Assembly (NCBI GenBank): GCA_024643405.1
Contig: JAHENA010000021.1
Location: forward strand, 1-37,352
Direction: 5' to 3'
Length of the DNA: 37,352 nt
Origin: Flavobacteriales bacterium
Lineage (GTDB): Bacteria; Bacteroidota; Bacteroidia; Flavobacteriales; Flavobacteriaceae
Made by a program: the position numbers and the translations under genes. The notes below the pieces were generated by a model, which was not told the DNA's origin, did no database searches, and worked only from the letters and a program-made list of their open reading frames with translations. Below, piece by piece: positions 1-37,352 of this stretch; the first letter of the stretch is position 1; every line of letters begins with the position of its first letter.

Positions 1-434
1 TAAACAATATCAAAATGATCTCGAAGCGTCATTTTTTTAAACTTTTCCTTTATTAAAGTATCTAAACTTAGATTGATATTATTAACACCATATAATTTTA
101 AGGTATCAATAAATTTATGAATGATGACCGCATTGGTGGTCATGGATAATTCAACCGGTAATGAGGCTAATTTTTCTAAAACAAAAGAAATATCCTTTCT
201 AACTAAAGGTTCTCCACCTGTTAAACGTATTTTATTAACACCATGATTCACAAAGGTTTTGGCTATTTCATAAATCTCCTCGTAAGTCATGATATGGCTT
301 TTAGGCGTTAATGGCACCCCTTCTGCAGGCATGCAATAGAAACAACGCAAATTACAGCGTTCTACTAATGAAATCCGCAAATACGTGTGATCTCTTCCGT
401 GTGAATCTTGTAATATGTTATCCGTTTTCTTCAT
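1..434 (-). CDS. moaA: GTP 3',8-cyclase MoaA, N-terminal part (cut by window edge)
   Basis: This is the first enzyme of molybdenum cofactor synthesis, a radical SAM protein that rearranges GTP toward cyclic pyranopterin monophosphate together with MoaC. The visible 144 residues hold the radical-SAM cysteine motif, Cys27-x3-Cys31-x2-Cys34 in the context ERCNLRCFYCMP, followed by the SAM-binding GGEP motif at about residues 73-76. The C-terminal half, which carries the second iron-sulfur cluster and the GTP site, lies beyond base 1. The ATG at 432-434 directly abuts the stop codon of moaCB at 435, so this is the last visible gene of the operon. The family assignment is secure, but completeness cannot be judged. 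Confidence 0.95.
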   Translation of the reverse strand, partial: MKKTDNILQDSHGRDHTYLRISLVERCNLRCFYCMPAEGVPLTPKSHIMTYEEIYEIAKTFVNHGVNKIRLTGGEPLVRKDISFVLEKLASLPVELSMTTNAVIIHKFIDTLKLYGVNNINLSLDTLIKEKFKKMTLRDHFDIV

Positions 435-1346
435 TTAGTCGTGTCTGGCGCCTTTTAATATTCTGAATATATGCAAAACGGATGGAAAAATAGCATCCAT
501 AGACTCTTTTGCTCCATTAGTAGAACCCGGTAAGGCCAAAACTAAGGTGTTTTTAATAGTTCCCGCAATACTTCGTGATAACATGGAAAAGGGTGTTCTG
601 TCTTGTCCGTAATTTCTAATTGCCTCTTCAATACCAGGAATTCTTCTATCTAATAAAGGCAATAAGGCTTCTGGTGTTACATCTCTGCTTGAAAGACCTG
701 TCCCACCCGTGTAAATAATTAAATCCATCCCTTGTTCCTGAAACATTCTTGCTTTTTCTTGAATAATGTCTTTTTCATCCGGAATAATAATATAATTCTT
801 TACGGAAACTTCACATTCCTCCAATTTCGAAATAATAGCCTTTCCTGCCTTATCTTCTTTCTCTCCTTTTGAAATAGTATCTGAACACACTATGACAGCT
901 GCGGTTAAATCTTTTCTGAATTTATCTGTAAAATCCGATTTCCCTCCTTTTTTACTAATCAATTTAATGTGATGTATTTCAATGCCTTTATCAATTGGTT
1001 TAAGCATGTCATACATATTTAATGCTACCACACTGGCGCCATGCATTGCCTCAACTTCTACGCCAGTTTTATAAATGGTCTTAACCGTAAAAATTACGGA
1101 TATTTCTAATCCATTTATTTCATAATCTACACTAGTAAATTCAATAGGTAAGGGATGGCAATCAGGAAGAATATCAGGTGTTCTTTTAACTCCTAATAAC
1201 CCAGCAGCTTTGCTCATGGCAAATACATTGCCTTTAGGAACCGTATCATTTTTAATGGCGACTATTGTTTCAGGTTTACTAACCTTTACTATTGCTTGAG
1301 CTATTGCCGTTCTTAATGTGCTACTTTTAAACGTAATGTCTACCAT
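435..1346 (-). CDS. moaCB: Bifunctional molybdenum cofactor protein MoaC/MoaB fusion
   Basis: This 303-residue protein joins two pathway steps. Residues about 1-145 match MoaC (cyclic pyranopterin monophosphate synthase): a PDCHPLPIEF stretch near residue 62 and the catalytic-type Asp113/Lys116 pair in DMLK. Residues about 146-303 match MoaB/MogA-type adenylyltransferases, with the TGGTG loop at 213-217 and a following SSRDVTPEA segment. MoaB adenylylates molybdopterin before metal insertion by MoeA. Fusions of this kind are known in Bacteroidota. The gene starts 3 bases after moaE ends and stops directly before moaA, so it is translated within the operon. No motif is visibly damaged. Confidence 0.95.
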   Translation of the reverse strand: MVDITFKSSTLRTAIAQAIVKVSKPETIVAIKNDTVPKGNVFAMSKAAGLLGVKRTPDILPDCHPLPIEFTSVDYEINGLEISVIFTVKTIYKTGVEVEAMHGASVVALNMYDMLKPIDKGIEIHHIKLISKKGGKSDFTDKFRKDLTAAVIVCSDTISKGEKEDKAGKAIISKLEECEVSVKNYIIIPDEKDIIQEKARMFQEQGMDLIIYTGGTGLSSRDVTPEALLPLLDRRIPGIEEAIRNYGQDRTPFSMLSRSIAGTIKNTLVLALPGSTNGAKESMDAIFPSVLHIFRILKGARHD

Positions 1347-1349
1347 AAC

Positions 1350-1793
1350 TTAACTATTAACCTTCCATTGATGTGAATTGTCTTCAAAAATTTCTTTTCC
1401 AAATACAGGTACCTTTTCTTTAATAGCTTCGACTATAAATTCTAAAGCTTTAAAAACCACTTTTCGTCTCGGTGATGAAACAAAAACAAACAGACATATT
1501 TCTCCTGCATTTACAACACCCAAACTATGATAAATATGCATACAAGTAAGTTCATATTTTTCAAATGCAGCTTCACGAATTTCATGAAACTTGGTATTAG
1601 CCATTTCTTCATGAGCAGTGTATTCAATAGCCTTAATAATCTTGTTATCAATGACATCGGCTCTCACCTGCCCTAGAAATATATTATGAGCACCAATGCT
1701 TGTCTTGGTTTGATGTTTGGCGATGGATTCTCCAATAAATACTGAAGAAATAGCCCCTTCTTTAAAAACACTTTTAGTTCTATTGTCACTCAT
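1350..1793 (-). CDS. moaE: Molybdopterin synthase large subunit MoaE
   Basis: MoaE is the catalytic large subunit of molybdopterin synthase. With thiocarboxylated MoaD it inserts the dithiolene sulfurs into cyclic pyranopterin monophosphate. The 147-residue length is normal for the family. The family signature around EYTAHEEMA (about residues 57-65) and the active-site lysine region IKEKVPVFGKE (Lys125/Lys127 and Lys133) are present. The segment SSPRR at about 106-110 replaces the usual HR pair, so the conserved histidine seems to be arginine here. The start overlaps the end of moeB by 8 bases, which suggests translational coupling. Confidence 0.93.
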   Translation of the reverse strand: MSDNRTKSVFKEGAISSVFIGESIAKHQTKTSIGAHNIFLGQVRADVIDNKIIKAIEYTAHEEMANTKFHEIREAAFEKYELTCMHIYHSLGVVNAGEICLFVFVSSPRRKVVFKALEFIVEAIKEKVPVFGKEIFEDNSHQWKVNS

Positions 1794-2880
1794 GGATTAC
1801 ATTATTATTAGATTTATTGATATAACCAATTATTTCAGAAGCCCCTTCTCTAATGCTATAACAGTTATTTATATTATACTTTTTTAAAATTGAAACAGCG
1901 GTTTTACTTCTAATACCAGACTGACAAAAAATAGCTTTATCCTTAATAAGACTAATTAATTCCAATTGACTCTCAAGAGCACTTAAAGGTATCTTTATCA
2001 CATTAAAATTTTTTATTTTTGGCTGCTCATGTAGTTCTCTTACATCAATAAATTGAACATTTTTATTATTCAAAAACGCTTCTATTGAAACTTCATTAAT
2101 ATCAGAACTGCATAGATCATTCATTTTTTGATTTTGAAAATTATTTTTATTTAAAATTACACTTTCAATTTCAGTTTCGCATCTCTTAATCTTAATGATT
2201 TGATTTTGATTGGATAGCGCGTCATAACACATCAATTCTCCTGATAGGATATGACCGATCCCTAGAATAATTTTTAATACTTCATTGCACATCATACTTC
2301 CAATTATCCCAGGCAAAACACCTAATACACCCACTTCAGAACAATTTGGCACGTCTCCTTTTTTCGGTTTGTCAGGAAATGCACATCTATAGGATGGTCC
2401 GCCATTATAATTAAAAACAGCTACCTGACCCTGAAACTTGTAAATTGCCCCAAAAACAAGAGTTGTGTTAGTGATGACACAGGCATCATTTATAAGATAC
2501 CGCGTTTCAAAATTATCAGTGCCGTCCACTATGATATCAAATTGACCAAACAATTCAATAGCATTTTGATATGTTAATTGTTCCGGATACGCTATAATAT
2601 TAATAGTTTGGTTTAAATCCTGTAATTTAGCCTTTGCCTCATTTGCCTTATTTTTTCCTAAGGAACTTGTGCCAAATAAAATTTGACGTTGAAGGTTTGA
2701 TAATTCAACAACATCATAATCAATAATTCCCAACGTTCCAATACCTGCGGCAGCAAGATATTGCAATACAGGACAACCCAAGCCTCCTGCACCAACAACC
2801 AGAACTTTTGATTTTGACAACTTTTCCTGGCCTTTATGTCCTATCTCTGAAAGTATGATATGTCTATTATATCTATCCAT
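1786..2880 (-). CDS. moeB: MoeB/ThiF-type adenylyltransferase with C-terminal rhodanese domain
   Basis: This E1-like enzyme adenylylates the C-terminal glycine of MoaD so that it can be thiocarboxylated. Residues 1-245 form the ThiF/MoeB fold: nucleotide loop GAGGLG at 30-35, arginine-rich SNLQRQ near 61-66, and Cys180 in the DVPNCSEVG crossover region. Residues about 265-355 form a rhodanese-like domain with active cysteine Cys319 in FCQSGIRS, as in eukaryotic MOCS3, so sulfur transfer may be built in. The zinc-binding cysteine pairs of E. coli MoeB are incomplete: the first pair reads SYRC (Ser163/Cys166) and only Cys234 is seen in the second region. It lies 8 bases downstream of moaD. Confidence 0.92.
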   Translation of the reverse strand: MDRYNRHIILSEIGHKGQEKLSKSKVLVVGAGGLGCPVLQYLAAAGIGTLGIIDYDVVELSNLQRQILFGTSSLGKNKANEAKAKLQDLNQTINIIAYPEQLTYQNAIELFGQFDIIVDGTDNFETRYLINDACVITNTTLVFGAIYKFQGQVAVFNYNGGPSYRCAFPDKPKKGDVPNCSEVGVLGVLPGIIGSMMCNEVLKIILGIGHILSGELMCYDALSNQNQIIKIKRCETEIESVILNKNNFQNQKMNDLCSSDINEVSIEAFLNNKNVQFIDVRELHEQPKIKNFNVIKIPLSALESQLELISLIKDKAIFCQSGIRSKTAVSILKKYNINNCYSIREGASEIIGYINKSNNNVIHE

Positions 2881-2888
2881 TGTATACC

Positions 2889-3122
2889 TTATCCACCAGA
2901 AAAAGGTGGTAATAAAACGATTTCCTTACTTGATATTTTTGTTTTAAAAGGGACTAACTCATTATTTTGTGCCACCTGAAATTTTTTATCTTTTAATTTA
3001 GGATATTTAATAAAAAGCATTTCTAATAATTCAGAAATAACTACCTCAGGAAAGTCAATGATTTCTTCTTCACAACCCGTAACCTCAGTTAACATTCCAA
3101 AATATCTAATCTTTATTTTCAT
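2889..3122 (-). CDS. moaD: Molybdopterin synthase sulfur carrier MoaD
   Basis: This 77-residue ubiquitin-like protein carries the sulfur for molybdopterin synthase. It shows the diagnostic C-terminal Gly-Gly (ending PPFSGG), whose last glycine is adenylylated by MoeB and converted to a thiocarboxylate. The start IKIRYFGMLTEVTG is typical of the family. Its ATG lies 17 bases inside the end of mobA, so the two genes overlap and are probably translated in a coupled way. The next gene downstream is its activating enzyme moeB. Confidence 0.93.
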   Translation of the reverse strand: MKIKIRYFGMLTEVTGCEEEIIDFPEVVISELLEMLFIKYPKLKDKKFQVAQNNELVPFKTKISSKEIVLLPPFSGG

Positions 3123-3690
3123 ATACCATTTTTTCTAAATCTTCAGGAGTATTAATATTAGTTACAAATAAATCTAAAGATGGGTTTAAAACAACATTTT
3201 TTACTTTGCATTTACTGATTGCAACTTGTAAGCGTCTTTCATTATTTTGCAATACATTGTGAAATAAGTTTTCACAACGCTTTCTGTACAAGGCTATCAA
3301 AGGCATCGACCTGTTTTTACTCATTATTTGTATGACGTCAACATTGTCTTCAAAATTATTAATTAACTTTTTTAATATTTCAGTCCTAATTAAAGGAATA
3401 TCTGAACTTAAAACCAGATTATATTCTGTATCTGATGACTTTAATCCTGAATATAGACCTGCCAAAGGGCCCGAATCTTTAATTAAATCTTCAACACGTT
3501 TTACATTAAATTGATCATAATTAGCATTATTTGAAACGATTATTATTTGCGAAACTAAAGGCTTCATGGCGGCCATGCTATATTGAATAAATGCTTTTCC
3601 ATTTAACTTCAAAAAGCCTTTATCTGTCCCCATACGAGCGCTCTTCCCACCAGCTAAAATAATGCCTGTTATGTCTATTTTTTTTAACAT
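3106..3690 (-). CDS. mobA: Molybdenum cofactor guanylyltransferase MobA
   Basis: MobA links GMP to molybdopterin to make the MGD form used by DMSO-reductase-type enzymes such as nitrate reductases. The 194-residue protein starts with the nucleotidyltransferase signature GIILAGGKSARMGTDKG, has a SGPLAGLYSGL segment, and the metal-binding aspartate in LSSDIPLI. I chose the ATG at 3690, which lies one base after the stop of the upstream transporter gene. A further in-frame ATG at 3726 would add 12 residues inside that gene ahead of the conserved start and is less likely. Its presence suggests that the host uses bis-MGD enzymes, none of which is encoded here. Confidence 0.92.
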   Translation of the reverse strand: MLKKIDITGIILAGGKSARMGTDKGFLKLNGKAFIQYSMAAMKPLVSQIIIVSNNANYDQFNVKRVEDLIKDSGPLAGLYSGLKSSDTEYNLVLSSDIPLIRTEILKKLINNFEDNVDVIQIMSKNRSMPLIALYRKRCENLFHNVLQNNERRLQVAISKCKVKNVVLNPSLDLFVTNINTPEDLEKMVYENKD

Positions 3691-3691
3691 T

Positions 3692-4435
3692 TTAAGTAAA
3701 AAATAATTTAAAACTTGCCATAACAAGTACTAACGCTAAAATATAACGTAGTTTTTGATTGTTTAATTTTTTACTTCCAAAATAGCCGCCTAAAACACCA
3801 CCAATCATGGCAATAGCTACTAAAATAAAAGATTCCTTATTCAATCGTATTCCAGAACTTAATTGACCAATTAATCCAGAAGCAGAATTAACCCAAATAA
3901 ATAAGGCTGATACGGCCGCAGCCTCTTTCATTTTTCCCCAGTGCAGCAGTAAAATTAATGGTGTTAATATAATGCCGCCACCAATTCCAATTAATCCAGA
4001 GAAAAAACCAATGATTGCTCCAACTATTAGACCTTGCCAAAGTTTTACCTGTTTTATTGTATCGGTTTCTTTTCCAAAAACATTCATCATTTTTAGAATG
4101 GCAAAAACTAATAAAATGGCCAAAACCTTTTTATAAATTGAAGCATCAATTTCAATCGTTCCGCCTAAAAATGCTAACGGTATGGAACTTATAGCAAATG
4201 ATATAAACAATTTTTTGTTAAAGTACCCTTCTCTGTAATAATAATAAAAAGAAATCCCTGCTACAAATAGATTTAACAACAGTGCTGTTGGTTTCATGGT
4301 TTCCGGAGCAAAGGAAAACAAAGCCATCAATGCCAAATAACCACTCGCGCCGCCATGTCCAACACTCGAATAAAGAAATGATACAATTGGGAGTATTAAA
4401 AAAAATAAATATATATTATCTGACTCTAGCATCAT
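3692..4435 (-). CDS. TauE/SafE (TSUP) family membrane transporter
   Basis: This 247-residue integral membrane protein has about seven or eight hydrophobic segments. It shows the two half-repeats of the TSUP family: an N-terminal SSVGHGGASGYLALMAL and a middle FFSGLIGIGGGIILTPLIL. TSUP proteins export or import sulfite, sulfoacetate or other sulfur and organic anions across the inner membrane. Its position between the modE-like gene and mobA, with no gap on either side, ties it to cofactor metabolism. The substrate is not shown by the sequence; sulfite, sulfate-like oxyanions or molybdate are possible. There are two adjacent start codons (4435 and 4432), and the first abuts the upstream stop. 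Confidence 0.85.
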   Translation of the reverse strand: MMLESDNIYLFFLILPIVSFLYSSVGHGGASGYLALMALFSFAPETMKPTALLLNLFVAGISFYYYYREGYFNKKLFISFAISSIPLAFLGGTIEIDASIYKKVLAILLVFAILKMMNVFGKETDTIKQVKLWQGLIVGAIIGFFSGLIGIGGGIILTPLILLLHWGKMKEAAAVSALFIWVNSASGLIGQLSSGIRLNKESFILVAIAMIGGVLGGYFGSKKLNNQKLRYILALVLVMASFKLFFT

Positions 4436-4774
4436 TTATAAATTTTTAATTTTTTCTAATTGAATATCTAAAAAATTCCAGCAATTTTTATTTATTTCTT
4501 CAAAAACAAGTATTAATGATTTTCCGTAATCTGTTAACTCAGTGCCCCCACCGCCTTTCCCACCAATACTCATAATAATTACGGGCTGTTTTGATGATTT
4601 ATTAACAGCATCTAATAAATGCCAAGCTTTTTTGTATGAAATTTTCATCAATTTTGATGCTTTTGACAAGGATCCTGTCTCATTAATAGCCTTTAATAAT
4701 TGAATTTTCCCTTCACCCAAAAACTCTTCACCATCTAACTCAACCCAAATTCTACTCTTAATTTTATAATTCAT
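4436..4774 (-). CDS. ModE-type winged helix-turn-helix protein without molybdate-binding domains
   Basis: The 112 residues correspond to only the DNA-binding N-terminal domain of ModE. The helix-turn-helix segment SLSKASKLMKISYKKAWHLL and the glycine-rich wing IGGKGGGGTELTDYGKSLI are close to those of E. coli ModE. The C-terminal TOBE/Mop molybdate-binding domains are absent, so the protein either senses molybdate in another way or depends on a partner. It is the second gene of the operon, 10 bases after moeA. A ModE-like operator lies over the operon promoter (5972-5995), so autoregulation is likely. The family call is strong; the effector is unknown. Confidence 0.88.
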   Translation of the reverse strand: MNYKIKSRIWVELDGEEFLGEGKIQLLKAINETGSLSKASKLMKISYKKAWHLLDAVNKSSKQPVIIMSIGGKGGGGTELTDYGKSLILVFEEINKNCWNFLDIQLEKIKNL

Positions 4775-4784
4775 ATTTCGTTTT

Positions 4785-5963
4785 TTAAATGGGAAGTAAA
4801 ATTACCTGAACCAATTCATTAACGCGAATTTTTTGCATATCTCCATTCATAAGTACCAATGCATTGGAAATTGCAAAAGTTTGTAGCATGGCAGAACTTT
4901 GACCTTCTAAAATAGTAACCTCACCATTCTTATAAATTGCTTTTAAAAATTGAGGTCTGTCACCGTTTTTCACAAAATTTGAAAGCGATCTTGCTGTTAT
5001 TGTATGAAGGCCATTGTTCTTTAAACCTGTCAACCTTTGTAAAGCCACGTAAACATAAATATAAAAACAAGTTAATGCAGCTGCTGGATTTCCTGGCAAT
5101 GCAAATATAAGGGTAGTATTATTTTTGCCAAAAAACAAAGGTTTTCCTGGTTTTTGATTCACTTTATAGAATAATTCTTCAATATTCAATTCAGCTAATG
5201 CTTTTCCAACAAAATCATAATCGCCTACGGAAATACCGCCACTAATAATCACTAAATCATGTTCTTTAATTACATTTTGTAATTTGGAATACGTCTGCTC
5301 ATAATTATCTTCAATTTTATAAATAGAAATATCATCAAAACCTAAATTCAATAAGGCACTATGAATCATTTTTGAGTTACTTTCATAAATTTTACCATAG
5401 CTTAAGTTTTCTCCAGGTTCTACAAGTTCATTACCTGTAGTAATTAATGCTATAGAGGGATTTTTATAAACAGACACTTCAGTGATTCCTAATGAACTTA
5501 GATAACCAATTGCGGCAGGGGTTAATTTCGTGCCCTTTTTTAAGGCTAATTCTCCTTTTTTTACTTGTTCTCCAATGGCCCTAATATTATATTCATTAGT
5601 AACTTGGCTATTAACAGTTATATTATTTTCGTTTTTAATTACCTTTTCCTGCATAATAACGGCGTTAGCAGAATCTGGAACAGCTGCACCTGTAAATATT
5701 CTTATCGCTTCTCCGGCCTTTAATATAGGTTGATGACCATCTCCAGCTTTAACCTCATCGATTAGTACATATAAAAAATCATTATGCAAGTTCAGTGCAT
5801 ACCCATCCATAGCAGATTGTCTGAATGGAGGCATGTTTATTGGAGAATAAACATCTCTATACAAAGTGGAATTCCCAACTTTTTCAATAGGTAAAATAAT
5901 GTCTTTTGAAATTTCTTTACTACTTGTGATAACGGCTTGCAATGCATCTTCAATACTAATCAT
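4785..5963 (-). CDS. moeA: Molybdopterin molybdenumtransferase MoeA
   Basis: MoeA inserts molybdate into adenylylated molybdopterin. The 392-residue protein has the family landmarks in order: FRQSAMDGYAL near the N-terminus, TTGNELVEPGE and the SGGISVGDYDF motif in the MogA-like domain, LPGNPAAALTCF, and a C-terminal beta domain. I chose the ATG at 5961-5963, which begins MISIEDALQ. An in-frame ATG at 6017 adds 18 unconserved hydrophobic residues and would lie upstream of the predicted transcription start (about 5980). This is the first gene of the operon. Confidence 0.94.
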   Translation of the reverse strand: MISIEDALQAVITSSKEISKDIILPIEKVGNSTLYRDVYSPINMPPFRQSAMDGYALNLHNDFLYVLIDEVKAGDGHQPILKAGEAIRIFTGAAVPDSANAVIMQEKVIKNENNITVNSQVTNEYNIRAIGEQVKKGELALKKGTKLTPAAIGYLSSLGITEVSVYKNPSIALITTGNELVEPGENLSYGKIYESNSKMIHSALLNLGFDDISIYKIEDNYEQTYSKLQNVIKEHDLVIISGGISVGDYDFVGKALAELNIEELFYKVNQKPGKPLFFGKNNTTLIFALPGNPAAALTCFYIYVYVALQRLTGLKNNGLHTITARSLSNFVKNGDRPQFLKAIYKNGEVTILEGQSSAMLQTFAISNALVLMNGDMQKIRVNELVQVILLPI

Positions 5964-5971
5964 ATAAATTT

Positions 5972-5999
5972 CGTTATGTCTAAACAAATATAACGAAAT
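5972..5999 (-). promoter_or_regulatory. Promoter of the molybdenum cofactor operon inside a ModE-type operator
   Basis: On the minus strand the half-sites CGTTATATT and ACATAACG are separated by 7 bases (5972-5995). They lie in a longer perfect inverted repeat with 10-base arms at 5968-5977 and 5990-5999. From memory the half-sites match the ModE operator of the E. coli molybdate transport operon, including overall length. The -7 element TATATTTG (5985-5992) is embedded in it, with the expected transcription start near 5980. Binding here would block RNA polymerase, so repression is the simple reading. No FNR-like box stands upstream. Confidence 0.75.
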
Positions 6000-6096
6000 A
6001 AAGAAATAAAATAACATCCCCTTTTAATTAAATAAACTGCTAATAATGCTAATATTTAAAAACTAAAAAAACGCTACGAAACCAGCAAACACGATA

Positions 6097-6112
6097 TGTA
6101 ACAAATGTTACA
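6097..6112. promoter_or_regulatory. Perfect palindrome TGTAACA-AA-TGTTACA, possible second Crp/Fnr-family site
   Basis: This 16-base site has 7-base arms and lies between the divergent cofactor operon and the sulfide-oxidation operon. Its form (two half-sites around a short centre) fits a Crp/Fnr-family dimer, but its half-site differs from the TTGAT-type box at 6126. Its centre is about 70 bp upstream of the inferred start of the plus-strand operon. The binding protein is unknown. Confidence 0.4.
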
Positions 6113-6125
6113 CAGGGATGTTTAT

Positions 6126-6169
6126 ATGATTTTTATCATGTTTTGAACTTACTTAAATATTTAATTTTG
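6126..6169 (+). promoter_or_regulatory. FNR-like box plus -7 element for the sulfide oxidation operon
   Basis: The box is ATGAT-TTTT-ATCAT (6126-6139), a perfect palindrome in its outer arms. A 22-base spacer leads to TAATTTTG (6162-6169), a full TAnnTTTG element. A TTTTG lies directly after the box where a -33 element is expected. The inferred start is near 6174, giving a leader of about 55 bases. The spacing is identical to that of the other regulon promoters in the window. Confidence 0.75.
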
Positions 6170-6228
6170 TATCAAATTAATAAGGCAGATTTATACATTA
6201 AGCAATTAAGTTTGTAAACCAAAAAAGA

Positions 6229-7461
6229 ATGAAAAATTTAGTTATTTTAGGAGCAGGCACCTCAGGAACGATGATGGCAAATCATTTAGTTTCTAAACTA
6301 CCAAAAAAAGAATGGAAAATCACCATAGTAGATCAATATAAAACGCATTATTATCAGCCCGGTTTTCTTTTTCTACCTTTCGATATTTACACCGAAGACC
6401 AAGTAAAAAAAGTTGGTAAAAAATTTATTCCTAACGGTGTAAATTATATTCAGAAAAAAATTGAACAAATTTTCCCTACAGAAAACAAAGTTGAATTAGA
6501 GGATGAAACATTACAATATGACATTTTAATTGTTGCTACAGGTTGTAAAATTGCACCACAGGAAACTGAAGGTATGAAGGGTAAAAATTGGCATAAAACG
6601 GTTTTTGATTTTTATACCTATGAAGGTTCTTTAGCTTTACGAAATAAACTAAGAGACTGGAAAGGCGGAAAAATGGTTGTTCATTTTACAGAAATGCCTA
6701 TTAAATGTCCTGTAGCCCCTTTAGAATTTGTTTTCTTAGCAGATTCTTATTTCACAAAAAAAGGCATGAGAGACAAAGTTGATTTAACCTATGTCACTCC
6801 ACTTGGAGGGGCATTTACAAAACCTAAAGCAACAGCAGCTTTAAGCCATTTAATGAAAGAAAAAAATATTAAGGTTGTTACAGATTTCAATATTGAAAGA
6901 GTAGATAACGAGAAAAATCAAATTGTTGATTATGCAGATACTACTGTAGACTTTGATTTACTTGTTACGGTTCCAACAAATATGGGTGACGAAGTTATTG
7001 AGCGTTCAGGTATGGGAGATGATTTAAATTTTGTACCAACACACCATAACACACTGCAATCAATTGACTACGAAAATGTATTTGTTATTGGCGATGCCAC
7101 CAATGTTCCGGCATCAAAAGCTGGCTCAGTTGCCCACTTTGCATCTGAAACCTTAACAGATAATATTTTATTATATATTGATGGTAAACCTTTAAAAGAG
7201 GAGTTTGATGGTCATGCCAATTGTTTTATTGAAACTGGTAAAAACAAAGCGTTATTGATTGATTTCAATTACAAATATGAGCCATTAGAAGGTACTTTTC
7301 CTATTGCAGGCATTGGCCCTCTAAAACTTTTAAAAGAAAGTATATTCAATCATTGGGGTAAATTGGCCTTTAGGTGGATTTATTGGAATATGCTTTTAAA
7401 AGGAATACCAATCCCAATGGTAAGCAGAAATATGAGTTTAAAAGGAAAAAAAATAAATTAA
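6229..7461 (+). CDS. Sulfide:quinone oxidoreductase-like FAD flavoprotein
   Basis: This 410-residue protein has an N-terminal FAD-binding motif (GAGTSG, residues 8-13), the second flavin/NAD-type stretch ATGCKIAP, and a C-terminal FAD motif with VFVIGDATNVPASKAGS at 285-300. SQR enzymes oxidise sulfide to sulfane sulfur and pass electrons to quinone at the membrane surface. The conserved cysteine pair appears as Cys160 (PIKCPVAP) and Cys332 (GHANCFIETG); a third, Cys106, is near the flavin. A C-terminal amphipathic region (RWIYWNMLLKGIPIP) could anchor it to the membrane. It heads a three-gene operon with sulfur-relay proteins and follows an FNR-like promoter. A related persulfide-handling function is possible. 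Confidence 0.82.
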   Translation: MKNLVILGAGTSGTMMANHLVSKLPKKEWKITIVDQYKTHYYQPGFLFLPFDIYTEDQVKKVGKKFIPNGVNYIQKKIEQIFPTENKVELEDETLQYDILIVATGCKIAPQETEGMKGKNWHKTVFDFYTYEGSLALRNKLRDWKGGKMVVHFTEMPIKCPVAPLEFVFLADSYFTKKGMRDKVDLTYVTPLGGAFTKPKATAALSHLMKEKNIKVVTDFNIERVDNEKNQIVDYADTTVDFDLLVTVPTNMGDEVIERSGMGDDLNFVPTHHNTLQSIDYENVFVIGDATNVPASKAGSVAHFASETLTDNILLYIDGKPLKEEFDGHANCFIETGKNKALLIDFNYKYEPLEGTFPIAGIGPLKLLKESIFNHWGKLAFRWIYWNMLLKGIPIPMVSRNMSLKGKKIN

Positions 7462-7472
7462 AAACAATTATT

Positions 7473-7781
7473 ATGGACTTAAACATAGCAGGAATTAGAT
7501 TAGATGTTACTGAAGATGGATATTTAACGGATGTATCTCAATGGAACAAAGAAATAGCTGTTGAAATAGCTAAAGAAAACGGTATTGAATTAACAGATAA
7601 ACACTGGGAAGTACTTTACTGGATTCAAGATCAAGTAAAAAATGATGTGGCCTTATCTGTAAGAGGTATTAAAAAAAGTGGGGTCATTGATATCAAAGAA
7701 TTTTATGAGTTATTCCCTGGTGGACCCTTAAAAATTTCAACTAAAATAGCTGGTGTACCAAAACCAAAAAGCTGTATTTAA
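7473..7781 (+). CDS. TusE/DsrC-family sulfur relay protein with a single C-terminal cysteine
   Basis: The protein has 102 residues if started at the ATG at 7473, which begins MDLNIAGIRLDVTEDGYL; an upstream ATG at 7374 lies inside the SQR gene. DsrC/TusE proteins carry persulfide on the penultimate cysteine of a flexible C-terminal arm. The arm reads KIAGVPKPKSCI, with that cysteine present. The second cysteine of true dissimilatory DsrC, just before KIAG, is threonine here, so the protein should accept and hand on sulfur but not form the DsrC trisulfide-type bridge. In this operon it probably takes sulfur from the SQR-like enzyme or the DsrE protein. Confidence 0.85.
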   Translation: MDLNIAGIRLDVTEDGYLTDVSQWNKEIAVEIAKENGIELTDKHWEVLYWIQDQVKNDVALSVRGIKKSGVIDIKEFYELFPGGPLKISTKIAGVPKPKSCI

Positions 7782-7801
7782 TAACATAAAAATTAAACAT
7801 T

Positions 7802-8275
7802 ATGAGTACTAAAGTAAAAAAAATGCTATTTATTCTTTCAAAAGCAACTATTGAAAATGCCTATGCCGCTTTTGTAATGGCAAATGGCGCTAGAATGGAA
7901 GGCATTGAATCTGAAATATTTTTTACATTTTTTGGATTGGAAGCTATTCAAAAGAAAAAACTAGAACATTTACATGTGGCTACCGTAGGGAACCCGGGTA
8001 TGCATATACCAACCATGTTAGGTGGATTACCAGGCATGGAAGCTATTGCTACAACTATGATGAAAAAGGAAATGGAAAAACTAGATATGCCCCCAGTTGG
8101 AGAATTTCTTGAAATTCTTTCTGACTCAGGTTGTAAACTATGGGCCTGTAAATTAGCTGTAGATATGTTCCATTTAAATAAAGAAGATTTAATTGATGAA
8201 CTAGATGGTATCTTAACTATTGGTGATTTTTATAGCAGAGCCGATCAAGAAGGGTGTCAATTACTTTTTATTTAA
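7802..8275 (+). CDS. DsrE/DsrF-like family sulfurtransferase
   Basis: This 157-residue protein resembles DsrE-type proteins: an N-terminal beta-alpha start KKMLFILSKATIENAYAAFVMANGARMEG and a C-terminal SGCKLWACKLAVDMF motif with Cys111 and Cys116. Cys152 lies close to the C-terminus. DsrE-like proteins bind and transfer sulfane sulfur and often work with TusA or TusE/DsrC. It is the last gene of the operon, 20 bases after the TusE-like gene, and a terminator follows at 8311. Its exact subfamily (DsrE2-like) is a tentative call. Confidence 0.82.
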   Translation: MSTKVKKMLFILSKATIENAYAAFVMANGARMEGIESEIFFTFFGLEAIQKKKLEHLHVATVGNPGMHIPTMLGGLPGMEAIATTMMKKEMEKLDMPPVGEFLEILSDSGCKLWACKLAVDMFHLNKEDLIDELDGILTIGDFYSRADQEGCQLLFI

Positions 8276-8310
8276 TAAGGACGTTGCAATAATTAATACA
8301 TTTAAAACCA

Positions 8311-8345
8311 AAAGCCTTACTAAACAAGTAAGGCTTTTTTATTTT
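8311..8345 (+). terminator. Intrinsic terminator after the sulfide oxidation operon
   Basis: A 10-base stem (AAAGCCTTAC / GTAAGGCTTT) with a 7-base loop is followed by a T-rich run ending near 8345. It lies 35 bases after the DsrE stop codon. Confidence 0.85.
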
Positions 8346-8383
8346 TAAAAATTTGTTATTTACTTATTTATTATAAATGTTGA

Positions 8384-8427
8384 TTGACGAAAATCATTTC
8401 AAAAATAACTATAGACATTTAGCTTAG
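8384..8427 (+). promoter_or_regulatory. FNR-like box plus -7 element for the secreted lamin-tail protein
   Basis: The box is TTGAC-GAAA-ATCAT (8384-8397), followed after 22 bases by TAGCTTAG (8420-8427), the same TAnnTTAG variant as at hsp20. The inferred start near 8432 leaves a 76-base leader, the longest of the set. Confidence 0.65.
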
Positions 8428-8507
8428 CATTAATTCATAAAAAACTTCTTAAAAGTATGAAAGAGATACTTTTAGAATTTTTCGCTAATTTTTAAAGTTA
8501 TTAAATT

Positions 8508-10214
8508 ATGAAACGAATTTTACGCTTATTACTTGTAATATTGCTCTTTTCCTTATTCACAAAATCTTATGGACAAGTCACCCAGTTTCCTTATAATGAA
8601 AGTTTTGAAACTGAATCTTTTATAGAGGGAACCAATGTTTATTTCATCAACAATTGGTTAGGAAATCATGTTGATGGTATAAGGATATTTCAAGAGAAAA
8701 CAATTGTAAAAAGTCATTCTTCAGCTCTAGGTTTATGGCCTGTTACGGAAGAAGGTGAAGATGATGAAGAAACAGAAATTATAGCCCAAGTAAATCTTGA
8801 TCTCACTGGTTTAGAAAATGTTGTTGCAAACTTTTGGGTTGCAACTGCAGCAACAGGCGCTATGAAACATGTGAAGCTTTATTTGAAGCTTTCAGTTGAT
8901 GGCGGTCTCACCTTTGGACCTAAATTTATTATGGGCACCGATTATCGTGGGTTTGTAAATGCAGATACACCGTATAAAGAATTCACTTTCCCTTTTCATA
9001 CCGATACATATGATAATCCTAATGTAGTTTTACAATTTATAGCAAAATCGGGAGCAAGAAAAGGAACCGTAGCGAAATTACTTATTGACGACGTATATAT
9101 TTATGAAGCACCTGAAGATGTATTTCCTCCTGTTGCCGTAGAACCTAAGATTTTGAATGTCAGTGAAATTAATATACGCTTTAACGAATCTGTTGATGCC
9201 TCTTCATTAGATCCATCCAACTTTATTTTTTCACCTGGATCTTCAACAGGACATAGTACTTCTGGTGGACATAAAATTGCAAATATAAATGAATTGCCTG
9301 TTGTTGGCTCAATTACCCAAACCGAATCAGATTTGATTACCTTAAATTTAACAACGCCTTTAAATATTGGCAAATATTATGATCTTGAAATTTCAAACAT
9401 TAAGGATCTTGTTGGAAATACTATGGTAACAAGTACTTCAACAATAATTTACAATCCGTTAACTGAAGGATTGGTCATTACAGAAATTATGTTTGATGAA
9501 CCTCCTGTTGAACAGAATGACAATCTTGAATTTATTGAATTATACAATGTAACAGACACTCCAATTGAATTAGGAGGTCTTATGATAAAAGGTGGTATTG
9601 CCAGTGGAAAATTACCTGAATTTACATTACAACCAGATTCTTATTGGATTACTGCTAAAAATGCCGAGGCGTTCACTAACTTTTTTGGAGTCACTGCACA
9701 TGAATGGATGGGAGCCAACTTGAGTAATGACGAGGCTGAATCTCTATTTATTGTTAATACCAATCATCATTCAGGGGTTATGATTGATTCACTTACCTAT
9801 CACGCAGGCGCACCTTGGCCTGAAGGTGCCGCAGGATTAGGGCATTCAATGGAACTTATTAATCCTTTATCTGATAATACGGATCCCGCCAATTGGAAAA
9901 GTTCTAGTAATTATATTGGAATGTATAATGGCTACGAAATTTATGCCAGCCCTGGGGCAAAAACCCTTGGTATAAAAGATAATTTCTTGGCGAAGTCAAT
10001 ATCCCTATATCCCAACCCTGTAGGAGATGCATTCACTATTAATTCCAAGGTTCAACTGACACGAGTTGAAATATATTCTGTTTTAGGAAAAATGGTCAAG
10101 GAAATACATTCAGATTTTAAAGCCATTCAAACAAGTCATTTGCCTAACGGTATTTACATTGTTAAAATCTATTCTAACAATGAATGTACAACTAAGAAAA
10201 TCTTAAAAAAATAA
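8508..10214 (+). CDS. Secreted lamin-tail-domain protein with T9SS type A sorting domain
   Basis: The 568-residue protein starts with a Sec signal peptide (MKRILRLLLVILLFSLF, cleavage probably after SYG at about residue 22). Residues about 25-200 form an unassigned beta-rich, jelly-roll-like region. About 204-320 resembles an Ig-like (Big_5 type) module beginning VAVEPKILNVSEINIRF. About 323-475 matches a lamin-tail domain (VITEIMFDEPPVEQNDNLEFIELYN written in parts: ITEIMFDE, EFIELYN). The last 75 residues are a T9SS type A tail: LYPNPVGDAFTI, then GIYIVKI and a lysine-rich end. The product should therefore be exported across the outer membrane. Its function is unknown; the regulon-type promoter suggests that it is made under the same stress as its neighbours. 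Confidence 0.85.
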   Translation: MKRILRLLLVILLFSLFTKSYGQVTQFPYNESFETESFIEGTNVYFINNWLGNHVDGIRIFQEKTIVKSHSSALGLWPVTEEGEDDEETEIIAQVNLDLTGLENVVANFWVATAATGAMKHVKLYLKLSVDGGLTFGPKFIMGTDYRGFVNADTPYKEFTFPFHTDTYDNPNVVLQFIAKSGARKGTVAKLLIDDVYIYEAPEDVFPPVAVEPKILNVSEINIRFNESVDASSLDPSNFIFSPGSSTGHSTSGGHKIANINELPVVGSITQTESDLITLNLTTPLNIGKYYDLEISNIKDLVGNTMVTSTSTIIYNPLTEGLVITEIMFDEPPVEQNDNLEFIELYNVTDTPIELGGLMIKGGIASGKLPEFTLQPDSYWITAKNAEAFTNFFGVTAHEWMGANLSNDEAESLFIVNTNHHSGVMIDSLTYHAGAPWPEGAAGLGHSMELINPLSDNTDPANWKSSSNYIGMYNGYEIYASPGAKTLGIKDNFLAKSISLYPNPVGDAFTINSKVQLTRVEIYSVLGKMVKEIHSDFKAIQTSHLPNGIYIVKIYSNNECTTKKILKK

Positions 10215-10233
10215 GACATTAATTTATAACCAT

Positions 10234-10270
10234 AAAAAAGAGCCTTACATTTCTGTAAGGCTCTTTTTTT
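10234..10270. terminator. Bidirectional intrinsic terminator between convergent genes
   Basis: A stem of about 16 base pairs around AGAGCCTTACA / TGTAAGGCTCT with a TTTC loop has an A-run on the left and a T-run on the right, so it can end transcription in both directions. It sits between the T9SS gene and the convergent OmpA gene. Confidence 0.9.
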
Positions 10271-10349
10271 CTTTAATTTAATAAAACAAATCGAAATACT
10301 TTCCTCACATATCTTATTGAATTGGATTATAGTAATTTAACTTAACCAT

Positions 10350-11225
10350 CTATAAATCATTGGGTTTTGGTGGCTCCAAAAGTTGGAAAAACTGATCAAG
10401 TTTAGGTAATATCACTATTTCTGTGCGACGATTTAGAGCACGACCTTCTACAGTTTCATTTGTTGCTTTTGGTATAAATTCAGATCGTCCACCAGCAGTC
10501 ATTCGTTCAGGTTCAACTCCAAATTTTGTTTGCATTAACCTTACAATTGAAGTGGCCCTTTTTACACTCAAATCCCAATTATCATTAATACAATCCGTTG
10601 CAATAGGAACATTATCTGTATGACCTTCTACTAGGATATCTAATTCGTCATGGTCATTGATAATCTTTGCGATCTTACCTATAACTTCTTCTGCACGAAT
10701 ACCTATTTTATAACTACCAGTTTTAAAAAGCATCCTATCAGAGATAGATACATAAACAACTCCTTTTTTTACTTCTATATTGATATCTTCATCATCAAAA
10801 TCATCTAAGGACCTTTTTAGGTTCATAACAAGTACCAGATTCAATGAATCTTTTCTTTGCATAGATGTTGTGAGGTCTTTAATGTACCTGTTTTGCTCAT
10901 TTAAAGCTTCCAATGATTGTTTAATACTCTCAGCGCCTGTTTTACTCACAACAGAGAGGTCTGAAAGTCTGTCAAGCAGATTGGTGTTTGTACTTTTAAA
11001 ATAGTCGATTTGCTTTTCCAGTTTATTCACTTTATTTGTTTCATTCCCTAGATTTGCATTCAATATCAAAAGTTCATTTTGTTTTGATTTTAAATCATTT
11101 TCACACAACTGTACTCTGTCTTCTGCAAGTTGAGCTCGATTTTCAGAAGCACTGTATTTTTTTTGACTCACACATGAGGATAACAGTATCACAATTAGTA
11201 TTACTGAAAGCTTTATTGTTTTCAT
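10350..11225 (-). CDS. OmpA-family outer-membrane lipoprotein
   Basis: The 291-residue protein has a lipoprotein signal ending LLSSC (Cys18). A predicted coiled-coil follows at about residues 25-125 (heptad-rich, many Lys/Glu/Asn/Leu). The C-terminal OmpA/Pal peptidoglycan-binding domain spans about 145-280, with the landmarks LVEGHTDNVPI, NWDLSVKRATSIVRLM and GRALNRRTEIVI. It should tether the outer membrane to the cell wall. It is the third gene of the hsp20 transcription unit by position, 37 bases after the helical protein, although the hairpin after hsp20 may lower its expression from that promoter. I see no FNR-like box directly upstream. Confidence 0.88.
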   Translation of the reverse strand: MKTIKLSVILIVILLSSCVSQKKYSASENRAQLAEDRVQLCENDLKSKQNELLILNANLGNETNKVNKLEKQIDYFKSTNTNLLDRLSDLSVVSKTGAESIKQSLEALNEQNRYIKDLTTSMQRKDSLNLVLVMNLKRSLDDFDDEDINIEVKKGVVYVSISDRMLFKTGSYKIGIRAEEVIGKIAKIINDHDELDILVEGHTDNVPIATDCINDNWDLSVKRATSIVRLMQTKFGVEPERMTAGGRSEFIPKATNETVEGRALNRRTEIVILPKLDQFFQLLEPPKPNDL

Positions 11226-11262
11226 TTGTACTTTATTAAAATTTACTTTCTTAACAAACTTT

Positions 11263-11706
11263 CTATGGAAGTAATCGTTTTTGTTTTCCTTCTTTGATAA
11301 TACCTTTAATTAGTTTAAAAACTTGCTTTTTAATACCTCTGTACTTTTCAAGGAAACTACTAACATCAATGATGAGTCTTAAATGCTCTTTTCTATAAGC
11401 TTCTTCTTCTTTTAACTGGTCCACACCATCCACCAATATTTTAAGATCATGTTCATGTGCTTGTACTATACCAATTATAGTTTTGGTATCTTTTTTTAGT
11501 TCATTTAATTGATCAATAATATCCTTACTTTTTTTATAGTGTTTTGATTCTATAAGTTGCAGTGTATAAGATTTTATTAAATCATCAAAAAACAATTGTT
11601 CATCTTTAATAAATTTCAATTCAGACAACCAATTAAGAGAGGCTTTATGAATAATTTCCGGGCTTAGCCATTCCTGATATTTGGCTTTTGTTTCTTTTGT
11701 TTCCAT
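11263..11706 (-). CDS. Hypothetical all-helical protein
   Basis: I do not recognise this family. The 147 residues are charged and almost entirely helix-forming, with no signal peptide, membrane segment or cysteine. A lysine-rich C-terminus (IKEGKQKRLLP) could bind acidic partners. It has the general look of the unassigned helical protein at 12429-12845, which is also in this stress cluster, but I see no clear sequence match. It lies after hsp20, separated from it by a terminator hairpin, so it may depend on readthrough. Confidence 0.7.
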   Translation of the reverse strand: METKETKAKYQEWLSPEIIHKASLNWLSELKFIKDEQLFFDDLIKSYTLQLIESKHYKKSKDIIDQLNELKKDTKTIIGIVQAHEHDLKILVDGVDQLKEEEAYRKEHLRLIIDVSSFLEKYRGIKKQVFKLIKGIIKEGKQKRLLP

Positions 11707-11725
11707 CGTATTAGTTTTAAAAATT

Positions 11726-11772
11726 AAAAAAAGCAGAAAGTGAAGTTTCTTTCTTTTTCACTTTCTGCCTTT
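11726..11772 (-). terminator. Terminator hairpin after hsp20
   Basis: In minus-strand sense a stem CAGAAAGTGAA / TTCACTTTCTG with an A-rich loop is followed by a run of seven T. It starts about 10 bases after the hsp20 stop. It would end most hsp20 transcripts or attenuate the two genes downstream. Confidence 0.8.
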
Positions 11773-11780
11773 AAAAGAAA

Positions 11781-12308
11781 TTAAATCACTTCAATCACTT
11801 TTTTTGGATGTTCCTTTTCAATAACCTCTTCTTTTTTAAGCAGTTTAACTTTCAAAATACCATCTTTATAAGATGCTTTTATATTTTGATTGAAATCTAC
11901 AGAAGCTGGAAGCATCATAGATCTTTTGAAAGATTTGTAACTAAACTCTTTACGAGAAAAATCTTCTTCTTTTTCTTCTTTTTCTATTTCTTTTTCTCCA
12001 GAAACATGAAGCACATCATCTTCAATTGTCACTTCAAAATCTTTTTTATTAAATCCAGGAACCGCTAATTCAATTTCAAAATCTTTTTTATGCTCTTTTA
12101 TGTTCATAGCTGGCATCAAACTGTCATCTGCAAAAAAGTCATCTTTAAAAACATCATCAAATCTTAGCATACTATTTAAGTCATCAAAACTTGAACTAAA
12201 TAATCTATTGGTCCAAGGTCTTAAAAAACTATTATTCCATGGGGTTAATAATCTGTTTTCCAATGGAGATAATTCATTTCTTTTTGTTCGTTTCATAAGT
12301 GTTGTCAT
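11781..12308 (-). CDS. Hsp20/alpha-crystallin small heat shock protein
   Basis: The 175-residue protein holds denaturing proteins in a refoldable state. The N-terminal arm (about 1-60) is rich in Phe, Asn and Arg. The alpha-crystallin domain spans about 65-155: MNIKEHKKDFEIELAVPGF, FEVTIEDDVLHVSGEKE and the signature ASYKDGILKVKLLKKE. The C-terminal tail ends VIEVI, an IxI-like motif used in oligomer assembly. The region around residues 110-120 is very rich in Glu and Lys. The FNR-like promoter (12345-12388) gives a leader of about 32 bases. Small heat shock proteins are typical members of low-oxygen dormancy regulons. Confidence 0.95.
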   Translation of the reverse strand: MTTLMKRTKRNELSPLENRLLTPWNNSFLRPWTNRLFSSSFDDLNSMLRFDDVFKDDFFADDSLMPAMNIKEHKKDFEIELAVPGFNKKDFEVTIEDDVLHVSGEKEIEKEEKEEDFSRKEFSYKSFKRSMMLPASVDFNQNIKASYKDGILKVKLLKKEEVIEKEHPKKVIEVI

Positions 12309-12344
12309 AATATTAATATTTTAAGTTTAACATATTTAGCAACA

Positions 12345-12388
12345 CTAAGATATCTTGCATTTGAACTTTTTACAATGATTTTCATCAA
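12345..12388 (-). promoter_or_regulatory. FNR-like box plus -7 element for hsp20
   Basis: In gene sense the box TTGAT-GAAA-ATCAT (12388-12375) is followed after 22 bases by TATCTTAG (12352-12345). The bases after the box read TG, so its last T forms part of a TTG at the -33 position. The inferred start is near 12340. Confidence 0.75.
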
Positions 12389-12428
12389 TCAACTTGAGTT
12401 GATTTTGAGAAGTCTTTGTTAACAAAAT

Positions 12429-12845
12429 TTAGTCAAGAATAGTACTTTGTATATATTCAAATAGTCCTGATTTTAAATTAGCAATCCTTTCATAAAACTT
12501 CAGAATTTCTGTGTTTAAGTCATTCATATTGTCTCTTAAAAAATTGTCAAAAGGGACTTCTTTACTTTCAATTTTACTTGTAATTTGATTTAATTGTGTA
12601 CTTATTTTACTTAATAATTTTATGCGGTTTTCATCCAAATGGTCAAGGTCATATTTAAACCTGGCTAGTGTTTCATATAAATTCATAACGCGAGATTTAA
12701 AAATTGGCTTGTATAATAAAGTGATGTAGAATTGTAACTCAGGTTCTAATTCTATAAGCATCTTCTCCTGTTTTATTAAGTTATCTGCACATTCCTCTAA
12801 AGATTTGGTATTACTAATACTTTTATAAATTTGTTGTGATTCCAT
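12429..12845 (-). CDS. Hypothetical helical protein in the RNase operon
   Basis: I do not recognise this family. The 138 residues are predicted to be mostly helical (LEECADNLIKQEKMLIELEPELQFY and similar stretches, given here in part), with one cysteine, no signal peptide and no membrane segment. The gene starts 17 bases after the beta-CASP RNase gene ends and is the last gene before the hsp20 promoter. Its context suggests a cytoplasmic stress function, but nothing in the sequence shows a catalytic site. Confidence 0.65.
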   Translation of the reverse strand: MESQQIYKSISNTKSLEECADNLIKQEKMLIELEPELQFYITLLYKPIFKSRVMNLYETLARFKYDLDHLDENRIKLLSKISTQLNQITSKIESKEVPFDNFLRDNMNDLNTEILKFYERIANLKSGLFEYIQSTILD

Positions 12846-12862
12846 TGGTATAATTATTAAAA

Positions 12863-14236
12863 CTAAACGATAATTGTTTGAACATCTAAAAGCTTAGGGA
12901 TAGTCACATTCCAGTTATAGATATTTTTTATTTTTGTGCGAAAGGCATCTAATGCAGGAGGTTCTCCATGAATTAGAAATACGTTTTCAGGTATGTTTTT
13001 TATGTTACTCATCCAACTAAGTAAATCGGCTTGATCAGCATGCGCAGAGAGACTTTCTATGCTTTTAATGCGGGCCTTAACAGAATAATATTTGCCAAAA
13101 AATTTAATTTCATGGGCGCCATCTTGCAATTGCCTGCCTCTTGTTCCTTCAGCCTGATATCCCACTAATAAAACGGTTGTTTTAGGTTCATCTATCAGTT
13201 GTTGTAGATAGGTTAGCACACGACCTCCTGTAACCATTCCACTTCCAGCAATTATTATTTTAGCATTTTTATTATCTATTGTCTCCCAAGTTTCTTTATA
13301 CGATTCTAAAATAGTTACATGATGACACATGGCATTATAATCTGAAACTGATAACTTGTGCCACTTTGGGAAACGTTGAAAGACTTCTAAAACACGATTT
13401 CCCATTGGGCTATCAATGTATATAGGAATATTTGGAATCTTATTGCTTTTATAAAGTTTCCAAAAAATATAAATCAGTGTTTGCAATCTTTCAACGGCAA
13501 AACTTGGAATGATTAAATTTCCTTTATTATATAAAGTCTCTTTAATTAAATCCGTTAGAATTTGTTCAACATCCTCATGTTCATGTAACTTATTACCATA
13601 AGTGCTTTCTATAAATAAATAATCTGCCCAATCTGGTTTTTGGGGATCCTCAAGTAAATAATCATTTTGTCTTCCAATATCTCCTGAAAAAACAAAGCGT
13701 TTTCCATTAATATCCAATTCAATATAAGTAGCTCCTAAAATATGACCGTTATATTGAAAACGATAAGATATATTTTCAGAAAGTACGATCCATTTATCAA
13801 TCAATTCTACTTGAAATAGCTTTAATGTTTTTTCTACCTCAAGTAAGGAATAAAAAGGTAAGGCCGGATTGTGTTTTGTGTATTTTTCCTTATTGGCCTT
13901 TTCAGCATCTTCTTCATGTATTTTAGCACTGTCTTTTAAAATAATTTCTGCAATCGCTAATGTTGGTGCCGTTCCAATAATTTTGCCTTTAAATCCTTCT
14001 TTTAATAGTCTTGGTAAATAACCTACATGATCTAAATGACCATGGGTTAACAATACCACATCAATAGTCTTAACATTAACAGGAAGTTGACTCCAATTAA
14101 GTTCCCTTAGCTCCTTTAAGCCTTGAAACATACCACAGTCAATGAGTATGTTTTTTTCAGAAGTTTCGATGAGAAATTTAGATCCTGTGACAACACCTGC
14201 TCCACCCAAAAAATTTATTTTAATTAAATTTTTCAT
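12863..14236 (-). CDS. Metallo-beta-lactamase/beta-CASP ribonuclease (CPSF-73/Ysh1-like)
   Basis: The 457-residue protein has the zinc-binding HGHLDH motif (His65, His67, Asp69, His70), a GHILGATYIEL motif and an FSGDIGRQN segment in the MBL core. The beta-CASP insert follows (about 205-345), with PSFAVERLQTL and the AGSGMVTGGRVL motif. The C-terminal RMMBL part has IESLSAHADQADLL and FLIHGE. Such proteins cut RNA as endo- or exonucleases. Similar genes sit beside universal stress and Hsp20 genes in dormancy clusters of other bacteria. It is co-oriented and 10 bases from the ATP-cone nuclease gene, which suggests a shared role in RNA or nucleic-acid turnover. Confidence 0.92.
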   Translation of the reverse strand: MKNLIKINFLGGAGVVTGSKFLIETSEKNILIDCGMFQGLKELRELNWSQLPVNVKTIDVVLLTHGHLDHVGYLPRLLKEGFKGKIIGTAPTLAIAEIILKDSAKIHEEDAEKANKEKYTKHNPALPFYSLLEVEKTLKLFQVELIDKWIVLSENISYRFQYNGHILGATYIELDINGKRFVFSGDIGRQNDYLLEDPQKPDWADYLFIESTYGNKLHEHEDVEQILTDLIKETLYNKGNLIIPSFAVERLQTLIYIFWKLYKSNKIPNIPIYIDSPMGNRVLEVFQRFPKWHKLSVSDYNAMCHHVTILESYKETWETIDNKNAKIIIAGSGMVTGGRVLTYLQQLIDEPKTTVLLVGYQAEGTRGRQLQDGAHEIKFFGKYYSVKARIKSIESLSAHADQADLLSWMSNIKNIPENVFLIHGEPPALDAFRTKIKNIYNWNVTIPKLLDVQTIIV

Positions 14237-14246
14237 TGCTGCAGTT

Positions 14247-15089
14247 TTATGTATGACAAAGCATTTTTATTTCTTTTAGTATTCTCACCTTTCTCGTTTC
14301 CGAAATTCCCAAGTGATCTAAATAAAAAGCATCCCCAATCAATTCTCTGCAGAGCACTACGTCTCTACTTAATAAGAACTGCTTTTCTCTGTTAGTTAAT
14401 AGTGTAGAAACAGTTATTGGATATAAACCCAAACGATCAATTCTATCTTTTAGACCATTATTTTTTGGATAATCCCAACTTAATAAATACAAATTAGCAC
14501 AATTACCATATTGTAACGCATCTTCTGTAAAACGGGTATTGGTAACCACCCATCCAGTTGTAAGTTTAGTGCCATTTTTTGGATTAGAATTCCAATGGGC
14601 TTTGACATCATTGTAGCGTGAATTAATATAAAGCGGGATTTTGACATTACAATTAAGGCCTTGTTCATTATGAAATTTACACTCTACAATTGTAGTTTCA
14701 TTATTTTTATGCGCTAAAACATCTATTTCATGTTTAACACATTGCCCTTGCAAAATTGTATCAACTTCTGTTTTATATCCTGAATATTTTAAGATAGCGC
14801 TTATAAAATTCTCAAAGGGAAAACCTGTTGGTCCTAACTCATAAATTGCCTTTTTTAACTTATATTTTGAAGCCAAATAACTTTTCTTTTTTTTGAGCAT
14901 TGCAAAAGCTCTATTGTAGATTTCTTTTGTTGAAATACCTTGATATAACTCGTCTATTACCGTATTAACAATCAGGTTTACCGTTTGATTATCGGTGCCA
15001 ATTCGTTTTAATGACAGTTTTAATTTGTCTAACGAAAATTTCACCGTTTCACCAGAAGATTTAATAATATCAATTGTATCCATTTCCAT
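14247..15089 (-). CDS. ATP-cone protein fused to a Mrr-like restriction endonuclease fold
   Basis: Residues about 4-88 form an ATP-cone, the allosteric nucleotide-binding module of ribonucleotide reductases (DIIKSSGETVKFSLDKLKLSL, given in part). Residues about 90-210 carry a PD-(D/E)xK nuclease signature: HEIDVLA with Asp123, then IVECKFH with Glu136 and Lys138. The tail (about 225-280) is helical and ends in a possible helix-hairpin-like DNA-contact region. The pair suggests a nuclease controlled by ATP or dATP level. It lies 51 bases downstream of the eRF1-like gene and next to the beta-CASP RNase. Start: two nearby ATGs (15089 and 15083); I kept the first. The architecture is known from genomes, but its function is not established to my knowledge. 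Confidence 0.82.
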   Translation of the reverse strand: MEMDTIDIIKSSGETVKFSLDKLKLSLKRIGTDNQTVNLIVNTVIDELYQGISTKEIYNRAFAMLKKKKSYLASKYKLKKAIYELGPTGFPFENFISAILKYSGYKTEVDTILQGQCVKHEIDVLAHKNNETTIVECKFHNEQGLNCNVKIPLYINSRYNDVKAHWNSNPKNGTKLTTGWVVTNTRFTEDALQYGNCANLYLLSWDYPKNNGLKDRIDRLGLYPITVSTLLTNREKQFLLSRDVVLCRELIGDAFYLDHLGISETRKVRILKEIKMLCHT

Positions 15090-15140
15090 TTTAGAGGGTA
15101 TTAAACTGGTGAAAAAATTGGCAACATCGGGTTTGTGAAA

Positions 15141-15566
15141 CTAAAATCCTTTCACCCGTACAGGAATATTAAAAAATTCTTTAACCCATGCCTTAACCTG
15201 TTTTTTAGTCATACTATCGGTTTTCACAACATCCTTGACTTTTGCTTTTAAATCACTGTAGCTTTCTGTTAATTCTTTATAAAACTTTTCTCCAGTTTCC
15301 GCCGGGCCAAAAATCACTAAGTCCTCTGCATCCTTTATAGCAGACACAATATTTTTAAAATATTTTTTTAACTGCTGTTTTTCGCGTTTCATATATTTAT
15401 TTTCAGCCATTGCATCTTGCGGGCTTCCCTTAAATCCAAGTCCGAAACCGCCAGAAGGGTGAAAATTTTCAACTTCAGATAATATTGTATTAAAACTTAC
15501 TCTTCTATTATTAATATCAACTATATGAGCGTTTTTTTTGTCTAACCATATACCAATTCGTCTCAT
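15141..15566 (-). CDS. Small protein resembling the eRF1/Pelota-like (baeRF) domain
   Basis: The 141 residues begin RRIGIWLDKKNAHIVDI, like the start of bacterial eRF1-like proteins, and later contain DLVIFGPAETGEKFYKEL and KVKDVVKTDSMTKKQVKAWV, which resemble the last beta-alpha repeat of eRF1 domain 3. A glycine-rich HPSGGFGLGFKG loop lies between. Proteins of this type are thought to contact the ribosome, so a part in stalling or hibernation during stress is possible. It sits 65 bases after a universal stress protein gene with no promoter of its own visible, so it probably belongs to the transcript starting at 16498. The family call is moderate. Confidence 0.55.
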   Translation of the reverse strand: MRRIGIWLDKKNAHIVDINNRRVSFNTILSEVENFHPSGGFGLGFKGSPQDAMAENKYMKREKQQLKKYFKNIVSAIKDAEDLVIFGPAETGEKFYKELTESYSDLKAKVKDVVKTDSMTKKQVKAWVKEFFNIPVRVKGF

Positions 15567-15631
15567 CTGTTCTTAATTTTAAATTATTAATTCCTTTAAA
15601 CCGAAAAACTGAAAAATACTTTTATAAAATC

Positions 15632-16486
15632 TTAGTTTCTTAAATCATGCATTACCAACAACGGTACTTTTGAGGCATATCCAATTTCTTTTACCAATGG
15701 TTTAGTTAATATACTTCCAAAAAATGCATGTTTTTTATTTATAAAAGCAACCATATCGCTATCTCTGCTTTCTACAAAACAATTTATTGCAATAAATATG
15801 TCATTATGACTCAGCTCATGGAATGAATAATCAACATTTTCAAAAAACTCTTTTAGCAATTTTTTATTATTCTCTTGTTTTTTATTCAATTTTTCTTCTG
15901 TTTTTACATGTAGAAATTTGATTGAAGCTTTACAAATTTGAGCCAACTCAATTAAATGTTTTAATTCTCTTCTTTTTAAGTGGGTTTTAAAACTTGTTGG
16001 AAAAACTATCTCTTTAGGTAAGTAATTTTTAGCTAATTCTGGAACCACTACAGTCGGGCAATTTCTCACTTTTTCCATAACATCAATGGCAACACTACCA
16101 AACACCGCTTTTATAGATTCTGTCTCCCCTTTACTACCCATAACAATCATATCTATATCCTTTTCCTCTACTACCGTTTGAATGGCTTCAATTGTATTAT
16201 TGAATTTTGAAATGATTTCAAAATGATGTTTAGGATTTTTATCCTTTTCAAGAGTCAACTTATCCAAAATTTTTGCTAAACCATTTTCTGATTTAAGTCT
16301 GGCTGTTTCATAAAGCTCACTGCCAGGTTCAAGGCTTATTAAACTAACAATAGGATTACCAATTGCAGAAAACACGTTTAAAATGTAAAAGTTGCAGAAT
16401 TCATTTTTATACAATTCTTGTGCATAAGTTATTGCGCGCCATGCATTCTTTGAAAAATCTGTGGGTAACAGTATCCTGCGCTTCAT
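15632..16486 (-). CDS. Universal stress protein, two UspA domains (first of the operon 16486-12429)
   Basis: This 284-residue cytoplasmic protein has two tandem UspA folds (about 1-148 and 150-284). The first starts RRILLPTDFSKNAWRAI and contains the nucleotide motif G-2x-G-9x-GS as GSKG...FGS, so it should bind ATP. The second half keeps the strand pattern (EIVFPTSF, LLVMHDL) but not the nucleotide motif. UspA-type proteins promote survival in growth arrest and low oxygen. Translation starts about 12 bases after the inferred transcript start of the FNR-like promoter at 16503-16546. It is one of five such paralogues in the window. Confidence 0.92.
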   Translation of the reverse strand: MKRRILLPTDFSKNAWRAITYAQELYKNEFCNFYILNVFSAIGNPIVSLISLEPGSELYETARLKSENGLAKILDKLTLEKDKNPKHHFEIISKFNNTIEAIQTVVEEKDIDMIVMGSKGETESIKAVFGSVAIDVMEKVRNCPTVVVPELAKNYLPKEIVFPTSFKTHLKRRELKHLIELAQICKASIKFLHVKTEEKLNKKQENNKKLLKEFFENVDYSFHELSHNDIFIAINCFVESRDSDMVAFINKKHAFFGSILTKPLVKEIGYASKVPLLVMHDLRN

Positions 16487-16502
16487 TTTTATCGTTTTAA
16501 TT

Positions 16503-16546
16503 TAAATATAAAATAGTAGGCCTCTTTTAGCAATGATATTAATCAA
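16503..16546 (-). promoter_or_regulatory. FNR-like box plus -7 element for the universal stress protein/RNase operon
   Basis: In gene sense the box TTGAT-TAAT-ATCAT (16546-16533) is followed after 22 bases by TATATTTA (16510-16503). The box begins 2 bases beyond the stop codon of the preceding gene (16548), which shows how tightly the cluster is packed. The inferred start is near 16498. Confidence 0.75.
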
Positions 16547-16547
16547 C

Positions 16548-17378
16548 TCATTCTGGTATCACTAAGAATGGCACAATAGGTTGACGCCCTATCTTTTTAA
16601 TAATAGGTTCTTTTATTATATTTTCAATAAAACTATGCCTATAATTAATCATAGCTAACATATTAATATCTAACTCAGTAATAAAGTCTTTAATTTCAAT
16701 TGTTTTTTTTGCATATTCTGGCATCCAGTGAAAACTATGCTCATAATCAAAAAGATAACTTTTTAGAACCATTAAATTATACTCCTGAAGATGATTAAGT
16801 TTTTCTTCTTCGTTGATATGTACAATTCTAATTTTGGCATTATACATATCTGCTAATTGTTTTAAAGGTTCTAATTCCGCTTTACTAAAGAAGTGATTGA
16901 AATCTGTTGGGAAAGCAATTTCCTTTGGCACTACAAAGTCAAAATCCTCTGGCAAAACTAAAACAGGGCACATACTTATGTTATTAATAAGATGTACCGT
17001 ATTGGTTCCAAACAAAAATTCCTCAGTACCAGTTGCGCCTTTGGTACCCATTATAATTAGATCAATGTCATACTTAATAATGGCTTCGTCCACCGCAATA
17101 TTTAAATCTTTTGAACTTAAAATAATCTCAAATCTATGATTTGAATTAGCATCTGAACTCTCTGCCATTTCTTTCAAATCCAATAATTCTTTTAAAGCAT
17201 GATCATATATAGTATTTTCTAATTTATTTGACAAATTCGTCATGGTTGTCACACCTAAAGCGGTTGAATGTAAGAAGTGAAAGGTGCATACCTCATCTTC
17301 GTAGAGTTTTAAGGCATAAACTATGGCGCTCCAAGAATTATCTGAAAAATCTGTTGGTAATAAAATTCGCTTTTCCAT
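16548..17378 (-). CDS. Universal stress protein, two UspA domains
   Basis: The 276-residue protein has the same two-domain plan as its neighbours. The first domain begins KRILLPTDFSDNSWSAIVYAL and keeps the ATP-binding motif as GTKG...FGT followed by TVHLI. The second domain (from about residue 148, EIAFPTDFNHFF) lacks that motif. It begins 3 bases after the next upstream paralogue ends and is the last gene of the three-gene unit that starts at 19122. It probably forms homo- or hetero-dimers with its paralogues, which is known for the family but not shown here. Confidence 0.92.
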   Translation of the reverse strand: MEKRILLPTDFSDNSWSAIVYALKLYEDEVCTFHFLHSTALGVTTMTNLSNKLENTIYDHALKELLDLKEMAESSDANSNHRFEIILSSKDLNIAVDEAIIKYDIDLIIMGTKGATGTEEFLFGTNTVHLINNISMCPVLVLPEDFDFVVPKEIAFPTDFNHFFSKAELEPLKQLADMYNAKIRIVHINEEEKLNHLQEYNLMVLKSYLFDYEHSFHWMPEYAKKTIEIKDFITELDINMLAMINYRHSFIENIIKEPIIKKIGRQPIVPFLVIPE

Positions 17379-17381
17379 GAT

Positions 17382-18251
17382 TTAAGATTTTTTAATTTTA
17401 GCTGGGATTAGTAAAAAAGGAATATTTAAGTGAAATCCTATTTGGTTTACAGTGTTTTTAAAAAATAAGTTTTCAAAAAATGAATGTTTATTATTAATCA
17501 TTACCAATAAGTTAATTCGAGCCCTTAACTGAAATTCAGAGATGGCTTCAGGAACAGATTCATTAGACACACTATGAAATAGATGTGCCGTTTTCTTAAA
17601 TAATTTTTCAAGTTCCTTTTTGTTTTTTTCTTGTATTTCAGATAATTCATATCCATATGAAACATTTAAAATATTTATTCTAGATATATATAATGAGGTA
17701 ATATCAATTAAAGGCTCCAGTTGTTTTTTGGTAAATTCTATGTCATAATCTGTTGGAAACAATATTTCATGAGGAGTTTCAAATTTGAAATTTTGTGGAA
17801 TCGCAAATACTGCGCATTTGATGCTTTTAAATACATGAACCGTATTGGATCCAAATAAAACTTCTTTGGCTCCTGTAGCACCTTTTGTTCCCATAATGAC
17901 ATAATCTATAGCCTTCTCTTTTACCAATTCTTTAATTTCTGAAATTAAAGTGTTGAAAACAGATATCATTTCCAAACTATGATTTGGGTTCTTAAATTCC
18001 TTATTAATTCTATCCTTAAAATCTTTTAATAATTTTAATGAGGTTTCCCTGATAGGATCTGGCAATCCAAACTGTGTAGGACCACTAAATAGAGCCGGAC
18101 TGCCATATAAATACTCCGTTTGATAAATTACTGGCGTATAAACATTCAATAAATAAAATTTACATTTTTCATTTTTAAATAATTGTAAAGCATATACTAT
18201 GGCGTTCCAAGAATTTTCAGAAAAATCGGTAGGAAGAAGAATCTTTTTCAT
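17382..18251 (-). CDS. Universal stress protein, two UspA domains
   Basis: The 289 residues hold an N-terminal UspA domain beginning KKILLPTDFSENSWNAIVYAL with an intact G-2x-G-9x-GS motif (GTKG...FGS), then a second domain beginning about residue 150 (EILFPTDYDIEF) without it. An aromatic, proline-rich loop (YLYGSPALFSGPTQFGLPDP) enlarges the first domain compared with its paralogues. It is the middle gene of the unit, 16 bases after the first gene. The starting block PTDFSxNSWNAI is almost the same in the paralogues at 16548 and 24047, which points to recent duplication. Confidence 0.92.
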   Translation of the reverse strand: MKKILLPTDFSENSWNAIVYALQLFKNEKCKFYLLNVYTPVIYQTEYLYGSPALFSGPTQFGLPDPIRETSLKLLKDFKDRINKEFKNPNHSLEMISVFNTLISEIKELVKEKAIDYVIMGTKGATGAKEVLFGSNTVHVFKSIKCAVFAIPQNFKFETPHEILFPTDYDIEFTKKQLEPLIDITSLYISRINILNVSYGYELSEIQEKNKKELEKLFKKTAHLFHSVSNESVPEAISEFQLRARINLLVMINNKHSFFENLFFKNTVNQIGFHLNIPFLLIPAKIKKS

Positions 18252-18267
18252 GATGTTGTTTTATAAT

Positions 18268-19122
18268 TTATAATTCGTCACGTTTCATGTTTTGTAATGC
18301 TAACAACGGAATGTTCAGATTTAAGCTTAATTCGTCTATTGTAGACTGGAAAATTATATTTTCTAAAAAGGAATGTCTCGTATTAACCATGACCAACATG
18401 TCAATATTATTTTCTCTAATATATTTATAGATAGTATCAAGAATGTCTTTGCTTTTAGCCACTTTAAAATTGATGGGATTTTTACATAATGTTTCTTTTA
18501 TAAAATCTCTGTTATCTTCTTGCCTCATAGAGAGTTTATCTATTTTAGAAATATATAGCATATCAATAACAGCTCTATATGGTGAGGCCATTTCACAAAG
18601 TAATTTTAGTTCTCTGCGTTTAAATGGAATCATATAATTTGTTGGAAAAAGAATATGCCGTGGCTGCGTATATTTATAATTTTCTGGAATGGCCAAAACA
18701 GGACATTGCACATATTTTAAAACCTGAAGCGTATGACTGCCAAATGTTAAGTTTTTATCGTTAGTCTTTCCACGGGTTCCCATAGCGACTAGATCTATAT
18801 TTTCGTCATCAACAATTTTATCTGCTTCATCCAAAAGGAGACTATTAGAAGAAATAAGGTGATATTTATGTTTTGGATTTGGTGAATACTTAGTGACCTT
18901 TTTTAAGAGTTCTTGTAATTGTTCATCAGATCTCTTTATTACTGTTTCTTTAGTATGTGCTAATGTTTCTCGAGTTAATGTATGCTCTTCTGCATAAATT
19001 TCATCCTGATAAGCATGCATAAAATAAAACTCACTAACTTCATATTTAAATAAATCAACCCCGTAATGAATGGCATTCATTGCATTATTAGAAAAATCAG
19101 TGGGAATCAAAATTTTTCTCAT
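18268..19122 (-). CDS. Universal stress protein, two UspA domains (first of the operon 19122-16548)
   Basis: The protein has 284 residues if started at the ATG at 19120-19122 (MRKILIPTDFSNNAMNAI). An earlier in-frame ATG at 19152 would add ten residues, but it lies upstream of the inferred transcript start near 19135, because the -7 element TAATTTTA occupies 19140-19147; the shorter start also fits the paralogues. The first domain has the ATP motif GTRG...FGS; the second does not. The leader is about 13 bases. Confidence 0.92.
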   Translation of the reverse strand: MRKILIPTDFSNNAMNAIHYGVDLFKYEVSEFYFMHAYQDEIYAEEHTLTRETLAHTKETVIKRSDEQLQELLKKVTKYSPNPKHKYHLISSNSLLLDEADKIVDDENIDLVAMGTRGKTNDKNLTFGSHTLQVLKYVQCPVLAIPENYKYTQPRHILFPTNYMIPFKRRELKLLCEMASPYRAVIDMLYISKIDKLSMRQEDNRDFIKETLCKNPINFKVAKSKDILDTIYKYIRENNIDMLVMVNTRHSFLENIIFQSTIDELSLNLNIPLLALQNMKRDEL

Positions 19123-19139
19123 GGTTACTTTATTTTGAT

Positions 19140-19183
19140 TAAAATTAAACACATTATTAGCCTGTTACAATGATATTTATCAA
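19140..19183 (-). promoter_or_regulatory. FNR-like box plus -7 element for the three-gene universal stress operon
   Basis: In gene sense the box TTGAT-AAAT-ATCAT (19183-19170) is followed after 22 bases by TAATTTTA (19147-19140). The box lies 10 bases beyond the stop codon of the ribonucleotide reductase gene. It decides the start of the gene downstream. Confidence 0.78.
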
Positions 19184-19193
19184 GCTGAAATGA

Positions 19194-20912
19194 TTAACAG
19201 GCACTGCTATTATTTAAACTACATTTTTGGAGTACTTGATTTGTTTTACTACCATATCTATAAATGGTTATACCCTTTAATTTATATTTCCATGCACTCA
19301 TAAAAATGTTAGAAACATCTTCACTTGTTTTCTCTTCTGATAGATTTATAGTTTTAGAAACGGCATTATCTGTATACTTTTGAAAGGCGCTTTGATGCAA
19401 CAAATGATAGTGCCATGGAATATCCAAACTTGTTTTAAAAAGGTTCTTAATATTATCGGGAATGATATCAACATTCTTAATGCTTCCTGTTTTTAAAACC
19501 ATGTTTTTAACATCCGGGGTCCATAGATTTAATTGCCTTAATTTCTCAATAAAAAGTGCGTTGATTTCAGTTTGTATTTCATTTCCTAAAATTCCCACGC
19601 GGTTATATGCCAATGCGAATAAAGGTTCAATAGAATATGAAGTATTTGCAATTACAGAAATAGTTCCTGTGGGCGCAATACTATTGCAAGTGGCATTCCT
19701 CAATTTATGTTTTGGTGAAAAAATACTGTTTGGCCAATTTGGAAAAACACCTCTTTCATTAGCCAATTTCTCAGAGGCTTTATAACTTTCATTTTTAATA
19801 AACTTCATTGTTTGTTCGGCTAATACAACTGCTTCGTCAGATGCATATGGTATTCCTAAAAGGATAAGTAATTCTGCCCAACCCATAACCCCTAATCCAA
19901 TTTTTCTATTGGCCATTGTTATCCTTTTAATCTGAGGTAATAAGTAATGATTTAAAGTAATAATGTTGTCTAAAAACCGAATACCTAAATGGACTGTCTT
20001 TTCTAATTTACCCCAATCAATTGTAACTTTTTCTCCCAGTTTCACTATCATTTTTGAAAGATTAACGGAGCCCAAATTGCAACTTTCATAATTTAATAAC
20101 GGTACTTCGCCACAAGGGTTAGTACTTTCAATGCGTCCAATTTTAGGAGTTGGGTTTCCAGTGTTTATTGTATCTATAAAAATTAAACCAGGATCGCCGG
20201 TTTGCCAGGCTTCATTAACAATTAATTGCCATATTTCTTTCGCTTTTAAAACCTTAGTTATTTTATTGTTACGTGGGTTTATGAGATTCCAATTTAAATC
20301 CTGTTCCACAGCCTTCATAAAATCATCAGAGATTCCCACAGAAATATTAAAATTTTCAATGGCATCCTTACTTGATTTAGAGCTAATAAATGCCTCAATA
20401 TCAGGATGATTAATATTTAATATGCCCATATTGGCTCCTCTTCGTTTCCCACCTTGTTTCACATATTCAGTGGCAGCATCATATACTTTTATAAAAGCCA
20501 CCGGTCCTGAAGAGGTACCACTGGCAGGACTTACCAAATCATTTTTAGGCCGTAACTTTGAAAAATTAAAGCCTGTCCCGCCTCCACTTTGATGAATTAG
20601 AGCCGCATATTTTAAAGTATTAAATATTTCCTTTAAACTATCCTCAACCGGTAGAACAAAACAAGCGCTGAGTTGTCCTTGTTTGCATGCCGCATTCATT
20701 AATGTTGGAGAATTTGGTAAAAAAAGAAAACCGCTAAGAATATTATAAAACTGAAGTTCATAAAAATACTTTTGATGTTCTTCACAGCTTGCAACAAATT
20801 TTGCCACACGCTTAAAAAGTTGTTGAGGAGTTTCAATGACATGGCCTTTATTATCTTTTAAAAGATAACGTTCATTTAGAATTTGTCTGGCATTATTTGA
20901 TAAGGATAACAT
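19194..20912 (-). CDS. nrdJ: Adenosylcobalamin-dependent (class II) ribonucleotide reductase
   Basis: This 572-residue enzyme reduces ribonucleotides to deoxyribonucleotides without oxygen, using a cobalamin-generated thiyl radical. The active site is seen as NPCGE (265-269, thiyl Cys267), the redox pair Cys84 (LSACFVLP) and Cys278 (YESCNLGSVNLSK, 11 residues after Cys267), and the phosphate-binding APTGTIS. The C-terminal KCSLNNSSAC supplies a reducing cysteine pair. It is shorter than many class II enzymes and has no N-terminal ATP-cone, so overall activity control by dATP is not expected. It shares one FNR-like box with the divergent DUF2267 operon, which fits a role under low oxygen. Confidence 0.92.
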   Translation of the reverse strand: MLSLSNNARQILNERYLLKDNKGHVIETPQQLFKRVAKFVASCEEHQKYFYELQFYNILSGFLFLPNSPTLMNAACKQGQLSACFVLPVEDSLKEIFNTLKYAALIHQSGGGTGFNFSKLRPKNDLVSPASGTSSGPVAFIKVYDAATEYVKQGGKRRGANMGILNINHPDIEAFISSKSSKDAIENFNISVGISDDFMKAVEQDLNWNLINPRNNKITKVLKAKEIWQLIVNEAWQTGDPGLIFIDTINTGNPTPKIGRIESTNPCGEVPLLNYESCNLGSVNLSKMIVKLGEKVTIDWGKLEKTVHLGIRFLDNIITLNHYLLPQIKRITMANRKIGLGVMGWAELLILLGIPYASDEAVVLAEQTMKFIKNESYKASEKLANERGVFPNWPNSIFSPKHKLRNATCNSIAPTGTISVIANTSYSIEPLFALAYNRVGILGNEIQTEINALFIEKLRQLNLWTPDVKNMVLKTGSIKNVDIIPDNIKNLFKTSLDIPWHYHLLHQSAFQKYTDNAVSKTINLSEEKTSEDVSNIFMSAWKYKLKGITIYRYGSKTNQVLQKCSLNNSSAC

Positions 20913-20931
20913 AATTTAACATGCTATATAT

Positions 20932-20975
20932 CAAATATATATAGAGATTATTTTTACTGCACTGATCAATATCAT
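20932..20975 (-). promoter_or_regulatory. nrdJ promoter with the shared FNR-like box
   Basis: Read leftward, the box ATGAT-ATTG-ATCAG (20975-20962) is followed after 22 bases by a full TATATTTG element (20939-20932). The inferred start is near 20927, 15 bases before the nrdJ ATG. The same box serves the rightward promoter. Confidence 0.78.
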
Positions 20976-21005
20976 TTGGAAAAACCAATGGAGTTACCAA
21001 TTTTA
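20962..21005 (+). promoter_or_regulatory. DUF2267 operon promoter with the shared FNR-like box
   Basis: Read rightward, the box CTGAT-CAAT-ATCAT (20962-20975) is followed after 22 bases by CAATTTTA (20998-21005), one base off TAnnTTTA. A TTTG lies directly after the box. The inferred start is near 21010, 20 bases before the ATG at 21030. Confidence 0.7.
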
Positions 21006-21029
21006 TGTATTAACTAAAAACAACCTAAA

Positions 21030-21476
21030 ATGGCACTTAATTTCACACAATTTGCAAAAGAGGCAAATTCATTTTTAAAAAATTATACCAAAGAAATGAA
21101 TTTAGACAACAATACAGATAAAGCTGGACGCATACTATCTTCTATTCTACATGCATTAAGAGATGTTATTTCAACTGAAGAATCTTTAAATTTAATTTCA
21201 CAATTCCCTATGTTTTTAAAAGCTGTCTATGTCAATGGATGGACTATACAAAAAAAAGAAAAAATAAAAACTATGCCGGAATTTATTGATTTGGTAAGAA
21301 AATATGATGGAGTTACTTCAGTACACGACTTTGAATCAGACGAACTTGCTGAAAATTATATTGATACAACATTTATATTATTAAGAAAATACATCTCCTT
21401 GGGAGAATTGGAAGATATCAGAACTATCCTTCCAAAAAATTTAAAATCAATGGTATACCACAATATTATGTTTTAA
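21030..21476 (+). CDS. DUF2267 family protein
   Basis: The 148 residues match the DUF2267 pattern: an all-helical protein starting NFTQFAKEANSFLKNYT and containing DKAGRILSSILHALRDVIS, then ISQFPMFLKAVYVNGW. No catalytic motif is known for the family. In other bacteria it often accompanies universal stress proteins, phosphoribosyltransferase-like proteins and hydrolases, the same company as here. It is the first gene of a three-gene plus-strand operon with gaps of 9 and 5 bases. Confidence 0.85.
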   Translation: MALNFTQFAKEANSFLKNYTKEMNLDNNTDKAGRILSSILHALRDVISTEESLNLISQFPMFLKAVYVNGWTIQKKEKIKTMPEFIDLVRKYDGVTSVHDFESDELAENYIDTTFILLRKYISLGELEDIRTILPKNLKSMVYHNIMF

Positions 21477-21485
21477 TAAAAATTT

Positions 21486-22136
21486 ATGGAAACTAAAGTC
21501 AATTATAAGGAAATTGAAATCCCCATAGAAAAAACTCATTTGAACGGCATTTTACGCTTGAAAAAAGAAAGCAAAGGCATTATCCTATTTTCACATGGCA
21601 GCGGAAGTAGCCGATTTAGTAGTAGAAATAATTATGTCGCAAATTTTTTACTGGAAAAAGGATATTCAAGTTTACTATTTGATCTTCTTACCGTCCAAGA
21701 AGACACGATATATGAAAACCGTTTTGACATTGACCTGCTTTCAGAAAGGCTATTAAAAGCTACCATGTGGATTACAAATAATAAAGAAACAAAACATTTA
21801 AACATAGGTTATTTTGGTGCAAGTACGGGTGCCGCTTCGGCATTAAAAGCCGCAGCTGCATTAGGTAAAAATATCAAAGCCATTGTATCCAGAGGTGGCA
21901 GACCAGATCTTGCCTTCTCTGCCTTAAAAAAAATAGAAACGCCCACACTTTTGATTGTTGGAAGAAATGACGAAGTTGTAATAGAGTTAAATAAAAAAGC
22001 AAAAAGTAAAATATCTGGGATTTGTGAATTGAAAATAATAGAAGGGGCTTCCCATTTATTTGAAGAGCCAGGTAAACTAGATATAGTCGCTCAAGAAACC
22101 GTTCATTGGTTTGATGTTTATTTGAATAAAAAATAA
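21486..22136 (+). CDS. Alpha/beta hydrolase (dienelactone hydrolase-like)
   Basis: The 216-residue protein has an alpha/beta hydrolase fold. An oxyanion-type HGSGSSRFSSRNNYVA segment lies at about 37-52, the nucleophile elbow is GASTG (Ser113), the acid is Asp162 in VGRNDEVV, and the histidine is His190 in GASHLFEEPG. All three catalytic residues are thus present. The substrate is not known. It has no signal peptide. It is the middle gene of the DUF2267-hydrolase-phosphoribosyltransferase operon, a gene set that recurs in stress islands of unrelated bacteria. Confidence 0.87.
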   Translation: METKVNYKEIEIPIEKTHLNGILRLKKESKGIILFSHGSGSSRFSSRNNYVANFLLEKGYSSLLFDLLTVQEDTIYENRFDIDLLSERLLKATMWITNNKETKHLNIGYFGASTGAASALKAAAALGKNIKAIVSRGGRPDLAFSALKKIETPTLLIVGRNDEVVIELNKKAKSKISGICELKIIEGASHLFEEPGKLDIVAQETVHWFDVYLNKK

Positions 22137-22141
22137 TAATT

Positions 22142-22789
22142 ATGTTTAAAAATAGATCTGAAGCTGGATTATTACTTGCTGAAAAATTAAAAAACTACAG
22201 CAAAGTTAAGAATGTAATTGTCGTTACAATACCAAGAGGTGGTTTGCCAATAGGTTATACTATTGCAAAACAATTAGAGGTGCCTTTAGAAATTGTGCTT
22301 TCAAAAAAAATTGGGCATCCAGCAAATAAGGAATATGCCATTGGTGCTGTCACCCTTAATGACCGCATTTTAGGTATTAATTTAGATATTATTTCTGAAG
22401 ATTACTTAATGGAAGAAACAAGTAAGATTAGGCAGCTTTTAAAACTACGTCACGACAGGTATTATGGCACCAACAAAGCGCGTAGTTTGCAAAATAAAAT
22501 TGTCATATTGGTTGATGATGGAGTAGCCACAGGCCACACTATCATCTCCTGTATAAAACTCATTGAAAAGCAAAATCCTTTCAAAATAGTAGTGGCTTTG
22601 CCAGTTGGCCCTCCTTCGGTTATCAAAAAAATAGAAGACATGTCTTGCGTTAATCAAACCATCTGTTTGTTAACGCCTTCTGATTTTTATGCCGTTGGAC
22701 AATTTTACGAAGAATTCAACCAAGTTGATGATAATGAAGTTATTAAACTTTTACAAAAAGCTAATAACAATTTTGTAGAAACCGTTTGA
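22142..22789 (+). CDS. Phosphoribosyltransferase-family protein
   Basis: The 215-residue protein begins with the family's N-terminal PRGGLPIGYTIAKQL region and has the PRPP-binding loop VILVDDGVATGHTI at 121-134, with both acidic residues. A pyrophosphate-loop stretch (LSKKIGHPANKEYAIGAV) is also present. Proteins of this subgroup are annotated as phosphoribosyltransferases, but their base substrate is not established. It ends the operon. The next hairpin with a T-run on this strand is the one at 22927-22956, so the transcript may carry a long 3' tail. Confidence 0.87.
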   Translation: MFKNRSEAGLLLAEKLKNYSKVKNVIVVTIPRGGLPIGYTIAKQLEVPLEIVLSKKIGHPANKEYAIGAVTLNDRILGINLDIISEDYLMEETSKIRQLLKLRHDRYYGTNKARSLQNKIVILVDDGVATGHTIISCIKLIEKQNPFKIVVALPVGPPSVIKKIEDMSCVNQTICLLTPSDFYAVGQFYEEFNQVDDNEVIKLLQKANNNFVETV

Positions 22790-22921
22790 ATAAAATAAGC
22801 TGAAAGCATAGCACAGCCAAAAAGACCCACTAAAACTGCACAAATTTTATATAGTGGTTTCTAATTCTCAAAATATTAAAGGTTTTGACTACCACTATTA
22901 ATAAAATTTAAAAAAATCGCT

Positions 22922-22956
22922 AAAAAAAAACGGGAAAGTCATTTCTTTCCCGTTTT
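22922..22956 (-). terminator. Strong intrinsic terminator, best in the leftward direction
   Basis: A 12-base stem (AAAACGGGAAAG at 22927-22938 and CTTTCCCGTTTT at 22945-22956) with a 6-base loop. Read leftward it is followed by an uninterrupted run of nine T including the end of the stem region; read rightward only four T follow. It should mainly end a leftward transcript from 23591, and may also end the rightward phosphoribosyltransferase transcript. Confidence 0.85.
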
Positions 22957-23026
22957 CTCAGTGTATAAAAATCTGCTTTAAGTAAATAAAACAAGTATTA
23001 CAACTGATTAATAGCCTGCATTAAAA

Positions 23027-23053
23027 GAAACAGGAAGCAAAACTTCCTGTTTC
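23027..23053. repeat. Hairpin repeat copy 1
   Basis: GAAACAGGAAG, loop CAAAA, then CTTCCTGTTTC: an 11-bp perfect stem. In the leftward RNA this is the last of three copies. The stem sequence is identical in all three. Confidence 0.9.
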
Positions 23054-23207
23054 CTGTTAAAACATTTGATTTTATTTATTAACCTTTTCTAATCATTAAA
23101 ACTGTTTTTATCTCTAAATACAGATTAAATCTTCAGCTAAAAAATAGCTTCAAACGCTTCTAAACTAGATTAAGCATTTTTACAATGAAATCTCTAGTCG
23201 ATTTTAA

Positions 23208-23235
23208 GAAACAGGAAGCCAAAACTTCCTGTTTC
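23208..23235. repeat. Hairpin repeat copy 2
   Basis: Same 11-bp stem with loop CCAAAA, 181 bases from copy 1. The bases on its left and right resemble those of copies 1 and 3 in part, for example an AATAGCTTCAAACGCTT stretch matching AATAGCTTTAAACACTT before copy 3. Confidence 0.9.
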
Positions 23236-23387
23236 CTCAAAGCATTTAATGTCATCATTATAACTTTTGGTTTTCTGCGACATACTCTCATTTCTAAGAA
23301 ACACATCTGGGTTTTCAGGTTACACAATAGCTTTAAACACTTTGTTCTGGCCTCATCATTTTTCAACAACAAAACCTATTTTTTAAA

Positions 23388-23415
23388 GAAACAGGAAGCC
23401 GAAACTTCCTGTTTC
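23388..23415. repeat. Hairpin repeat copy 3
   Basis: Same 11-bp stem with loop CCGAAA, 180 bases from copy 2. In the leftward RNA this is the first copy. Confidence 0.9.
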
Positions 23416-23595
23416 AATTTAGAGTTCAATTATATTATACAATTTTATATTTGCCATTTAATCTCCCATTTATTATGAAGAATACTATTCAATTTAACTA
23501 ACCAAGAACGATATATGCAAATACATTTAACTAGACAATAGATTTGAACTCATATTTGTTTTGTAACTAAGTGAAAGAACGTATTATTTATTTTG

Positions 23596-23639
23596 CTAAG
23601 ATAGCATACAGCTTTTGAATTTGCATTGATAGATATCAA
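23596..23639 (-). promoter_or_regulatory. FNR-like box plus -7 element pointing into the gene-less repeat region
   Basis: In leftward sense the box TTGAT-ATCT-ATCAA (23639-23626) has the perfect symmetric outer arms of the E. coli FNR consensus. After 22 bases comes TATCTTAG (23603-23596), identical to the hsp20 element. The inferred start is near 23591. In the rightward direction the matching position reads GTACCACA, so the promoter is one-way. Confidence 0.7.
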
Positions 23640-23653
23640 TTTGGAAAAATAAT

Positions 23654-24040
23654 TTATACAGGTACCACATCATATACAATATTTAATAAAAACAATCCAA
23701 TAAAAAATAGTAGCATATATATAACCTGAACAAATTTTATGTTAATAAGTTCTAAACTTGGTATAGTTCTATTTGGAAAAATAAATAGTGCCAACCCAAT
23801 AAAAAGTGAAACCCAGCCAATTAAAGTGATTAAAATTTTCCAATTTAGTTCCCATACATTATGAAATAAAATATTGACTAATCCCACAATTATAGCAATA
23901 AAAGCAGTGAGTATTAAGAATTTTTCATCATTTAAATCTGTAAAAATTTGTTTGATTCGTTTGGGGTTAAAACTGAGTATTAAAAAGAAAATTATTAGAT
24001 ACCATCCCCAAAATTTTGCTAAAAAAATAGAATTATCCAT
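23654..24040 (-). CDS. Small four-helix membrane protein
   Basis: I do not recognise this family. The 128 residues contain four strongly hydrophobic segments at about 8-25, 40-60, 67-88 and 104-125, joined by short charged loops (NPKRIKQIFTDLNDEK is the largest). There is no signal for cleavage and no cysteine. The gene starts 6 bases after the universal stress protein at 24047 ends, so they form a two-gene operon under an FNR-like promoter. Confidence 0.75.
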   Translation of the reverse strand: MDNSIFLAKFWGWYLIIFFLILSFNPKRIKQIFTDLNDEKFLILTAFIAIIVGLVNILFHNVWELNWKILITLIGWVSLFIGLALFIFPNRTIPSLELINIKFVQVIYMLLFFIGLFLLNIVYDVVPV

Positions 24041-24046
24041 AGGTAT

Positions 24047-24895
24047 TTAATTTTTTTCGTGTAATACAAAAAATGGTATTTCTAAATGATAACTTAAGTC
24101 TTCAACGTTAGAATGAAATAAGATCTGTTGAAAATAGTTTAAGTTTTTGGCTACCATAAAAATCATGTTAATATCTCTGCTATCGATAAAACATTGTATC
24201 CCTTCTTCAATTTTTTTGTTTGTTAAAAAATGGAAACTATGTTCTTGCTTCACAAAATAATCTTCTATTATTTTTTTATTAATCTCCTGATCTTTATTTA
24301 ATTCTGATTTTGCTTTGTTAATATGAACAATACGAATAGATGCCTTAAACTGTTTTAAAATCTGTGATATAAACTGTAATATTTCTGAGTCAAAGGAAGA
24401 TAAAAAATCTGTTGGTAAAGCAATTTCTTTAATTTTGTTAAAATCAGCATTTTCTGGAACAGCCAGAAGCGTACAATTAATTTTTTTTATAACATCATAT
24501 GTATTTGTGCCTATAAGATACTGATTTAAACCTGAGGCGCCTTTGGTTCCCATGACAATACAATCTATTTCCTTTTCTTCTACAAAATTCTTGATAGATT
24601 CTATAAAAAAATTATAATCAGTATGTGTATAGAAATGGTGTTTTTTATGCTCTGGAAATGTTTTAGATATCTGCTTTAAAACTTTTCGCAGTCTCATTTT
24701 AGCCGGTTTTGTATATACCTCTTCAATTACATTCTCTGTTGCTGTATAAGGAATATCTCCCGCAACCATATAACTTAATCTATCAACATGAAGCAAATGA
24801 AAGTTGCATGCTGATGTTTCAAAAAAACGAATAGCATATTTGATAGCATTCCAAGAGTTTTCTGAAAAATCTGTTGGTAATAATATATTTTTCAT
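24047..24895 (-). CDS. Universal stress protein, two UspA domains (fifth paralogue)
   Basis: The 282-residue protein begins KNILLPTDFSENSWNAIKYAI and carries the nucleotide motif GTKG...IGT in its first domain; the second domain (from about 155, EIALPTDFLSSF) lacks it. It closely resembles the four paralogues at 15632-19122 but lies in its own two-gene operon with a membrane protein, about 3 kb beyond nrdJ. The FNR-like promoter at 24917-24960 gives a leader of about 17 bases. Membrane partnership is only suggested by gene order. Confidence 0.92.
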   Translation of the reverse strand: MKNILLPTDFSENSWNAIKYAIRFFETSACNFHLLHVDRLSYMVAGDIPYTATENVIEEVYTKPAKMRLRKVLKQISKTFPEHKKHHFYTHTDYNFFIESIKNFVEEKEIDCIVMGTKGASGLNQYLIGTNTYDVIKKINCTLLAVPENADFNKIKEIALPTDFLSSFDSEILQFISQILKQFKASIRIVHINKAKSELNKDQEINKKIIEDYFVKQEHSFHFLTNKKIEEGIQCFIDSRDINMIFMVAKNLNYFQQILFHSNVEDLSYHLEIPFFVLHEKN

Positions 24896-24916
24896 AGAAT
24901 TAAACCTTTAATTACT

Positions 24917-24960
24917 TAAAATTAGATTTATGTTATGGGCTATGAAATGATATTACTCAT
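24917..24960 (-). promoter_or_regulatory. FNR-like box plus -7 element for the fifth universal stress gene
   Basis: In gene sense the box ATGAG-TAAT-ATCAT (24960-24947) has one good and one weaker half-site. After 22 bases comes TAATTTTA (24924-24917), identical to the element at 19140-19147. The inferred start is near 24912. Confidence 0.7.
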
Positions 24961-25022
24961 TTTGAAGTGTTTAGAACCAGTTTATTATTAATGACTTTGC
25001 GTGAAGTTAAAAATGGATAATT

Positions 25023-26078
25023 TTATTTAATTTTTCTTAATTTTTCTAAATCCACCACTTTAAAATTTTTACCATCCGCCTCAACAATGCCTTCATTTTT
25101 TAAAATGGTAAGCGCTCTTACAAAAGTTTCTGAAGCAATTCCCGCAACACTTGCAAGATCACTTCTTGAAATTTTTATTGGATCACCTGGTTTATGATTG
25201 ATTTTTTCGGCAAATTTTAAGATGGTTGTAGCCGTTTTTTTGTTGACTGAACTATATGCCATTTCTAAAAGCTGCTCTTTTAAAGTAGATAGATTATCAG
25301 CTAATAATTCAATTAATTCTAATACAACTTTATGATTATTGTCAAGAATATTCATAAACTCGATTATTGAAATGCCATATAACTTAGTAGCTTGAATAGC
25401 TACTGCCGTTTCTTTATGCGGCGCGTTATGGGTAAATGAGGTATACCCAAACAAATCATCTTCCTTAAATAGCGCTGTCACTAATTCTTTGCCTTGTTCA
25501 TCGATTTGATAGCATTTTACTGCGCCCTTTTTAATTAGGTAAATATAATTTGTGTGATCTCCTTCTCTATAAATTATTTCATCTTTAATGAATTCAAAAA
25601 GGATTCCATTATCCTCAAAAAAATTTTTTAAATCATTCAATGATTTTATCTCATCCTCAATTACTTCTTGAATATAATTGGTACTTTTTGTTTCTGTAAT
25701 CTGTGTTTTATATGATCTTTCAATACGACTTTCGACAACACTAATGAGATCTTCATCAGTAAATGGTTTGGTAATATAATCGTCCGCTCCTAAATTCATG
25801 CCCTTTCTAATATCTTGATTTTCACTCTTTACAGATAAAAAAACGAAAGGTATATTTTTACTAGCTTTCTTTTTAGAAAGAATATTAAAAACACCATAGC
25901 CATCAAGTTCAGGCATCATAATATCACATATAATGAGGTCTGGCTCATATTTTTCTGCCAATGCTACACCTTTTATACCATTTGAAGCCGTGATAACCTT
26001 ATATTTAGATAACTCCAAAATTTCAGCTGTGTTCTCTCTTAAAGCAAGGTCGTCTTCAATAACTAAAACTGTTTTCAT
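25023..26078 (-). CDS. Response regulator with REC, cNMP-binding-like and Crp-type HTH domains
   Basis: This 351-residue protein is a receiver domain fused to a CRP/FNR module. REC (about 1-122): acidic pair Asp9/Asp10, phospho-acceptor Asp52 in CDIMMPELDGYG, Ser82, Lys104 in YITKPF. The cyclic-nucleotide-binding-like fold is at about 158-265 (GDEIIY-type start, REGDHTNYIYLIKKGAV). The HTH is at about 303-332: SRSDLASVAGIASETFVRAL, with Glu317 and Arg321 at the positions of the base-reading Glu and Arg of FNR and CRP, and Val320 between. It has only two scattered cysteines (51, 189), so no FNR-type iron-sulfur cluster. Its start overlaps the kinase stop as ATGA. It is the best candidate to bind the FNR-like boxes in this window. 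Confidence 0.9.
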   Translation of the reverse strand: MKTVLVIEDDLALRENTAEILELSKYKVITASNGIKGVALAEKYEPDLIICDIMMPELDGYGVFNILSKKKASKNIPFVFLSVKSENQDIRKGMNLGADDYITKPFTDEDLISVVESRIERSYKTQITETKSTNYIQEVIEDEIKSLNDLKNFFEDNGILFEFIKDEIIYREGDHTNYIYLIKKGAVKCYQIDEQGKELVTALFKEDDLFGYTSFTHNAPHKETAVAIQATKLYGISIIEFMNILDNNHKVVLELIELLADNLSTLKEQLLEMAYSSVNKKTATTILKFAEKINHKPGDPIKISRSDLASVAGIASETFVRALTILKNEGIVEADGKNFKVVDLEKLRKIK

Positions 26079-27955
26079 TGTTTTGCAGTATTTGGTATAG
26101 ATACCGTAAACGTTGTACCTAAATGCTCTTCACTTTCAAAACTTATTATACCATCTAAATTTTCTAGATGATTTTTAACAATATTTAAACCTATACCTGT
26201 TCCTTCTGTATTAATAACATTTTCAGATCGAAAATAACGATCAAAAATATTTTTTTGATCCTTTAACGGAATACCAATGCCATTATCAATAATTTTAATG
26301 GTTGTTAAATCATCATTTTGTTCTATATCAATGTGAATCGTTGAATTTTCAGGAGAATATTTAATGGCATTGTGAATTAAATGAGTTAATATTAATTCAA
26401 TAACTTGTTCATCTTGATATAATGACAAATCATCAATGTTTTCTCTGTATTTAATTTGCTGACCTTCTTTTAAAAGTAATTTAGCGTCAAAAATAATGTC
26501 ATTAACTATTTCACTTATTTTAAATTCACTAAACTGGTAACTTAAATTCCCTGTCTCAAATTTATCGATAGATAAAAAACTATTTAAAATATTATTTAAT
26601 AAATGAACTTTATCTGTTATTGTATTTATATGTTTATTTCTATTTGACTGCTGTTCTGTTAATTGGTACTTTCCTAACAATAAACTAGAAGTTAAAATGG
26701 CACTTAAAGGTGTTTTAAATTCGTGTGACAGTAAGGACAAAAATCTAGTTTTTAATTCATTGATTTCAATCTCCTTTCTAAGTGCTTCTTTAAGTTGTTT
26801 AGTCCGTTCAGTAACCTTATTTTCAAGTTTCGTAGTATAATTTTTGCGTTCTGTTATATCTAAAATGATAGCAACAAAAACTTCTCGTTCTCCTAATTTT
26901 GAGAGTTGCAAATGCACCTCGACCGGATAAGTAGTACCATCTTTTCTATATTGAACCGATTCTACTTCTAATTTTTGTACGTTTTTTTTAAGTAAGATGT
27001 CAACAATACCCCTAAACTCAGCTTCATCTCGGTAAGGTAATATATCTAATGGAGTCATTTTAACTAACTCATCCATGGTGTAACCAAGATTTTTTTGAGC
27101 ACCATAATTAACCTTCACAAACTTTAATGTTTTGGCATCAAAAACATGAATTTCATTTAATGAATCATCAAAAATGGTTGATAGATGCTGGCGTTCTTCT
27201 TCTTCTCTTTTCCTGTCGGTAATATCTTCTTGAATGCCTATAAAATTTGTAACTAAACCATCCGCATCTGTTATTGGCATAACATACAAATCATTCCAAA
27301 ATAATGTCCCGTCTTTTTTGTAATTACGTAAAACAACGCGGCAACTCTCCCCTTTTTTAATGGCTGATTTTAATTTTTTAAGAGATTCTTGATCTTTATC
27401 GGTACCATACAAGATCCTGCTATTATGGTTAAGAATTTCATTAGATTTATAGCCAGTTATGTTTTGAAATGCAGTGTTGACATAAATCACTGGGTTATCA
27501 TGCTTTAAGGCATCTGTAATAATAATACCATTCGTTGCAGACTCCAAGGCTCTGCTCTTTATCATTAAATTTTTTTCTATTTCAAGTTGATGTGAAATAT
27601 CTTTAATTAATGCCATCACATAAGGCTTGTCAAAAACAGTAAACGGAACTAATTCTAAGTCCAATTCCAAGATGTCACCGTTTTTATGTAACCCATAAAT
27701 ATCTTTGGAATCACTCATTTTTTTTCTAGTACCCTTTTTCATAAACTCTTTAAAATGGGTAGCATGACTTTTGTGATAATTAGATGGAAGAAGAATAAGT
27801 AAGTTTTTACCGACCAACTCTATTTTAGAGTAACCAAAGATATCCTCAGCCGCAGCATTTATTTCAACAATATTTTGATGATTGTCAACAACAACCACAG
27901 CTTCAGAAATTGCTTCTAGAAGAAGACTAGATATTTGATCATTTTGCCTAAACAT
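26075..27955 (-). CDS. Multi-PAS sensor histidine kinase (FixL-like PAS, LOV-like PAS)
   Basis: The 626-residue protein has no membrane segment and is probably cytoplasmic. PAS1 (about 8-122) has the FixL-like stretch LLPSNYHKSH, with His64 aligning with the haem-binding histidine of FixL; the FixL distal arginine position is Lys84. PAS2 (about 132-248) looks like a LOV domain: NSRILYGTDKD, NYKKDGTLFWNDL, FIGIQEDIT, but Ser179 stands where the photoactive cysteine would be. PAS3 (about 256-370) has QYRKDGTTYPVEV. HisKA has LLSHEFKTPLSAI (His411); the ATPase has HNAIKYSPENS, DNGIGIP and GTGIGLNIV. The adjacent overlapping gene is its probable partner regulator. I see no FNR-like box upstream. 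Confidence 0.92.
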   Translation of the reverse strand: MFRQNDQISSLLLEAISEAVVVVDNHQNIVEINAAAEDIFGYSKIELVGKNLLILLPSNYHKSHATHFKEFMKKGTRKKMSDSKDIYGLHKNGDILELDLELVPFTVFDKPYVMALIKDISHQLEIEKNLMIKSRALESATNGIIITDALKHDNPVIYVNTAFQNITGYKSNEILNHNSRILYGTDKDQESLKKLKSAIKKGESCRVVLRNYKKDGTLFWNDLYVMPITDADGLVTNFIGIQEDITDRKREEEERQHLSTIFDDSLNEIHVFDAKTLKFVKVNYGAQKNLGYTMDELVKMTPLDILPYRDEAEFRGIVDILLKKNVQKLEVESVQYRKDGTTYPVEVHLQLSKLGEREVFVAIILDITERKNYTTKLENKVTERTKQLKEALRKEIEINELKTRFLSLLSHEFKTPLSAILTSSLLLGKYQLTEQQSNRNKHINTITDKVHLLNNILNSFLSIDKFETGNLSYQFSEFKISEIVNDIIFDAKLLLKEGQQIKYRENIDDLSLYQDEQVIELILTHLIHNAIKYSPENSTIHIDIEQNDDLTTIKIIDNGIGIPLKDQKNIFDRYFRSENVINTEGTGIGLNIVKNHLENLDGIISFESEEHLGTTFTVSIPNTAKQ

Positions 27956-28052
27956 TATATTCTTTGTTTAATCACAGGATGAATAATGTCTTTCTCGGCT
28001 GGCTCTTTAAATTTACGAAATATTTTACAAAAAACGTAAATTTTTATCCATA

Positions 28053-28096
28053 TTGATATATATCATAACAACTTAATCAACAAGAAATTAAATTTG
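28053..28096 (+). promoter_or_regulatory. FNR-like box plus -7 element for the TerB-like/DUF302/thioredoxin operon
   Basis: The box TTGAT-ATAT-ATCAT (28053-28066) is followed after 22 bases by a full TAAATTTG (28089-28096). The inferred start is near 28101, so a GTG start at 28096 is excluded. Leftward, toward the kinase gene, the equivalent position reads TTGTAAAA and is not a promoter. Confidence 0.78.
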
Positions 28097-28116
28097 TGCT
28101 TATTAGATTCATTGTC

Positions 28117-28530
28117 ATGCGCCATAATAAGAAAATGACCCTTAAATTTTATCAAAACCTTGGTAAACTTTTTTATGCCATTGCGGCAGTAGATGATCAT
28201 GTAAAAAAAGTTGAGTTTGATAAGCTTAAAGAGTTAGTGAAAAAAAAATGGTTAGAACTTGATCCCATTGAAGATATTTACAGCACTGATGCGGCCTATC
28301 AAATTGAAATTGTTTTTGATTGGTTATATAATCAAGAAAATTTAAACACTGAAGCGTGTTTTGATGCCTTTGTGAATTATAAAAACGAACAAAAACATTT
28401 GTTTTCCAAACCAGTTAAACAATTAATTTTAAAAACAGCTGGTGCAATTGCTGCGGCCTTTTCGGGTATCAACAAATCAGAATTAATTTTTCTTGCTAAA
28501 TTAGACTTGGAATTAAAAAACATATCGTGA
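28117..28530 (+). CDS. TerB-like helical protein
   Basis: The protein has 137 residues from the ATG at 28117; a second ATG at 28135 (MTLKFYQNLGKLFYAIAAVDDHV) is also possible, while a GTG at 28096 would lie upstream of the inferred transcript start. The segment FYQNLGKLFYAIAAVDDHVKKVE resembles the acidic first repeat of TerB/DjlA-type domains (FYAIAAVDD), and the rest is helical. TerB-like proteins occur in stress and envelope-related systems; the exact role is unknown. The gene is first in an operon, with its TGA overlapping the next ATG as TGATG. Confidence 0.6.
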   Translation: MRHNKKMTLKFYQNLGKLFYAIAAVDDHVKKVEFDKLKELVKKKWLELDPIEDIYSTDAAYQIEIVFDWLYNQENLNTEACFDAFVNYKNEQKHLFSKPVKQLILKTAGAIAAAFSGINKSELIFLAKLDLELKNIS

Positions 28531-28928
28531 TGACTTATTATTTCAACACCATCGTTTCAGGAAATTTTGAAACAGTTATAGAAAACGTTACCGAATTATT
28601 AAAAAAAGAAGGATTTGGCATACTCACACAAATTGACATTCAGCAGACTTTAAAAAATAAATTGGATGTCCATTTTAAAAAGTATAAAATACTAGGTGCT
28701 TGCAATCCGCCTTTTGCATATGAAGCATTACAACAGGAAGATAAAATTGGCACCATGCTTCCATGCAACATTATTGTTCAGGAATTGGAGCCAAACAAAA
28801 TAGAAGTGGCTGCAATTAACCCCATGGTTTCAATGCAAGCTGTAAAAAATGAAAAACTCGGAAATATTGCTCAACAGGTGAGTCAAAAATTAGAAAACGT
28901 TATAAGTAATCTTAAAAATGAAAAGTAG
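28530..28928 (+). CDS. DUF302 domain protein
   Basis: The 132 residues match DUF302: [29 protein letters not shown] (given in part), [16 protein letters not shown] and [22 protein letters not shown]. Members are small alpha-beta proteins, often found next to redox or sulfur genes. The conserved region includes Cys66-like and Cys87-like residues (ACNPP, LPCN) in the usual places. I start it at the ATG at 28530 that overlaps the upstream stop. Its end overlaps the thioredoxin start by 11 bases, so translation is likely coupled. Function is not established for the family. Confidence 0.88.
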
Positions 28929-29217
28929 TTTTAATGACATAATAAATGAAAATCAACCCGTGTTGGTTGATTTTCATGCAGAGTGGTGTGGCCCATGTAA
29001 AATGCTTGCTCCAATTTTAAAAGAGGTAAAGCATGATTTAAAGGATACAATAAAAATTGTAAAAATTGATGTTGACAAAAATCAGGTATTAGCAAGCAAG
29101 TACCAAGTTAGAGGGGTGCCTACAATGATTCTTTTTAAAAATGGAAATCAATTATGGCGTCAATCTGGAGTTGTTCAAAAAAATGATATTATATCTACCA
29201 TAAAACAGTATCTCTAA
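28918..29217 (+). CDS. trxA: Thioredoxin
   Basis: This is a 99-residue thioredoxin with the active site WCGPCK (Trp23, Cys24, Cys27), the cis-proline in [12 protein letters not shown] at about 67-78, and the usual length for a single-domain cytoplasmic protein. It reduces protein disulfides and could recycle the ribonucleotide reductase or the sulfur-relay proteins of the same regulon. It is the last gene of the operon, and the next FNR-like box starts 12 bases after its stop codon. Confidence 0.95.
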
Positions 29218-29229
29218 AAACAATCTGTA

Positions 29230-29273
29230 ATGATGAATATCATTTTGAAATATTAGAAAACCTTATACTTTTA
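29230..29273 (+). promoter_or_regulatory. FNR-like box plus -7 element for the WG-repeat/efflux operon
   Basis: The box ATGAT-GAAT-ATCAT (29230-29243) is followed after 22 bases by TACTTTTA (29266-29273). TTTTG follows the box at the -33 position. The -7 element lies inside a 32-base perfect palindrome. Confidence 0.75.
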
Positions 29274-29294
29274 AATTGCAATTTAAAAGTATAA
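29263..29294. repeat. 32-base perfect palindrome over the promoter and start site
   Basis: Two 16-base arms (29263-29278 and 29279-29294) are exact inverted copies without a spacer. The left arm contains the -7 element TACTTTTA and the right arm ends 4 bases before the ATG at 29299. The AT-rich sequence makes chance more likely than usual, but no other palindrome of this size was seen in the window. Confidence 0.85.
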
Positions 29295-29298
29295 AGTG

Positions 29299-29925
29299 AT
29301 GAAAAAAGTAGTTATTCTATTCGTAATTTTATTTTTGACCCCTGTTTTAGTTGACGCACAAACAATTGGAAACGTGGATTTTATTTCTCCTTTTAATGAT
29401 GGCCTTTCTGCTATAAAAAAAGATAATCAATGGGCATTTATTAATCAAGAAGGGGCTATTGTTTTAAACTTTAGAAATGACTTAGTGTCAACTAAATTTA
29501 ACGATGGTAATTATCCAATATTTGTTAATAACAGGTGTTTAATACTCAAAGAAATTAATGGGATTTCTTATTTTGGATACATTGATTCTTCTGGAAAAAC
29601 AATTATAGATCCCCAATTTTTAAATGCTCAAAATTTTCAAAATAATGAAGCCATTGTATTAAAACTGACTGAAGAAATAATTGGAAAAAATGATGTATTG
29701 GGTAAAAATATTGTTCAATATAAGTATTACGAAGTAACCATAGACCCAAATGGGAATATAAACCAATATTTAACACCTAAAGGTTTTAATACCATATTAG
29801 ATAAAAAGTATTTAAAAACTCCTCCTGAAATTACTTCTAAAAGAATTTCAGATAATTTGTATGCCATTTATGGCGAAAATAAAGACTGGACCATTATAAA
29901 AACAATTAATACAAACCCGTTATAA
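29299..29925 (+). CDS. Exported WG-repeat protein
   Basis: The 208-residue protein has a signal peptide (MKKVVILFVILFLTPVLVDA, cleavage probably before QTIG). WG-type repeats follow: PFNDGLSAIKKDNQWAFINQEG at about 30-51, given in part, and FGYIDSSGKTIIDPQFLNAQ at about 93-113. Such repeats form small beta units of unknown function in envelope proteins. A GTG directly before the ATG was not chosen. The gene ends one base before the M50 protease gene starts and opens a five-gene operon. Confidence 0.75.
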   Translation: MKKVVILFVILFLTPVLVDAQTIGNVDFISPFNDGLSAIKKDNQWAFINQEGAIVLNFRNDLVSTKFNDGNYPIFVNNRCLILKEINGISYFGYIDSSGKTIIDPQFLNAQNFQNNEAIVLKLTEEIIGKNDVLGKNIVQYKYYEVTIDPNGNINQYLTPKGFNTILDKKYLKTPPEITSKRISDNLYAIYGENKDWTIIKTINTNPL

Positions 29926-31014
29926 ATGAAAGCAAACCTCAATTTGGGAAGTGTTTTTGGAATTAAAATAAAAGTCCACTGGACTTTTATTTTTTTAATA
30001 ATATGGATCATTTTTAGTGAATTGAAACGCGGTGGAAATACCAATAGTATTTTATTTAATATCGCTTTAGTTCTGGCCGTTTTTGTATGTGTAATATTAC
30101 ATGAATTAGGACATGCATTAACTGCCAAATATTTTGGCATCGAAACTAAAAAAATAACCTTATTACCCATCGGAGGTATGGCTACCTTGGAAAGAATACC
30201 TGAATCTCCCAAACAAGAACTATTAGTCACATTAGCAGGTCCTTTGGTTAATATTATAATTGCCTTGACACTCTATTTTATCATTCCTGTTCAGGAATTA
30301 ATGCATTTAAATTTCACAGAAACGTTTGAAACTTTAAGCAGTTTTACACTTTTTAATTTTTTATTCTACCTCTATATAGTAAACATTGCGCTTGTAGTTT
30401 TCAACATAATTCCTGCATTTCCTATGGATGGAGGGCGGATTTTAAGAGCCGCATTAGCAGTTAAAATGAACCGGGTTAAGGCAACGCAAATTGCATCAAC
30501 CATTGGTCAGCTTATAGCCGTTTTACTTTTATTAATAGGTTTGTTATACAACCCCATTCTCATATTCATTGCCCTGGTAATCTTTTTGGGTGCCTATGGT
30601 GAAAACCAAATGGTACGACATATGGCCATACTTAAGGGACATACCGTTAAAGAATCCGTAATCACAAATATTACCACATTTAATCCAAATGATACCCTTA
30701 AAGAAGTGATAAAAGTAATTATTTCAGGTACTGAAAATAATTTTATAATCCTTGAAAAGGATAATATAAAAGGACTTCTATTCTATCAAGACATCATTGA
30801 AAATGCAAAAAATGAAAATACCATAGTTAAAGATATTATGAAAACTTCGTTTAAAACGGTAAATAGCAATGACGACCTAAATAAAATCTACCAATTGTTA
30901 CATAGCCAAAAAAACTCCTTTTTTCCGGTTTTGGAAAATGACAAACTAATAGGTGTAATAGATTCCGTCAACCTCAATGAATTTATATTATTTCAACCTA
31001 AACTAGTTTTTTAA
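29926..31014 (+). CDS. Site-2-type M50 metalloprotease with CBS domains
   Basis: The 362-residue inner-membrane protein has about six membrane segments. The zinc site HELGH (His59, Glu60, His63) lies in the second, and the third ligand in NIIPAFPMDGGRILRA near 163-178. A pair of CBS domains fills about 245-360. M50 proteases of this kind (SpoIVFB/rhomboid-unrelated site-2 family) cut membrane-bound regulators, and CBS domains often sense adenine nucleotides, so proteolysis may follow energy state. It abuts the WG gene and precedes the adaptor gene by 10 bases. Confidence 0.92.
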   Translation: MKANLNLGSVFGIKIKVHWTFIFLIIWIIFSELKRGGNTNSILFNIALVLAVFVCVILHELGHALTAKYFGIETKKITLLPIGGMATLERIPESPKQELLVTLAGPLVNIIIALTLYFIIPVQELMHLNFTETFETLSSFTLFNFLFYLYIVNIALVVFNIIPAFPMDGGRILRAALAVKMNRVKATQIASTIGQLIAVLLLLIGLLYNPILIFIALVIFLGAYGENQMVRHMAILKGHTVKESVITNITTFNPNDTLKEVIKVIISGTENNFIILEKDNIKGLLFYQDIIENAKNENTIVKDIMKTSFKTVNSNDDLNKIYQLLHSQKNSFFPVLENDKLIGVIDSVNLNEFILFQPKLVF

Positions 31015-31024
31015 ATTTTATTTC

Positions 31025-32110
31025 ATGCGACTTTCTTATTTTTTGATACTTATTCTTATGATAGTATCGTGCTCCAAAAAGTATGATAAAACGCTACCAG
31101 AATCTAAAAATCTTGTAGAGTCGGTGTATTCTTCGGTTACGATTCAACCGGATAGCTTATATGAAGTTTATGCTATTGTATCAGGTATTTTGGATAAAAA
31201 TTTGAAAACAGAAGGAGATCTTATTTCTATAAATGAGCCACTCATAAAAATAATCAATAATACCCCAATTCTTAATACCCAAAATGCAAAATTGGCTTTA
31301 CAACTAGCGGAAAATAATTATTCTGGGAGTGCAGCCATTTTAGAAGGCATACAAAATGAAATTAATACTGCCATTTTAAAATATAAAAATGATTCCATTA
31401 ATTTTTTCAGACAACAAAATCTTTGGAACCAACAAATAGGATCAAAAGCTGATTATGATACTAAAAATCTTAATTATCAATTGGCTTCAAATAACCTAAG
31501 TCTTTTAAAAAATAAATACAATAACACTAAGAATTCCTTAGAAACAGCACTTAAACAGGCCCAAAATAATTTCCAAACGTCATTAATTAGCGCAAAAGAT
31601 TTTACCATTGTAAGTAAAATTAAAGGTAAAGTATATGCATTATATAAAGAGCCCGGCGAGATAGTTACCATTCAAGAACCCCTAGCATCTATAGGTAGTT
31701 CTATAAATTTTATCATTGAATTATTGGTAGATGAAGTAGATATTGTAAAAATATCTAAAAATCAAGAAGTCGTCATCACCCTTGATGCCTATAATGGTCA
31801 GGTATTCCCTGGAAAGATTTCAAAAATTTATCCTAAAAAGGATGAGCGCAATCAAACTTTTCTAGTCGAAGCTGTATTTATTAATCCTCCAAAAGTATTA
31901 TACCCAGGCCTTTCAGGTGAAGCCAATATAATTATTGCCAAAAAAGATGATGTTCTAACCATTCCAAAAGAGTATTTAATGGAAGGAAACAAAGTTAAAA
32001 CTGATAATGGCATTATGACTATTTCAACGGGATTACAAAATATGGAATATATAGAAATACTTTCCGGGATTACAAAAGACACCTATATCTATAAATCTAA
32101 AAATGACTAA
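31025..32110 (+). CDS. Efflux periplasmic adaptor lipoprotein (HlyD/MacA type)
   Basis: The 361-residue protein has a lipoprotein signal ending MIVSC (Cys16). A biotinyl-lipoyl-like hairpin flanks a coiled-coil at about 90-185 (LQLAENNYSGSAAIL to SLETALKQAQNN). The closing lipoyl half reads VSKIKGKVYALYKEPGEIV, and beta-barrel and membrane-proximal domains follow (FPGKISKIYPKKDERNQTFLVEAV in part). It connects an inner-membrane pump to an outer-membrane channel. The stop overlaps the permease start by 8 bases. No TolC-like gene is present here. Confidence 0.88.
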   Translation: MRLSYFLILILMIVSCSKKYDKTLPESKNLVESVYSSVTIQPDSLYEVYAIVSGILDKNLKTEGDLISINEPLIKIINNTPILNTQNAKLALQLAENNYSGSAAILEGIQNEINTAILKYKNDSINFFRQQNLWNQQIGSKADYDTKNLNYQLASNNLSLLKNKYNNTKNSLETALKQAQNNFQTSLISAKDFTIVSKIKGKVYALYKEPGEIVTIQEPLASIGSSINFIIELLVDEVDIVKISKNQEVVITLDAYNGQVFPGKISKIYPKKDERNQTFLVEAVFINPPKVLYPGLSGEANIIIAKKDDVLTIPKEYLMEGNKVKTDNGIMTISTGLQNMEYIEILSGITKDTYIYKSKND

Positions 32111-33365
32111 CTGGCCGGTTATATTAAGTATTGCCAAAACACATTTGCTTTCAAAAATCAAGCAAACAGCAACGGCGGCGCTTGGTGTTACTTTTGGCAT
32201 TGGAAGCTACATAACGTTGGTGTGCTTTATGACAGGATTAAATACCATGCTTGACGATTTAATTCTCAACCAAACGCCCCATGTGCATATTTATAATGAG
32301 ATTGAACCATCACAAAATCAACCTTTAAGTTTATTAGCAGATTTAAAGAACAACTTTAGTGTTATTCATTCTATTAAACCTAAAATGAGTCAGAAAAAAA
32401 TTCATAACGCGATACCAATTATTAACTATTTGAATAAAGATATTCAAGTAAGAGGCGCTATTCCTGAAGTAAAAACGCAAATATTTTATATTGCAGGGTC
32501 TATAGAACTAGCTGGTAATTTAACAGGCATTAACGTTATGGATGAAGCCAGATTATTTAATTTCAAAAATTATATAGTTGAAGGCACACCAGAAGATTTA
32601 GATACTAATGATAATGGCATTTTATTGGGTGCAGGCATCGCAAAAAAAATGTCTCTATCCATTGGAGACCGCATACAAATAAGTACTATAAAAGGAGATA
32701 TTTTCCGTTTGAAAATTGTTGCTATTTTTCAAAGTGGTATTGCTGATATTGATGCGATGCAAAGTTTTGCCAATTTAAAAACGGTACAGCGCATTTTAGG
32801 TGAAGCAGAAAATTATATAACAGACATCAATGTGAAGTTGTATGATATCGCATTAGCGCCTTCCCTATCAAAAAAAATAGAACAACAATTTCATTTAACC
32901 GCCATAGATATTAAAACAGCGAATGCGCAATTTGAAACTGGTACCACAGTAAGAAATCTGATTACTTATGCTGTTTCCATTACATTACTGATAGTAGCAG
33001 GATTTGGCATTTATAATATCTTAAATATGCTTATTTATGAAAAGATGAATGACATTGCTATTTTAAAAGCGACAGGGTTTTCAGGGAAAGATGTTCAGAT
33101 AATATTTATGAGCCAGGCAATGATTATTGGTTTTGTAGGTGGTGTTTTAGGATTATTACTTGGCTATGGCTTAGTCAGTTTTATTGATACCATACCATTC
33201 AGGACAGAATCTTTGCCAACAGTAAAAACATACCCGGTAAATTTAGATCCTATGTTTTTTGTCATAGGTTTTTCATTTGCCATATTTTCCACTTTTTTAG
33301 CAGGTTATTTTCCTGCAAGAAAAGCCAAAAAGATAGATCCTGTAACCATTATAAGAGGTCAGTAA
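32103..33365 (+). CDS. ABC transporter permease of the FtsX/MacB/LolC type
   Basis: The 420-residue protein has a first membrane segment near 20-45, a large periplasmic domain to about 275, and three C-terminal segments (about 285-310, 335-365, 385-405). This is the FtsX pattern, with EKMNDIAILKATGFSGKDVQIIFMSQA as the coupling region (given in part) and the end FPARKAKKIDPVTIIRG. Together with the ATPase and adaptor it forms a MacAB-like or Lol-like exporter for lipid, peptide or lipoprotein. The substrate is unknown. Confidence 0.9.
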   Translation: MTNWPVILSIAKTHLLSKIKQTATAALGVTFGIGSYITLVCFMTGLNTMLDDLILNQTPHVHIYNEIEPSQNQPLSLLADLKNNFSVIHSIKPKMSQKKIHNAIPIINYLNKDIQVRGAIPEVKTQIFYIAGSIELAGNLTGINVMDEARLFNFKNYIVEGTPEDLDTNDNGILLGAGIAKKMSLSIGDRIQISTIKGDIFRLKIVAIFQSGIADIDAMQSFANLKTVQRILGEAENYITDINVKLYDIALAPSLSKKIEQQFHLTAIDIKTANAQFETGTTVRNLITYAVSITLLIVAGFGIYNILNMLIYEKMNDIAILKATGFSGKDVQIIFMSQAMIIGFVGGVLGLLLGYGLVSFIDTIPFRTESLPTVKTYPVNLDPMFFVIGFSFAIFSTFLAGYFPARKAKKIDPVTIIRGQ

Positions 33366-33366
33366 A

Positions 33367-34041
33367 ATGAATACTGTTTTAGAAACAAAAAATATTAATA
33401 AATATTTCAGAAAGCCTGTGTTATATCATGTTTTAAAGGATATAAACTTTCAAATTAAAACAGGAGAATTTGCTTCTATTATGGGAAAATCAGGTTGCGG
33501 AAAATCAACCTTACTCTATATACTTTCCACTATGGATACCGATTATGAAGGAGAACTATTATTGAATAACCAATTAATAACAGGTCAAGACAGAAATCAC
33601 TTATCATATTTAAGAAACAAACATATAGGTTTTGTCTTTCAGTTTCACTTCTTATTGTCTGAATTTACCGTCTTAGAGAACGTCATGCTTCCTGCTAAAA
33701 AATTAGCAGAAAAAACAAGCAAAGAAATTGAACATGATGCTTTTGAAAAATTAAAAATGCTTAACATAGATCATTTAGCCTATAAACAGGCATCTAGAGT
33801 ATCAGGAGGAGAAAAACAACGCATAGCGATTGCAAGAGCACTAATAAATAACCCTTCTATCATCATGGGTGATGAGCCAACCGGTAATTTAGATAGTTAT
33901 AATTCAGAAAACGTTTTTAATATTTTCAAACAATTAAGCGCTGAACATAACTTATCGTTATTAGTGGTTACTCATGACGAGGATTTTGCGAAAAGAACGG
34001 ATAGAATTATTACCATGGAAGATGGGACAATTTTAGCTTAA
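33367..34041 (+). CDS. ABC transporter ATPase of the LolD/MacB type
   Basis: The 224-residue ATPase powers the permease encoded directly before it (1-base gap). Walker A GKSGCGKST is at 40-48, Q-loop in FVFQFHFLLSEFT, signature VSGGEKQRIAIARAL, Walker B IIMGDEPTGNLD, H-loop TH in LLVVTHDEDFA. All residues for ATP hydrolysis are present. A run of eight T with a weak hairpin about 20 bases after the stop may end the operon. Confidence 0.94.
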   Translation: MNTVLETKNINKYFRKPVLYHVLKDINFQIKTGEFASIMGKSGCGKSTLLYILSTMDTDYEGELLLNNQLITGQDRNHLSYLRNKHIGFVFQFHFLLSEFTVLENVMLPAKKLAEKTSKEIEHDAFEKLKMLNIDHLAYKQASRVSGGEKQRIAIARALINNPSIIMGDEPTGNLDSYNSENVFNIFKQLSAEHNLSLLVVTHDEDFAKRTDRIITMEDGTILA

Positions 34042-34144
34042 CAAGATAAAAGAAACACTGTTTTTTTTTAATTAAAATGGTTTATTTAGTCGTTTAAAGT
34101 TTAATAATTATCTCAACAGAAATGGTGTTTAATTGCTGATATAG

Positions 34145-34188
34145 TTGATTTTAGTCATTTAAAATAACCATTTTAAAACCTAACTTTA
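34145..34188 (+). promoter_or_regulatory. FNR-like box plus -7 element for dnaJ-cbpM
   Basis: The box TTGAT-TTTA-GTCAT (34145-34158) is followed after 22 bases by TAACTTTA (34181-34188). The inferred start is near 34193, 23 bases before the ATG. Confidence 0.7.
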
Positions 34189-34215
34189 ATATTTAATTCC
34201 AAAATACCTTATAAT

Positions 34216-35100
34216 ATGGCGTTTATAGATTACTATAAGATTTTAGGCGTTCCAAAAACTGCAACTGAAGCCGATATAAAAAAAGCTTACAGAAAATTAG
34301 CCAGGAAATACCATCCTGACTTAAACCCTAATGACAAAGCTGCTGAAATTAAATTCAAAGAAATTAATGATGCCAATGAAGTTTTAAGTAATTCTGAAAA
34401 CAGAAAAAAATACGACCAATATGGCGAACACTGGCAACATAGTGAAGAATTTGAAAAGGCCAAACAACAGCAACAATATCAGCGAAGTACTCAAGGTTCT
34501 GCAAAAGGGTTTTCTCAGGAAGATTTTTCAGATATTTTTGGCAGCATGTTTGGTGGAAGAGCTTCAGGAAGCGGTGACAGACAGATTAAATTTAGAGGTC
34601 AGGATTTTAATGCAGAACTGCAACTAGATTTAAAAGATATTTTTACCACACACACACGAACCTTAACTGTGAATGGGAAAAATATTAGAATCACCATCCC
34701 CGCAGGTATAGAAAATGGACAGATTATAAAAATAAAAGGGCATGGTGGTCCAGGTGTCAATGGAGGACCCAATGGTGATTTATTAATTCAATTCTCTATT
34801 GTTAATAATTCCAAATTTAAAAGAGACAAAGATAATCTGCATGTCACTGTAGATTTAGATGTGTATAAGGCCTTATTAGGTGGTGAAGTTATGATTGATA
34901 CTTTTAATGGAAAAGTAAAACTTAATATAAAACCAGAAACTCAAAATGGCACAAAAGTTAAACTTAAAGGCAAGGGATTTCCTAAATACAAAAAAGAAGG
35001 GCAATTTGGAGACCTGTATATCACTTATCATATAAAAATACCAGAAAAACTTTCTAACCAAGAGAAAGCGCTCATTGAACAGTTACAAAAACTTCGTTAA
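34216..35100 (+). CDS. DnaJ-family co-chaperone (CbpA-like)
   Basis: The 294-residue protein has a J-domain at about 4-70 with the HPD motif (His33-Asp35), a Gln/Gly/Ser-rich linker at about 78-130, and the C-terminal substrate-binding DnaJ domain, without the zinc-finger cysteines. This is the CbpA (class B) plan. It stimulates Hsp70 (DnaK) ATPase and hands over unfolded proteins. cbpM follows 2 bases downstream, as in E. coli, where CbpM inhibits CbpA. It is placed under the regulon promoter, like hsp20. Confidence 0.93.
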   Translation: MAFIDYYKILGVPKTATEADIKKAYRKLARKYHPDLNPNDKAAEIKFKEINDANEVLSNSENRKKYDQYGEHWQHSEEFEKAKQQQQYQRSTQGSAKGFSQEDFSDIFGSMFGGRASGSGDRQIKFRGQDFNAELQLDLKDIFTTHTRTLTVNGKNIRITIPAGIENGQIIKIKGHGGPGVNGGPNGDLLIQFSIVNNSKFKRDKDNLHVTVDLDVYKALLGGEVMIDTFNGKVKLNIKPETQNGTKVKLKGKGFPKYKKEGQFGDLYITYHIKIPEKLSNQEKALIEQLQKLR

Positions 35101-35102
35101 TT

Positions 35103-35402
35103 ATGGGAACAAAAAAATTAATATCAGTACAATTAATGTGCAATCATTACAACATTCCTGTATCCTTTATTGATGCATTACAAGAATTTCAACTGGTTGA
35201 TATCATTATTGAAAATGAACATTTATATATTCACCAATCCCAATTAAAAGAAGTTGAAAAAATGATGCGCATGCATTATGAGCTTGACATTAATTTTGAG
35301 GGTTTAGATGCCATTTATAACTTACTTCATCAAGTTGAAACTTTAAAAGAAGAAATCATTTTGCTACAAAACAAATTAAAATTCTATGAAGATTTATCAT
35401 AA
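35103..35402 (+). CDS. CbpM-like chaperone modulator (MerR-HTH-like)
   Basis: The 99-residue protein begins KKLISVQLMCNHYNIPVSFIDALQEFQLV, which fits the CbpM/MerR-like first half, and ends in a coiled helix (LLHQVETLKEEIILLQNKLKFYE). CbpM binds the J-domain of CbpA and blocks its access to DnaK. The 2-base spacing from the dnaJ gene supports the pairing. A DNA-binding role of the MerR type is less likely at this small size and in this context. Confidence 0.82.
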   Translation: MGTKKLISVQLMCNHYNIPVSFIDALQEFQLVDIIIENEHLYIHQSQLKEVEKMMRMHYELDINFEGLDAIYNLLHQVETLKEEIILLQNKLKFYEDLS

Positions 35403-35428
35403 ATTAAACCTAAAATTTATATTTTAAT

Positions 35429-35833
35429 TTAATATGAATGCCTTCTTATTGGATTATCATCATTAGTAGTTGTTCTTCTACCCTTAACTTTTGTATTATT
35501 ATTGATGTGATATTCTCTGATGTTATCCTCAAAATAATTATTAATCCTTATTTGTTTTGAATGTTTAAAATTGACCGTGTTAAATCTTGGAGGCAAAACT
35601 TTGACAGTTAACCAAACTCCGTTATCAAAATAGATATAATTGCCATACGTTAAATCATAATAAACCACATAATCAGGAAAATAAATATACCTTAAGTTAA
35701 TCACCCTATTTGGATAAAACCAAGGAGGTGTAGGATGATTATTATGAGTAGATACGATAACCGGCCCACAACTGTCTAAGCTAATAAAAACGCTTAAAAA
35801 AAACATTGTAAACATCAGTTTTATGGTTTTCAT
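35429..35833 (-). CDS. Small lipoprotein-like protein of unknown function
   Basis: I do not recognise this family. The 134 residues start with a hydrophobic signal ending SLDSC (Cys22), a weak lipobox. The mature part is rich in Tyr, Asn and Pro (FPDYVVYYDLTYGNYIYFDNGVW) and ends with a basic, disordered tail. It probably sits in the envelope. Its leader is about 14 bases from the FNR-like promoter at 35852-35895. It converges with cbpM; I see no terminator hairpin in the 26 bases between them. Confidence 0.65.
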   Translation of the reverse strand: MKTIKLMFTMFFLSVFISLDSCGPVIVSTHNNHPTPPWFYPNRVINLRYIYFPDYVVYYDLTYGNYIYFDNGVWLTVKVLPPRFNTVNFKHSKQIRINNYFEDNIREYHINNNTKVKGRRTTTNDDNPIRRHSY

Positions 35834-35851
35834 ATCATCCTATTTTAACTA

Positions 35852-35895
35852 TAAAAGAATTTATTTTAAATAAATTTTAAAATGATATTGGTCAA
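35852..35895 (-). promoter_or_regulatory. FNR-like box plus -7 element for the small lipoprotein
   Basis: In gene sense the box TTGAC-CAAT-ATCAT (35895-35882) is followed after 22 bases by TTCTTTTA (35859-35852), one base off TAnnTTTA. This is among the weaker members of the set, but the spacing is exact. Confidence 0.6.
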
Positions 35896-36009
35896 TTCTC
35901 AAAATTCCATTTGATTAACGCTTCTAATAAATTTATGACACGAACCTTCACTGCAACGTATACAGTTTCTTAATTAGAAAATAAAAGTCCAACAAAAAAT
36001 CTTTTGGCA

Positions 36010-36053
36010 TTGATTAAAATCATTTTGAAGCTTTTTCTATAAGGCTACTTTTA
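36010..36053 (+). promoter_or_regulatory. FNR-like box plus -7 element for the acidic repeat protein
   Basis: The box TTGAT-TAAA-ATCAT (36010-36023) is followed after 22 bases by TACTTTTA (36046-36053), identical to the element at 29266-29273. The inferred start is near 36058, 26 bases before the ATG. Confidence 0.75.
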
Positions 36054-36083
36054 GCCTAATATTAATTTTAAATAATAAGTACT

Positions 36084-36758
36084 ATGAAAAAAATAATTTT
36101 ATTAGGAGCAATGGTGGTTTTAGGAACTGCTACCTTATTTGCACAAGACCAATTAAAGGACCAAGATCAGGACAGAGATCAAGATCGCGTTATTCTGGTT
36201 GATGGGGATGTTTTACATATTAGAGATCGGGACCAAATTAGGTTAAAAGATCAAATAGTATTGGATGATGGAACAGTTGTAAATCCTGATGGTACGTATA
36301 TGACTAAAGATCAAGACAGATTGCGTTTAAAAGATGGCGAATGTTTAGATAATGATGGTATTAAATATCGCAATGAATACCAATATCGATTTAAAGTACA
36401 AAAAGAAAACAAAGGATTAAATGAAAGTCAAGTTGCAGAACGTAATCAAAACAGATATCAAATAATAGCCATGGATGGTGAACTATATCAAATTAGAAAT
36501 CAATCTCAAGAACAAGTTCGCCAACAACTAAAACTAAATAATGGAACAGTTGTGAATCCAGACGGAAGCTATCAAACACAAGATCGTGCTCAATTACGTC
36601 TTAAAGAAGGTGAATGTTTGAACATGGATGGAGAAATGTATCAAAACATGTTTCAACATAGAAAAATGATCAATGAAAAAGCTTTGAATAAAAATTTAAA
36701 TAAAAATAAAATTCAAACTAAACCACAGGTCAAAAAAACAAAAAAAGGGATTTCTTAA
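36084..36758 (+). CDS. Exported protein with two copies of a DUF6799-like unit
   Basis: The 224-residue protein has a signal peptide (MKKIILLGAMVVLGTATLFA). Two similar units follow: about 36-110 and 124-195, each with a pattern of an initial DG(D/E)xxxIR, then NGTVVNPDGSY or DGTVVNPDGTY, a D(R/Q)xxLRLK(D/E)GEC element and a final DG(I/E)xY. This resembles DUF6799 as I remember it, which is a tentative call. The first 25 mature residues are a Gln/Asp/Arg-rich stretch, and the tail is basic and Asn/Lys-rich. A strong terminator follows. Confidence 0.65.
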   Translation: MKKIILLGAMVVLGTATLFAQDQLKDQDQDRDQDRVILVDGDVLHIRDRDQIRLKDQIVLDDGTVVNPDGTYMTKDQDRLRLKDGECLDNDGIKYRNEYQYRFKVQKENKGLNESQVAERNQNRYQIIAMDGELYQIRNQSQEQVRQQLKLNNGTVVNPDGSYQTQDRAQLRLKEGECLNMDGEMYQNMFQHRKMINEKALNKNLNKNKIQTKPQVKKTKKGIS

Positions 36759-36767
36759 TTCAATAGA

Positions 36768-36797
36768 AAAAAGGGGTTTTATTCAAAACCCCTTTTT
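36768..36797 (+). terminator. Intrinsic terminator after the repeat protein
   Basis: A 13-base stem (AAAAAGGGGTTTT / AAAACCCCTTTTT) with an ATTC loop and five final T. It lies 10 bases after the stop codon and 21 bases before the next gene. Confidence 0.88.
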
Positions 36798-36817
36798 AAA
36801 ATTCAAAACTGGTCATT

Positions 36818-37352
36818 ATGAAATTGCAAATATTTAAATTTAGTCTTCTATTTTTAATTCATTTTATTGTTAATCCAATATTTGCACAAGACAAATCCGA
36901 GATTTCCAGACGCTCTGAAAATAGAAATTCATCTTACTTTTCAATAAATTTAAGTTTTATTAGTGATGCCGTTTATTTGGGACGAAAAGATTCCATAACA
37001 GCGCCATACTTGAATCCATCCCTCATTTATCATAACAAATCAGGATTTTATGCTTTAGGTTCATTTTCATACCTCACAAAATCTGATCAGAGCAGAATTG
37101 ATTTGTTTTTAGGAAGTATAGGATACGATTTTAATTCTAAAAATTTAAGTGGTGATTTTTCAATAACAAAATATTTTTTTAATACGGATAGTTATAATGT
37201 AATTTCAGAAGTTGACGCTGACATCACGGCCAGTTTAAAATATGATTTTGATTTATTATATTTATCTGCTTCTTCAACGTATTTCATTGCTAAAGAGAGT
37301 AATTCAGATCTTTTTTTATCTACTGAAATAGGACATGATTTTGTTACTTCTA
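36818..37352 (+). CDS. Exported barrel-like protein, N-terminal part (cut by window edge)
   Basis: This open frame starts at the ATG at 36818 and runs off the window, giving 178 visible residues. It begins with a signal peptide (MKLQIFKFSLLFLIHFIVNPIFA, given in part; cleavage near AQDKSE). The mature part shows alternating hydrophobic and polar residues with many Tyr, Phe and Ser (FYALGSFSYLT, YLSASSTYFI), typical of outer-membrane beta-strands. I do not recognise the family. No FNR-like box is visible in the short gap after the terminator. Confidence 0.6.
   Translation, partial: MKLQIFKFSLLFLIHFIVNPIFAQDKSEISRRSENRNSSYFSINLSFISDAVYLGRKDSITAPYLNPSLIYHNKSGFYALGSFSYLTKSDQSRIDLFLGSIGYDFNSKNLSGDFSITKYFFNTDSYNVISEVDADITASLKYDFDLLYLSASSTYFIAKESNSDLFLSTEIGHDFVTS

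Follow-up and report, generated by a model that had tools for sequence, protein, structure and literature searches.

The window, a stretch of 37,352 nt from Flavobacteriales contig JAHENA010000021.1, contains a gap between two convergent genes that end at 22789 (plus strand) and 23654 (minus strand). The initial annotation had described this gap as a gene-less leftward transcription unit with a regulon box, a -7 element, three hairpins and a strong terminator, and we found all of these in the window sequence. Read along the minus strand, the box is followed by the -7 element, three copies of a stable hairpin (P5) and a 12-bp hairpin with nine T. The features of the locus and of the genes upstream are given below, where R1 is a covariance model that we built from an alignment of the structured units and the unit scores are from cmsearch.

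22922..22956, minus strand: intrinsic terminator, a 12-bp stem (22927-22956) into nine T, read from the sequence
22928..22999, minus strand: tail 3' of the array, weak R1 match (22.2 bits, E 0.0037)
23027..23053, minus strand: P5 hairpin of unit 3, exact
23028..23199, minus strand: structured unit 3 (R1 97.6 bits, E 1.9e-21; in the seed)
23208..23235, minus strand: P5 hairpin of unit 2, exact
23209..23383, minus strand: structured unit 2 (R1 141.2 bits, E 5.1e-32; in the seed)
23388..23415, minus strand: P5 hairpin of unit 1, loop UUCG, exact
23389..23587, minus strand: structured unit 1, diverged type (R1 52.2 bits, E 2e-10; outside the seed)
23596..23603, minus strand: -7 element, TATCTTAG
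23626..23639, minus strand: FNR/CRP-type box, TTGATATCTATCAA, reading TTGATAGATATCAA in the window
23654..24040, minus strand: gene for a conserved 128-aa hydrophobic protein, upstream of the array
24047..24895, minus strand: universal stress protein (Usp) gene (Pfam Usp, E 2.2e-23)
25023..26078, minus strand: response regulator with receiver, cNMP-binding and Crp-type HTH domains, putative activator
26075..27955, minus strand: PAS-domain sensor histidine kinase, putative sensor

The single open reading frame of at least 80 aa in the gap encodes 97 aa on the plus strand (23185-23478), antisense to the array. We discarded it because the frame contains stops in the relatives L003, L004 and L006; the match in L005 is piecemeal. 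The three P5 hairpins are spaced 180-181 nt apart and have the stem GAAACAGGAAG/CTTCCTGTTTC, and the half-site GAAACAGGAAG occurs in six copies in the window, compared with 0.03 expected. The predicted fold of the 681-nt RNA had a z score of -6.1, and none of 20 shuffled sequences was as stable. A consensus terminator scan of the window reported no terminator, though the 12-bp stem and nine T are readable in the sequence. The tail at 22928..22999 overlaps this terminator and is perhaps a decayed fourth unit.

Alignment of the segments between the hairpins identified a common unit of about 175 nt with five helices, and the sequence leading up to the first hairpin turned out to be such a unit as well. 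The three equal hairpins of the initial annotation are present, exactly, at three sites, but each is the 3' end of a larger unit. By comparison, the unit has P1 as its apical hairpin, P2/P3 as a long closing stem, P4 as an inner hairpin (loop mostly GNRA) and P5 as the stable 3' hairpin (loop often UNCG).

Searching bacterial and archaeal genomes for the exact P5 stem, we retrieved 74 stretches, 71 of them from Bacteroidota and mostly from Flavobacteriaceae (Lutibacter, Winogradskyella, Algibacter). Among the three stretches from outside the Bacteroidota (L015, L024 and L077), two had no match to the unit and L015 had the hairpin only. The exact P5 pattern was absent from the viral contigs scanned. 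Arrays with a period of about 180 nt were common, and 1 to 7 units were detected per array in a first set of 76 loci, 21 of which showed one detected unit only, some loci being cut.

Because the P5-stem scan selects for P5, we also searched whole genomes with R1. This search was run with strict filters, so the genome counts are lower bounds: at E 1e-5, R1 matched at least 59 of 397 Flavobacteriaceae genomes and at least 48 of 237 genera, with 338 of the 397 genomes giving no match. At E 1e-3 it matched 12 of 60 relatives, and in a class-wide draw one genome of 295 matched, which was the window's own. That genome has one array locus, by DNA and by model, with R1 matches on contig C49 only. We fetched 60 loci, of which R1 re-found 42; the 18 that default filters missed were placed by the coordinates of the whole-genome search, counted in the tally of neighbouring genes in all 60, and left out of the 30-locus promoter, 92-unit loop and 46-match covariation tests. 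Thirty of the 42 re-found loci, from 30 genomes, lack an exact P5, and one of these (L173) coincides with L006, a first-set locus that belongs to the R1 seed. Array sequence is common to the first set and 17 of the 60 fetched loci, and identical matches come from the pairs L059/L004 and L060/L005, so the neighbourhood, looser-promoter and terminator counts below are not all independent.

To the 23 pairs that RNAalifold proposed for 33 diverse units, 14 of them with two-sided changes, we added others by hand, giving a fold of 48 pairs in five helices. Across the 33 units, 86.3% of the cells of this fold were paired, and 161 two-sided changes were counted, compared with 58.4 in shuffled alignments and 45-61 when the fold was slid. 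Stems covary among the arrays (for example, AAACAGGAAG and AAGCAGGAGG). P1 to P4 keep their pairing as their sequence changes. The initial annotation had pointed to covariation in relatives as a check on the RNA, and in loci chosen without P5 the base pairs do covary: 46 matches from 29 loci were 87.5% paired, with 506 two-sided changes, compared with 157.7 after shuffling, and all five helices were supported. This alignment was fitted to R1, with 45 of the 46 matches outside the seed and one opposite-strand row (L144, plus strand) included; from it RNAalifold proposed 37 pairs, 36 with two-sided changes. Since the exact P5 stem served to find most loci, the conservation of P5 is overstated, yet among 55 units whose loci have no exact P5 it was still the best-conserved helix (0.79, compared with 0.49-0.68). 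Because P5 is palindromic, the model also gives spurious matches on the opposite strand. For each locus we kept only the strand with the best match, which removed 38 of 130 rows and left 92 units, in which we found a GNRA loop in 44 (P1) and 58 (P4) and a UNCG loop in 33 (P5). On comparative grounds, the covariation and the tetraloop pattern belong to an RNA and not to a DNA palindrome.

Units also differ by their place in the array. We built a tree from 52 full-length units belonging to 20 hand-picked loci of the 76. Seven first units grouped together across genera (100/100), and a second cross-genus group of 18 units (89/89, not starred) included 16 that stand last in their array. The deep forks of the tree are weak, and the last units L069 unit 3, L070 unit 4 and L079 unit 3 fall outside the last-unit group. 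In L004, which belongs to the window's genus, two unit types alternate. Grouping by place suggests that the units are, at least partly, paralogues that differentiated long ago rather than recently homogenised repeats, and that unit types tend to keep their array position across genera.

The array and hsp20 (box core at 12376) have the same -7 element, as the initial annotation had claimed, and it also stands at the same spacing in both. Transcription would start near 23590. Because the centre of the box lies 29 nt before the -7 element, it falls near -41.5, a class II activator position; the geometry can be read directly in the sequence, and from it we infer activation. The box is the sole exact TTGATN4ATCAA in the window, which taken alone could be due to chance (25 of 100 shuffles hold at least one). 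The core TGATN4ATCA, however, occurs nine times, compared with 1.5 expected, and none of 100 shuffles reached nine. Scanning the window for the box together with the -7 element gave 16 matches, comprising 12 less than 100 nt from a gene start, that of the array and three unexplained. The sibling promoters of the initial annotation are thus present, but they number about 12 by this rule and not 13.

Box and -7 element stood at exactly 35 nt in 19 of the 30 loci chosen without P5 (18 of 29 without L173), and each of 20 other spacings (25 to 45 nt) was found in none or one of the same loci. Markov resampling over 200 rounds gave a mean of 0.085 and a maximum of 2. Eleven of the 30 loci have no such promoter, and some of these, being weak matches, may be false. 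With all 60 fetched loci included, 45 had a promoter with the 35-nt geometry. This stricter test superseded a looser rule (spacing 32-37, four of five in the -7 element) that we had applied to the 69 of 76 first-set arrays with enough upstream sequence. Under the looser rule 66 of the 69 arrays matched, 64 at exactly 35, with a maximum of 8 in 50 resamplings; 24 of 69 also matched on the reverse complement, because the box is palindromic and the rule is loose. In the Lutibacter arrays L013, L032 and L065 the box is doubled at a distance of 22 nt (two helical turns), with the nearer box at the usual place.

Sense terminators were found in 122 of 130 arrays, compared with 39 on the opposite strand and 6 after shuffling, in a count where the sense stretch was 40 nt longer than the opposite one and at least 17 of the 130 arrays are repeats. 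The last P5 is itself the terminator in 57 of the 130. A narrower scan, covering only the sequence beyond the last P5, gave 45 of 130 in sense, 28 on the opposite strand and 3 after shuffling. In the 9 nt after P5 the mean number of T was 2.8 for internal hairpins (n=134) and 5.1 for the last (n=108). Because internal P5 hairpins have weak U-tracts, the units of an array are most likely transcribed through as one RNA.

The 128-aa gene is the commonest gene directly upstream of the array, standing there on the same strand in 52 of the 76 first-set loci; its product in the window (23654-24040) had no Pfam or NCBIfam match. These loci, mostly of 8 kb or less, also contain Usp (61 loci), the Crp-type response regulator (44) and the PAS kinase (34). 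The 60 fetched loci, 17 of which repeat first-set arrays, contain the regulator in 38 (34 upstream on the same strand), the kinase in 36, Usp in 39 and the 128-aa protein in 30; 22 of them have no regulator gene within the stretch covered. Of 61 array-positive genomes, 59 encode an orthologue of the regulator (E 1e-60 or better), as do 19 of the 60 array-negative ones (Fisher P 3e-15), where array-negative means no match at E 1e-5 with strict filters and the set comprises the lowest-numbered such genomes, less G012, G013, G021 and G031 (weak matches) and including G004 (a weaker R1 match) and G005 (a hairpin fragment). The window's genome encodes a second Crp-type response regulator (G000:C123:19224-20276), 62% identical to the product of 25023-26078.

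By comparison an array RNA gene is well supported: covariation, the conserved promoter, terminators and synteny argue strongly for what the initial annotation had proposed, a gene of about 670 nt for a leftward non-coding RNA whose promoter is of the same type as those of its neighbours. Box type, geometry, synteny and co-occurrence further suggest low-oxygen induction by the neighbouring two-component system, and an FNR-type protein other than the kinase-regulator pair could act at the box. Because the array so often lies beside a stress regulator, it is probably an RNA part of a survival programme. The surrounding island (10350-28928) contains five Usp genes, Hsp20, a class II ribonucleotide reductase, a phosphoribosyltransferase, a hydrolase, DUF2267 and DUF302. 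This gene content resembles that of a DosR-type dormancy regulon, with which the island shares Usp, Hsp20-type, nrdZ-type ribonucleotide reductase and phosphoribosyltransferase genes. The DosR regulator is LuxR-type, unlike the Crp-type regulator here.

We compared the array with known RNA families. Rfam release 15 gave no match in the window at the gathering cut-off, and none in the arrays of 45 fetched loci, where tRNA and Flavo-1 alone matched, outside the arrays. Permissive thresholds brought up no credible family either: the best match there, to L20_leader on the tail and last P5 (window 22916-23057; L155:7333-7467), scored 26-30 bits compared with a cut-off of 58.7 (E 0.0095 and 0.0009), at least 28 bits short, and was taken for chance. 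Flavo-1 (RF01705) lies at L045:843-931 and L073:215-303, in the same loci as two arrays and separate from them, probably by chance. Flavo-1 and other Bacteroidetes motifs are presented as non-coding RNA candidates from comparative genomics in a table of Weinberg et al. 2010 (PMC2864571). A transcriptome study of Flavobacterium psychrophilum lists 85 newly described RNAs (PMC9723704). These Rfp RNAs are, like the array RNA, independent and often structured, and come from the same bacterial family, a comparison made by text only; in that text the word 'tandem' is used twice, for LRR proteins and in a reference, and not for an RNA (PMC9723704). We found no description of the array RNA in the literature searched, with subscription papers, preprints and supplements lying beyond that search. 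The array looks like a previously undescribed non-coding RNA family, probably belonging to an oxygen-type regulon and unusual in its ordered series of several domains.

Comparable systems exist in other bacteria. FnrS of enterobacteria is a small RNA activated by FNR at a TTGAT-N4-ATCAA box under anaerobiosis, and is short, single-unit and Hfq-dependent. The array resembles it in having an FNR-type box near -41.5, an activating position judging by sequence, and differs in that its hosts lack a detected Hfq: in 30 array-positive genomes examined (of 61) we found neither Hfq nor CsrA, while among 14 known genomes the control detected Hfq in 5 and CsrA in 3, the latter including E. coli. The likeness to CsrB and CsrC is in repeated stem-loops within one transcript, here three units (1 to 7 elsewhere) on what is probably one RNA. 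However, the array units are five-helix, position-specific domains and not simple stem-loops; AGGA lies in the P5 stem and another AGG in the adjoining linker, and the consensus loops are UNCG-like or GNRA. Read as a CsrA sponge, the CsrB-type analogy of the initial annotation is therefore unlikely, with no CsrA found in the 30 genomes, GGA not in the consensus loop and units that differ by position. DrrS (MTS1338) of mycobacteria is reported to be DosR-regulated and matured from a longer precursor, and the mature RNA ends near nucleotide 108-109 with no obvious canonical intrinsic terminator (PMC5360333). The array differs from DrrS in having several 175-nt units and a terminator, and the two are likened by description and not by sequence.

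We give about an even chance to the reading that the array is a non-coding RNA of a low-oxygen or dormancy-type regulon that acts through its folded units, most likely as a protein-binding platform. Action by fold through a bound protein is suggested by the retention of base pairing and tetraloops despite sequence drift, and by the failure to find Hfq or CsrA in any of the 30 array-positive genomes examined. In such a mechanism, probably when oxygen or redox conditions become limiting, the promoter would be switched on through the box near -41.5 by the PAS kinase together with the Crp-type regulator. RNA polymerase would then produce an RNA of about 670 nt, passing the internal P5 hairpins with their weak U-tracts and ending at the final terminator. 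The RNA would work in trans by its folded domains, as neither message nor leader, and most likely as a modular platform to which a protein or ribonucleoprotein of the low-oxygen or dormancy programme binds; P5 would protect the units or mark their boundaries. A more specific form of this proposal, which we consider rather doubtful, is a new class of modular scaffold RNA, induced by oxygen or redox state, whose ordered, non-identical and independently folding five-helix domains, their stems capped by GNRA and UNCG loops, would each hold a partner according to position, building a multi-component particle in dormant low-oxygen Flavobacteriaceae.

A regulatory RNA that acts by base pairing is a serious though on balance improbable alternative. 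Tandem units, or monomers cut from them, would pair with mRNAs under low oxygen, either repressing or protecting them, and each unit type would have separate targets. Different target sets would predict unit types that hold their place across genera, as these tend to do, and oxygen-controlled small RNAs exist, for example DrrS, reported to be DosR-regulated (PMC5360333). However, Hfq was not found in any of the 30 array-positive genomes examined, and conservation is mainly of the paired shape, with no long conserved single-stranded stretch common to all units visible by eye. We find it unlikely that the RNA is instead a protein sponge, or a ribosome or polymerase hibernation factor, in which equivalent domains titrate one abundant partner in dormancy. 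The 1 to 7 detected units per array in the 76 loci and the stress-type neighbourhood would suit such a role, by analogy with CsrB, but the units are not interchangeable in the tree and 21 of the 76 loci (some of them cut) show one detected unit; a version with CsrA as the partner fails, since none of the 30 genomes examined yielded CsrA.

Control in cis, with the array as a tandem leader of the downstream Usp gene or as a 3' region of the upstream 128-aa gene, appears very unlikely. The 128-aa gene is a frequent same-strand neighbour upstream, and the nearest downstream gene lies on the same strand, and is often Usp, in 49 of the 66 loci showing such a gene (72 loci counted, after L055, L059, L060 and L066 were dropped as same-genome repeats). 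In the other 17 of 66 that gene is convergent. A cis leader or tandem riboswitch would have a downstream gene in sense and no terminator between; the window has a convergent gene and a strong terminator. Against the leader reading also stand the sense terminators of 122 of 130 arrays, the array's own promoter, and the separate box promoter in the gap for 27 of 47 same-strand downstream genes. We give almost no credence to a DNA repeat that is not a gene, whether a REP-like element, a terminator cluster or the remnant of a mobile element. P5 is palindromic and its copies are tandem, but covariation over five helices, together with synteny, largely refutes this explanation, and the promoter geometry is fixed. 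REP and REPIN sequences are dispersed in many copies per genome, whereas the window's genome has one array locus, and the viral contigs scanned lack the exact P5 pattern.

The arrays would represent a widespread non-coding RNA family without an Rfam 15 match in a large bacterial family. To our knowledge, post-transcriptional regulation in Flavobacteriaceae without Hfq and CsrA is poorly understood. By analogy with DrrS in mycobacteria, the array suggests an RNA arm beside Usp/Hsp20/RNR-type regulons in Bacteroidota. Because the probable sensor, the regulator, the promoter geometry and the end signals lie in one locus, the trigger and the partner are directly testable.

Elsewhere in the island, a box at 16534 precedes a possible operon (12429-16545) encoding Usp, a 141-aa protein, an ATP-cone/Mrr-type protein, a beta-CASP/RMMBL metallo-hydrolase of RNA type and a 138-aa protein. 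If co-regulated, such an RNase would be a candidate for binding the array RNA as a partner or for processing it.
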